Positions 1-64,000 of a DNA stretch of 64,000 bases are shown piece after piece. The position numbers and the translations under genes are program-made. A model generated the notes under the pieces. The model saw only the letters and a program-made list of their open reading frames with translations, ran no database searches and was not told where the DNA came from. This DNA comes from Buddleja alternifolia. Its lineage: Eukaryota > Streptophyta > Magnoliopsida > Lamiales > Scrophulariaceae. Each line of letters begins with the position of its first letter. The stretch's first letter is position 1. The stretch lies in assembly GCA_019426215.1 (NCBI GenBank), contig CM033392.1, positions 35,198,814-35,262,813 of the forward strand, given 5' to 3'.

Positions 1-2173
1 CCACAATAATTTTAATTAATTAGGGAAAAGGGATTCCTAAACTTTTCAAATTATTAAAATACCAAATTCAATGAAATATGTATTATCTATTCCATAATTT
101 TCCTGAAAAAATACATATTCTCCAATCATTATGTTCCTTTCATCAATAGGTGACGTTTATTTTCTTATTTTTTACAATGTTGCGCATGTGATTGATGAAA
201 GAAATATAAGTAGCATTTTATTATATATTATATTATAAACAAATCTATAACACTTTAAGATAATTGAAAATTACATTGAAGAAAGTTTTTACTTTAATTT
301 TACAAATAACGACTTTATATCAAGCTGCAATCATGCAACAAGAAATAAGATATTAACAACAAATAAAATATTAAACATAGCAATTAAGTATATTTACATT
401 GCTTCGGCAAAGAATGCTTGATAAATCATCTGATACTTCATATTATGATAGAAAAATAATTAAAACATTTAATCGTATGGTTCATCGAATCATCATATAT
501 AAATGTTTTTCCCTGGTTTTGACACTCTCTTAATTGGAATAACCACCTACATGAATATGTTTAGAAAAGAGACTCATAGTGGGGTTGAAGATGCTAGAAG
601 AAGAAGGTATGAGAATTTTAAATTAAAATAGGTCAAGCTAAACAGTTAAAGGCCTTAAATTGTGATCTTTTCAATTATTTTTAAGTTTTTTAGAGGTGTC
701 GCACAATTTTTTCCAACTAATGCTGAATTTCTTATTCAATGTGATGTGATTTGTTAAGAATTAGTGATAAAATAAATTATTAAATGGAGAATTTGTCATT
801 TGTTAGAAAAGAAAATAACAGAAGGAGTAACATAAGTTGATTTTGCATTACAATTGGCATTCTAATATTTTTTTAACGTTTAGCAATCCCTTCTGTCTAA
901 TTAGTTAAAAATTATTGTGTCTTTATAGATTTGAAAACTTCATACTTCTTCAACCATAATTTTCCCCATTTACTTTGCACATTATTCGCAATACTTATTG
1001 GCTTATATGGCATTTCGTTTTCTATATTAATTATTTGGCTTTAATGTCATGTATATTGACTTTATATTATTTTTGTTATCGTGTCATTTTTCTTCGAACG
1101 GATTAAAAATCGCTATTAGTTTTTAAACTCAGCTCAATTAGTAAATTTTTTTATTACATATATACAAAAAATATATTATCGAGCTCGACTCATGTTTAGC
1201 TCGATTAAATATCCTTTGAGCTTGGTTCGCTTAACAATCAAACCAAACTCAACTCATGCATGCATAATAAAAAATATGGGCGATGTTGGGAGAAAAATAC
1301 ATTTTCATCTATCATATTTAATAAACAGGGTTATTTATGCAATTTTACTTCTCAATCTCTCTGTCATATGAACCAAACATTTGATAAATTCAAGCTGGAT
1401 AAATTGTTGGTTAAAATTCAACTTCCAATCCTACACGACAAACAGTTGATTGATCATGCTCCCTTGATAGTGAACAGTGTAATCCTTCCTCATCAATTTA
1501 ATCATTCCAATCCCATCCTTTGAACCAAACGAGTCCTTAGTGTATTGATGTCCATCCACTCAAATTACAAAACAAATGGAGTGTCATTATAAGATTTTGG
1601 AGTGTCAATAAAAATTGCATTATCTATTTATGCAACGTATAACTTTTTAATAGTGAACTATGAAAATTATTTTTTCTTTACCACTTTTCAACATAATCAA
1701 ATAAACATTTTGAAAGAAATCACTAAATTAATATATTTGCTCATTAAAAATTATCGAAATTAATACAGACACTATAAAAAATATTCTATTATTGAAAAGT
1801 GATTATTAGAAATAAAATCACTTTGTATAACTTTCTGTAAAATTTATTAAAACAATACTCAATACACAGAATCCATAATACCAACACGATTAACCGAAAT
1901 GCATAAACGTCATGAAAGAGTCACGACGCTTGTCCATGCTCTAAATTAATGATTGTCTCACTATATCCATGTATTAACGGTTGATCAGGATTTAGGAGTT
2001 GAGATAAAATCACATTTGATTACAATGTTGCCTCGTATCGATTGCAAGTCCACAAGCACTTATTATAAATATTTGGTTACGTTGCAAAAACATTCATATA
2101 TAATATCAGGAGTATAAGATATAATTTCAGAAATTTCATGAATAAAATGAACACCCAAATTTGCCTGTTCTAT

Positions 2174-2210
<37 letters not shown>

Positions 2211-3640
2211 ATTTATTTTTGATAAAGTCAATAAAATTTGTGGCTGTAAAATGAGAAATAATTATGACTAAAAAGATTTTAAAGCTCAATGACAGAAATA
2301 TGAAATTTTAAAATTGAGGCCATATTCTCAAATTCAATGACATTTTCGTTTTTTTCCCTTTAAAGGGAAAAAGAAATAAGAAGTGGATATTCCTTTTGTC
2401 ATAACTCCAGTTATGCTCGTTATCAAAATGACCAGATAAATACCCCCACGCCTTATTGGGTTATGATCACCGCACACCACTTGTGCTATAGAATAAAGGG
2501 GAATGATATTGGCACTCCATAAATTATTTTAGAAGCTCCCAAGTTTAAATTTTATATTAAAATATGACAATAATGTTCATGGAGTCTAATTATTATGTAC
2601 CTTAAAATTGAGTTACACGACTATTTTTATGTATCAAAATAAATTATTATATTCTCTTAAATATTTTATTACATATCAAATAACAAGTACATAAGTTAAA
2701 AACTGAATAGTTTTAAAATTTTATGGAATCCTAAAAGAAAGGTAAAGGAAAATTTATAGCATCATTAACAATATAATGCATGTAGCATATTAAATTCAAA
2801 AATGACAGTCGAACTTGAAAAAATCAGTTCATTTGGATTGTATATAAACACCAAACTATCACCTTTATATAACTTGTTATAGTAGACAATTTACTAGAAT
2901 ACGTTTTAGTCATTTATAAATGCTCAAATAAATTGCTCAAAAAGAAGGAAAAAAAATCGTTAGAAGTATATAATAATTTCTCAATTTGCATTCAAAGAGA
3001 CAAACTATTTATTGATTAGAATAAGAATTTACAATTTATGGCGCTCCAATATCAATCCCCTAGAATAAATATCTTATCTTAATTCACAACCAGCATAAAG
3101 CCAAGTTTGAAACTGATCCGTATTTAAAAATTCTTATAAGTTTACCAATAGACCGACTCCTTGAGGGGTGAGTTAGTAATCTTCAGTAAGTAATGAGAGT
3201 TGGTAATTACACAATACGTGAGGGATATATAAAATGAAAAATCAAATAAAAATAGAAGAAATGAAGTGTGCATTAAATGCAGACGGAACAAACGTGTCTG
3301 AGAGTGGAATTCAGCACTGGAAAATGAAGCAATTATCGTAATTTTCTTGTGCTGGTGCAAAAATGAAGATCAAATTCAGAGTGAACTTGCTTGATTGATA
3401 GCTGATGATAGGAGATCAATAAAACCAAGTCCTGGAAATAAGTAAAATCAGAAACTTAAGAACTAACCATAATTGTCGAGTCAGAGCAATTAAAAGATTT
3501 GCTTTGAACCCTCATCTTTCAACATACATACATTTTAACTTGGCACTTTAAAAACAGAGCAATTCACAATTATGAATCATGTGACGTAGCTGATGATGAT
3601 GCAGATGAGACATTCTATAAAAGGGCCTTACAACTACAAA
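1..3640. other. AT-rich intergenic DNA, no gene seen
   Basis: No open frame on either strand reads like a known protein; the few short frames (60-90 codons) have random composition. The stretch holds homopolymer and dinucleotide runs and a phrase at 1130-1260 rich in GAGCTCGA/AGCTCGAT words that recurs loosely at 5850-6010, so part is probably old dispersed repeat. I see no LTR end, PBS or tRNA. The right end (about 3640-3811) is the expected 3' untranslated region and downstream flank of the X8 gene on the minus strand. Confidence 0.6.
2175..2208. repeat. (TA)n microsatellite
   Basis: An uninterrupted TA run of about 34 bases directly visible in the sequence, followed by a T-rich stretch. 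Confidence 0.9.
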
Positions 3641-3811
3641 CGAAATCAAGTTAAAAAACAGACGTCGTGAAGAAATATCTATATAATATTTTCATTGATA
3701 AATCCAATAACCACTGATTACATATGAGAGTACATCTCCTCCCTCTACCAAAAAAGCCTTTGCTTTTGCGACATAACATACAAAAATGTGATTTGCACTC
3801 AATCAAACAAC

Positions 3812-5308
3812 TTACAAGATTAGTAGTAAGACTGCAAAGAGGAGATGAATCGTAATTGAAATCCAATCCCCATGGCGAGACGAAATTGAATTATTACTCT
3901 TCAGATCTGCACTATCTGTCACTGTCACGGGCCCATTCAAGTTGGCGTTGCCTGAGCTTATGCTGCTGCATCACCAGTTTAAACAACTCCAACATCACCA
4001 TTTCTGAAGCTAACATTCAACCAGACCCGTGGGAGGAACAATTTATGCATTGAGCTACGGCCCTAATGTGAGTTCTTTCAAATTTATTTACCCAATCATA
4101 GGTAGTGGCAGGCTAACCTTTAAAGAGGGCGGAGCTCCTGAAGAAAGCATGATGGCTTCTTCAGCACTGATATACTTAGTCTTCCCAGTGTCAATCTTCT
4201 TTTCCCACTTAATAGAACCCTTCCTTGATTACTTCAGCAATTTTCATCCTTCCTTGTTACTGGTCTATACTTAGATTCACAATCTCCGCAAATCCAGTCA
4301 TCACGAGCCTCCTCCATAAGGATTCTCATACAATACCTGAAGGATTAACCAATTACGTGTGAAGGGTAAACTATTAAGAAAACTCAAGGAAGGATTTGAG
4401 TTTACCCCATAATTGGTTAATCCTTCGGTTATTGTTTGAGAATCCTTCTTGAGGTTCTTGAGGAAGTTCGTGATGACTGGATTTGCAGAGATTGTGAATC
4501 TAAATATAGACCAATATTAAGGAAGGGAATGAATCAAGGGAGGATTCTATTACTTGGGAAAAGAAGGTTGACACTTGAAAGACTAAGTATATGAGTGCAA
4601 AAGAAGAGATCATGGTTTCTGCAGGAGCCCAGAAAGCTCCGTCCTCTTTAAAGGATAGCCTCCCACTACCTATGATTGGGTAAATAAATTAGAGAGAATT
4701 CGTATTATGGCCGTTAGCTGATTATTTAAATTAGGCTATTACAAACCAATGACACTCGTACTCCTATTTACACATACTTAACCAGACCAGACCACTATTT
4801 TCTACATCCAACACATATTGAAATTGATGTGTAAATATATATTTACCTGGATGGAAATTTGCAACCATCGTGACCTGAAAAAACAAATAAAACAACAATA
4901 AATTAGTAATTATGTAATGTAAGTAGTATTTAAGAAGAGTGAAATTGTTGAGTTGAGTGACTTACTGGGGTTGAGAGAAGTGAGAGCAGCAGTGTTGGCA
5001 AAATTACAGTTATCATCGGAGGGGCCATGTTTGTGGTAGTAATCATTGAACGCATACGACGCCGTACGCTGGAGGTCCGACCCGTCGTAGCACGGCCCGC
5101 CGTTCTGAATGGGCCCACAGTCAGCCCCGCCGGCCCCACATGTCCAATCGAGTGCAGACTCAAGTGCCGCGTCCTCGGCGTTGTTCTTAGCCACGCACCA
5201 TAGTTCCCTCGCCGGCCCCCCTCCGCTGCCGCCTTGGGCGGCGGCAACGGCGAACACGAGTGAAAAGACCAAGAAGAACAAAGGGAGGGCCCCTGACAAG
5301 ATTCCCAT
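3812..5308 (-). CDS. X8/CBM43-domain protein, putative GPI-anchored plasmodesmal callose-binding protein (PDCB-like)
   Basis: Three exons fit canonical GT-AG rules: 5308-4966, a 28-nt micro-exon 4874-4847, and 3965-3812. Together they give a 174-residue protein. Residues 1-24 are a signal peptide ending in VAAA. Residues 37-124 are an X8 domain: WCVAKNNA start, the six expected cysteines (38, 57, 64, 73, 101, 119) and the motifs GPIQNGGPCY and SYAFNDYY. The micro-exon supplies the terminal HDGCKFPS, which is how X8 domains normally end. Exon 3 gives a Ser/Asn-rich linker and a hydrophobic C-terminal tail (ISITIHLLFAVLLLIL), the usual layout of a GPI signal. X8 proteins bind beta-1,3-glucan; PDCB members act at the plasmodesmal cell wall. 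The exon 2 and 3 joins are inferred from splice signals, phase and protein logic. Without them the frame runs on 18 codons into intron 1. Intron 2 (881 bp) holds the PHD foldback. It could instead be an Ole e 10-like family member. Confidence 0.88.
4090..4327 (-). pseudogene. Decayed PHD-finger gene fragment, arm 1
   Basis: Read on the minus strand, the frame starting near 4327 gives RDDWICGDCESKYRP, the W-x-C-x-x-C end of a PHD zinc finger followed by the usual basic stretch. After a stop and a frame change it continues with KWEKKIDTGKTKYISAEEAI and MLSSG, which resembles the segment following the finger in plant PHD proteins as I recall that family. Only the last Cys pair of the finger is present and there is no start or splice context of its own. 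It is on the same strand as the X8 gene but lies in its intron. Confidence 0.65.
4450..4650 (+). pseudogene. Decayed PHD-finger gene fragment, arm 2 (inverted copy)
   Basis: The plus strand reads LEVLEEVRDDWICRDCESKY and then RPILRKG, the same PHD C-terminal CxxC region as arm 1, in opposite orientation. It then runs into frameshifts relative to the KWEKKIDTGKTKY part seen in arm 1. Different indels in the two arms show that the duplication is old or that the arms diverged after inversion. Not a functional gene. Confidence 0.62.
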
Positions 5309-5411
5309 TATTCAATTCACTGTAGAAAAAGAGAGAGAAATGAAAAATGAAGTGTGGAAAGTCGATGAGTGGTAAGAAAATGTGTGTATTAAAATACTTT
5401 TTACATCATTT

Positions 5412-5420
5412 TGCGGGTTT

Positions 5421-5436
<16 letters not shown>
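5412..5436 (-). promoter_or_regulatory. TATA-like element of the X8 gene
   Basis: On the minus strand a TATATATATAAAACCC run lies about 105-125 bp upstream of the X8 ATG, followed by a pyrimidine-rich leader (CTCTCTCTTTTTC). It abuts a GT microsatellite, so TATA-repeat length may vary between alleles. Assignment rests on position only. Confidence 0.45.

Positions 5437-5471
<35 letters not shown>
5430..5471. repeat. (GT)n microsatellite in the X8 promoter
   Basis: About 19 uninterrupted GT units adjoin the TA run. It also marks the left limit of the duplicated block A; the inverted copy ends in a matching CA run at 13672-13690. Confidence 0.92.
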
Positions 5472-5473
<2 letters not shown>

Positions 5474-6872
5474 GAAATGAAATGCGACCGTTGGGTTGGG
5501 GGGGGGGTAAATTTCACGGTGAACTGACCAGCCAAGACGAAGCAGAGATCTGAGTTGTGCAGCGTTACCGTGTTTAGAACTTTGATAAGGGGAGGGTAAA
5601 TTTCACAAAATCTGTAACCCCAAAACTCGCCCTCAATGTCCTCATCCACTTCCACTCAACTATTGAAAATTTGCTATTGGCCACATGAAATTAAACTATG
5701 GCAATTGAGACCTACTTCATTGGATTGGAAGGCCAACAAAGTTACTTGACACTCAACGTCATATCAATCACTAAAATTTCGTATGATCTGGGTTACTTAA
5801 TATATCAAATTAAATTTAAACATGATTTTATAATCAATATGTTCTAATCTCGCCTCGAGCTCAACTTAAATAGTAAAAAAATATATATAAAAATATGCAC
5901 TAAAGAAAAAGTCAAAACAACCAAATTACTTGACTCCAATTCGTATTCAACTCATTTGAGATCATTTCGATCAACGAACTAATCAAGCTCGATCACAATT
6001 TTAAATCTCGATAATAATTCATGAAAGTTTGAACAATAATTTGTTTTGCTCAACTTTTTATTTACATTTTAGTGGAATACTTGATATCACGCATCTGCAT
6101 ATCAGGGAGTGCTGAAATTTGATTGTTCTTTTGATGTTATCTTAACACAGTTGCACAATATTTGGCTTATCGTATTTAAAAAAAATGGAAAATTTACACA
6201 CAAACCCCCTAATTTATTCTGTAATTATCAAAACTTCCTCTCACTTATTGAAAATTATTAACACACCCTCTTATGTTAAGGATTTCTAACAATTACACCA
6301 TTTGTAGATTTAACACTTTTTACAATTTTACCATTGTAAACCTTACAAATAGACCCATTGAAAGGATGTGTTGGTAATTTCTAATAAATGAAGGAGAATT
6401 TTGGTTATTACTTAATAAGTGAGGGGTCTGTGTGTAATTTTCCCTAAAAAAATTGACATGAATCAGAAGGACGTTAAAAGGTAACATAACAAGTTTTAGA
6501 GGTTTCCGTGTAACTGTGCATATGTGCAAGCTCATATTTTAAGATCTTTTTTAGGCACTTTTACCCAATGCCAAATATTTAATGCATTAAGAATTATAAC
6601 TGGTAATACTATAAATTTTAAAATCTTAAATATTCTACAAATCTTATTTTCTATATTCACAATTTTTTTTTTCAAAATATTACTCTTAAAAAAAATAATT
6701 TCCAAACTAGTATTATTTAAAAAATATTTCAAATATTATTATTTTTAGAGCCACATGTATTTCCATGTGTACAAAAACTTATTTTTTTAATTCAAGATGA
6801 AGGGGGATACCCTAAATATCCAGCCCAACAAACCCGGGTCATAATTTTGAGCCACAGACTCTACTAGTTCCA
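5450..6872. repeat. Block A: upstream flank of the X8 gene, present again inverted at 12320-13690
   Basis: Reading 12320-13690 on the reverse strand reproduces this stretch with scattered substitutions and small indels. Landmarks: GGGCGAGTTTTGGGGTTACA, TTGGCCTTCCAATCCAATGA and CACACCCTCTTATGTTAAGG or their complements. Homology begins in the GT microsatellite and stops inside the SINE near 6872. No coding potential beyond random frames; AT-rich intergenic sequence with possible promoter elements of the X8 gene at its left end. Confidence 0.9.
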
Positions 6873-6990
6873 TAAAGGAGGGAAGAGCCACAACTTGTGG
6901 CGACCTGAATTTAAACTCAGGACCTCTCACAAAAAGTGGGAGGTGGATACCATTAGACCACCAGATCTTGAGTGTTTACAAAAACTTATT
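6770..6990 (-). mobile_element. tRNA-derived SINE with target-site duplication
   Basis: On the minus strand the element starts near 6969 with a tRNA-like head: box A-like TGGTCTAATGGTATC and box B-like GAGTTTAAATTCAGG, spaced as in tRNA-derived SINEs. It continues through AGAGTCTGTGGCTC and ends near 6783 in CTTGAATTAAAAAAA. The 14-bp TACAAAAACTTATT occurs immediately outside both ends (6770-6783 and 6977-6990), a good target-site duplication. Its body shares ACAAGTTGTG, AGAGTCTGTG and GGGTTTGT-GGG with the SINE at 7715-7915, so the two are related subfamilies. Confidence 0.8.
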
Positions 6991-7714
6991 AAGAATTGAT
7001 AACGATACTTCACATTTTGTTAGAGGCACTCCATTTTCATTAAACTTTCACCACGTAGACAAAAATGCCCTTTAGTCTATAAAAGTAATTTTTATCATTT
7101 TACTTGATAAACTAGTTTTATACCACTTTTTTAACTAAATGTAGAATAAGTAATCAAAATTTGATAGTTCATAATTTTAAAATGATAGATAACTACAGTA
7201 AATAATAAGTAAAAACAAAAAAAAATGTAGATATGAGTAAAACTGTAACTTATTTATTTAGAACCAAATTAGGGTAAATGTTATTTTATTTTGGATAAAA
7301 TTGATAATTATTTTTTCATTAAAGTTTTTAGAAAAATTAACTATTATCCTAGGTGGACATATTGAGTTCAACAAGACTAACTTAGTTTAATATGATCTGA
7401 TGATTTTTTTTCTTTTTAGTGTTTTTTAGGCCTTTGATGTTATATTAATTTTTAATATTCAAAAAATATAATTTTTAAATTATTATGGAGCTAATGAGCG
7501 AAACATATCATTTAACGAGTTCAATAAAATCATATCAAGGTTTGAATATTCATGGTAAGATGATTAGTCTTATTGCATTCAAGAAAAGTAGGGTTTTTTA
7601 TTTCTAAAAAGATGCTTGAGAAAAAACGTCATTTTATTTGGTATTACTTTCACAAAAAAGAATTAAAAAATATTTTTCAAAGTTTATGTAGAAGGGATTA
7701 TTCGGTTCATCCAA

Positions 7715-7915
7715 GGCTTGTTAGTCTGGTGGTATCAGTTTTCACTTTCATGTGTGAGGTTATGGGTTCAATGTCAAGCTGTCACAAGTTGTGATTTTTC
7801 TCCCTTATTTGGAGTCTTATAGAGTCTGTGTGACCGATACTTAAAAAACTATTAGCTCGGGTTTGTCGGGTCAGAGTTATCACCTTTCGTCTAGAATTTT
7901 TTTTTTTTTTTTTAA
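7715..7915 (+). mobile_element. tRNA-derived SINE (second subfamily)
   Basis: Box A-like TTAGTCTGGTGGTATCAG and box B-like GGGTTCAATGTC lie about 40 bp apart, followed by GTCACAAGTTGTG, GAGTCTGTGTGA and a GGGTTTGTCGGGTCAGAG body. It ends in TTCGTCTAGAAT plus a run of T. The layout matches the SINE at 6770-6990. I did not find a convincing target-site duplication. It is copied at 28520-28735 as part of block C2. Confidence 0.65.
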
Positions 7916-9555
7916 AAAGAATTCTATACGATACATTGAGGGGCATCATAGTCAACTTAGTTAATTTAAAAAGGATGTGGAGTGCCTTTATCAACTCTCA
8001 AACTTGTTTAGTTGGAAATTAGGTTCCCCTACTTTAATGGCCTCCATGGATACTAGTTATAATTTTTTTAATTTTGTTTTATCTTTATCCCTCTCCAAAT
8101 ATTCAATTTCTTTTGCATTATCTATTGCTTTCTCTTGTATATGGCACCAATTTCTAACTATTTATAATAATTAACATAAAATCGTATGTAAAATGTATGT
8201 TTGTATAATTTCAAACACCACATGTAGAATTGAGAAATTTTCATATTAAAGAATAAATAATAAATGAATTTAGTATTCTGATTTGTAAAGTTTAAGGAAT
8301 TAAGTGCACACATCGAGTATGCCACTATGACTAGTTAGTATAAAGTTATAAACACAAGTTTTCTTAATTGATTTACAAACTATAATACTAATGCTATACA
8401 GAAAAAAAAAATTTAAGCATAATGGTCGCATTGGTGCTTATGTTTTTGTTTTCTTAATTTTAATAAAATTAGAGTTTTTTTTTTCGGGGGAGGGGGGGGT
8501 TTGTTATTTTCCAACATCTCTCTCTCTCTCTCTAATCTTCTTCTTAAAAATATGTCCCCAATTCATTTCTTACTATCAATTTTTCTATTATGTTTGTTAA
8601 CAGTCTCTGGTATTCAAATTTTTGCTCTGAAAATGCACCATCGGTATTTCGATCCGGCCAAGTAGTGGTATTGTCGTACCATAATAATTTCCCAGGAGTG
8701 GTCCACCTGTACCGATAAACTCGATGCATCTGCCTAATTCTTTAAAATTTCTAAATTAGAGTAATTAATTCATTTATGATTTTTGTAAAATAAAAATTCT
8801 CAATATTATATGTGCTTGAAATTATGCAAACATAAATTTGAAGGGAATGTTACTTATAGTCCCTAAACTATTACGTTTGTCTCACTTACGTCCTTAAACT
8901 CAAGTTTATTACACTACAGTCCCCAAAGTAATAATTTATCTTACCTTAGCTCGTACCCTCAATAATTCTTTTACTGCTAGACTAGAACTAATGACTATGG
9001 AGAAATGGAAAAATGGGTAGGATTATTTTATCAGAGAGCTCTAATGCAGAGAAGTAGAAAGAAGATGAAAATTATGCCAAAGCATACGGAGGGGGGCAAC
9101 GTGCGATGGGGTTTAGTTTGCACCACGTACTATAGCGCCTATTACTAGAAAATTCTTTCCCTAGCAGTCTTCTATTTTTTTTTCACAATCCAAACCCCAA
9201 ATCGATTAATTAATTAGTCCACTAAGTAAATAATTAATTTTGCCTTAATTTATATAGCAAATTAAATTACAAGACCAAATTTTAGTTACTCACAACTTAA
9301 TTAATAAAATATTTTTTCAATTAATTAATTCATCAAGAATTAATTTCACCAACCAAGGTATTACACACTAGGTTAAGTGTGTGGCCCTTTAAGCTTAGTA
9401 GCGTGCTAGTAATAGGTCTTATCCCCAAAAGGCCGACCAATACCAAATTGTCTTAATTAATTATTTAATCAAATAATGATTAGGCCTTGAATTAATTCAC
9501 CATAATAATTTCAGACACATATTTGTCATGGTTCCATGTCTAGCAATGTCACCAT

Positions 9556-11340
9556 TGTTAGGTGTTATGCTCTCTATGCCATTGAGGAATTAGATTTAAG
9601 AGGGCGTTTTATTTAATTGTATGAACATTATTATTGGTTAATAAAATCCATTGAGTTTGTTCTTATAAATCTAATAGTGGCATTGAATGTATTGAACAAA
9701 CTAGGTCCTTAAGATCGAGGTGTACTCAGCACTGCATATTTGATAAGTAGGAGCACTGGTGGAGTTAAGTGCTTGATCTTATAAAGACGGTTCGCGAGTC
9801 AAAGAATCTAAATTAGGCGTTTAGATTCGACTCGTATGACACTTGCTTTGACAAGGAAAGTACTAAGTCTTACACTGATTAGATAGTGGGAGCTGATGTC
9901 ATAAATATGGTTAACGGAGTTAACATATTTAAACTCGACTCGTTATAATCCTATCACATGGGTTTTTACTCAGTGACAGTCAATGAGGAGGATTACCGTT
10001 ATAATAGTATGAGTGAACTTTAGACTTGAGGAGTGATTTACATTGTGCTCGTACCATTGAATGAGTTATTAGAGTAGTTAGGCCCAATCACCTTGTTGGT
10101 GGGGTCGACCTCGAAGTATAATACAATTGGTGTGTTCGACAATGGGAAATGGACTGCCAATAGGGGATTCACTGTCTCGAAAGTAAATGAGAAGCAACCT
10201 GTACGTCATAGGTGTTGTGAAATTAAAGTCTTTGGCCAAAACATTAATGACTGACTTATAATGGATATGAAGGGCAGTTTGGTAATTTCACATCAGTATG
10301 ATTTATTAAGTACAGTATCAAGTTTTACGAGTTTGACGTTCCATGACTCTTACTTGATCGGGTTGCGTCAGTGAAGAGTTTATACTCATATGGTATTTAT
10401 AACATAAAGGTTCGTGATGAAATAGTCATCTCGTACTTGATTGAGTTTCGGTATAGCTTCACGGGATGGTTTGGTGATAACTATATCCTTGGAATCCTCC
10501 CAATGTCAATCAAGACTAGCCTAGAGAGTCGCGCTATGTAAAGATGATATATAAATGAGTTTTACTTATTGAAGGGTATTTTGGTAATTTCACTTGGAGT
10601 GAAAATTATCAAAAGGGATAAGTATTGATTATAATAAATATATTTAATTATTGTAATTAAATTATTTCATTCAATCAATATTAATAGTATGGTATTATTA
10701 ATTTAGAAGTAATAAAGTACTATTAATAAAAAGATAATAATATTTAATTGATTACCAATTGGATTGGACTGATAATATTATTTAAATATTTAACACTGGG
10801 CTTGGAGTAAGAAAAAGTCCAGTACTCCTATCCCTAGGGTAGGATCGGCCGCCCCCTCATCTCCTTGAATCAAGGAGTAGCTTTTTATTTAAGCACAAGG
10901 TGTTTAACTAAAATCATAACTCAAGTCAATTTTTCATCTTAGAGAGTGAAAAAGAGTAAAACACAAATCCTTCTCCTTCCACATAAACCCTAAGGCACCC
11001 AACCCATTCTGAGGTAGAGGAAGTCGAGCTTCAAGATTGAAGGTCATCTTTCGCGTGATTATCTAGAGGAAGGAACGATCCGTTGCTTCTCATCAAAAAG
11101 GCTAGGCTTTTTTGGTTATCATTGAAAAAGGTAATTAGATTCCCACCTATTCTTGATATCTTTTTGTGATTACGAAATTATCAAAAACTTGAATTGAATC
11201 CGGGCTATATGAATCAATTAAAAATTTTTATCGCTGGTTCGATTCACAATAGTCATGACTACCTATACATTAATGATAATATCATACATATCTTGATTGT
11301 GATCTTCGCTTGCGTCGAATCCCTACATTATATTCTCGTC
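9556..11340 (+). mobile_element. Copia-type LTR fragment (LTR-like, plus orientation)
   Basis: It starts TGTTAGGTGTTATGCTCTCTATGCC, close in form to the start of the element 2 LTR (TGTTAG, then GCCCTC and ATGCC). It shares with that LTR a run of short phrases such as TTAGAGTAGTTAGGCCCAATCACC, GTCGACCTCGAAGTATAAT, GAATTCACTGTCTCG-like text and GAGAGTCGCGC. No gag-pol follows, so it is a solo or truncated LTR; the 3' end is uncertain. C2 holds the same start at 30375. Confidence 0.6.
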
Positions 11341-11399
11341 TGAGTTTAGAGTCAGGGTACTAATTGAACCTATAATAACTCGACTGCATTGGAACTCTA

Positions 11400-12125
11400 A
11401 TGACCTTGATCTACCAAGTAGGGACCACCAAAACTCTCTTGAAGACATTGCTTTGGCCAGAGACTTTCTCGGTCATTTAGGTTACCCAACAGTATAGGAA
11501 AGTTTCAAGTAACCTACCTTGGATGGATCTCTTGTTGGTTTCATTTGCTTCATTGTACAACCGGACTACACCTAAAATATTCGATTTTGAGATTCTCATG
11601 GAACCATGGAATAGATCAAAGTGTAATGGGTTGCACACGTTGCAACCATGACATCTTAGGTCGTTGAGGATTAACCCCACACCTATGCAATCCTAGGATT
11701 CATAGTTCGACATGGAACCAACATGGAATCCTTTAATGTAGTTGTTCAATCCCATACTTTCCAAATACGGATCTTTATGCATGCACTGATCCTAAATCAT
11801 CGTCCATGGAACTAGGTACTCTTCCATGAGAATGTCATATACAAACAAGTCTTAATGAGACTGTGATACCCTTTTATCTCGCAGTCTCTATAACTTGGAA
11901 AGGGGTTTTAAGACCACAGACATCAAGAATACTCCACAGTACCCACCCCTTGTGCACGACCACTCCCAAGCCATAAGTTGATCCACGTGAACTTTATCTA
12001 AACTAATAAAAACGTAAAAGATAAAGAAACAAGTCAATATGTTTTATGGATAAAATTGAAGCCAAGACTATCATAGGTTTACAACCTAAAGTGAAGACAC
12101 TAGATGGCTCGTCGGACACCTAACA
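11400..12125 (-). mobile_element. Copia-type LTR fragment (reverse orientation)
   Basis: Read from 12125 on the minus strand it begins TGTTAGGTGTCCGACGAGCC, a TG start typical of copia LTRs, followed by AT-rich sequence and GGAAAGGGGTATCACAG-like text. It is a different family from the LTR at 9556. The inner end is not defined. The same sequence appears in C2 (about 31430-32178). Confidence 0.45.
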
Positions 12126-12319
12126 CTATCAATACTTGCTTGAGTTGGCTTTTGGAGTGGGATGGGGCGAGTCCAAGCATGAGATAATGATTTTATGGTG
12201 AAAATTTCAGTAACTTTAGACATCTTTTAAACCACTTTTTGTTTGATATTATTTTGTAATTTTAATATGATTACAATCCTTATGCAAAGGGCTTACAACC
12301 ATATACCATTTGTCCAAAA

Positions 12320-13690
12320 TGGAGCTAGTAGAGTCTGTGGCTCAAAATTATGACCCGGGTTTGTTGGGTTGGATATTTAGGGTATCCCCCTTCATCTTGA
12401 ATTAAAAAAAAAATAAGTTTTTGTACACATGGAAATACATATGGCTCTAAAAATAATAATATTTGAAATATTTTTAAATAATACTAGTTTGGAAATTATT
12501 TTTTCTAAGAGTAATATTTTGAAAAAAAAAATTGTGAATATAGAAAATAAGATTTGTAGAATATTTAAGATTTTAAAATTATAGTATTACCAGTTATAAT
12601 TCTTAATGCATTAAATATTTGGCATTGCGTAAAAGTGCCTAAAAAAGAACTTAAAATATGATCTTGCACATATGCAAAGTTACACGGAAACCTCTAAAAC
12701 TTGTTACCTTTTAACGTACTTCTGATTCATGTCAATTTTTTTAGGGAAAATTACACACAGACCCCCTCACTTATTAAGTAATAACCAAAACTCCCATTCA
12801 CTTATTAGAAATTACTAACACATCCCTTCAAGGGGTCTATTTGTAAGGTTTACAATGGTAAAATTATAAGAAGTGTTAAATCTACAAATGGTGTAATTGT
12901 TAAAAATCCTTAACATAAGGGGGTGTCTTAGTAATTTCCAATAAGTAAGAGGAAGTTTTGATAATTATAGAATCAATTAGGGAGTTTGTGTGTAAATTTC
13001 CCATTTTTTAAATATGATAAGCCAAATATTGTGCAACTGTGTTAAGATAACATCAAAAGAACAATCAAATTTCAGTGCGTGATATCAAGTATTCCACTAA
13101 AATATAAACAAAAAGTTGAGCAAAACAAATTATTGTTCAAGCTTTTATGAATTATTATCGAGATTTAAAATTGTGATCGAGCTTGATTAGTTCGTTGATC
13201 GAAGTGATCTCAAATGAGCTGAATACGAATCGAAGTCAAGTAGTTTGGTTGTTTTGACTTTTGGTTTTGCGCATATTTTTATATATTTTTTTACTATTTG
13301 AGTCGAGATCGAGGCGAGGTTAGAACATATTGAATATAAAACCATGTTCAAGTTTAATTTGATATATTAAACAACCCAGATCATACGAAATTTTAGTGAT
13401 CGATATGAAGTTGAGTGTCAAGTAACTTTGTTGGCCTTCCAATGCAATGAAGTAGGTCTCAATTGCCATAGTTTAATAGCAAATTTTCAATAGTTGAGTG
13501 GAAGAGGACATTGAGGGCGAGTTTTGGGGTTACAAATTTTGTGAAATTTACCCTCCCCTTATCAAAGTTCTAAACATGGTAACGCTGCACTAACTCAAAT
13601 CTCTGCTTCGTCTTGTCTAGTCAGTTAACCGTGAACCCCACCCCCCCAATAGTCGCATTTCATTTCCTACGCGCACACACACACACATAT
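12320..13690. repeat. Block A': inverted copy of the X8 upstream flank
   Basis: Reverse-complement homologue of 5450-6872. It starts inside a SINE (TGGAGCTAGTAGAGTCTGTGG, the head half missing) and ends in a CA microsatellite at 13672-13690, matching the GT run beside the X8 TATA box. The X8 coding exons are not included. Contains a long G/C homopolymer-rich stretch (CCCCACCCCCCC) at 13636-13647, as in A. Confidence 0.9.
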
Positions 13691-13949
13691 ATACTAGTAA
13701 ATGCCGTACACTCATTGCGTGTGCAAAATAAAAAAATTAAATTTTTTTTTAGTTAAAGTCAATTTGATAATTTCTTTTTTACCAAAATCAATTAAATAAG
13801 ATATAAAGAAGATGGTAGGAAAAAAAGGGTATGGAAGAGAAAAGGAAAATAAATGTGATATATAAAGATAATATGAGAGAAAATAGGATAGAGAATAAAA
13901 TTTAAAGGAAAAATGAAAGGTATTTGGGACACTTGTCAAATTTTGAGTG
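13691..13949. other. Short AT-rich segment interrupted by element 1 (continues 27841-27930)
   Basis: Begins TACTAGTAAATGCCGTACACTC with ATTGCGTGTGC; the piece on the other side of element 1 ends in CTCTATATAATAGTATAAAC. Joined in the mind they make a ~350-bp stretch with loosely complementary ends, which could be a small non-autonomous DNA element into which element 1 inserted. Family not established. Confidence 0.35.
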
Positions 13950-15518
13950 TGTTAGGAATTTCATGTTAGATGTTTTGATGATGACAATTAGGATTTTATG
14001 TTAGACCCCAAAATATCTAAGTTTGATTTTAGTAGAAATCTTGTATAAGCTCCGAAGCGTTAGAATTGTAATAGGCTTTATAAGCTTTAACTCATTTCTG
14101 TTCTAGATTGTTAGGCTAAGTACTTTTAGACTGAGCGTCTGATAATTTTTGAGTGTGCTTATCAGTAGTTAAGTTTGAAGACTCAAGCGCCTGAAGTCTG
14201 AATGGAGATGAAGATTCCAAGCGTCTAAATGACCAGCTATATCAAGCGTCACTTATAGGACAGAAGTAATTCAAAAATGAATGAGCGTCTATCAAATGAC
14301 TGATTTTACCAGAATTTATTTCTAAGTCCAGAAGGAGTTTAAAGCAAATATTCACAGTGCATTAAATGCCAACGGGCATTTAATTCAAATGCATTAAATG
14401 TTGATAAGAGCATTAAATGTGATAAGATCTTTCGGACGTACGGAGAAGCCACCCTATTGGACTGTCAACTATTCACAGACTGCAGCACCAACTTTTGTGC
14501 AGCAGATTTTCAGGAAAAATGATAAAATCTGTTGACTCGCGGAAGTGAGACACACGCGCCTGTGCATGTGCCAAACGGACACTTTTTCCAAGAATGCCTA
14601 TAAATAGGACTTCAACAACAAGTCAAAACATCGATCAATTCCAAGCCAAATTGTTGTTGCATTGAAGTCTCATTCCTTAAACTCTCAGAAAAGCCAGAAT
14701 ATTCAAGAAAACATTCTCTTTGCTTTTCTTCAATTCCTGAGACAATCAACCAATATGTCAAACATTCTTTTCGAAGAAACCTACATTACTATTGAGATAT
14801 TTTCAGTTGTTTGAACTTCATCAAAATCAAACAAACCGTGTAGAAAAACCCCATCCAAGCCTCGCGATCTGTGTGAAGTCGAAGTTGGATACTTGCATTA
14901 TTTTTGGGTGAAAGAAGCAAGGGGATTGAAGTGATTTGGAGCAGAAATCTGTGTGATCAAGGATCTCAAGTCATCGACATCCATCTCTTCCTAATTTGTA
15001 GAAGTTCTGTATGATTCCTTGAGAATCATTTTAGTGGATTGCCTCCAAGTGTTCAAAGAGAAGAAGGACGTAGTTGGGATTACACTACCCAACGAACCTC
15101 ACAATTATTGTGTTATTTACTTTGCAGTTAATTTTCTTATTATCATATCATTGCATAAATTGATTAAGTAAAACACAATCAAACGCTAAGCAACTAAAAT
15201 ACTTTCTGTGACGCTAAAGCTTTGAGAGAGGAAGACTCCAAAATCATTTCGCTGTGCTAACATTGATCAAAGAAATGAACGCTTAAACCTATTTGGTTAA
15301 AGTATTCAAATCTTAAAGTCTAAGTTAACTTTCTAAAATAGTCTTCATTAGACGCTCAGCCGAAGCGTCTATATTTCAAGTAAACGCTTAGTCAAGCGTC
15401 TACATTTCAAGCGTCCAAAACTATTTTAATACGAATCTTTTTGAAGTCAAAGAAGACTTTAGGGTCTATTCAACCCCCCCCCCTTCTAGACCATTTCGTA
15501 TGCCACTTAGAACGAACA
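13950..15518 (+). repeat. 5' LTR of element 1
   Basis: Length 1569 bp, TG start and GAACA end. Contains a C homopolymer at 15474-15483 and nine AGCGTC/GACGCT hexamers by hand count. TATAAATAGGA at about 14600 is a likely TATA box, giving U3/R/U5 order. Compared with the 3' LTR, differences are mostly C/T and G/A exchanges at CpG sites plus small indels. Confidence 0.92.
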
Positions 15519-15534
15519 AGTGGTATCAGAGCGG
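15519..15534 (+). promoter_or_regulatory. Primer-binding site of element 1 (tRNA-iMet)
   Basis: TGGTATCAGAGC at 15521-15532, two bases after the LTR end, is the standard plant copia PBS complementary to the 3' end of initiator methionine tRNA. Confidence 0.93.
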
Positions 15535-15614
15535 TGAAAGTTGAAATTTTAAAATTTCCAAGTGTAATAGCTTGTTTAGATCCTTTTCAAATCTAGTTGC
15601 TTTAAATTTTATTG

Positions 15615-17826
15615 ATGACATTTTCTAAAGTTCTTAAGTTGACTGAGTCAAACTATGACTCATGGAAGGTCAAAGCTTTTACATACCTTTGCTCATGTGA
15701 TGATGGAATGTGCGATATTATTTCAGATGGGCCAATACAAATTCTAACGGTTATTACCAGAGCGCCTGGAGCCACGGAAGAAACTCCATATGGCTATGTT
15801 GAGAAGCATAAACAAGAGTGGTCCACTGATGAGCGTTGAAGAGCAAATTTGGATAATGTTGGTTGTAACGCTCTATATACGGCTATTGGTGATAATGACA
15901 ATTTATTCAACAAAATCAAATCATGTAATACTACTAAAGAAATTTGGGATAAGTTGGTCATAATCTGTGGTGGCTCAGCTCAGATAAAGGAAAATAAACT
16001 CTTCATTGCTAAACAAAAGTTCAACAGTTTTAAGATGTTACTAACGAGACACTAGAACAATTGGACATAAAATTCACAGCTCTCGTTACAGAACTTACAT
16101 CGTTGGGAATGGACTTACAAAACAGAGAGATGGTGGTTAAAATTTTCAGAAGTCTACTTAGTAGATTCTTGATGAAGACAACAGCAATGAGAGAATCAAA
16201 TATGTTAGATCTTCAACTCCAGAAGATGCCTTTTCAGAACTCAAGGCATTTGAGTTTGAGTTGAATTCAGCAAGTAATGTTGTGAGTAGTCCGGTAATTG
16301 AGTCTGGAGCACTCGTAGCATCAATCAAGGGTAAATCAGGTAATAAGGGAAAGGTTTCAGATATTAGCGAGGAAGAGGAGTTGGCTCTACTGAATAGATT
16401 TAGGAAGTTTTTGAGATATGAAAAGAAAGGAAAAGGTTCCAGCAAACAAGGACAAAGTTCATATCAAGCGCCTGCTCCAATACATCAACAGTTTCAAGCG
16501 CCTCAGTATTCTGTTCCTACACCCCAAGCACCTATTCAGTACCAAGCGTCTGCTCAAAATCTCTCAGTGCCAGTGGTCTCAAAACCACACAATGCAAGGT
16601 TGACAAATGAACTAAAGATGAAAACTAATCTTTGTTATAATTGCAGGAAACCAGGGCACTACCAGGTAAATTTCCCTTATCCAAATGTATCCAAGCCCTC
16701 AAGGCAGGATTACGTGGATAGAAACCAATTCAGGAGCGACCTTCGCCAATAAGGTTTGCTAGCGAAATTAGAACCAGCGTCCGCTCCTGAAGATTTGGAG
16801 TCTTCAGAGGAAAGTAGTGATGATGATGAACCAGTGGATGACTCAGCGCTTATCTGTCTCATGGCCAGAGATGATGAAGCTTCCCCTGAGGTAAACACTG
16901 AATTATCTCTTCCTCTCTCTTATGAAGAATTACTTGACAAAGTCAAAGAATATTACAATGATTGTCAAGATGCCGCTAAATTATACCAAAATCACTTTGA
17001 TATCATTTCATCGCTCACAAGTGATAAAGTAACGCTCAAATCAGAATTGCGAATCCAGCAACAATGCATTGAGAAAAACCAATCGCTTGAGAGTGAAATA
17101 ATCCAGTTGAATAGTGATCTTGATATAATAGTCAAGAGATAAGCTAAGTTGATTGCTAGACTTGCTAAATTAGAACAGTTCATCTCATCATTGTCTAAAG
17201 CGTCAAGAAAGCTAGACACTATGACTGAGGTAACAAGATTATTTGGTGAAAAGACCGATTTAGGATGCAATAAATTGGGTAAACAACCAAATAAACCTAA
17301 TGTTACGACAAACAACAAAGGAAAGGGTGTTTTCTTTGTTGAAGAAGGTTCACAAAATCAAACACATGTTGAACCAAGCGACAATGGTACGAGGCCAAAT
17401 GAGAAGGCCAAAGCTGACTCAGGCAAGGGTAAGGTAAAGGTAAATGATTCGCAAAGACGGGTTCATCCAAACGCACAAAAGGCTAAGGATAAATCTAACC
17501 ACTGTGAATCAAGCGCTAAGCGTCAAGCACCAAAAGTGCACCCTAAGCCAGTGCGCAGGAAATACCAGCATCAATATCCACAATGGTCTAAATCATATTA
17601 TCGCTACTATGATGATTATGATTATGACTATGATTACAATTATTATTATAATCGAGGATATTACTATACACCCAAAAAGCACACACAACACAATGTGAAA
17701 CCTAAGAAGGCCAGTATTCCTACAATGAAGACTAGGCAAATATGGGTTCCTAAAGTTCTAATTCAAACTAACAATGCTACTAATGTTGAAGGACCCAAGC
17801 AACAATGGGTACCTAAACAGAAATAG
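15615..17826 (+). pseudogene. gag: gag of element 1, broken
   Basis: ATG at 15615 gives MTFSKVLKLTESNYDSWKVK, the usual copia gag start. Stops at 15837 and 16053 and a frame change near 16055 split the N-terminal part; from 16261 one frame runs to 17826 with stops near 16750 and 17140. A zinc knuckle at 16630-16680 reads CYNCRKPGHYQVNF: the CX2CX4HX4C pattern has lost its last Cys (Phe). The C-terminal part is acidic then basic, with a Tyr/Asp-rich tract (17585-17670) and two WVPK motifs close to the end (17743-17823), typical of SIRE gag. Structural capsid/nucleocapsid role; not functional here. Confidence 0.85.
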
Positions 17827-18160
17827 AACTTCTCTTCTGATTGTAGGTACCTAGAGCTAAAGCCGATACATCTGTTTGGTACTTCGATAGTGGATCGCTA
17901 AGGCACATGACTGGTTCCAAAGATCTATTGATCAACTATCGAGTCGCCAACGGTCCTCAGGTTGTATTTGGTGACAACTCCAAAGGTAAAACCAAAGGTA
18001 TAGGTACTGTGTATAGGGGGAACATCATGATAAGTGATGTTTATTATGTTGAGGGTCTAAAGCACAATTTATTAAGCATAAGTCAATTTTGTGATAAAGG
18101 CTTTGAAGTCATATTCTCGAGCGACTGTTGCTAAATAAATGACGCTAAGACTAAGTCTAA
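17827..18160 (+). pseudogene. pol: Retropepsin-like protease region of element 1
   Basis: About 17875-17905 reads WYFDSGSLRHMTG, the copia protease active-site block with the catalytic D-S-G intact. It continues through the VVFGDNSKGKTKGIGTV and LLSISQFCDKGF blocks, which mark the end of the protease domain. A TAA stop at about 18132 interrupts the polyprotein before the integrase. Confidence 0.85.
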
Positions 18161-19139
18161 ATTGAAAGGAAAAAGAACAAACAACGTATATTTGGTAGAT
18201 TGGGGTTCAACACTTGATAACAACCCAACATGTTTTGTTGCTAAAAATGAATCTAAAACGGGTTGGTTATGGCATAGAAAAATGTATCACCTCAACTTTA
18301 AGACAATCTCTCAGCTTATAAATCTAAATCTTGTAGAGGGATTACCAAAAGGACCATTTCATAAGGATCATCTTTGTGACGCTTGTCAAATGGGAAAACA
18401 AGTCAAACCATCTTTCAAGAGAAAACCTCATCTATCTACCTCTAGAATACTTGAACTACTTCACATGGATCTGTTTGGACCTGTTCAAACGATCAGTGTG
18501 AGCGGCAAAAAGTATACTTTGGTGATAGTAGACGATTTCTCTCGATTTACTTAAGTGGAATTTCTTTCATCCAAAGATGAGACATGTGACAATTTAACAA
18601 CGCTTATTCAGCAACTTCAAACATTGAAAAATCTTAAGGTTGCAAGAATAAGAAGCGATCACGGTACTGAGTTTACTAACAAGATTGTTGAGAAGTTTTG
18701 TACAGAGAATGGAATACATCATGAGTATTCAGCTCCCAGAACTCCCCAACAGAATGGTGTTGCTGAGCGCCGGAACAGAACGCTCAAAGAAGCCGCCAGG
18801 ACGATGTTAGTAGAGTCCAAGATTGCTCCTAGGTTTTGGGCCGAAGCGATCAACACTGCTTGTTATACTCAAAACCGTTGCATGATCAACAAACAGCATG
18901 GAAAAACTCCATATGAACTACGGAAGGGACGTAAGCCAAATGTTTCATACTTTCCCGTCTTTGGTTCTAAATGTTTTATCCATAATAATGGATCCCAATG
19001 CCTAAAGACATTTGATCCTAAAGCGGATGAGGGAATCTTTCTAGGCTACGCCAAGAATGGAAAGAATTTTCGCATCCTAAACAAGATCAAATCGAAGGTT
19101 GAGGAATCTATTCATGTTGTTTTTGATGATGCTAACTAA
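18161..19139 (+). pseudogene. pol: Integrase region of element 1
   Basis: Pre-integrase zinc-binding H-H-C-C residues are visible: GWLWHRKMYHLN and LCDACQMGK. The catalytic core shows HMDLFGP, RSDHGTEF and [13 protein letters not shown], the D,D,E set of Ty1/copia integrases. A stop at 18552-18554 falls inside the core just after VDDFSRFT, and the stretch ends at a stop at 19137. The C-terminal part has GYAKNGKNFRILN, the usual GY-x-FRV-like motif. Confidence 0.88.
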
Positions 19140-19157
19140 GAGCCGAGTAAGGTTAAT

Positions 19158-20640
19158 ATGAATGATGTAGGAGTTGAAGATCTGTGTCATCAAGCATCTA
19201 AGATTACCATTGATGATGATAGTGACGACGATGATGAGATCTCAGTGCCACCTCCTAAGATTACTCATGAGATTACTTTGGATAACGATGTAAGAATTGC
19301 TGATGATCATGAAGAGAGTGATCATCAAGAGCAAACAAGAATCAGTGAACTTGAAGCGCCTACGCAAGAGGGTAGTCAAGCGTCTGATCGTCAAGCGCCT
19401 GATCGTCAAGCGCCTGTTCAACCTCTTAACCCGTTCCAACCAGATAGACTATGGCTGCGTGATCATCCACTTGAGCAGATTATCGAAGATATTGGAGTGC
19501 CTGTTAGGACTAGAGCCACTACATTCAATGAGGCTATGTTCGCAAGCTTTCGATCTCAAATGGAACCTAAAATAGTGGATGAAACGCTAAGCGATCCAAG
19601 TTGGATTGAAGCCATGCAAGATGAGCTAAATCAACTTCAGCGTAGTAAGGTTTGGACACTAGTACCAAGGCCAACTCACCAAGGAGTTATTAGAACTAGA
19701 TGGGTTTATAGAAACAAGATGGATGAGAATGGCACTGTGATAAGGAACAAGGCCAGACTCGTAGCTCAAGGATATTGCCAAGAAGAGGGTATTGAATTTG
19801 ATGAGACATATGCTCCTGTCGCCCGTCTTGAAGCAATTTGTATGTTTCTAGTGTATGCATCGTTCAACAAGTTTACGGTGTATCAGATGGACATGAAGAG
19901 TGCCTTCCTGAATGGTAAACTCCAAGAAGAGGTATATGTGGAGCAACCACCAGGATTCATCAACAACCATGGTAAGGGTATGGTCTACAAATTAAATAAA
20001 GTGCTTTATGGACTTAACCAAGCACCCCGAGCATGATATGATACTCTCTCTATTTTCCTTATTGGTAAAGGCTTTTCAAAAGGCAGCGTTGATACAACGT
20101 TATTTAAAATTACCAATGACGAAGATATTTTCTTAGTCCAAATTTATGTTGATGATATTATATTTGGTTCTACTAACAAGCGGTCTGTGTGAGAAATTTT
20201 CAAAAATGATGCAAGAACAATTTGAAATGAGCATGATGGGTGAATTAACTTTCTTAGGATTACAAATTAAACAACTCCCTAATGGCATATTTATTAACCA
20301 AGCTAAATATATAAGAGATAGATTAAGAAATTTGGTATGGAAAATGCATCATATTCAAAAATTCCAATGAGCCAACCGCTTAAGTTAGATAAATATGAAA
20401 GTGGGAAGAAAGTTGATATCACTAACTATAGAGGTATCATTGGATCACTTCTTTATCTTACTGCTAGTCTACCTGATATTATGTTTTTGGTATGCATGTG
20501 TGCACGATTTCAAGCTGATCTTAAAGAGTCACACTTAATTGCTGCCAAGAAGATCCTTAAATACCTAAAAGGCACACAAAATGTGGGCTTATGGTATCCA
20601 AGAGACTCTCCTTTTGAACTAATTGGTTACTCAGTGCAGA
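19158..20640 (+). pseudogene. pol: Reverse transcriptase region of element 1
   Basis: An acidic linker with three DRQA(S/P)-type units (19375-19420) precedes the RT domain. The RT shows [55 protein letters not shown] and VYVEQPPGF; a stop at about 20034 falls where QAPRAWYD is expected. The YVDD catalytic box is at 20146-20157. A frame change follows within 40 bp, then FLGLQIKQ and RGIIGSLLYLTASLPDI continue to 20640. Inactive. Confidence 0.9.
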
Positions 20641-21088
20641 TTTTGCAGGTTGCAAAATAGACCGTAAGAGTACTAGTGGTACATGTCAATTTCTAGGTGA
20701 TAGGTTAATTTCATGGCATAGTAAGAAACAACAATCCATAGCTACCTCCACAGCCGAAGCTGAGTATGTAGCTGCAGGAAGTTGTTGTGCATAAGTGTTA
20801 TGGATGAGGCAACAACTTAGAGATTATGGAATAATCCTAGGTCCAACCCCTTTTCATTGTGATAACCAAAGCGCTCTAGCCATGACTCAAAATCCTGTTC
20901 TTCATTCCAGAACCAAACATATTGACATTAGATACCATTTCCTTCGTGACCATGTTCAAAAGAAAGATATCTCCATGCACTTTATTGGAACTGACAAACA
21001 ATTGGCAGATATCTTCACTAAAGCGCTAAATGAACAACATTTTCTCACTTTGAGAAGTGAATTAGGTATGATTGATTTAAATGCTTAA
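20641..21088 (+). pseudogene. pol: RNase H region of element 1 and end of pol
   Basis: Out of frame with the previous part, the sequence continues with a GCKIDRKSTSG block, then the TSTAEAEYVAAG block that carries the catalytic Glu. It then reads HCDNQSALAMTQNPVLHSRT, KHIDIRYHFLRD and LADIFTKAL, the standard copia RNase H end. A stop (TAA for the CCA-x position) sits at about 20792. The reading frame ends at 21086-21088. Confidence 0.88.
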
Positions 21089-21891
21089 TCATCGTGCATC
21101 ATATTTTATTAGACATATAATTTAGGGGGAATCCACTTTATTTATGTCGAAAAGATCTTTAAAAAGTTGTTACAAGTTATCAAATTTAAGAGGAATCTTA
21201 AAATTGTACTTGGTACATATCTGAAAGCATCAATGATCAAAAAAAAAAAAAACTTTCATATGCATGATCATCAACGCTCAGAATTATTTATGCATAATAT
21301 GTTGATGCTCAAGTATAAAATGATTTTGATCTCAAGCGTCAATATAAATTCTACAAGTGATAAGTATTAAGCGTTGACCATATTCCACTCAATACTTAAT
21401 ATAAAATTGTTCATCAAACTCATGCATAAATTTTACATGCCTCTTGAAGTAGTAGATAGATTCAATAGTCTATGTTGTACTCTATCTACACTCTTTCATC
21501 ACATCAAATTGGCGGGTAATCAAAACTTTTCAAAATGACGGTTCAGATATAACACGTGTCTATGTACGTGTCAGTGTGCCATCAGGCGCGTGTGCTACAC
21601 TCTGAAAATCCCAAACATTTTAAAACTTTAACTCGGATGTCAAATCTTTATATATGGGAGTTACCAAATGTAACTTCTCTCTCTTACACAAAACTCGCAT
21701 CCGCAGTTAAAACTATTTATGGCTGAGATTAAATAGCTTTACACGTGTCTACATCCTATTGAAACGAGAGAACACAAGTTTCAAAATTATCCTTCTGTGT
21801 CATTTAAAACACAATTACTCTGCAAATTTTACTCTCTCTCTCTCTCTCTCTCAAAGCAAAAAAAAAATCTCAGTTCATCTCTTTCACTAAA
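21089..21891 (+). other. Spacer between pol and the 3' ORF of element 1
   Basis: Non-coding AT-rich stretch with TTTAGGGGGA (a possible extra PPT-like run) at 21121, TATATATGGGAG at 21649, a (CT)n run at 21833-21853 and a purine-poor leader ending in the ATG at 21892. In SIRE-type elements the region after pol is thought to be expressed separately; the CT-rich leader would fit, but this is inference. Confidence 0.5.
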
Positions 21892-22923
21892 ATGGCACCA
21901 AAGAAATCTTCTTCTGCTTCTGCCGAGCCTACCATCAAGGTTACTGAGGGCCTTGTTATCGACTGCAAATTTCTTTATGAGCAACCTCAGATCAACCTAA
22001 CTAATATGATGGATCTGGTAACAAAGGCTAGGCTCAAAACTTTCTTAATACAATACTCCTACCTGTTTCCAATGGAAGTCGACACCTTCTGGAAGACTGC
22101 TAAACTATCCGCAGACAAGAAGTCTATCTTTTGTCTTATTCCTCTATCCAAGAAGGAGTCACCCAAGGAATTTGTACTGTCTGCCGCCTCCATTGCCAAG
22201 AACTTTAATCTTCCAAATGAGGGTGAGGCATTGGATTGCGTTACTTTAGAACAAATCAAGGAAGCATGGAATACTATGAGTGCTTATGATGCTGTACCAT
22301 ACAAACAACACTTTGAAAAGAAAGAATTGGTTTCCAAATACCGACTGATGTCTGATTTCTGCAGCCAGATTATAGAATGCAGAGTGGGTACCTTTGATAA
22401 GGTGAACCCAATGCAATTTCAGATGATGACGGCGATACTCCTCAACATCAAGATCAACTGGAGTGAGTATGTTTTTGGAAGGTTTCGGGACTGTTTAAGC
22501 TCCCCAAAAAAACCTTATGGGCTTATTTTGAGCAATCTATTGTATCGATCAGAGTGTGTCTACTCGTCTGGTCAACCGTTGAATAAGGCTAAGTTGCTGG
22601 GAAGAAGGATTCTGAATAATCTTTTCAATCCTCCCAAAGTTGGTGGTGCTGCTAGACCACTATCTGAACGTCTGGAAGTACGTCAAGCGTCTGATGAGGA
22701 AGCTGAGCGTCCAGTTCCAAAAGAAGCCGTGAAGAGTTCGGCTGCTACTAAGAAGAGGGCTCCCAGAAAGCCCAAAGTTCAAGCTGTTCCTTCTCCTCAA
22801 AAGGATGATGAGGAAACTGATGAAGATGCAGAGGACAAAATACCTCTCATCAAGCGGAGGAAGCTGGAAGGTATAATTAAACAAATCGACTTTGAGGAAC
22901 CAGCTGCTGCTCCTCCCACTTAA
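21892..22923 (+). pseudogene. Extra 3' ORF of element 1, N-terminal intact part (343 codons), unknown function
   Basis: Opens MAPKKSSSASAEPTIKVTEG after a CT-rich leader and stays open for 343 codons, the longest frame in the window. Residues about 40-200 are globular. The order MEVDTFWKTAKLS, then a strand-like CLIPLSKKES, then FVLSAASIAKNFNLPNEGE has the same layout as Transposase_32-type ORFs elsewhere in this window (EFY-x2-A, RG-x-V, then a helix ending LGLP), though identity is low. Residues 240-343 are charged and low-complexity (AEDKIPLIKRRKL could be a nuclear signal). No transmembrane segment that would support an envelope role is seen. Not recognised as a named family. Confidence 0.6.
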
Positions 22924-25222
22924 ATGCTAAAGCTCGTTGAAAGAGTTAACGTTAAGAAAATCTTTAAGCATTCCAGGACAAGCAAGTGTTAAGCTGCTCC
23001 TGTTCCTGAAGAGCCTGAGACGGTTGAGCCAAGCGCTCAAGCTACTACTATTGAGCCAAGCGCTCAAGTTGCTGTTGAGACAAGTTCTCAGGGTAAGTTT
23101 ATTCCTTCCCGCAGCATTCCTTTTCTTATAGAGGATAATTCTTGTGCTACAGCTTTAGTTCCAGCTGCTGCTGAAGCATCAACAGACGTCCATCTGGATG
23201 TTGAGATGACAAATATTGTGACTATTGCCCAAGACGTTGCCACAAAAGCTACTGCAATTGAAGTCGAGGAACCTGCTCCCAAAGAGGTTCAAGCGTCAAC
23301 AATTGTTTCGGCTATAACAGAGGCACGCTCAGAAGGTCAGAGCGTTGCTAAGAACTTTACAAAGCCAAGTCATTTCTTCAAGCTGGACCCACTGAAGATG
23401 ATTGATCATTCAATCAATTATATGCCTCCAGCACTTGAAGAAGATTTCATCCCAGTAGGATATAATGAAGAAAGATACATTGCTGCTGAGAATGAGATTG
23501 CCCTGCTGATTGATATTGACAGTAAGATCAAGGATATAGTGTTCAACACTGAGCTGATAGAAATTGAGAGGAAATACTATCTGGCCGTTCAACTTGATAA
23601 ATCTCTTGGTCAGATACTGTCATCCCTTATTCTTCAACAAGATAGACAAGGAGGTAGAACTCCTAGGTGTGATGTGGATCTGGCTTACTACCTAGATTAT
23701 GGGCATAGTAAGTCAACCGGTTTTGCTCTGAGAGACTACAACATTTGATTTTATGATCCTTTTTTGCCCAACCTTTCTCAATCCGTCATAGGCAGTCTTG
23801 AACAGAGAAGGCTACACTCATTTTCCTCACATAGCCAACAGTGAAGAGAACTTGCAGTCTGTCAATCCACTTCGGTTATGGAAGAATAAAGGAGTTTATG
23901 CCGGTGAGCGTCTCGAATCTCTAACGGATGTGATTCAATCAGAAGCCGATGCATACTTTGACAGCGTCTGGAACGCTAGCTATCAGGCTGATAGATATCG
24001 CTTTGAATCCATCAGAGATATTCACCATGAAGGCATTCGAGCTATGGTTAATGCTGGAACAGACTACTGTATGGCTGAAGTCAACTGGGTTGAAGCTTAT
24101 GTGGGCCATAGATATACGTTCACAGAGTTAGTTCAAGCACCCAATTTATTTGGCATAGGCATGCATGACAAGAGCGTCAGTTTGACAAGTATTGCCTTAA
24201 GAAGCGTCAACAGAGAGTTGGACTTGTTCTCAAGCTCCCAATAATTCGACATCAGATTGAGCAGTGTTTGCGTCAAGAGCTTCGCAGACTGTCTATTACT
24301 CCTCTTCACTTCAACACTCAGACATCAACCAGTGGCAGTGCTTCAATATCTAGCTTCAATTTTTCTTCAAGCCACTACGATGATAACTTTAACATGATGG
24401 TGAAGATTATGACTCCTCTATCTCACTTCAACAAAATCTTCATTGCAAATCTCAGACAATGGAACGGCTCAGTAATTAATCCCTTTCGAGGATATCCCTT
24501 GCTCCCTTCTATCCGCAAAGAGGTACTCAATCACTATGAGTTTGTCCTCTCATTGCTGGAAAGAAATCAGGGACTGGCTCAAGCTATCTATCCCTACCTG
24601 GAAGAGTACTACAATTCGTATGTACTTGAATCTCAACGTCTCCAACATCTTCCAACAGATAGGCTGATTGGATTTTCCAGGGATTACTGCTTAGATGCGA
24701 TCTTCTCTATTTGCCAAGCACCGTCCAAAGTCTTTCCGAATCATGTGCTGGATATCATTAGTCCCATGTAAATCAGGGCCATAGATAGTCCATTTCGCAC
24801 ATTCATCCAAGGTACTTGCCTTCCTCGTCAGCATCTGACTGAACTTCTAGAAGCTGCTTCAGATTCTTATGCAAATCTCGCCAATTAGAACTTCTAATTC
24901 GATGACTTCCGCCAAAAGGAGTAAGTGCTTGAGGAAACGCCTATAAAACTGATTAAAGAGTCTACACCAGCGTCCACGACAGAAGTTGCAAGTCTTCCAG
25001 CGTCTGCTGAAGAACCAGTTCAAGCGTCTCCACCAGAGGCAATTCCTGATGCTCCTGAACTCGTTGATTCTGTTGCTGCTGATACTGCTGAGGATCTTCA
25101 AATTTATGTACGAGGTACAATTTTTGATTCTGCATATCAAGCTCCCCTTGACTCACTCAAGCATACATCCAGATTCAAGCGACCGACTCCGCAAGCGGTT
25201 CTATCGGATGTGAGTCAAGCTT
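22924..25222 (+). pseudogene. Extra 3' ORF of element 1, middle part, broken by stops and frameshifts
   Basis: The coding trace continues through frames 23206-23748, 23798-24244, 24268-24771 and 24925-25222, separated by stops. The piece at 23340-23740 contains KPSHFFKLDPLKMIDHSINY and a helical stretch IALLIDIDSKIKDIVF. The piece at 23798 has REGYTHFPHIANSEENLQSV; the one at 24268 has a SSGSASISSFNFSSSHYDD linker. Low-complexity VEEPA/QAS/PSAQA-like segments separate them. No match that I recognise. The run of frames over 4.2 kb argues for a former single long protein of roughly 1400 residues. Confidence 0.5.
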
Positions 25223-25735
25223 TTGGACCTTTGCTGCAATCTGAGTCAAGCTACTGAGAATCAAGAATCCCTCCACTGGATTAAGACAAATTTGGCGAAG
25301 ATTGAGTCTCAAACTATGAGCGCCCAGATTGCTCATATGCGCAGTTCTGCTCAGGCCGCTATTGGTGAATGTCGCCGAGAATTTCAAGAGATGAATGATG
25401 CTACTCGAGCTAACCAACTTGCCATGAAAGAACACTTTGACAAGCGCTTAGAGACTTTACAGACTACACTAAATGATGCTACCAGCGCTAAGCTACTCGC
25501 AATGCAAGAACATTTCGATAAGCGTCTGGATGATCTTACAGCGTCAATGTCTCAAATTGCCTCTCAAGTTAGTCTACTAACAGAACATTTTAAGGCTGAT
25601 GATGGCAATAAGGGGGAAGAGAAGAGAAAAGGAGAGAAGAGAAGATCGTCGGTTCAAGAGCTCAAGATCCTCCTCCGCCGCCGAAGCGTCAGCAATTATC
25701 TACTCTTTCTGCACCAAGACTCCCATCTTGGATAA
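25223..25735 (+). pseudogene. Extra 3' ORF of element 1, coiled-coil part
   Basis: One open frame, strongly helical, with heptad-like spacing and an internal repeat: LAMKEHFDKRLETLQTTLND is followed ~37 residues later by LAMQEHFDKRLDDLTASMSQ. It ends in a lysine/arginine-rich tail (GEEKRKGEKRRSSVQ). Suggests an oligomerising region like those of capsid-type or nucleic-acid-binding proteins. Function unknown. Confidence 0.55.
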
Positions 25736-25746
25736 CTGCTTATGGG

Positions 25747-26139
25747 GTGAGTGATTCTTCTGGAGCGCCTAGTAGAACGCTAAGAGAACCTCCAATGGCA
25801 CTGTATCCAAATCTACCAATACCTTCTAGAGCACGACTTGAACAGTTTGACATCCCTCTTCAAAGAGCATCTATTCCAGAACCTACTGATCCAAGAATTT
25901 TAGCTGAAGAGAGGCAGATGACTGACTTTAACCAAACTTTCAGAATTTGCCTAAGGTATATGGGTATTGATCCAACTGATTGGGACAAACACTTTACTGC
26001 TTTTAAGAAGAGACAAAACAAAGAGAATAAGCTCATAATCGATAAAGATCATGAAGCGATGATGACTTTGGAAAATAACCTAACTGAAGCTATCCGAGCT
26101 GAAATGCCCAAGCGATATACAGTTAGACTAAGTCGTTAA
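25747..26139 (+). pseudogene. Extra 3' ORF of element 1, C-terminal part
   Basis: A 130-codon frame beginning MSDSSGAPSRTLREPP with a short proline-rich lead and a helical body including FNQTFRICLRYMGIDPTDWD and HFTAFKKRQNKENK. Ends at TAA 26137-26139, about 180 bp before the 3' LTR. Not recognised. Confidence 0.5.
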
Positions 26140-26302
26140 GGCCTTTTGATTTGCATTATCTATATTCTTGTAGCCATTGATATATAAAATACATTTTTCA
26201 GCTGAAACATCTCATTGAAGCGTAACTAACTATTACTAACTAAAGCTAACTTTCACTTTGGTTGTCTAACTCTTGAACTATAAGAGTAACTATTACCATC
26301 AT

Positions 26303-26317
26303 CAAAAAGGGGGAAAT
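26303..26317 (+). promoter_or_regulatory. Polypurine tract of element 1
   Basis: CAAAAAGGGGGAAAT lies directly before the TGTTAGG start of the 3' LTR, the expected plus-strand primer position. Confidence 0.9.
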
Positions 26318-27840
26318 TGTTAGGAATTTCATGTTAGATGTTTTGATGATGACAATTAGGATTTTATGTTAGACCCCAAAATATATAAGTTTGATTTTAG
26401 TAGAAATCTTGTATAAGCTTTGAAGTGTTAGACTTGTAATAGGCTTTAATTCATTTTTGTTCTAGATTGTTAGGCTAAGTACTCTTAGACTGAGCGTCTA
26501 ATAATTTCTGAGTGAGCTTATCATTTGTTAAGTTTGAAGACTCAAGCACCTGAAGTCTGAATGAAGATGAAGATTCCTGGCATCTAAATGACCAGCTATA
26601 TCAAGCGTCACTTATAGGACAGAAGTAATTCAAAAATGAATGAGCGTCTATCAACGATTGATTTCACCTGAATTTATTTCTAAGTCCAGAAAGAGTTTAA
26701 TGCAAATATTCTCAGTGCATTAAGTGCCAACGGACATTTAATTCAAATGCATTAAATGCTGATAAGAGCATTAAATGTGATAAGCTCTTTCGGATGTACG
26801 GAGAAGCCACCCTATTGGACTGTCAACTATTCACAGACTGCAGCACCAACTTTTGTGCAGCAGATTTTCAGGAAAAAGGACAAAAGTTGTTCACTCGCGA
26901 AAGTGAGAGATACGGGCCTGTGCATGTGTCAAACAAACACTTTTTCTAAGAATGCCTATAAATAGGACTTCAACAACAAGCCAAAACATCGATCAATTCC
27001 AAGACAAATTGTTGTTGCATTGAAGTCTCATTCCTTAAACTCTCAGAAAAGCCAGAATATTCAAGAAAACATTCTCTTTGCTTTTCTTTAATTCCTGAGA
27101 CAATCAACTAATATCTCAAACATTCTTTTCGAAGAAACTTACATTACTATTGAGATATTTCCAGTTGTTTGAACTTCATCAAAATCAAACAAACCGTTTA
27201 GAAAAACCCCATCCAAGCCTCACGATCTGTCTGAAGTCAAAGTTGGATACTTGCATTATTTCTGGGTGAAAGAAGCAAGGGGGTTGAAGTGATTTGGAGC
27301 AGAAATCTATGTGATCAAGGAGCTCAAGTCATCGACATCCATCTCTCCCTAATTTGTGGATTGCCTACAAGTTTTCAAAGAGAAGAAGGACGTAGTTGGG
27401 AGTACACCACCCAAACCTTACAATTATTGTGTTATTTACTTTACAGTCAATATTCTTATTATCATATCATTGCATAAATTGATTAAGTAAAACACAATCA
27501 AACGCTAAGAAACTAAAATAGTTTCTGTGACGCTAAAGCTTTGAAAAAGGAAGACTCCAAAATCATTCTGCTGTGCTAACACTGATCAAAGAACTGAACG
27601 CTTAAACCTATTTGGTTAAAGTATTCAAATCTTAAAGTCTAAGTTAACTTTCTAAAACAGTCTTTATTAGACGCTCAGCCGAAGCGTCTATATTTAAAGT
27701 AAACGCTTAGTCAAGCGTCTACATTTCAAGTGTCCAAAACCATTTTAATACGAATCTTTTTGAAGTCAAATAAGACGCCAGGGTCTATTCAAGCCCCCCC
27801 CCCCCCTCTCGACCCTTTCGTATGCCACTTGGGACCAACA
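26318..27840 (+). repeat. 3' LTR of element 1
   Basis: 1523 bp, same start as the 5' LTR and ending GGGACCAACA. Has a longer C run (27794-27806) than the 5' LTR and a ~45-bp gap near 27355 relative to it. Seven AGCGTC/GACGCT hexamers remain; at least two further sites have become C-to-T variants (AAGTGTCC, GGCATCT). Confidence 0.92.
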
Positions 27841-27930
27841 GAGTTAATGAAGGCTTCACCAAAATTTGACCGCCCAAAGTAGTTACTTTAGGCCTCTCCC
27901 ACTCTATATAATAGTATAAACACTTAATGC
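27841..27930. other. Right-hand remainder of the segment split by element 1
   Basis: Starts with the target-site copy GAGTT and ends CTCTATATAATAGTATAAACAC before block C2. See 13691-13949. Confidence 0.35.
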
Positions 27931-28519
27931 AAACTAGTTTTATACCACTTTTCTAACTAAATGTATGAATAAGTAATCAAAATTTGATAGTTCATAATTT
28001 TAAAATTTTAAAATGACAGATAACTACAGTAAATAATAAGTAAAAACAAAAAAACAATTGTAGATATGACTAAAACTTTTACTTATTTATTTAGAACCAA
28101 ATTAGGGTAAATGTTATTTTATTTTGGATAAAATTGATAATTATTTTTCATTAAAATTTTTAGAAAAATTAACTATTATCCTAGGTGGACATATTGAGTT
28201 CAACAAGACTAACTTAGTTTAATATGAAGTGCTTGATTTTTTTTCCTTTTAGTGTTTTTTAGGCCTTTGATGTTATATTAATTTTCAATATTCAAAATAA
28301 TAATTTTTAAATTATTATGGAGCTAATGAGCGAAACATATCATTTAAAATCATATCAAGGTTTGAATATTCATGGTAAGATGATTAGTCTTATTGCATTG
28401 ATGAAAAGTAGGGCCTTTAATTTCTAAAAAGATGCTTGAGAAAAAACGTCATTTTATTTGGTATTACTTTCACAAAAAAGAATTAAAAATCATTTTTCAA
28501 AGTTTATGTAGAAGGAATT

Positions 28520-28735
28520 ATTCGGTTCACCCAAGGCTTGTTAGTCTGGTGATATCAGTTTCCACTTTCATGTTTGAGGTCCTGAGTTCAATGTCAGGCT
28601 GTCACAAGTTGTGATTTTTCTCCCTTATTTGGAGTCTTAGAGTCTGTGTGATCGATGCTTAAAAAACTATTAGCTCAGGTTTGTCGGGTCAGAGTTATCA
28701 ACCTTCGTCTAGATTTTTTTTTTTTTTGAAAAAAA
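28520..28735 (+). mobile_element. tRNA-derived SINE, copy in C2
   Basis: Same element as 7715-7915: TTAGTCTGGTGATATCAG box A-like, GAGTTCAATGTC box B-like, ACAAGTTGTG, GAGTCTGTGTGA and a T-run tail at 28706-28720. Confidence 0.62.
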
Positions 28736-30374
28736 GAATTCTATATGATACATCGAGGGGGCATCATAGTCAACTTAGTTAATTTAAAAAGGATGTGGAG
28801 TGCCTTTATCAACTCTCAAACTTGTTTAGTTAGAAATTAGGTTCCCCTACTTTAATGGCCTCCGTAGATACTAGTTATAATTTTTCTAATTTTGTTTTAT
28901 CTTTATCCCTCTCCAAATATTCAATTTCTTTTGCATTATCTATTGTTTTCTCTTTTATATGGCACCAATTTCTAACTATTTATAATAATTAACTTAAAAT
29001 CATAAGTAAAATGTATGTTTGCATAATTTCAAACACCACATGTAGAATTGAGAAATTTTCATATTAAAGAATATATAATAAATGAATTTAGTATTGTCAT
29101 TTGTAAAGTTTAAGGAATTAAGTGCACACATCGAGTATGCCACTATGACTAGTTAGTATAAAGTTATAAACACAAGTTTTCTTAATTGATTTACAAACTA
29201 TAATACTAATGCAATACAGAAAAAAATAATTTAAGCATAATGGTCGCATTGGTGTTATGTTTTTGTTTTCTTAATTTTAATAAAATTAGAGTTTATTTTT
29301 TTTTTGGGGGGAGGGGGCGTTGTTATTTTCCAACATCTCTCTCTCTCTCTCTCTCTAATTTTCTTCTCAAAAATACGTCCCCAATTCATTTTCTTACAAT
29401 CAATTTTTCTATTATGGTTGTTAACAGTCTCTGGTATTCAAATTTTTGCTCTGAAAATGCACCATCGGTATTTCGATCCGGCCAAGTAGTGGTCTTGTCG
29501 AACCAGAATAATTTCCCAGGAGTGGTCCACCTGTACCGACACACTAGATGCATCTGCCTAATTCTTTAAAATTTCTAAATTAGAGTAATTAATTCATTTA
29601 TGATTTTTGTAAAATAAAAATTCTCAATATTATATATGCTTGAAATTATGCAAACATAAATTTTAGGGGAATGTTACTTATAGTCCCTAAACTATTACGT
29701 TTGTCTCACTTACGTCCTTAAACTCAAGTTTATTACACTACAGTCCCCAAAGTAATAATTTCTCTCACCTTAGCTCGTACCCTCAATAATTCTTTTATTG
29801 CTAGACTAGAACTAATGATTATGGAGATATGGAAAAATGGGTAGGATAATTTTATCAGAGAGCTCTAATGCAGAGAAGTAGAAAGAAGATGAAAATTATG
29901 CCAAAGCATACGGAGGGGAACAACGTGTGATGGGGTCTTATAACCCTAGTTTGCACCGCCTACTATTACTAGAAAATTCTTTCCCTAGCAGTCTTCTATT
30001 TTTTTTCACAGTCCAAACCCCAAATTGATTATTTAATTAGTCCACTAAGTAAATAATTAATTTTGCCTTAATTTATTTAGCAAATTAAATTACAAGGCCA
30101 ACTTTTTGTTAGTCACAACTTAATTAATAAAATATTTTTTCAATTAATTAATTCATCAAGAATTAATTTCACCAACCAAGGTACTACACACTAAGTTAAG
30201 TGTGTGGCCCTTTAGGTTTAGTAGCGTGTTCCTATTAGGTCTTATCCACAAGAGGCCGACCAATACCAAATTGTCTTAATTAATTATTTAATCAAATAAT
30301 GATTAGGCCTTGAATTAATTCACCATAATAATTTCAGACACATATTTGTCATGGTTCCATGTCTAGCAATGTCA

Positions 30375-32178
30375 CCATTGTTAGGTGTTATGCCCTCTAT
30401 GCCATTGAGGAATTAGATTTAAGAGGGCGTTTTATTTATATTGTATGAACATTATTATTGGTTAATAAAAGTTATTGAGTTTGTTCTTATAAATCTAATA
30501 GTGGCATTGAATGAATTGAACAAACTAGGTCCTTAAGATCGAGGTGTACTCAACATTGCATATTTGATAAGTAGGAGCACTGGTGGAGTCAAAGAATCTA
30601 AGTTGGGCGTTTAGATTCGACTCGTATGACACTTGCTTTGACAAGGAAAGTACTAAGTCTTACACTGATTAGATAGTGCGAGGTGATGTCATAAATATGG
30701 TTAACGGAGTTTAACATATTTAAACTCGACTCGTTATAATCCTATCACATGGGTTTTTACTCAGTGACAGTCAATGAGGAGGATTACCGTTATAATAGTA
30801 TGAGTGAACTTTAGACTTGAGGAGTGATTTACATTGTGCTCGTACCATTGAATGAGTTATTAGAGTAGTTAGGCCCAATCACCCTGTTGGTGGGGTTGAC
30901 CTCGAAGTATAATTCAATTGGTGCGTTCGACAATGGGAAATGGACTGCCAATAGGGGATTCACTGTCTCGAAAATAACTCAAGTTAATTTTTCATCTTAG
31001 AGAGTGAAAAAGAGTAAAACACAAATCCTTCTCCTTCCACATAAACCCTAAGGCGCCCAGCCCATTCTGAGGTAGAGGAAGTCGAACTTCAAGATTGAAG
31101 GTCATCTTTTGCGTGATTATCTAGAAGAAGGAACGATCCGTTGCTTCTCATAAAAAAGGCTAGGTTTTTTTGGTTATCATCGAAAAAGGTAATTAGATTA
31201 CCACCTATTCTTGATATCTTTTTGTGATTACGAAATTATCAAAAACTTGAATTGAATCCGAGCTATATGAATCAATTAAAATTTTTTATCGCTGGTTCGA
31301 TTCACAATAGCCATGACTACCTATACATTAATGATAATATCAAACATATCTTGATTGTGATCTTCGCTTGCGTCGAATCCCTACATTATTTTCTCGTCTG
31401 AGTTTAGAGTTAGGGTACTAATTGAACATATAATAACTCGACTGCATTGGAACTCTAATGACCTTGTCTACCAAGTAGGGACCACCAAAAATCTCTTGAA
31501 GGCATTGCTCTGGCCAGTTACTTTCTCGGTCATTTTGGTTACCCAACAGTATAGGAAAGTTTCAAGTAACCTACCTTGGATGGATCTCTTGTTGGTTTCA
31601 TATGCTTCATTGTACAACCGGACTACACCTAAAATATTCGATTTTGAGATTCTCATGGAACCATGGAATAGATCAAAGTGTAATGGGTTGCACACGTTGC
31701 AACCATGACATCTTAGGTCGTTGAGGATTAACCCCACACCTATGCAATCCTAGGATTCATAGTTCGACATGGAACCAACATGGAATCCTTTAATGTAGTT
31801 GTTCAATCCCATACTTTCCAAATACGGATCTTTATGCATGCACTGATCCTAAATCATCGTCCATGGAACTAGGTACTCTTCCATGAGAATGTCATATACA
31901 AACAAGTCTTAATGAGACTGTGATACCCTTTTATCTCGAAGTCTCTATGACTTGGAAAGGGGTTTTAAGACCACAGACATCAAGAATATTCCACAGTACC
32001 CACCCCTTGTGCACGACCGCTCCCAAGCCATAAGTTGATCCACGTGAACTTTATCTAAACTAATAAAACCGTAAAAGATAAAGAAACAAGTCAATATGTT
32101 TTATGGATAAAATTGAAGCTAAGACTATCATAGGTTTACAACCTAAAGTGAAGACACTAGATGGCTCATCAGACACCT
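30375..32178. mobile_element. LTR-like fragments in C2 (forward start at 30375, reverse start at 32178)
   Basis: Counterparts of the C1 fragments: a plus-strand copia LTR start TGTTAGGTGTTATGCCCTC at 30375 and a minus-strand LTR start TGTTAGGTGTCTGATGAGCC at 32178. Internal coding sequence is absent from both. Confidence 0.5.
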
Positions 32179-32224
32179 AACACTATCAATACTTGCTTGA
32201 GTTGGCTTTTGGAGTGGGATTGGG

Positions 32225-33085
32225 TGAGTCCAAGTAAGAGATATGATTGGTCGAGTTAAGAAGACACAACCCCAAACATAAAAATCTTGTTCGAATAAAA
32301 TTCTAGTTCGAAAGTTCATTTAGGACGAGTTTCCAAATGCCCATATCTTCACCATAAAGTCAAATTAAAGACTCAAAATGGTTGAGCAAAATGGCAACCA
32401 ACTAGTGATCTCATAGATCACAAATTGTAGGAAATTGGATATGGTTCATGGGTCGCCCATGATGGCTAGCCCTACCCATATTAATTTGAAAATGAAAAAT
32501 GGAGGGGGTAGTTTTTTATCCCAAAAAAACCACTCAAGTCCCTCTCATTTATCTCCCTATATTGCTTATGTTTTTAGAGTGAGAAAACTAACACAAAAGA
32601 GAGAAAATGCGCAGCAATATTTGGGGTAAAATAGAAAGACTCAAAAAGTCATATTCTGGTGTAATTTGACATTAGGAATTCACCAGTTTAAAGCACTTGG
32701 ACTGTGGAAAATATCTCTCTCCCCATGACTGAGATTGGAGACGTTTTATGGCATCAGAACAGTGTGGAAGAGGATGTGAAATAACCAAATTTGGATTCGT
32801 ATTTTGTAAGTGTTAATATGTTAATTTTATATGTAATACGTAATTAATTGTTGTCATTGGTATTAGAGCTTGTTTGGTTGTATTTTAGACTTGCTTTCAC
32901 ATGAAAACATGAAGTAATTATACTTTGAAATGACGTTTTACCATGTTGCCCTTTTTTGCCTGAAATATAGCTTCATTAATGGTGGATTTATGAAATGTAC
33001 ATGTTACACCTTGAAATTTGAATTATAATATGCTTAGACCATGTATAAACATTATATGAAGTTACATAAGACCATGCTTCATGTT
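32225..33085 (+). mobile_element. C2-specific segment with LTR/leader character
   Basis: Present only in C2. At 32856 it reads GGTATTAGAGC, one mismatch from the copia PBS core GGTATCAGAGC, preceded by an AT-rich LTR-tail-like stretch. So this is probably an LTR end plus leader of a copia element from which C1 lost ~860 bp. No gag frame follows. Confidence 0.45.
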
Positions 33086-33518
33086 CCATGAGATAATGAT
33101 TTTATGGTGAAAATTTCAGTAACTTTAGACGTCTTTTAAACCACTTTGTGTTTGATATTATTGTGTAATTTTAATATGATTACAATCCTTATGCAAAGGG
33201 ATTTACAACCATATACCATTTGTCCAAAAAGGGTTAGAAATAAAAAAGATATGATCTCTCAAAGTTTGTATCAGGTTCCTGATAATTATAAAACAAATTG
33301 GAAAAATAGTGCAGATGAACAGTAACCAATAACCCGTCCCACTCGCGCCTCCGCTGCGTGTACTCCAAACCTATACTTAGAGTGCTCAAAAAATCAAACA
33401 TACACCACCATTGATAGTCGAAAAAGAGGGTAGCCAAAATCTCAGATCCAGAGAACCTTGCACACGCGCCGCTGTGATGCTTACGAATTCATAATTTCTG
33501 TTTCTTATAGATCACTTA

Positions 33519-33728
33519 TGAGAATTTTGTTCCCAAGTTTGAGTGGGAGCAAATTTATCAAAGTGATCAAGATAAAAGTCAAATCATAATTTTATGACAT
33601 TTGTTTAAGCTTATGATTCAGATGATGGCTATGTGCCTTATAATCACTTAAGAAATTGTGTTTCCAAAATTTGAGTGGGAGCAAATTTATCAAAGTGATC
33701 AAGTTAAAAATTGAATCATAATTTTGTG
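33519..33728. repeat. Direct repeat of ~82 bp
   Basis: GAGTGGGAGCAAATTTATCA plus flanking bases occurs twice, at 33541 and 33673, with homology extending about 20 bp upstream and 40 bp downstream (AAATCATAATTTT / GAATCATAATTTT). Confidence 0.85.
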
Positions 33729-34154
33729 CAAGCACAAAGCATTCTCCGGAAGATTTAATGGAGTCCAAGACTAAGACTCAGTCTTGTCCTACTGGAAAAT
33801 TGAATTAATGCAATGAAAGAGTAATTATAGAACTTACAAAATCTGTAAACATGTGTGGTACCAATAACTCATTCCAATTGTTGTGGAGGGAATAGTTTTC
33901 TATGTGGCAGCAACTGCGTTCGTGGCAAGGTCGTAACCTTTCACATTGTTTGAAGATTTGAGTTACACAGTTTCTATTAGTTATAGTGTTATGAGTATGT
34001 TGCAGTCACCCAATTATATATAATCAAACCAAGTTTGGATTCTGGTTCAACATTAGACGTGGGGATATTAAGAACTTATACGTTCTCGAAATCTAATAAA
34101 ATGTTGATATTTCGATTTTGAGGTATAAAGCTCACCCAGTGGCAATTGAGTTAC

Positions 34155-34161
<7 letters not shown>

Positions 34162-34201
<40 letters not shown>

Positions 34202-34206
34202 TGTGT
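34162..34206. repeat. (GT)n microsatellite
   Basis: About 22 GT units with one GC interruption, preceded by an ATATAT run. Confidence 0.9.
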
Positions 34207-34994
34207 ATCTTGAGACAAACTTATTTGCTAGTGGTGTTATTTGGCTTTATTATGTTTTCTTGATTATTGTAGATACTTGAGATTTAGAATTACATCTAAA
34301 TGGATACAATACTACATTTATCGATAGAAATGTAATTGAAAATATCTACATGAGAATGCCTTGAGGATTCCATAGACAACGGTCAACAGGTAAAATTTGT
34401 GAACTTATAACCTTTGTGGGTAGAACCTGTCTTCAAAATAGTCGTGTACGAGATCTTATGAATATGTGATCTTATACGTGTGTTTTCATCTTCATAGATG
34501 TAGACCATTATTTTCTTATCTATATGTCAATTATGTTGCTTAGAAACTATATCTTTATTAGTAATGTCTTATTAGCCGAGATGAGAAGGAGTACGTTATC
34601 CATTGAGAATATTATTTTTTTCCTTTAACTTATGACGTAGAGGACATGATGAGTAAAGTATTTAATTTTATGTTAAAATCTATGTAAAATCGTCAAAGAT
34701 GAATCTTGCTCAATGTCAATATCAATGTTAGAGTTTTCTATAATATGATTTTATAGTGGATCCTTATAAGCTTATCACTACTCCTCAACATAAAGTTGTA
34801 CCCTCGAAATGTGTCTAGAGAGTCCAAGTAGAAATGTCTACAACATTATATTCCAATATTTATTTTTCGATCGTGATGTACAGTGAGACTTGTACTCGCT
34901 CCAATATTTGTTATGCCATGGGTCATAAAGTATCGTCAAATCCTAGTATTAGGTATTGGATAATAGCTAACAAACACTGCAAATAATTTTGTTG

Positions 34995-36643
34995 TGTTAG
35001 AATATACGCCCTCAAATGCCATAAAGATGATAGATTTATAGGGTGTTGACTTGTAACTAAACAATATCTTTTAGTAATATAAGGCATTATTTTGTTGTTT
35101 TCTTATAGGCATTTGTAAGGTTTTAATAAACAATGTAAAGTCCTTGATAATAAGGCAAACCTTCTACTTCGTATGGGTTAGGAAGAATGACACTAGAAAT
35201 GTTTGATCCTTATTATCTAAAAATTGTTCGCAAGTCGAAGAGAGTATTGACTGGACATCAATACTAGATAAAGACTTGGATGATATAAGTTTTGACAGAG
35301 AAAGTGCTAGTCAATCACTATGGGAATGGTAGTGGAAACTTATGACATAGACATATCAGTTAGACTGATATGTTCGAACACGACTCCCATCGGTTTCATC
35401 ACATGGCTTTCACTCACTCACAGTCAATGATGAAACTGATAAGTTGTGATAGGCACGCTTGAACCTTAGACCTGAGGAATCAAGTTGAAGATGTACTTGT
35501 GACATCAAGTCTGTTATTAGAGTAGTTAGATCCAATTCACCCTTTGGTGGGATCGACCGTGAAGTGCAACTTGATGGGCAAGTAGCAGTTTTAACTGATT
35601 AGCAAACTGAGATTTATTCTCTCATAAGTGGATGAGCTAAATATCCTATGCAGTCATGAATGAGTGAGGTTAAAAGACTTTGGCCAAAGCATAAAGAGAT
35701 ACTCATGTTAGACATGAAGGTACACTCATAGACCTCTATTCATTATGAGCTAAGCATATGGTCAAGTCCTGTGAGTTGACTGAACCATGACTCTCACTTG
35801 ACTCGGATATATAAATAAAAGATTTATACTCGTACAGTATTCACAGCGTAAAAGGTTTCGAATGATCCTAATTATGCGTTCTGAATTGGGGTACGATGTG
35901 AGCCATGAGTCTAGGTAGGTGTTACTCACATCCTCTTGGTTTCCTCCCAATTGCCTTTTGAGACGAACCTAAAGAGTCGCGCTTAAAGAAATTGCAAAAG
36001 GAAAAACCATGGAATAGACTTGAGAGAATTTTTCGGTATTGGATATCGAAATTAATTAATTAATTAATCATTAGATGATTTTATTAATTAATTAAGTTAA
36101 TGAATTAATTAATTAATTTCTTAGAGAAAATTAATTATAGAATTAACATAGATTTAATTAGTTATTTAATTAATTAATTTATTGGATAAATAATATTAAT
36201 TATTTAATTAATTAAACAAACAAACATGGACTAAAGCCCAAAGGCTTTCTAAAGCCTAAATTGCGCGTCAACATGAGGGTTAAAGAAGCCTAGGGTTATT
36301 ATTTCCTAGTGTAGTATAAATATACTACTTAGTGAAAATAATAACAAGTCTCCTACATTAACTTTCTCTCCAAGTCAAGAAGTCTTCCAACTCTCTCTCT
36401 CTCCTAGCCGATTTCAAGGAAAGAAAAGAAGAGGATTTTTCGCTTTGATTTCCGGCGGGGCAATTTAGAGACAGTGACGATTTTACTATTCAAGAAAGGA
36501 TTAAGAAAGCTGGTTCAGAATTCAACATACGCGAAGAAAGGTACATGAATTCGAAACACAATTTGAATATGTGAAATCGAGATGAACCACTTGGGCTTTT
36601 CAATTTCATCTTCCGCAGCGTTTTTATGCATTAAAACCCAATA
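34995..36643 (+). repeat. 5' LTR of element 2
   Basis: 1649 bp. Contains dense TTAATTAATTAA runs (36050-36220), a TATA-like TATAAATATACT at 36316 and the phrase CGTTTTTATGCATTAAAACC at its end. Shares about 90% or more with the 3' LTR by eye; the 3' copy lacks ~60 bp near 42965 (GAGTCTAGGTAGGTGTTACTC region). Confidence 0.92.
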
Positions 36644-36657
36644 GTGGTATCAGAGTC
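36644..36657 (+). promoter_or_regulatory. Primer-binding site of element 2
   Basis: TGGTATCAGAG at 36645-36655, one base after the LTR end; initiator tRNA-Met type. Confidence 0.9.
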
Positions 36658-38475
36658 AATCTCTGATTTCCGTATTTAATTGAATACGTGATTTATGTGA
36701 TTTTCGCGTTTTTGAAGCATGTTATTAGAATATGTTTTTATGATATGCAAACCATGATTTTTTTGCGTTTAATTCATGTATATTGTAGTATGATGATATG
36801 TGAATTGAAAAATCAAAGTTGTGTGAGAACTGGGGGTGAAAAACCCCGAGATGAGCAAGACACGCTCGGCGTGCGCAGTCTGTGCGCGCGAGGGCCACCC
36901 GTTGCGCCGTGTGCTTTTTAGCACATGGCGCCAGGCCACCTAGCCATGCGTTGGGCGCACGGCCAGGCCACACAGCGCACGACGTCAGGATCAATAGGCT
37001 CGGGTTTTTTGACCCGGGCAAGTCGGGTCAAAATTTCTCGGGTCCAATTTTAAATAAATGGGTTTTGGGCTATTTTAATTATCCAGGTGGGTCAAAAGGA
37101 TGATGAACCAGATTTAATTAAATAAGCCCAAATTATTTTAATTAAAATTATGGACTTTCAATAAATTAGTTTTGGGCTTAATTAATTGAATATTAAATAT
37201 GCCAATGGTTGCTAATTTTTGTTTGATGAAATCAAGCCCAAATTGTTTTTATTGAATATTTATTATTTAAGTGAAATAATTAATTAATTATTCTTGGAGG
37301 ATCTTTTAATTATTTAATTTATTCAAATAATAAATTCTCACTAGATGGTTTATTATCATAAGTACCAATAAAGTTTGAAATTTTATTGAGAAAATTAATT
37401 AGTTGGACTAATTAATTATTAACTTAACCACCAACATAGTTGCTTTAAATACCGCGAGCATCTATTATATGATAGTGACATTTATTCATGGGCTTAGGTT
37501 GTTTTCTTTTGATTGTATTTCTTTTTAATGGGTTGTAAGGACCGGATTTGACCCCGTTTATTTTATTTCTAGAATTATGTATAGGTTGTTAATTTAATCT
37601 TATGTAATAGAATAAATCCTTTTTAAGAGGAGATCAATCCAAAAGAAGAAGGAGCTTGGAGCCCAAGAAGAATAGATAGGCTTATTTTTCATTTTTATGA
37701 TGGCCCATTGGCTTGGTCCCTTTAGATAAAGCCCATGGATAAATGTGTTGGATTTATTGCTTTCAATGCATGCTCATTAATTATGTGAAGCATGTATGTT
37801 ATCAATATGCGCTATATAAATTTGATAATGTGCAACGTGAGACTTAGATAAATGTTTAGCACATGAATTCTCCCAATTAAAAGTTATAGTAAGGGGTGCT
37901 AGGCATCCTTTCGCTCCACTAAACTTAATGGAATTACGTTTTAAATCTAGTATTTGGCATCTTCACAGTAAGTGGGGTTCATATATCAAGATTTAATTCT
38001 AAAATTTTATTAAGTGCATTAGATGCCTTAATCGAGACATATTTTACCCCAAATATCGTTAAAGGGTTGCAAGGTGAAATTCAAATGTTAGATTATGAGG
38101 AGTTAGTGGGAATTAACCTAGATCCACAAAGCCTATAAATCGTTAAAGGGTTGCGGTTTTGGTGGGTTATGGGAAAAAGAAGATTGGACCGTCTATTGGA
38201 TAGACTGATGTTGGACATCACTTTAATTAAGTAATGGACCAAATATCATTAAAGGGTTTCCATCCATTCCATTAATTAAAGAACTCAATCCCCACTACGA
38301 AGCTATAAACAACGATCACTTCCGTTTTTCACAGTGGGAGTGTGAATCTCGAAAAATGTAGTGGGAGCCAAGTTATAAGTCAAAGTCCTTGATTTTGGTT
38401 TTAGTTTAGTTACATACGTCTAATTAAGTCTGGTTATTTTCTGCAGTTATTTGATTTATCTCTCTCAAAACAAAA
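36658..38475 (+). other. Long non-coding leader of element 2
   Basis: No protein-like frame. A GC-rich island at 36860-36990 (GCGCGAGGGCC, GGCGCCAGGCC) stands out in AT-rich surroundings. The phrase ATCGTTAAAGGGTTGC recurs at about 38059, 38140 and, altered, 38237. Related in text (GGGCTTAATTAATTG, GCCCATTGG, ATGCATGC) to the element 3 leader at 58238-60659. Could hold packaging or translation-control structure. Confidence 0.6.
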
Positions 38476-39315
38476 ATGACTATCAACCCACTTTCCGTTT
38501 TACTTGAAAAGAACATCCTTACCGGACCCAATTACGTGGACTGACTAAGGAACTTGAGAATAGTTCTCAACATGGAGTCATTGGGATATGTGTTGGACGC
38601 TGACATCCCTACTCCGCCTGCCAAAACACATGCCAACGAGGAAGAAGTCCAAGCTCACTAAAAGTGGGTGAAGGACGACATCCGAGTGCGTGAGTACTTT
38701 CTTGGATCAATGACAAATGAGCTTCAGAGGTCCCACGAAAATATGACCACTGCGAGGGCTATCTTGGCACACTTGGTTGAGCTCTATGGTGAGCACAATC
38801 GTACTGCTAGATATGAGATATCTAAAGAACTCTTCGGGGCCAAAATGAGAGAAGGTGAGAAAGTTGGGGATCATGTCCTCAAGATGATCTCAAGGATCGA
38901 GAGATTGGAGGTTCTCGATTTTACTATGAACCAACATCTTCAAACCGATCTTATTTTGCAGTCTCTTCCTGATCATTTTTCCAATTTGTCATAAACTTCA
39001 ATTGCAATGAGATTGAATACAACTTAGTTGGGCTAATGAACAAATTAAACACTGCACAATCTCAATTGAAGCCCAAGGGAAAACAAAATGCATTGGTAAT
39101 CTCTTCTGGGCCCAAAAGGGCGAAGAATAAGAAGAAGAAAGCCAAAAAGCAGGGTCGCGAGCTTGGAGCTCAGGGTGGTGTCGATAAAGGAAAAGAGAAA
39201 GCTCCTGTGAATCGCAGGCGTAAGGGGCCACAGAAGATGGATAGATGCCTACACTGTGGTGAGCTGGGCCACTGGAGAAGGAACTGTCCAAATATGGGCC
39301 CAGGCGCACAAGGAA
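38476..39315 (+). pseudogene. gag: gag of element 2, broken
   Basis: ATG at 38476 starts MTINPLSVLLEKNILTGPNY. A TGA at 38542 and a TAA at 38659 fall at positions where a Trp and a Gln are expected from the family. From 38668 the frame is open through the UBN2-type capsid region (EYFLGSMTNELQ, LVELYGEHNRTARYEISKEL, SIF-like helices) to a stop at 38992. In another frame a basic stretch leads to an intact zinc knuckle CLHCGELGHWRRNC at about 39246-39287. Confidence 0.85.
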
Positions 39316-39412
39316 TGGAACTTTATGTTCATGAAACTTATTGTTCATGAAACTTTATGGACTTTATGTTCATGAAACTTTATGAACTTTATATTCATGA
39401 AACTTATTGTTC
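39315..39412 (+). repeat. Short tandem repeat between gag and protease of element 2
   Basis: Four to five units built on TTCATGAAACTT(T)AT, with spacers GGAACTTTATG and similar, each containing the palindrome TTCATGAA. In the gag frame it encodes repeats of ELYVHETYCS type. Confidence 0.85.
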
Positions 39413-39735
39413 TATGACCGTTTTCTCTACATCTTGGATTCTTGATTCTGGAGCTAGTGCTCACATTTGTTGTATGAATCAGGATTTGGTGCGAGGAAGG
39501 AAGCTGAACAGTGATGAGGTAAAGATCAGAGTAGGCAGCAGGCAAAGCGTCGCAGCTACTGGAATTGGATCTACCTCATTGCTTTTAAATTCTGGACATT
39601 TACTTTTTCTGGATAATGTTTTAGTTTTGCCCAATGGGCTTAAAAACATTATTTCAATCCCCGTATTAGTTAAAATTGGTTATACTTTCCGGTTTATTGA
39701 TGAACATTGCAAATTTATTATGGTAATAAATTAGT
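39413..39735 (+). pseudogene. pol: Protease region of element 2
   Basis: SWILDSGASAHICCMNQD at about 39432-39485 holds the catalytic D-S-G-A. It is followed by GIGSTSLLL, LDNVLVLPNGLKNIISI and the GYTFRF strand. A frame change near 39720-39735 separates it from the integrase part. Confidence 0.87.
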
Positions 39736-40610
39736 AGGCTTTGCTTCTTTAGTAAATGGATTGTATTACCTTAATGTCCAGAATGAGTGTTCTGTGAATA
39801 CTATACAAAGGAAACGTAGTAATCTTGGAATAAACCAAAGATTGATCTGGCATCTTAGACTAGGCCATGTCGTCGAACATAAAATTCACAAAATGGAGAA
39901 AGATGGACTAATTGGTCCATTAGGATTGGATCCCCTTCTTACTTGTGAATCTTATCTCAAAGGCAAGATAGCTAGATCCCCTTTCACAGGGACTTTTGAA
40001 AGAGCCTCACAAATCTTAGGTTTAGTGCATACTGATGTTTGTGGACCATTTGGAGAAATTGCTCGAGATGGTCTCCTTTACTTCATCACATTCACTGATG
40101 ACCATTCAAGATATGGTCTGGTGTACCTGATGAGGCACAAGTCTGAATCTATAGAAAAGTTCAAGAAATTCAAGGCTTTAGTGGAAAATCAAACTGGTCA
40201 ACATATAAAAACTCTTAAATCGGATGGAGGAGGAGAATATGTGAGCGACGAGTTTGATGTATACCTTAGAGAGAATGGTATAGTATTACAGCTCACACCT
40301 CCAGCGACACCACAGTTAAATGGAGTTGCAGAACGTAGGAATCAGACCCTGTTAGACATGGTTCGCTCCATGCTTAGCTACACTGACTTACCCATTTCAC
40401 TGTGGGGTCATGCGCATCATATAGCTGTATACATTTTAAATAGATGTTCTTCTAAGTCCGTTCCTAAGACTCCATATGAGATATGGAGAAATAGGAAATC
40501 AAGTCTTATTCACATTAAGATTTTGGGATGTCCGGCCTATGTCAAAAAGACTAAAGTGGACAAGTTGGAGGCTAGATCCTTGAAAGAGCATTTTGTATAT
40601 CCTGAGGATT
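39736..40610 (+). pseudogene. pol: Integrase region of element 2
   Basis: [13 protein letters not shown] gives the His pair of the zinc site, but the Cys pair reads [10 protein letters not shown]: the second Cys is Tyr. The catalytic block is present: [23 protein letters not shown] and [10 protein letters not shown]. The frame passes [20 protein letters not shown] and [10 protein letters not shown], then EHFVYPEDS. There it jumps directly into RT sequence, so the integrase C-terminus and the RT start are deleted. Confidence 0.86.
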
Positions 40611-41560
40611 CAATGGGTGCAAATGGATCTACAAGAGAAAGATTGGTGTTAATGGCAAGGTTGACACCTACAAAGCCAGGCTAGTGGCGAAAGGGTATAG
40701 TAAAAAAAAAGTGATTGACTACCAAGAAACCTTTTCGCCAGTGGCTATGATCAAATCAATAAGGATTCTACTTGCAATAGTGGCACACCTAGACTATGAA
40801 ATATGGCAAATAGATGTCAAAACTGCTTTCCTAAATGGATTCCTAGAAGAGGATATCTATATGGAACAACCTAAAGGTTTTGTCTCCGAGGACCATATTC
40901 ATAAGGTGTGTAAGCTTGAGAGATCTGTTTATAGACTCAAGCAAGCATCTCGTAGCTGGAATTTGAGTTTTGATGAGGCTGTCAAAGGATTTGACTTCAT
41001 CAAAAACGAAGATGAGCCATGTGTTTACAAGAAGGTTAGTGGGAAAAAGATAACATTCCTTGTGTTATATGTGGATGATATATTACTCATAGGGAATGTT
41101 ATAGGAATGCTTACCACTGTTAAGAAGTGGCTTTCGAGTAGTTTCTCCATGAAAGACTTGGGAGAGGCAACTTATATTCATGGGATTCGAATCTACAGAG
41201 ATCGAACAAATAGAATGATAGGGCCCTCTCAAGCCCTTTACTTAGAAAAGGTCCTAAAGAGATATAGGATGGAGGATTCTAAGAAAAGGTTCCTGCCAAT
41301 GAGGCATGGGATACATCTCTCGAAATCTATGTGTCCTAAAAGTGAGGAAGATAGAAAAGGGGTGAGCACTATACCCTATGCATCTGCTGTGGGTAGCCTG
41401 ATGTACACAATGTTGTGTACTAGACTTGACATAGCTTATGCAATAAGCATTGTTAGTCAATTTTAGGAAAACCTTGGCAAGGAACATTGGCTAGCTGTGA
41501 AGAATATCCTAAAGTATCTAAAGAGAACTAAGGATATGATTCTCATCTATAGAAGTGGTG
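40611..41560 (+). pseudogene. pol: Reverse transcriptase region of element 2
   Basis: Enters at [13 protein letters not shown] sequence in a second frame (about 40622-40680), then one frame from 40684 reads AKGYSKKKVIDYQETFSPVA, MIKSIRILLAIVAH, WQIDVKTAFLNG, IYMEQPKGF and the YVDD box at 41068-41079, followed by DLGEATYIHGI and YASAVGSLMYTM. A stop at 41464 follows SIVSQF. The N-terminal RT (the WVDAM to WVYKRK region) is absent. Confidence 0.88.
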
Positions 41561-42014
41561 ACCTAAGAGTGGACGGGTACACTGACTCGGATTTTTAATC
41601 AGATGTTGATGACCATAAATCCACCTCAGGATTTGTATTCACCCTCAATAGTGGGGTGGTGACACAACCACAGACTCCACAACTGAGTATAAATACATAG
41701 CTGCCTCTGAGGCAGTTAAAGAGGTTGTTTGTCTTAGGAAGTTCATAGAAGAACTTCAAGTTTTTCCTAGCATAAAGCTCCTGTTGCCACTTTACTACAA
41801 TAACACCAGAGCAATAACGCAAGCAAAGGAACCTAGGTCTCACAACAAATCCAAACACATTGAGAAAAGATATCACATCATAAGAGAGATCGTTGCACAA
41901 GAAGAAATATTTGTTCAGAAAATAGCCTCAGCTGACAATGTCGCTGATCCATTGACCAAGCCATTGGCACAGGCAGTGCTAGATAAACATCTCGAAGGGA
42001 TGGGTGTTAAATAA
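41561..42014 (+). pseudogene. pol: RNase H region of element 2
   Basis: VDGYTDSDF then a stop at 41596, then DHKSTSGFVFTL, followed by a small deletion and frame change where the TSTAEAEY block should be (now CACAACTGAGTATAAATACAT). A frame from 41784 resumes with YYNNTRAITQAKEPRSHNKS, KHIEKRYHIIRE and NVADPLTKPL, the standard copia end, to the stop at 42012. Confidence 0.85.
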
Positions 42015-42047
42015 CATAGCAAGTGGCATTGAGTGCAAGTGTGAAAT
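42015..42047 (+). promoter_or_regulatory. Degenerate polypurine tract of element 2
   Basis: GAGTGCAAGTGTGAAAT directly precedes the 3' LTR; pyrimidines interrupt the purine run, consistent with decay. Confidence 0.5.
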
Positions 42048-43627
42048 TGTTAGAGTGTATGCCCTCAAATTCCATAAACAGGATAGATTTATAGGGCATT
42101 GACTTGTAACTAAACAATATCTTTTAGTAATATAAGGCATTATTTTGTTGTTTTCTTATAAGCATTTGTTAGGTTTTAATAAACAACGTAAAGTCCTTGA
42201 TAATAAGGCAAACCTTCTACTTCCTATGAGTTAGGAAGAATGGCACTAGAAAAGTTTGATACTTATTATCTAAAAATTGTTCGCAAGTCGAAGAGAGTAT
42301 TGACTGGACATCAATACTGGATAAAGACTTGTATGATGTAAGTTTTGACAGAGAAAGTGCTTGTCAATCACTATAGGGATGGTAGTGGAAACCTATGCCA
42401 TAGACATCTCAGTTAGACTGATATGTTCGAACACGACTCGCATCGGTTTCATCGCATTGGTTTTCACTCACCGACATTCAATGATGAAACTGATAAGTTG
42501 TGATAGGTACGCATGAACCTTAGACCTGAGGAATCAAGTTGAAGATGTACTTGTGACATCAAGTCTATCATTAGAGTAGTTAGATCCAATTCACCTTTTG
42601 GTGGGATCGACCTCGAAGTACGACTTGATGGGCAAGTAGCAGTCTTAACTGATTAGCAAAATGGGATTTATTCTCTCATAAGTGGATGAGCTAAATATCT
42701 TATGCAGTCATGAATGAGTGAGGTTAAAAGACTTTGGCCAAAGCATAAAGAGATACTCATGTTAGACATGAAGGTATACTCATAGACCTCGATTCATTAT
42801 GAACTAAGCATATGGTCAAGTCCTGTGAGTTTGACTGAACCATAACTCTCACTTGACTGGGATATATGAATAAAAGGTTTATACTCGTACGGTATTCACA
42901 GCGTAAAAGGTTTGGAATGATCCTAATTATTCATTCTCAATTGGGGTACGATGTGAGCCACGGGTCGCGCTTAAAGGAATTGCAAAAGGAAAAATCATGG
43001 AATAGACTTGAGAGAATTTTTCGGTATTGGATATCGAAATTAATTAATTAATTAATCATTAGATGATTTTAGTAATTAATCAAGTTAATAAATTAATTAA
43101 TTAATTTTTGTGAGAAAATTAATTATAGAATTAACATAGATTTAATTAGTTATTTAATTTATTTATTTATTGGATAAATAATATTAATTATTTAATTAAT
43201 TAAACAAACAAACATGAACTAAAGCCTGAAGGCTTTCTAAAGCCTAAAGTGGGCGTCCATATTAAAGAAGCCTAGGGTTATTATTTCCTAGTGTAGTATA
43301 AATATACTAATTAGTGGAAATAATAATAAGTCTCCTACATTAACTTTCTCTCCAAGTCAAGAAGTCTTCCAACTCTCTCTCTCTTCCCTAACCGATTTCA
43401 AGGAAAGAAAAGAAGAGGATTTTTCGCTTTGATTTTCGGCATGACAATTTAGAGACATTGTTGATTTTACTGTTCAAGAAAGGATCAAGAAAGCTAGTTC
43501 AGAATTCAACATACCCGAAGAATGGTACATGAATTCGAAACACATTTTGAATATGTGAAATCGAGATGAACCACTTGGGCTTTTCAATTTTATCTTCCGC
43601 TGCGTTTTTATGCATTAAAACCCAACA
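42048..43627 (+). repeat. 3' LTR of element 2
   Basis: 1580 bp, starts TGTTAGAGTGTATGCCCTC and ends AAAACCCAACA. Colinear with 34995-36643. Confidence 0.92.
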
Positions 43628-44205
43628 CCTTGGTACGGAGGAAAGTTGTCAAACTAATACACATATATAGATATAAGAAGGGGATTCGAATATGTGTAGG
43701 TCTACCTCCGAATTTGCTTCTATTACAATATTGACTCTTTAAGTAGCAAGAAGTAGAACTTGTGAAATATTGTGCACAAATAAGATATAATTTGTGGCGC
43801 ATACATCAGCAATGTGGAAAAATGTTGGATTGAACTTGTTTTTTAGCATGTGAAAGTTGTAAGCAGATATATGGGAGTTGTGATAACATATATGTCGTAA
43901 TAAGCAGCCAGCTTATGCTTACGTAAAAGGTCTTCTTATTGACCTATTGCTGTAAATCGAACATAGACATGAATATATTTTTGTGAGAGATATCATTGTA
44001 ATAGTGGTGTTACAATAAGTGTCCACGCATTTAGAAGTGGCTAAAGTTATTGTTTAGCCTTAACCCAAAGATGTCTTTGTTGGTCAAGTCAGGTCTATAA
44101 GATTGAGTAGAATGTGGTTTCTTTTGAATTTGAGGATGTTCATATAGATTTATACCCTTAAATGTTTGACATTTGAGTGATATGCTTTCTTAGTATGTTT
44201 GTGAT
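43628..44205. other. Intergenic sequence between element 2 and a reversed LTR fragment
   Basis: AT-rich, with TATATATAG near 43665 and no coding signal. Begins CCTTGGTACGGAGG directly at the element 2 boundary. Nothing further recognised. Confidence 0.5.
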
Positions 44206-44432
44206 TGTTGGGAAAAATAGATAAAACGCAGTGGAAATGGTATAACGAATTTTTAAAAATATTTGTGAAAATAGGATCAGCTCGGGGTTTTATCAGACGT
44301 ATGTAAAAGAAGAATTTGGACACTTTACCCGTTGAAGCGAAGTGGTTGGAGAAAGCTAACTTTTCTTCAAACTTTCGAAATCTTCACTTCTAACTGATTG
44401 ATTCTTGATCTAAGCTGTTCAATTGCGTTGTC
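44206..44432 (-). mobile_element. Truncated copia LTR end, reverse orientation
   Basis: TGTTGGGAAAAATAGATAAAACGCAG resembles the reversed LTR ends at 60660 and 61798 (TGTTGGGAA, ACGCAGCG) and so is the right end of a copia LTR read backwards. It is cut off at 44433 by the gypsy-type LTR. Confidence 0.55.
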
Positions 44433-45723
44433 TAACATGGTAGAACTCCATGTCATTACAGCAAGAGGACTGATCGTGTGTAGTAACAATTATGTCCAGG
44501 ATGACGAACCCACAGAGATTTGTATTTTAGTTCTATGAGGAGTAACGCAAGTATAAATCGACTTTTTAAAAACAAAAAAAATATATAATTACCTAGAACT
44601 TAATTATAATAATAAGAACAATAGTGATAAAAGCGATTAAGACTCATACGTCAATAAAGATTTACTCGTCCCATATATGATTGTTATTTCATAAGTTACT
44701 AGACTATGATGCTATAGTGGAAAATTCCTTAAGATTATTATCACGCGGATCCCCCGCTCATGATAACCTATACTAAATTGGTTGTATCAATCTCTACTGC
44801 ATGCATTAAACACTAGAATTTCTCCCAAGTTTATTCATATTTATCCCTTTGAATGAACCTGGCTAACAGCATCCGGAGTATGTAGCTATCCCTAGAATTA
44901 ACTGACTTAGAAGATATTATGATTTCCTCTTCACCCTAATTTACTTTCTCCCGAACAGATAAATTGGGCAATAATTCAACACATGGTAGCTAATCATATG
45001 AAGATGACAAAAGCACAAAAATCACAATACATAGCAATCATAGAATTAACTTAAATCAAACAACTATCATATATTATTCAAGATCAATCCGACCTTTCTA
45101 TGATCTTAATCTAAGAAATTAGTTCATAACTATAAAAGAAAATATACAAAGAAAAGGATAAATATTCATAAACAAAAATCTATCTAGATCTAAGAAACTC
45201 CCTTGTATAGAAGATGATCTTCTTCCTTCTTGTTCTTAAAAACTATGTAATCTTGATCAAAAGTAACCAAAAATAAAGTAACTAAAACCTAACCCTAACT
45301 AAACTAACGTGTATTTTCCACCTACTTAAAAATTGCTTTTCTTCTGCTCTTACATCTTGTATTTATAAGTGTAGTATTGGAAAAGTCGTTTTAGGCTTAG
45401 AATTGGAAATTTCCAAACTGTTCTGGCGACATCAACGTTCGAACATCACACCTCCTGGCGGCCGTGCGTAAAATCTTTTCAGTTGGTGCGTTGTTCTTCC
45501 AAGAGTTCGAACGTTAAGCAACTCTACGTTCGAACGTTAGGCTCTGCTTCTTCGATTTTCCGTTGAATACGTACATTACTCCTTTATTTTCCTCAATTGT
45601 GATAATTTATACCTGAATTCAAATATCAAACTCATTACATGCATTTGTGGCATAAATTACTCATAATCGAGCTAAAACTATATGAAATCATGGGATCAGA
45701 TTACGTAAATCTCATCCCTATCA
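44433..45723 (-). repeat. 3' LTR of the gypsy-type element (LTR-L)
   Basis: About 1290 bp; on the plus strand runs from TAACATGGTAGAACTCC to CTCATCCCTATCA. Contains GTTCGAACGTT-type palindromes at 45439, 45509 and 45530. Closely matches LTR-M. Confidence 0.85.
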
Positions 45724-46921
45724 ACACCCCCAAACTTAAACATTGATCATCCTCGAGCAATGACAATCATAGACATAAAATCACAACTTCGAACAAAAAG
45801 AAATTAGAACAAAAGAAAAAAGAAGGATAAACTCACTTTTGTGGAGTAAACGATTACATTTAGGCTTTTTATGGGACCTATATATCAAGCTTTAGATCAA
45901 TGACTTCCAAACTAGATAGTTTTAGGGCATTAAGTGTAGAGACACTCCTAAAGATTTAATCACTCGAGTGTCAAAAGCCACGAAATAAAACTAGATCTTT
46001 CCAACAATTAAACTTTCTTTTGGCTTCAGCTTAGTTCAAATTAGCATAATAATATAGTATGTAGGCATGTGACTTTCACCTCCAATACATATTAGCCTTA
46101 CCTCTTTTGTCATACCAAAATTTAACCTTATTCCATTATTTAGCATACAAAATTAACTAATCAACTTATAACCTTATGAAAAATCTAAGTCAATATTTCC
46201 GGAAAAAATTCATTAAGTGTCTCAAGATGGTTATCCAGCTCAACTCCTCTACCCTCGACTTATATGCATTGTGAATCATCTAAGGAAATCAATTCTCATC
46301 TGGGGTCTCCACGAGCAATTTCAAAGATATATATGTTCCATTAAATTCAAATTATTCATAGAATTCATGTCATTTTTTCAAGTTAATCAATTTCAATGCA
46401 TCACTTAGAAGGACTAAACATTTTTCATATTAGATTTTCTCAACATAAAAGCATTTATCTCAAAAATTTCAAAAATTGACACTCCTCCCCCAAACTTAAT
46501 TTACAACACATCACTTGTATTCTTTGATACTTTCCTACCCCCAAACTTAACTCTAACATTGTCCCCAATGTTGCACAAGCTAACACATGAAAATGTAAAA
46601 ATATAAAAAAGAAAAGAAAAATACTACTGATTAGGATGATGAAAAACAAACCTAAATTCCTCATGCGTATTTTTTTGTGTAAATTCATTGAAAAAGCACG
46701 TATTCCAATATCGTTCCACTCCAGCAATTTAAAGAGATAACTACTAATCATCACAAAGCTCAAACAAGCATCAAAATATCCAACATAACCAACAAAATAA
46801 GAAAAACATAACAAAATATCCATAAATTCAAAAATAAATAAACAAAATATAAAACTAATAAAAGTAAAATCTAACATCCATCAAAAGAAAATTAAACAGA
46901 TAACAAAATTCTAGGCTGTCA
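45724..46921 (-). other. 3' non-coding part of the gypsy-type internal region
   Basis: Holds the PPT beside LTR-L and two further PPT-like copies (CTCCCCCAAACTTAA at about 46487 and CTACCCCCAAACTTAAC at about 46535). No coding signal. Relative to 52911-53520 it lacks about 470 bp near 45855. Confidence 0.65.
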
Positions 46922-48156
46922 CTACTCATCAGCCTCAACATCATCATCCTCATCCAAATCATCCTCATCAAACATGTAATCGCCAGGGGTCGAAGTAGGA
47001 GCTGGCAGACGGTGGAACTCAGGGACAGGGGAGTAGACATGAACAGGTTTCCCCGCAGATAAATCCATATCTAAAGCTAGCTGCCTCTGGTACTGGATCA
47101 TCAGCTGGAAATTTGCCGTGGTCAACAACATCCGCATCTGAAAAGTATCCTCCAGTGCCGTAATGTTGGTCTGCAAAATGGTTCACATTTCTCCTCAGAT
47201 CAGTCATAGTAGTCGGTGCTGGCGTGCAGCTGCTGATCTCGAACTCTGACCCTATGAAGCCCTTGTCTTCTTTCCCCTTGTAGGTGCCTTCTTCTTCCCT
47301 AGGTAGTTTATAGGAACACCATACTCCTCAGAGACATCATCCTCAAATTCCAGCATCTGAGCCATCTGACATAATGCTGTAACCAAAGAAGGGGAGATGA
47401 ATGGGGTCTTCTTCTTCGTCACCTTCTTCGCGTTTGCCTTTTTCTTCCCAAACTTTTCAATCTGACCCAATAAACCCTTATGAATCAGAGTCACAAAATT
47501 AGTCTTCTTCTGCTCCATGATGGCATAGACCAACACAGCACTATCTCTCGTCACTTCTGACTTATTCGTAGTATGAAGAACACAATGGCGAATCATCTCA
47601 TACCAAAACCACGCCACAGGTGTCAGATCCCCTCAGTGAAGATGACTACCCCCTACTTTAACCAATCAGAGTCCTCTACTGTAATAGACTCCCGAACTTT
47701 CTCCAAGTCCACCTAATAGCACCCAGAATCACAACGCATCGCAGTATACTCACACTCATTTGGTACTGTCAATCCATTACTGCTCAGTATCTACTCGGGT
47801 GATATGTCGACCAAAGTACCACGAACCCGAATGTGGTTCATATTCAAATATTCCTCCCTTCGGTACATTTCTGTCGCGTGGGCATAAAACTCCTGAACCC
47901 ACTGTACCATTATCTTATGTGGCTCTTCGTAAAATGGATCTAGCATATGGAATCGGATGACTGTCTTAGAATGTCCTATAATCTGATGCTCTTTGTGAAT
48001 CGTTCGGGTAGTAAACTGTCTATAAATGCTCTATACAGCTAGGTTATCAAACCTAGGATCCAACTGCTCACTCTCCACTCCCTGTGTAACCTCGGGCATA
48101 GGGTTCGGAACCTTGGACGAACTATCTACTTCTCCTCTGCCTCGTGTCCTCACCAT
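46922..48156 (-). pseudogene. Transposase_32-like retrotransposon ORF, copy 1, broken
   Basis: Minus-strand ATG at 48156 opens MVRTRGRGEVDSSSKVPNP. Stops and a frame change follow, but the family order is visible: a WVQEFYAHATEM block near 47900, an IRVRGTLVDIS strand, a VAWFWYEMIRHCVLHTTNKS helix pair with SEVTRDSAVLVYAIM (47617-47480), then a lysine-rich linker and an acidic C-terminus (DEDDLDEDDDVEADE). This layout is that of the 'putative plant transposon protein' domain common in RT-less LTR elements. Molecular function is not known. Stops occur at about 48030 and 47715. Confidence 0.7.
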
Positions 48157-49254
48157 TTTTCAGAATTCAAAAATGATATTCAACCCAAGTTTACTAGAGC
48201 TTCAACAAAAATCCTCAACCCTCAACCAAACAAACCGTGTAACAACTCCACAGAAACCACAAATTCACACAACTTAACAGTATATCCACCAACAACAAGC
48301 CCCACATGGCTTTAAAAGAAAATAGTTTTGAGAAAGTTGAGCCAATCACTCACCAGACAGACGCGAGTTTTGTAAACTGGAGACTCATGTTCGAATGTTG
48401 TGAAGACCAGTTCGAACGTCGCATCTAAGGGGCGATTCTTCGACTGTTCAGAAAGAGATTGCAGCCCTTTTTGACAGAGAGAAAAGTGGGGGTGATTGGA
48501 GTGATGGTGTGGGTGTTAATTTTTACAAAGATTGAGTTTTTAAAGGGGGGAACCTAGTGAGTTTGAAAAGGGGGGACGTTTGGGGGTGTTTTGACTGCAT
48601 CCGAGCATTTCAAAATGAAGAGTCCCAACGTTTGAGTTTTTATATGTAATTTTTATTTTGGAAATTGGACTCCACGTTCGAATGTTATGGATCTGCACAT
48701 TCGAACGTCGAATTCAGCTTCACGCCCAAACGTTGTGATGACCACGTTTGAACGTTTCGCTCATGAAAAAATTTATTATTTCAAAAAAATGTTACACCAC
48801 TCCAAACCGTAAACTTGGATGATTTCATGACATGCATAGGACTTTGTATCTGCAGAACATAAAAAGAAAGAATCAGAAGACGAAAATGATTGACTAAATC
48901 AGAACAAAAAGGAAATTATAACAAAAATTTAAATGCTTGGGTTGCCTCCCAAGGAACGCTTGTTTAAAGTTAATAGCTTGACTTTCCAAATTGTTTCAAG
49001 GAGGTTCACGATGTGGACTTCACGACTCGTCCACCTTTCTATTAGTTTTCAGAATAAGCTGAGTTCCAATACCCGTTGCTGGTAATGACCTTGTAGTATC
49101 AATCAGACAATCCCCCAACTATTTCTTTTTAAATTCCTTATGACTCATTTCTCGAGGATCATTTGAAGAATGTTCCTGCAGTTTCTTAAAACTCAAAGGA
49201 TTAACTATATCTAATTGCGAATAATTTAGATAAGCACATAAATGACGTTTTTCT
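48157..49254 (-). other. Spacer of the gypsy-type element, with a conserved hairpin motif
   Basis: Between the protease frame and the Transposase_32-like ORF. Contains TTCGAA palindromes (48389, 48411, 48676, 48701) and, on the minus strand, CTTGGGAGGCAACCCAAG at 48953-48936, a 6-bp stem with a 6-nt loop that I recall as recurrent in plant gypsy elements. No RT-like sequence lies here, where RT would be expected in a complete element. Confidence 0.6.
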
Positions 49255-50028
49255 TTAAACACGTTGAGACTTATTTTTTTTTTGGCCCATATTCAAGGTT
49301 AACTCACCATTTACCTTTTCAAATGTGGCCTTACCAGTGGCTAGGAAAGGTTTTCCTAGGATCAGAGGTATGCTGCAGAAATTGTCTATTTCGCCAATCA
49401 CAAAATCTACTGGGAAGTGATATTTGTCAATCTTTACAAGTACATTCTTGATAACGCCCTTCAAGCGGTTAAAGGACTCGTCTTCGAGTTTAAACACCAT
49501 ATCTGATGGAGTTAATTCACCGAATCCCAACTTTTTGAACCATGTATAAGGAAGTAGATTATATCTTCTTTCTTCATTCAGAATAACAAGATCCAATTTT
49601 GTCTCTCCTATAGTGCATGAGATAGATAACAGTTCTGCTTCCTTATATTGTAGTGACGGTTTTGCAATAGTAATTACCAGGCAAACTCCCTTCAAAGATT
49701 GTTTATTCATCAGAATATCCCTTGACAGTTTTGAGATATACTGCATCTGCAAAGTAGACCTCACTTTGGCGATAGTAATTACCAGGCAAACTCCCTTCAA
49801 AGATTGTTTATTCATCAGAATATCCCTTGACAGTTTCGAGATATACTGCATCTGCAAAATAGACCTCACTTTCCATAAATCATCCAGGATTTGATCAAAC
49901 TTGCTCCTCTCCCTTTCCAGGGCCAAGGGGAATGATAAACAAAATTTTTGAGGTGGAGAAAAAGTGGAAACATATTCATCAGGACTAGGGTTAACTGCAC
50001 AGGACGTCCGAACATCAGGGGTCTCCAC
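49255..50028 (-). pseudogene. Retropepsin-like frame of the gypsy-type element, active site lost
   Basis: A 257-codon frame. The C-terminal half follows the gypsy protease order: ISCTIGETKLDLVILNEE, YNLLPYTWFKKLGFGELTPS, FNRLKGVIKNVLVKIDKYHF, PVDFVIGEID and IPLILGKPFLATGKA. The D-[ST/L]-G-A block expected after KLD reads LVILNEERRYN, so the catalytic triad is gone. The N-terminal half has a 105-bp exact-length tandem duplication (49661-49765 and 49766-49870) giving two 35-residue repeats (LQMQYISKLSRDILMNKQSL). Frame is intact despite dead chemistry. Confidence 0.8.
49661..49870. repeat. 105-bp tandem duplication inside the protease frame
   Basis: Two adjacent copies of 105 bp differ at very few bases (for example GACAGTTTTGAG against GACAGTTTCGAG). 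The length is a multiple of three, so the reading frame is kept. Confidence 0.92.
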
Positions 50029-50169
50029 GTTCGAACGTTGAGTGTAGCACGTTCAAAGGTTCTGATTAAAAAGTTCGTATGTCAACTGTGGTTGTCGAAT
50101 TTCAAATTATTCACCCACGCTCGAACATGAGTGTGTCACATTCAGACGTTGATTTATGGGCGTGAATTT

Positions 50170-50590
50170 CTAAACTTTCTGCTTATTTTTTTCTCTTTCC
50201 TCCAGTGTCGTGACACTATGGGATTGTTCCTCTACTGTTTTTTTGTTCCCTGTTGATACTTCCTTGAATATTTTAGCAGGGTTAATACGTGACAAATTCT
50301 CAATTTGAAGCCTTGTTTTTCTCAACCCTTGATAAAGTTCCCTCATTGACTTCGGGAAATCCCCATAAGTAAAATTGGGTTTTGAAATCGAGACAAGGTC
50401 CTGTGTCTGATTCTGTTGCTGACTGACATCAGCTATCACCAGCCTAGTAATTGGCATAGGTGAATCAATTATGGGTGATACATCCCAAGGACGCGGTGGA
50501 ATTACTAATGATTTCATATCTCGGATAGTGTTTTGTAACCAGATGATTTTTTCTTTTAGCGGTAAACTGTGAAATTTTGCCGTCATTCTT
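50170..50590 (-). pseudogene. gag-like N-terminal frame of the gypsy-type element
   Basis: First frame after the PBS on the minus strand, starting near MTAKFHSLPLKEKIIWLQNT and running to KNKQKV. Contains a helical LKEKIIWLQNTIRDM and a Gln-rich patch. Position suggests gag, but I do not recognise a gag domain or zinc knuckle. The open frame technically extends upstream into the LTR, which is unlikely to be the true start. Confidence 0.4.
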
Positions 50591-50656
50591 AGAATCCTGA
50601 AAATTAAAGACAAAGAAATTAGATTTTCATTTAAATCAAAAACTAAAATAATCAAA

Positions 50657-50676
50657 TCCTTGGCAACGACGCCAAG
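50657..50676 (-). promoter_or_regulatory. Primer-binding site of the gypsy-type element (tRNA-Asp-like)
   Basis: On the minus strand TTGGCGTCGTTGCCAAGG follows the LTR end by five bases. The complement of the plant tRNA-Asp 3' end, as I recall it, is TGGCGCCGTTGCCGGGG; this site differs by about three bases. Confidence 0.7.
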
Positions 50677-50680
50677 AACT

Positions 50681-51990
50681 TGACACGGTAGAACTCTACA
50701 TGTTTTTACAGCAAGAGGACTGATCGTGTGTAGCAATAGAGTGGACAATTAAGTCCGGGTTGTCGAACCCACAGAGATTTGTATTTTAGTTTTATGTGAA
50801 ATAACATAAGTATAAAATCAACTTTTTATAAACAAAAAGAAATATAATTACCTAGAACTTAATTATAATAATAAGAACAATAGTGATAAAAGCTATTAAG
50901 ACTCATACATCAACACAGATTTACTCATCCCATATATGATTGTTATTTCATTAAGTTATTAGACTATGATGCTATGGTGGATAATTCCTTAAGATTATTA
51001 TCAAGTTGATCCCTCACTCATGATAACCTATACTAGATAGGCTGTAGCAATCTCAACTGCATGCATTCAATACTAGAATTTTTCCCAACTTTCTTCAAAT
51101 TTATCCCTTTACATGAACCCGGCTAACAGCATCCGGAGTATGTAGCTATCCCTAGAATTAACTGACTTAGAAGATATTATGATTTTCTATGCACCCTAAT
51201 TTACTTTCTCCTAAACAGATAAACTAGGCAATAATTCAACACATGGTAGCTAATTATATGAAGATGATAAAAGCACAAAAATCACAATCCATAACAATCA
51301 TAGAATTAACTTAAATCAAATAACTACCAAATATTATTCAAGATCAACCCGGCCTTTGTATGGTCTTAATCTAAGAAATTAGTTCATAACTATAAAAGAA
51401 AAGATACAAAGAAAAAGATAAATATTCATAGACAAAAATCTATCTAGATCTAAGAAACTCCCTTGTATAGAAGATGATCTTCTTCCTTCTTCTTGTTCTT
51501 CAAAACTATGTAATCTTGATCCAAAAGTAATCAAGAATAAAGTAAACTAAAACCTAAGCTTAACTAAACTAACGTGTATTTTCTACATACTGAAAAATTG
51601 ATTTTATTCTGCTCCTGCATCTCGTATTTATTGGTGTACTATTGGAAGAGTCCGATTAGGTTTAGAATTGGAAATTTTCAAAACTGTTCTGCCGACGTCA
51701 ACGTTCGAACGTCACACCTCCTGGCGTCCGTGTGTAAAATATTTTCACGTTCGTACGTTATTTTTCCAAGCGTTCAAACGTTAAGCAACTCTACATTCGA
51801 ACTTTAAGCTCTGCTTCTTCGGTTTTCCACTAAATACTTAAAGTATTCCCTTATTTTCCTCAATTGTGATGATTTATACTTGACTTCAAGTATCAAACTC
51901 ACTACATGCATTTGTGGCATAAATTACTCATAATCAATCTAAAACCATATAAAATCATGGGAGCAAATTACGTAAATCTCAACCCTATCA
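50681..51990 (-). repeat. Shared LTR in the middle of the array (LTR-M)
   Basis: Plus-strand start TGACACGGTAGAACTC, end CTCAACCCTATCA. It is the 5' LTR of the element to its left, but on its right it is again followed by PPT-type sequence (ACACGCCCTAAACTTAAAC), the context of a 3' LTR. So the LTR is shared by two units, as after unequal recombination. Confidence 0.82.
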
Positions 51991-52433
51991 ACACGCCCTA
52001 AACTTAAACATTGATCATCCTCGAGCAATGACAATAATAGACATAGGATCACAACTTCGAACAAAAACAAAAAGGTTAAACTCACTTTCGTGGAGTAAAC
52101 GATTACACTTAGCATGTGTAACAAGCCTTTAAACGTTTATGCTACCTAAAAAGGACGAGTTATAGTCTCATGAGGGTTTGCAGATGATATATCCACAAAA
52201 TCCAACAAATTTCAGACCCAACCAATCAATACAAATCAACATAATTAACATGAACCAATGGCACAAAATCATTCCTTTAAAGCTCAAAAATATATATGCA
52301 TATCAAATAATTTTGCTCATGTGACACCAATACTCGAAAAGACTCCAAAGGGTGTAGTGAAAATAAATCGAAGGCATTATACTCGAGAGACATCCTTACT
52401 AATTTTTGGACGTTATAGTTGAGAGGCATCCAT
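51991..52433 (-). mobile_element. Internal 3' fragment of a second gypsy-type unit
   Basis: Matches 52911-53350 (GCATGTGTAACAAGCCTTTAAA, GACGAGT-ATAGCTC-TGAGGGTTTG, GTGACACCAATACTCGAAAAG). Runs from PPT-like sequence to a break inside the next partial LTR. Confidence 0.7.
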
Positions 52434-52910
52434 AAAGTGGACAATTAAGTTTGGGATGTCAAACGCACAGAGACTTGTATTTCTATTTTGCACGAATTTA
52501 CAACAAGAACTAAATTAACTTATGAATAACTAACCACAAATAAATTAATTAATTATAATTATAAAGTAAGAAGATAAAATTATATGAGACTTTGAAAACA
52601 CGAAAACTGCTCTGTCGAGACTCACGTTAGAATGTTGAACTGCTGGCGTTCGTGCTTAAGACTCATAACGTTCGGGCATTGCAATTTCCCACATCCGTGC
52701 GCAAGTCTTCCGATGGTCCAACGTTGGACACTGACTTCTCAGATTTTTCGCGAATCGTGCACTTTATTCCTTATTTCCCTTAATTGCAATAATTTTTACC
52801 TGAACTCAAATATCGAACTGATTATATGCATTTGTGGCATAAATTTCATATAGTTGAACATAAATCATGCAATTGTATCGAACTAAGCCACGTAAATCCC
52901 GACCCTATCA
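52434..52910 (-). repeat. Partial LTR (LTR-R) of the array
   Basis: From GTGGACAATTAAGTTTGGGATGTC to GACCCTATCA. It lacks the outer ~60 bp and a large central part of LTR-M, and is followed by PPT-like GCACCCCCAAACTTAG. Contains a decayed CGTTCG palindrome at 52686. Confidence 0.75.
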
Positions 52911-54527
52911 GCACCCCCAAACTTAGACCATGGTCATCCTCGACAATGATAAAGCATAGAAAAACAACCAAAGAAAGATAAAAACAAAAATAAAACTAAA
53001 AATAAAAAGGATAAACTCATTTTCGTGGAGTAAACGATTACACTTAGCATGTGTAACAAGCCTTTAAACCTTTATGTTACCCAAAAAGGACGAGTATAGC
53101 TCGTGAGGGTTTGTAGATGATATACTTACAAAATTCAACAAATTTCAGACTCAGCCAAATTAATGCACATCAACATAATTAACAATAACTAATGGCACAA
53201 AATCAACCTTTACAGCTCAAAAGTATACATACATATCAAATAATTTTGCTCATGTGACACCAATACTCGAAAAGACTCCTACGGGTGTAGTGGAAATAAG
53301 TCTAAAACATTATAATCAAGAGTCATCTTTACCAATTTTGGGATGTTAATCTCATATCTATCAACTTTCGATCAAATATAAGGCACAAGAATCATAGAAA
53401 ACCTTATAGCCATTTAAATTCCATTACTTCAAACACTCAAACTTTAAACTCATATAAAACTTTCATTAAATTCATTAAGGCTAGATCATGTGCAATGTTT
53501 TATTCTGATAAACTTTCTATGGCACCCATGTAACAAGCTTTAGATCAATGACTCCCGAACTAGATAGTTTTAATGCATTAAGTATAGAGACACTCCTAAG
53601 GATTTAATCACTCGTGTGTCAAAGGCCACGAAATAAAACTAGATCTTTCTTCCACTTAGACTCCCGTGGCTTGAACTTAGCTCAAATTAACATAATGGTA
53701 GAGTGTGTAGGCATGAAACTCTTTACCTCCAATACATATTAGCCTGACCACTTTTGGTCATACCAAAATTTAACCTTTTTCATTCATTATTAAGCATACA
53801 AAATTAACTACTCAACTTATAACCTTTATTAAATACTCTAAGCCAGTATTTTTGGAAAAAATTCCTTTAGTGTCTCAAGATGGATATCCTCTCAACTCCT
53901 TTACCCTCGACTTATGTGCATTGTGAATCATCTTAAGAAATTCAATTACCATCTAGGGTCTCCACGAGCAATTTCAAAGATATATATGTTCCATTAAATT
54001 CAAATTATATCAAGAAATCATGCCATTTTTTCAAGTTAATCAATCGCAATGCATCAATTGAAAGGACTAAATTTTTTTTTAATGCTTGATTTTCTCAACA
54101 TAACAGCATTTATCTCAAAAATTGACACTCCTCCCCCAAACTTAAGCTAAAACACAAAACATGCATTCTTTAATACTTTCCTACCCCAAAACTTAACTCC
54201 AACATTGTCCCCAGTGTTGCACAAGCTAAAACATTGATATTGAAAAATAAAGTGAAAAAGAAAAATACTACTGACTAGGATGTTGAAAAGCAAATCTAAA
54301 TTCCTCATGCCAATGTTTCGGGAGAAGTTCTTGTAGAAACGGCAATGCAATCATATGGCACTGCTACCAAAACATAGAAAAACATGTATTCGAGCAAAAG
54401 AAACCAATAACAGCAATTTAAGAAGATAACAGAAAAATAAAAAGTCAATACAATACCAGCAAATACGAATAAATAAATAAATAAATGAAAATAAGAAAAA
54501 AATAGAAAAATAATAACAAAAAAATGA
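52911..54527 (-). other. 3' non-coding internal region of the third unit
   Basis: Longer homologue of 45724-46921. PPT-like motifs occur at 52911, 54129 and 54182. No coding signal except random frames. Confidence 0.6.
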
Positions 54528-55744
54528 TCACTCCTCCACTGTCATATCATCATCCTCCTCAGTAGATGGACTTTCAGTGCCACCTGGCTGAACGATGCGG
54601 TCATCAAGGGCTGGAAACAGATAAGGGATGAACTCTGGTGGTAATGGATAGTAAGGTACCCGACATCCCGCTGCAGTATCTGCAACAACCATCAAATCCC
54701 TCTGGTACTACCCTAAATATTGACTCAGCAACTGAAAGTTCACACTAATAGCATTCTGAATCTAGTGTTAGAAAGCAGTGTGATTATTCTGAAGTACAGT
54801 AACTGCTACTGTAGACCCTCGAGTAACCCAGGATGTGCAGATGAACCATCCCTAGAACTTTCACCTTTCTCCGGTGTTGTTCTGGTCTTTTTGACACCAG
54901 GGGTCAGATGAATGAGTTCCTCAATATCAAGCTCACCTCCAGCTTCCGTGAAAATCTCTCCCTCCCACGGTTGAATCTAAACATTCAAGCAAAGGTCAGT
55001 AATCAAGGAAGGGAAGAAAATTGCAGTTGTCCTCACTTTCGTTTGATTTGTCCCACTAACGCCTATGTATCAAACAAGTAAGATCATTTTTCTTGGAAGA
55101 AAGCATAGCATACACAAGTATTGCCAGTTCCCTGTTAACTTCAGATTTGTTCGTAATTAGTTGGACGAAAAAATGGATAAACTCATATAGCAAGCGGCTT
55201 CTTCAGTTAAATATCTCCTCTTGACAATGTTGTTTGATTCCCATACAGCACCCAGGTGTGCAATCAGACGTAGCACCTCATCCAGATTAACAAGAAAATT
55301 TTCTATAGAAGGCCTAATTAAAGGGGCAAACTCACAAGAGATACCCGTGGGAAGACCAAGGAAATGGCGAATATCCTCAATGGTACATGGAACAATCTTT
55401 CCTCTGACAGTAACAGATGCCAATGTAAAGAACCCCGGAGCTTTCAAAAAAACATCAGAAGCATTGACATAAAACTCCTGGACCCAGGAGAGCATAATAG
55501 GCTGTGGTAGATCGTAGAATTTCAACCATTCATTATCCCAAAATATTTTATTCAAATTAGATCGCCTTGGATCTAACTGCCTTTCCTTCAAAATCAACCG
55601 GGGTTTAAGATGGCTAAATCCCAAAGCTAAAGGGATCACTGGTTCTGCTTGTGTTATAGCAACAGGAGTAGGTGCAGTGCTAGACGTACCCTCTGTACCT
55701 TTTCTCTTCTTTTCTCTATTCGTAGTTTGTTTAAGACGAGGCAT
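54528..55744 (-). pseudogene. Transposase_32-like retrotransposon ORF, copy 2, broken
   Basis: Minus-strand ATG at 55744 begins MPRLKQTTNREKKRKGTEG. One frame to about 55157 covers WDNEWLKFYDLPQPI, SWVQEFYVNASDVF, ASVTVRGKIVPCTIEDI and RHFLGLPTGISC, which is the family's core. After SIFSSN the frame is lost; family sequence (SELTRELAILVYAML-like) resumes out of frame near 55130-55080. It ends in an acidic tail (STEEDDDMTVEE) at the stop 54530-54528. Related to copy 1 but clearly diverged, so it comes from another subfamily member. Confidence 0.72.
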
Positions 55745-56279
55745 GACGATAATAACAATAAATATCACAAATTTTTACAGAATAATCTACCCAAGGCCAA
55801 TCAATATGAACAATATCAACACCATCAATCCCTAAACTTTTCGTATGCCAACCCAAGTCAAGCAACTTAGAATCACAACCTCAGTAATGCACAACAACCC
55901 ACACACCGTTGAGGAAATGGAAGAATGAAATAGCCGTTTAGCCAATCTCTTACCGGTAGAAGCAACATAATAGAAGCAGATCTTTCACGTTCGAACGTGT
56001 GTTGCATGGCGTTCGGAAGTGATGGCCCTTCCAGCACAGAGACAACAACTATGGTTTGGACGGCAGCGCGCTGGTGGAAATATGGTGGTGTTCGGCGGTG
56101 GGTAATAGTTGTGATGTGGTGGACAAAGAAAAAGTTGGGAGTTTGAGCGTGAGAAAGAAAAGGGAGGAGTCTTGATTGAAATTAGGGATTTATGACTTTT
56201 AGATTTTTGTGCTGACTAGTTTCCTTTTTATATTGGCAAGTACGTGTCTCACGTTTGAACGTGATATCTAGGACGTTCG
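55745..56279 (-). other. Upstream part of the third gypsy-type unit, truncated
   Basis: Non-coding; contains CACGTTCGAACGTGTG at 55987 and CACGTTTGAACGTG at 56255, the same palindrome class as in the LTRs. Cut at 56280 by the start of the element 3 LTR, so the unit's 5' LTR and PBS are missing. Confidence 0.6.
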
Positions 56280-58224
56280 TGTTTGGAATGTGCCCTCGAT
56301 GCTAACGAGGAGTTAGAATACAAAGCACAAGTTTATATTGTACAACCTCTAATTAATATAAAGGCAACAATATGTTGTTCGTATAATTCTTGATGGCATC
56401 TATAAAATTTTAAATGAACAACTAGTTCATGTGTGTCAAGGCAAATCTTTGCATTCCTTAAGGAGATAGGCACTGGAAGGGTTTGGTACTTGATCACTTA
56501 AATAGTTTGCAAGTCAGAAAATCTCAAATGGACATTGAGATTCATATAGACTTGTATGACACATACTCTGACAAAGGAGTACCAGTTGAACACTATGGGA
56601 TAGTGAGAGTTTGTGTCATAGATATATTGATGGGATTAGTGTATTTGAACACGGCTCGTAGTAATCCGATCACATTGGTTTTTACTCAGTGACTGTCAAT
56701 GATTAGATTACTGATTATGAAGGTATGCGCGAGCCTTAGACCTGAAGAGTTACGGTCACAGTGTGTTTGTGACGTTGGATTCTGTCACTAGAGTAGTTAG
56801 ACCCAAATCATCCGTTGAAAGGTAGGGTCAACCTCAAAATGCGTTCCAATGGGCAAGTAGCATGTGAGGTGATTACCAAGAAGGAATTCACTGTCTCGAA
56901 AGTAAACGAGAAGTATCCTATGCGGTCATAGGTAAATGAGATTGATAGTCTCTAGCCAGAGCTAATGAACTAACTCGTGTTTAGTGATCTCATATTACTA
57001 TGATTCTTAAGCATAGCATCGAGTCCTGTAAGTTTGACATATTCCATAACTCTCACTCGATCAGGATACGTCAGTGAAAAGCTTATACTCATACGGTATC
57101 ATAATCTAGAGGTTCGTAATGATATAATCATTTCGTACTCGGTTGGGCTACGATGTGAGGTCACGGTGCTGGCTAGGTGTCACCCATATCCTTTGGTATA
57201 CTCTCATTGCCAATTGAGACGAACCTAGAGAGTCGCGCTATAAAGGAATAGACGGAGAAATCAAGTCTTGTATTTGGAGGGTGTTCTGATAATTTGTCCT
57301 TGGGAAGGATTAATTAATTAATTAGACAAATTAATTTAATTAATTATTTAATCGGATTAAACAATGGTAAATTAAATTAATTAGTTCGAATATTTAATTG
57401 ATTAGGTTAATTAATTATTTAGACTAGAATAACAATTAATTATTTAGACTAGAATAATAATTAATTATTTGATTAATTAATTAATTTTGATTTAATCAAT
57501 ATATATTTAATTGCATTACATATTAATTGCTTAAATTAATTGGACTAAGTTGACTGGGTCAACATAGCCCAATTGATTGTCCAATGGCCCATATGGGCGT
57601 GTGTGTGTGATCCGGTGGGCTTAAGTTGGAGGATTTATTTAATCCTCCAATACAAGTCAGATTACACAGTTGTAACAATTCACATAACGTGAAATTCTCC
57701 AGCAGAAATACAAGAGAAAAATTAATTTTCTTCCAATTCAATCTGGCCTAGCCACCACGGAGATTGGAGATGGAGATTTCCCGGAGTCTGTTCCTGCGTG
57801 ATGATCTAGAGACGGTACAATTGAACCGTTGGAGAAGATTGAAGATTCGTAAGGATTAAAGTTGAATACGCGAAAAGGTAAGTTTTTCGTATTCATCTTT
57901 TTTATGATTAAAATCGACGAAAGCCACGAATTGATCTTGATTTGGGAATTCAAATCTGTTTTCTCGTTTTCGCTGCGCATGCCTGACAGGATTCCCAACG
58001 TCAGGCATAATGTTGGGAATCCTGTCAGGCATGCGCAGCGGAAGAGAAAATAGATCTGAGAATCCTGTCGGGCATGCGCAGCGGAAGAGAAAACAGATCC
58101 GGATTCCCAAAACAAGATCAATTGATGGCTTTCGTTGACTTTAATCAAGAAAAAGATGAATTGATCTTGTTTTGGGAATCCTGATCTATTTTCTCTTCCG
58201 CTGCGCATGCCCGACAGAATCCCC
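56280..58224 (+). repeat. LTR of element 3 (copia type)
   Basis: Starts TGTTTGGAATGTGCCCTCGATGC, comparable with the element 2 LTR start. It shares the phrases TTAGAGTAGTTAGACCC, AATTCACTGTCTCGAAAGTAA, CTCGATCAGGATACGTCAGTG and GACGAACCTAGAGAGTCGCGC, and ends just before a PBS at 58226. It is ~1.95 kb, longer than the others because of the hairpin-bearing insertion at its 3' end. No matching 3' LTR in the window. Confidence 0.8.
57945..58222. repeat. Nested inverted repeats at the 3' end of the element 3 LTR
   Basis: First hairpin: a perfect 29-bp stem, 57971-57999 against 58012-58040, loop 12 nt, with weaker pairing continuing outward to about 57945 and 58066. Second hairpin: 58060-58123 against 58159-58222, 64-bp arms with a handful of mismatches, loop 35 nt. 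All four arms are versions of one LTR-end unit built on CGCTGCGCATGCCTGACAGG (or its complement). Confidence 0.93.
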
Positions 58225-58225
58225 A

Positions 58226-58237
58226 GGTATCAGAGCC
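58226..58237 (+). promoter_or_regulatory. Primer-binding site of element 3
   Basis: GGTATCAGAGCC directly follows the hairpin-bearing LTR end, matching the tRNA-iMet PBS apart from the first base. Confidence 0.82.
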
Positions 58238-59244
58238 AAATTTATTGGCTTCGTTGATTTATTTGTGTGTTTTTCGTATTTATTTGATATCGTATTGAAT
58301 GCGTAAATTATTGATTCAGAATCAATATGTTAAGATCGAAAATCAGTGGCTGTTTTGGAATTTATTAGATTGGATCGAAAAAATTCTGAAATTTATTAAA
58401 TCTGAAAAATATGTGATTTTGAATTAATTTTTTCCCGACTGGTTTTAATTCGCGAATCTGGAATTCTGAATCTGAATTTTATTGGGTTGGAAAATCAAAA
58501 TCAGAAATCAATTTTGTTTGGGAATTCTGAAATTTGTTTTCTGATTATGCTTCGAATCTGCACTTGGGCTGTTCTTCAAATCTGGGAATTGAAGAGTTTG
58601 TGAATCTCTTGAATCTGAATTTTAGGCTGCTTTTCTATTCTGCAAATCGATTTTTGTTCATGTATTTTCTGCAATTGGAAAAACCGATTTTGTGTTTTCT
58701 GAATTTGAATGTTTGGGCTAAAGCTGTGAAATCCAAAGTCACTGACAAACGGAGACTGCCGCTTGGAGCACAGCCACTGTTCATCAGAGACGGCGGATCT
58801 GTGCGTCGCCGGATTCGCGTTAGACTGTCGCCGGAGATGCTCTGAAATTTGCAGCTGATTCGGCGATGTCGAAGGGACGCGAATCGATGCCCCGGGAGAA
58901 TCGAACGTCATAGTTTCAGGCCACTATCGACGCTAGACTCGGAGACGGCCGATTTCAGGCCATGGAAATCGACTGTTCTTTCGACACCATGAACAACTAA
59001 CTTTTTCCGGCTTCCTGCGCTTGAAATCGGGCCGGATTTGGACGGGTTAAGGCGGCGGTAGTTTCATTTGAATGAAATCGCCGTTTGTCGGCTAATTCGA
59101 TGGCGGAAGTGGTGGCGTGAAACGTTGGTTGAGGCGGCGGCGCCGGGCGCTGCTGCCATGATAAGCGAGATCGCCGAATCAGTAGGGCAACTGAAGTGAG
59201 GGAGAAGAAGGGCAATGTTTGGGCTTTGGGCTGTAGGGTTTTGT

Positions 59245-59470
59245 TATGTTGGGCTTGGCCCACTCTGATTAATTAATCAAAAGCCCAAGCGTATTTTCTT
59301 AATGAAAAGGGAGTTGGGCTTGGCCCAGTCTAATTAATTAAAAAATTAGCCCAGCCTATTTTAATTAAGAGATGTTGGGCTTGGCCCAGTACGAATTAAT
59401 TAATTAGTAGCCCAACACGATTTAATTCAATTAGGTATTGGGCTTGACCCAACACCAATTAATTCAATAG
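59245..59470. repeat. Tandem ~63-bp units with TTGGGCTTGGCCCA
   Basis: Four units start at about 59249, 59312, 59373 and 59438. Each has TTGGGCTTGGCCCA (the last TTGACCCAA) followed by AATTAATTAA and AGCCCAA/TAGCCCA. Complementary GGGCTTGGCCCA/TGGGC parts allow short stems. Confidence 0.8.
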
Positions 59471-59584
59471 GATTAAAGAAAAAAATATGGGTCTTGGACC
59501 CAAATTGCAATTGAATTACTAATCGGGTAAGACCCGAACCCAATTTTAACTAATTGGGTCAATCTTCTTCAAGCCTTCTTTGTA

Positions 59585-60440
59585 AATTAAATTAAATTAA
59601 ATTATTGTTAAATTGAATTTAATATAAATTAAATTATATTTGATTTACATAAATTAAATTAAAATTTAAATTATTAAACGAAATTAAATGGGATTTAGTT
59701 TTGTTGATATTTTGAATCCATTTAATTTACCCATCAAAATTAAATAAGATTTAATTTTGTAATTGATTAAGTGGGACTTAGTCAATGATTCATGAGCCCA
59801 TAGAAATTAAGTAGGACTTAATTTCACATTGATTGAAATTAATTTAATCTTTTATTGAAATTGAATAGGACTTAATTTCACTAAAAGTAAAGTTAATTTA
59901 ATCATTCCCATTGAAATTAAGTGTGACTTGATATCACACTGATTGAAATTAATTTAATCTTTTCATAGAAAATGAGTGAGACTTAATTTCACTAAGATCA
60001 AAGTTGATTTAATTATTTTTCATGGAAATTATGTGAAACTCGTTTTCACAATGATTGAAATCTGTTTAATCTTTTTCATGGATATTAAGTAGGACTTAAT
60101 TCCACTTAGATTAAAGTTGATTTAATCCTCTTATTGAAATTAAGTAAGTATTAATTTCAAATAGATTTAATATTGCTTTGATTAAATTAGTATTAATCTT
60201 CTAATGGAAATTGAGTTGGATTTAATTCCATGAAGAATAAATTGGATTTAATCATAATATCAAAATTAAATTAAATTTAGTTTTGTTATGAACAAAATTG
60301 GATTTAATTGATTATGATATAGATTTTTCAATCATATAAAATTAAATTGGATTTAATTTCACTTTGATTAAATAGGATTTAGTCTTAGTGACAAAATTAA
60401 ATGGGATTTAGCTTTGTAATAATCAAATTGGATTTGATTA
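59585..60440. repeat. Degenerate tandem array of ~50-60-bp units
   Basis: About 13-15 diverged units based on TTGAAATTAAGTAGGACTTA, ATTTCACT and GATTAAAGTTGATTTAATC. Unit length drifts and later units convert to ATTAAATTGGATTTAATT. Very low GC. Confidence 0.82.
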
Positions 60441-60659
60441 ACAAAATAAATTAATTTTTTTTTATGCTCTTATCGCATGTGTGCTTTTATCGTTAAATGC
60501 TTGTTATATGTGATGAGATGCACATTTCATGGATTTGGATTTATGTTTTATTATGCATGCTTAAAATATATAGGGTGATTAGCCCATTGGTTTGGGCCGA
60601 TCTAAATAGTTCATAAAATGTGTAATAGTAGAATTGTTAAGTCTTTTCTACGCTTTATA

Positions 60660-61797
60660 TGTTGGGAAAATTTGCAACTCAGCAGACGAATAATAAGTTT
60701 AGTCCCAGTGGCTCATCTATATTTCTCGTATTTAAATTGGGTTTTACGAAATTAATTACCGTTCTCGCGTATGTTGAAATCTGAACCAGCTTTGCAATCC
60801 TTTTCTTGAACAGTAAATCCATCGCTGTCTCTAAATTGCCACGCCGGAGTCAAAAACGAAAATTTCCTTCTTCTTCACCTTGATGGACGGCTAGAGTGAG
60901 AGAGAGAGAGGGAGGAGAGTTTGACTTGGAGAGAAAGTTTGTAAGTTGATTCTTTTGACCTAGTTATTTTTCACTAAGTAGTATATATATATATATACTA
61001 CAATAGAAAACAGTAACTTAGGCTTCACAAGCCCTATAAAGTGGACGCCCACTTTTAGGCTTTTAAGCCTTCGGGCTTTGGTTATTAATTAATTAAATAT
61101 TTAATATTATTTATCCAATAAATAAATTAATTAGATAATCAATTAAATTCATGTTAATATTATAATTAAATTCCCATGAGGAATTAAATAAATTTATTAA
61201 TTAATAAAATTATCTAATGATTAATTAATTAATCTCGATATCCAATACCGAAAATTCTCTCAAGTCTTTTTTCCACGATTTTCTTTTTGCACTTCCTTTA
61301 AGCGCGACTCTTTAGGTTCGTCTCAAAAGGCAATTGGGAGGAAACCAAAAGGATGTGAGTAGCACCTAGCCAGTCACGTGGCTCACATCATATCCCAATT
61401 GATAACGAACGAATAGGATCATTCCAAACCATATACGCTGTGAATACCGTACGTGTATAAACCTTTTATTCTTATATCTCAGTCAAGTGAGAGTCATGGT
61501 TTTAGTCAAACTCACATGACTTGACCATATGCTTTAGCTCATAATGAGTCGAGGTCATTTTATGCTTTGGCCAAAGACTTTTAACCTCACTCATTCTTGA
61601 CTGCATAGGATACTTAGCTCATTCACTTATGAGAGAATAAATCCCATTTTGTTAATCAGTTAACAATGCTACTTGCCCATCAAGTCGCACTTCGAGGTCG
61701 ATCCCACTAAAGGGTGATTTGGATCGAACTACTCTAATGACAGACTTGATGTCACAAGTACATCTTCAACTCGACTCCTCAGGTCTAAGGTTCACGC
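60660..61797 (-). mobile_element. Copia LTR fragment, reverse orientation, copy 1
   Basis: Reverse complement of element 2-type LTR: begins TGTTGGG, contains GCGCGACTCTTTAGGTTCGTC, GACTTGACCATATGC and TAATTAATTAATC runs. Truncated at 61797, where copy 2 begins with a fresh TGTTGGG. Includes a (GA)n run at 60897-60910. Confidence 0.8.
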
Positions 61798-62955
61798 TGT
61801 TGGGAATTATACGAATAAAACGCAGCGAAAAGTAAATTTAATTCCCAAAGCCCGAATCATCTCTAATCCTCGTGTTTAATTATGTATAGAAAAATTACCG
61901 TTCTCGCTTATGTTGATTTCTGAACATGATCCTTTTCTCTAACGCCGAATTTGCCAACGTCTCTAATTCGTCACGCCGGAATCAAAAACGAAAAACTCCT
62001 CGTTTCTTCCTTGTCAAAGAAGGATAGAGAGAGAGAGAGACAGAGGTGGGAGACTTTTTCTTGGAGAAAAAGGCAATTGGGAGGAATCCAAAGGGGTGTG
62101 AGTGACACCTAGCCAGTCTCGTGGCTCACACTGTAACCCAATTGAGAACGAATGAATAGGATGATTCCAAACCTTTACGCCATGAATACCGTACGTGTAT
62201 AAACCTTTTATTCTTATATCCCAGTCAAGTAAGAGTCATGGTTTAAAGTCAAACTCATATAACTTGACCATATGCCTAAGCTCATAATAAGTCGAGGTAT
62301 TTAAATGCTTTGGCCAAAGACTTTCATCCTCACTTATTCATGATCGCATAGGATATTTTACTCATTCACTTATGAGAGAATAAATTCCATATTGCAAATC
62401 AGTTAACAATGCTAATTGCCCATCAAGTCGCACTTCGAGGTCGATTCCACCAACAGGTGATTTGAATCTAACTACTCTAATGACAGACTTGATGTCACAA
62501 GTACATCTTCAACTCGATTTCTCAGGTCAGAGGTTCACACGTACCTATCACTACCCATGTGATGAACTGATGCGATCCGTGTTCGAACATATCAGTTCAA
62601 CTGACACGTCTATGATATAAGTTCCCACTACCATTTCCATAGTGTACGACTGACACTTTCTTTGTCGAAATTTACATCATACAAGTCTTTATTCACTATT
62701 GATGCCCAATCAATATTTCTTAGACTTGCGAACCCTTTTAGATGTCAAGGGTCAAACCATTCTAGTGCCCTACCTCCTATCCCATAGGAGGTAGAAGGTT
62801 CACCTTGTCATCAAGGACTTTACGTTGTTTATTCACACCTTATAAATGTCTATAAGAAAACAACAATCAACTGCCTTATATTAATAGAAAAACCATAGTT
62901 TAGTTACAATGTTTATGCCCTATAAATCTATCCTCTTTATGGCATTCGAAGGCAT
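61798..62955 (-). mobile_element. Copia LTR fragment, reverse orientation, copy 2
   Basis: Begins TGTTGGGAATTATACGAATAAAACG, repeats the copy 1 order but lacks ~390 bp around 62070, and extends further to ATAAATCTATCCTCTTTATGG plus CATTCGAAGGCAT. This is close to the LTR's outer end, where the gypsy-type LTR cuts it. (GA)n run at 62025-62041. Confidence 0.8.
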
Positions 62956-64000
62956 TGATAAGAGGCGTTTTTAGGTGTTTTTAAGCCTATGATCTGATAT
63001 TGTTGGAGTTATTTATTGCCTAAATCATGCCACAGTTGCGTTTAATTGGGGTGTTAAGTGATTTCAGGTGATAAACGAGAGCACACGAAGAAAAAGGCGA
63101 AAAACGGTGCACGACACTTTTTGAAGCCTGTCGACCGCGCCTCGGCGCCGCACTACCCGCACCTAGGCGCCGTTATACCCGCGCCCGAGCGCCGTACTAT
63201 CCACGCCTGGGCGCCGCCGGACTTCTCCCCCAAGAAAAGTATGCCACGTAGGCCGCGCCTAGGCGCCGGCGTAACCGTTTTTCAATTGTTTAAAAGCCAA
63301 ATTTCAGATTGAAAGGGGGGTTCGAAAATCTGGGATTGGAGACACTTTGCTGGGTTTTTGAGCCACAATTTCATCAACAATTGAAGGGGAAGAAGAGGGA
63401 TTGAGCTAGAGATTGAAGCTACAAGCAAGGATTCATCATCATTCAAGACTTAGGGAGTTTCTTTTGCATTTCATTTACATGTTTATGTTAATAACTATGT
63501 ATATGATTGTTTTAGACCTTCTTGAGCTATTGAATATGAGCTAATCTTGTAGAACTAAGGCCATGTGAAGGCCTAATTTACAAATCATTATATGTGAAGT
63601 TAATTTTCGTAATAATTCTCCTATTGCTTTGTGTGTTGATTTTGTGCTTTTTTTCCAATCATGTGTTTGATCACCATATGCTTGCTATTGTGCCTAATCT
63701 AGTCATTCGAGAGAAGATAGGTTAGGGTTCAAAGAAATCAACACATCATCCGAAACTAATGTGGAATTGCTCCTCGAAATAGGTAAAGATTTCCGGGTGC
63801 TGTTAGCCGGGTTTATCCGGGGAAGCTCTAGAACTTTAATGCATGGTTATTGATTAGATTCTCGGATAGACATATTTAGAGAACTGTCAATCAATCATAG
63901 GATTGTTATGTGCCGAGACATCGGGTAATAGTTAATTAAGGAGTTTCCACCAAAGCAATAGGAGTCTAATATTTCGAAGAGTAGCTCACGTATATTGATG
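62956..64000 (+). mobile_element. Ty3/gypsy-type LTR, cut by the window edge
   Basis: TGATAAGAGGCGTTTTTAGG is a typical TGATA start of plant gypsy LTRs of the Athila/Tat group. It continues with GC-rich tandem repeats (63125-63275), a TTGAAGGGG/GAAGAAGAGGG leader-like part and a GTGCTGTTAGCCGGGTTTATCC block. No coding sequence before the end of the window; orientation inferred from the start motif. Confidence 0.6.
63125..63275. repeat. GC-rich ~22-bp tandem repeats
   Basis: Four successive 22-bp units follow CCGCGCCT(A/C)GGCGCCG plus a variable 6-bp tail (for example CACTAC, TTATAC), and a fifth recurs at about 63253. The core contains the palindrome GGCGCC. Confidence 0.85.

Follow-up and report, generated by a model that had tools for sequence, protein, structure and literature searches.

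Intronic hairpins that give rise to siRNAs are known as sirtrons, with siRNAs that direct methylation of the host gene, and such hairpins were reportedly found in rice by Chen et al. in 2011 (cited in PMC5260113). For MIRNA genes an origin by inverted duplication was proposed in the model of Allen et al. (PMC3237417), and a study covering 48 non-conserved families in Arabidopsis reports evidence of inverted duplication for 16 MIRNA loci; the parental gene set is the best target for only seven of these 16 gene-derived loci (PMC1790633). Inverted repeats regarded as proto-miRNAs have also been described, in a report that speaks of little evidence for substantial changes in expression through their siRNAs (PMC13128112). 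Hairpins with gene targets are described as working in teosinte, with the Tpd1 hairpin (PMC11390486), and in Arabidopsis, with the S-locus precursors (PMC13128112), and long inverted repeats of rice are presented as probable sRNA precursors (PMC7649420).

The locus considered here lies within a stretch of 64,000 nucleotides of DNA from Buddleja alternifolia, of the Scrophulariaceae in the Lamiales (the window). It illustrates the inverted-duplication model with unusual completeness, having an intact donor, an unspliced fragment, symmetric ends and an intact host. We are close to certain that it arose from an unspliced fragment of an AIPP2-like gene, placed head-to-head in intron 2 of a PDCB5-like gene, and we regard as probable the larger structural and evolutionary account in which the hairpin is also a potential source of siRNAs. 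The locus does not appear in the titles and opening lines of abstracts among the papers listed on Buddleja small RNAs or on the B. alternifolia chromosome genome.

The palindrome and its host gene

The palindrome spans approximately positions 4040-4733 of the window and consists of two ~340-nt arms that face each other across a loop of ~8 nt, with boundaries taken from a reading of the sequence and from alignments and uncertain over the outermost ~10 nt. The features of the locus are as follows, where C2 is the contig carrying the putative donor gene.

3812-3965, minus strand: exon 3 of the PDCB5-like X8 gene (coding part), encoding the hydrophobic C-terminal tail (gene model)
3966-4846, minus strand: X8 gene intron 2, 881 nt, host of the palindrome (gene model)
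4040-4387, minus strand: left arm, AIPP2-like fragment, sense in the X8 pre-mRNA, 86% identical to C2:48738258-48738614
4118-4336, minus strand: captured PHD exon (parent exon 3) of the left arm, 219 nt, with its AG acceptor and its GT donor intact, phase-matched to X8 exon 2
4388-4395, no strand: inter-arm loop, ~8 nt, read from the sequence
4396-4733, plus strand: right arm, copy of the AIPP2-like fragment that in the X8 pre-mRNA lies antisense to the PHD mRNA, 82% identical to C2:48738267-48738581
4429-4653, plus strand: captured PHD exon of the right arm, neither splice site retained (AG to GG, GT to GA), from the alignment with coordinates read from the sequence
4847-4874, minus strand: PDCB5-like X8 gene, exon 2, 28 nt, ending ...HDGCKFPS (gene model, GT-AG borders)
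4966-5308, minus strand: coding exon 1 of the PDCB5-like X8 gene, with the signal peptide and the X8 domain (Pfam X8 E 8e-20; gene model)

The initial annotation had placed a hairpin with ~315-bp arms at 4057-4712, and the inverted repeat is real, although its edges lie slightly wider than was claimed. Positions 4057-4355 pair with 4410-4714 in four ungapped segments, with complementarities of 84, 89, 88 and 89%, and the two arms are 87% identical in a trimmed alignment (80% when untrimmed). Folding the plus strand of 4040-4730 as RNA, as the annotation had proposed, yields a strong hairpin of -408 kcal/mol, where 20 shuffled sequences average -170 (z -37), and the minus strand of the entire X8 intron 2 reaches -445 kcal/mol (z -30). 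The X8-strand fold of 696 nt contains 283 pairs with a longest uninterrupted helix of 49 bp, and the loop can be closed by pairing of its flanks, AAACTCAA (4380-4387) and TTGAGTTT (4396-4403). The arms are thus inverted and fold back stably, in the manner of an inverted-duplication (proto-)MIRNA or hp-siRNA locus, and a typical miRNA foldback is shorter than these ~340-nt arms. Translations bear out that the same PHD tail is present head-to-head in the two arms, in opposite orientation (DDWICGDCESKY in the left and DDWICRDCESKY in the right).

The host gene lies on the minus strand and is intact as a 174-aa PDCB5-like model with three coding exons. These occupy 5308-4966, 4874-4847 and 3965-3812, and the palindrome therefore lies inside intron 2, between X8 exons 2 and 3 as initially proposed. 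The X8 domain is confirmed by Pfam (PF07983, E 8e-20), the model is 70% identical to a Paulownia protein across 99% of its length, and its matches in many plants are named plasmodesmata callose-binding protein 5. The short exon 2 has a counterpart, SHNNCKFPSS, in orthologues such as that of Paulownia. There are 71 X8 matches in the genome, the best of which outside the host gene is 55% identical. The palindrome takes up most of the intron and is wholly contained in it (4040-4733 in 3966-4846), as the whole hairpin is in a sirtron; a mirtron was rejected because the hairpin ends are not at the splice sites, which are about 113 and 74 nt away. Upstream of the X8 start codon there is a TA/TG microsatellite at window positions 5420-5475.

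The rest of the window contains other repeats. At 57891-58226, inverted repeats that are 81-93% complementary overlap in a compact cluster; the motif CATGCGCAGCGGAAGAGAAAA recurs there, and several alternative stems could form. Long direct-repeat pairs among the families listed include 7525-11709 with 28345-31766, 14060-15394 with 26419-27713, 34995-36641 with 42048-43625, and 44486-45734 with 50745-52001, which are 87-98% identical per piece (best 20 of 21 families). These look like LTR pairs of retroelements, with one perhaps nested in another.

The probable donor gene and the origin of the arms

We searched a genome of 853.6 Mb in 429 contigs, in which the palindrome locus is on contig C3. 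A genome-wide DNA search returned at least six matches at a minimum of three places, namely the locus itself, C2 and C7, and a protein search with the PHD part returned eight matches, again to the locus itself, C2 and C7. The initial annotation had supposed an intact PHD parent elsewhere in the genome, and one was found on C2, an AIPP2-like gene of the chromatin-reader type. This donor candidate is intact in a gene model built by hand from splice consensus, where 11 coding pieces join into an open frame of 573 aa. Its protein contains a SPOC_AIPP2 domain (Pfam E 1.8e-38, 132 bits against a cut-off of 28.1) and a PHD finger that scores just below the cut-off (PF00628, 23.4 bits against 24.0; PF25054, 23 against 29.8). 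It has 59 homologues at E 0.001, the best named of which are Lamiales AIPP2-like proteins, 36-58% identical. The three arm peptides gave sub-threshold DUF4428 matches for two and nothing for the third in Pfam, and weak matches at best (E 0.19 or worse) in the PDB, so that the PHD assignment of the arms is made through the domain matches of the C2 parent. The relative on C7 corresponds to a deposited Buddleja protein (Bualt07), which matches it at 93-100% in eight pieces. In Arabidopsis, AIPP2 and PAIPP2 are described as members of a BAH-PHD-CPL2 complex, with repression linked to H3K27me3 (PMC7718874).

Two other properties of these regions were observed. At C2:48736361-48737692, the AIPP2-like parent has three similar tandem exons of 123, 132 and 135 nt, and a GC-AG intron comes after every one of them, a pattern that suggests an internal exon triplication. 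X8-domain matches are found at C2:48749639-48749875 and C7:15701387-15701626, ~11 kb and ~75 kb from the respective AIPP2-like PHD exons, a hint that C2 and C7 may hold duplicated segments.

Each arm starts from the end of a parent intron, continues through the PHD exon and takes in most of the 89-nt intron that follows. The exon measures 229 nt in the C2 parent (C2:48738334-48738562), as against 219 nt in the left arm. The similarity of both arms to this one protein-coding gene, seen in the genome search and the alignment, extends beyond a 21-nt site, and the inverted duplication of a PHD-gene fragment is borne out by the genome matches and the arm-parent alignment. Because parent intron sequence flanks the exon on both sides, the arms are an unspliced, DNA-level copy, and an origin as a retrocopy is ruled out. 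The inner and outer ends are common to both arms in donor coordinates, and a single palindrome-forming event is therefore likely. We propose that a genomic, unspliced ~340-bp piece of the AIPP2-like gene underwent head-to-head duplication and entered PDCB5 intron 2 of Buddleja alternifolia as a single palindrome, presumably after the C2 parent and the C7 relative had split.

The timing is suggested by the divergence of the copies. Synonymous divergence (dS) is 0.229 between parent and left arm and 0.251 between parent and right arm (70 codons each), or 0.255 and 0.274 on the 65 codons common to all three, and it is 0.51 between the C2 and C7 genes (282 codons); the event is thus younger than the C2/C7 split if the C2 gene is the donor. 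In the trimmed alignment (columns 48-372), K80 distances are 0.114 for parent and left arm, 0.147 for parent and right arm and 0.143 for the two arms. At the 292 gap-free sites, 240 are invariant, 15 have left-only and 21 right-only changes (P 0.41), two differ in all three sequences, and at 14 the arms agree with each other against the parent; untrimmed counts (21 left-only, 40 right-only, 18 arms-shared) included poorly aligned ends. Because of the 14 arms-shared sites, the true donor could be an unseen or lost close paralogue of the C2 gene. Some arm states, such as EKK where the parent has EKM, also occur in several other Lamiales proteins, so that part of the arm-parent difference probably arose in the parent.

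The arms look like neutrally drifting non-coding DNA, although the numbers of changes are small. Between left and right arms dN/dS is 1.06 on the 65 codons usable in all three sequences, again with small numbers, and the values of 0.36 for parent and left arm (Fisher P 0.051) and 0.43 for parent and right arm (P 0.063) are only marginally below 1. On the same codons, the lineage-specific synonymous and non-synonymous changes number 6 and 5 in the parent, 3 and 6 in the left arm and 2 and 11 in the right arm; pooling of the arm lineages gives 5 and 17, as expected without constraint. Frame-breaking indels are found in left and right arms alike. Changes of the C>T type account for three of eight transitions in the left arm, seven of nine in the right arm and, for the parent, five of 11, with similar CpG counts (4, 4 and 5); methylation decay was set aside, a C>T-type excess not being clear. 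The arms have drifted, to the K80 of 0.143 given above, but a strong stem is retained.

Silencing potential and alternative readings

PDCB5 pre-mRNAs that span intron 2 would carry a ~340-bp hairpin, with a 5' arm antisense to the parent mRNA. That 5' arm is the right arm, which is antisense to the PHD mRNA, and the match of the X8-strand hairpin to a PHD gene, an element of the initial annotation, holds in that this arm is complementary to the parent mRNA. The arm that better matches the donor, the left, is sense in the X8 transcript; its perfect runs to the C2 gene are 35, 24, 24 and 23 nt long, and those of the right arm 33 and 18 nt. It had also been proposed that the parent be examined as a predicted target. 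With a simplified complementarity scoring rule, 84 of the 332 antisense 21-mers of the X8 strand score 4 or less against three parent exons and 39 score 2.5 or less, the best at 1.0 and none of the 332 perfectly complementary, and each of five target shuffles gave 0 at 4 or less. When the C7 relative is taken as target through pieces of its coding sequence, 15 of the 332 score 4 or less and five score 2.5 or less.

Other sequence signs of a working silencing locus are weak or absent. A conserved 21-nt block is not clear, the longest perfect arm-arm run being 28 nt (P 0.06), and in 3500-5500 every Rfam match stays below the gathering score of its family. A known miRNA was considered and rejected: the matches to SCARNA7 and MIR172, which at 22.6 and 19 bits fall far short of gathering scores of 65 and 70, were treated as chance. 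The best reading is that of an inverted-duplication hairpin, in the intron of an intact X8 gene model, at a proto-MIRNA or hp-siRNA stage and with no sign of selection. The intron, excised or unspliced, would be a potential Dicer-like substrate from which mixed hairpin siRNAs could be produced, and these might act weakly on the AIPP2-like gene. Silencing by the hairpin is plausible, with complementarity as its one positive sign in the sequence. Detectable siRNAs in some tissue have a chance that we place a little short of even, and a measurable repression of the AIPP2-like parent is unlikely. In the most far-reaching version, PDCB5 intron 2 would be a trans-acting hairpin, with siRNAs that lower an AIPP2-like histone reader whenever PDCB5 is transcribed, and the captured exon could in addition serve PDCB5 as a different 3' coding end; this we hold to be very unlikely, and if true, cell-to-cell connectivity would be tied to chromatin repression.

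There are several other ways in which the locus could be read. The palindrome may be an inert intron relic, quickly spliced out, with no meaningful small RNA and in neutral decay, a reading that leaves anatomy and origin unchanged and that we regard as evenly balanced. It draws on the left-right dN/dS near 1, the 5 synonymous and 17 non-synonymous arm changes, the indels that break the frame in both arms, and the lack of both a clearly kept 21-nt block and an Rfam family at gathering score in 3500-5500. However, neutral drift would be equally expected of a young hairpin siRNA locus, and the stem still holds 283 pairs over 696 nt, with an unbroken helix of 49 bp. Stem siRNAs might instead act only in cis, directing DNA methylation to PDCB5 intron 2 rather than repressing the AIPP2-like gene, since they would match their own locus perfectly and the parent only at ~87-90%, and 65 (42%) of rice intronic miRNAs are reported as able to target their own host gene (PMC3661559). 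The right arm does lean to C>T-type changes, in seven of nine transitions, but the left arm does not (three of eight) and CpG counts are alike (4, 4 and 5), and we consider an effect confined to cis a minority possibility. The palindromic shape also recalls a MITE, foldback element or Pack-MULE that captured a PHD fragment, and hairpins of this kind are documented to come from transposable elements (PMC3237417). However, the matches in the 854-Mb genome, with counts that are lower bounds, are the locus itself, C2 and C7, with no further copy, the arms end in intron sequence of the PHD gene rather than in transposon termini, and no target-site duplication was seen by eye at the palindrome borders; transposon candidates were rejected on all three grounds, and we regard such an origin as extremely unlikely.

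A final reading concerns the coding sequence of the host. The left-arm PHD exon could act as a cassette exon trap, spliced into PDCB5 to give a 157-aa form with the hydrophobic tail replaced by the PHD tail. The left arm keeps both splice sites (4336-4118) where the right-arm exon lost both of its own, and the junction with X8 exon 2 is in the PHD frame (...CKFPSRYCMRILMEEARDDWICGDC...). Moreover, a deposited 261-aa protein, BUALT_Bualt03G0189600, does contain hairpin-derived sequence. The first 115 residues of this protein match 5308-4964 at 100%, an exon at 4499-4337 reads antisense PHD, loop and intron sequence as coding, an exon at 4219-4092 is the sense PHD tail, and the C-terminal tail of the 174-aa model is missing. 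These exon borders differ from those of the captured exon and resemble an ab initio model, the stem would sequester the splice sites, and we consider inclusion of the exon improbable. The deposited protein is probably a mis-annotation, an ab initio artefact of the hairpin, and it illustrates how such insertions may corrupt gene models. Its last exon, near 3429-3388 in a model that spans 3388-5308 on the minus strand, is dubious.

Relation to described systems

The Buddleja parent resembles Arabidopsis AIPP2 and PAIPP2 as they are described (PMC7718874) in having an N-terminal PHD-like finger together with a SPOC_AIPP2 domain, a likeness that is one of domains, with the PHD finger at 23.4 bits against the Pfam cut-off of 24.0. 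Like the Tpd1 hairpin (PMC11390486) and the S-locus precursors (PMC13128112), the palindrome is an inverted-repeat hairpin with protein-coding homology, although small RNAs and effects are reported as demonstrated for those systems, and the Buddleja hairpin is a candidate identified from its sequence. With the rice intronic siRNA hairpins and intronic miRNAs (PMC3661559) it shares a location in the intron of a protein-coding gene, but it derives from another gene, whose donor copy is intact. With the inverted-duplication MIRNA and proto-MIRNA loci as reported (PMC3237417, PMC1790633) it shares arms that are similar to a gene beyond 21 nt, a short loop and a retained parent, and it differs from them in its ~340-nt arms and its position inside the intron of an unrelated gene. 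The Buddleja palindrome thus belongs to the known class of inverted-duplication hairpins.
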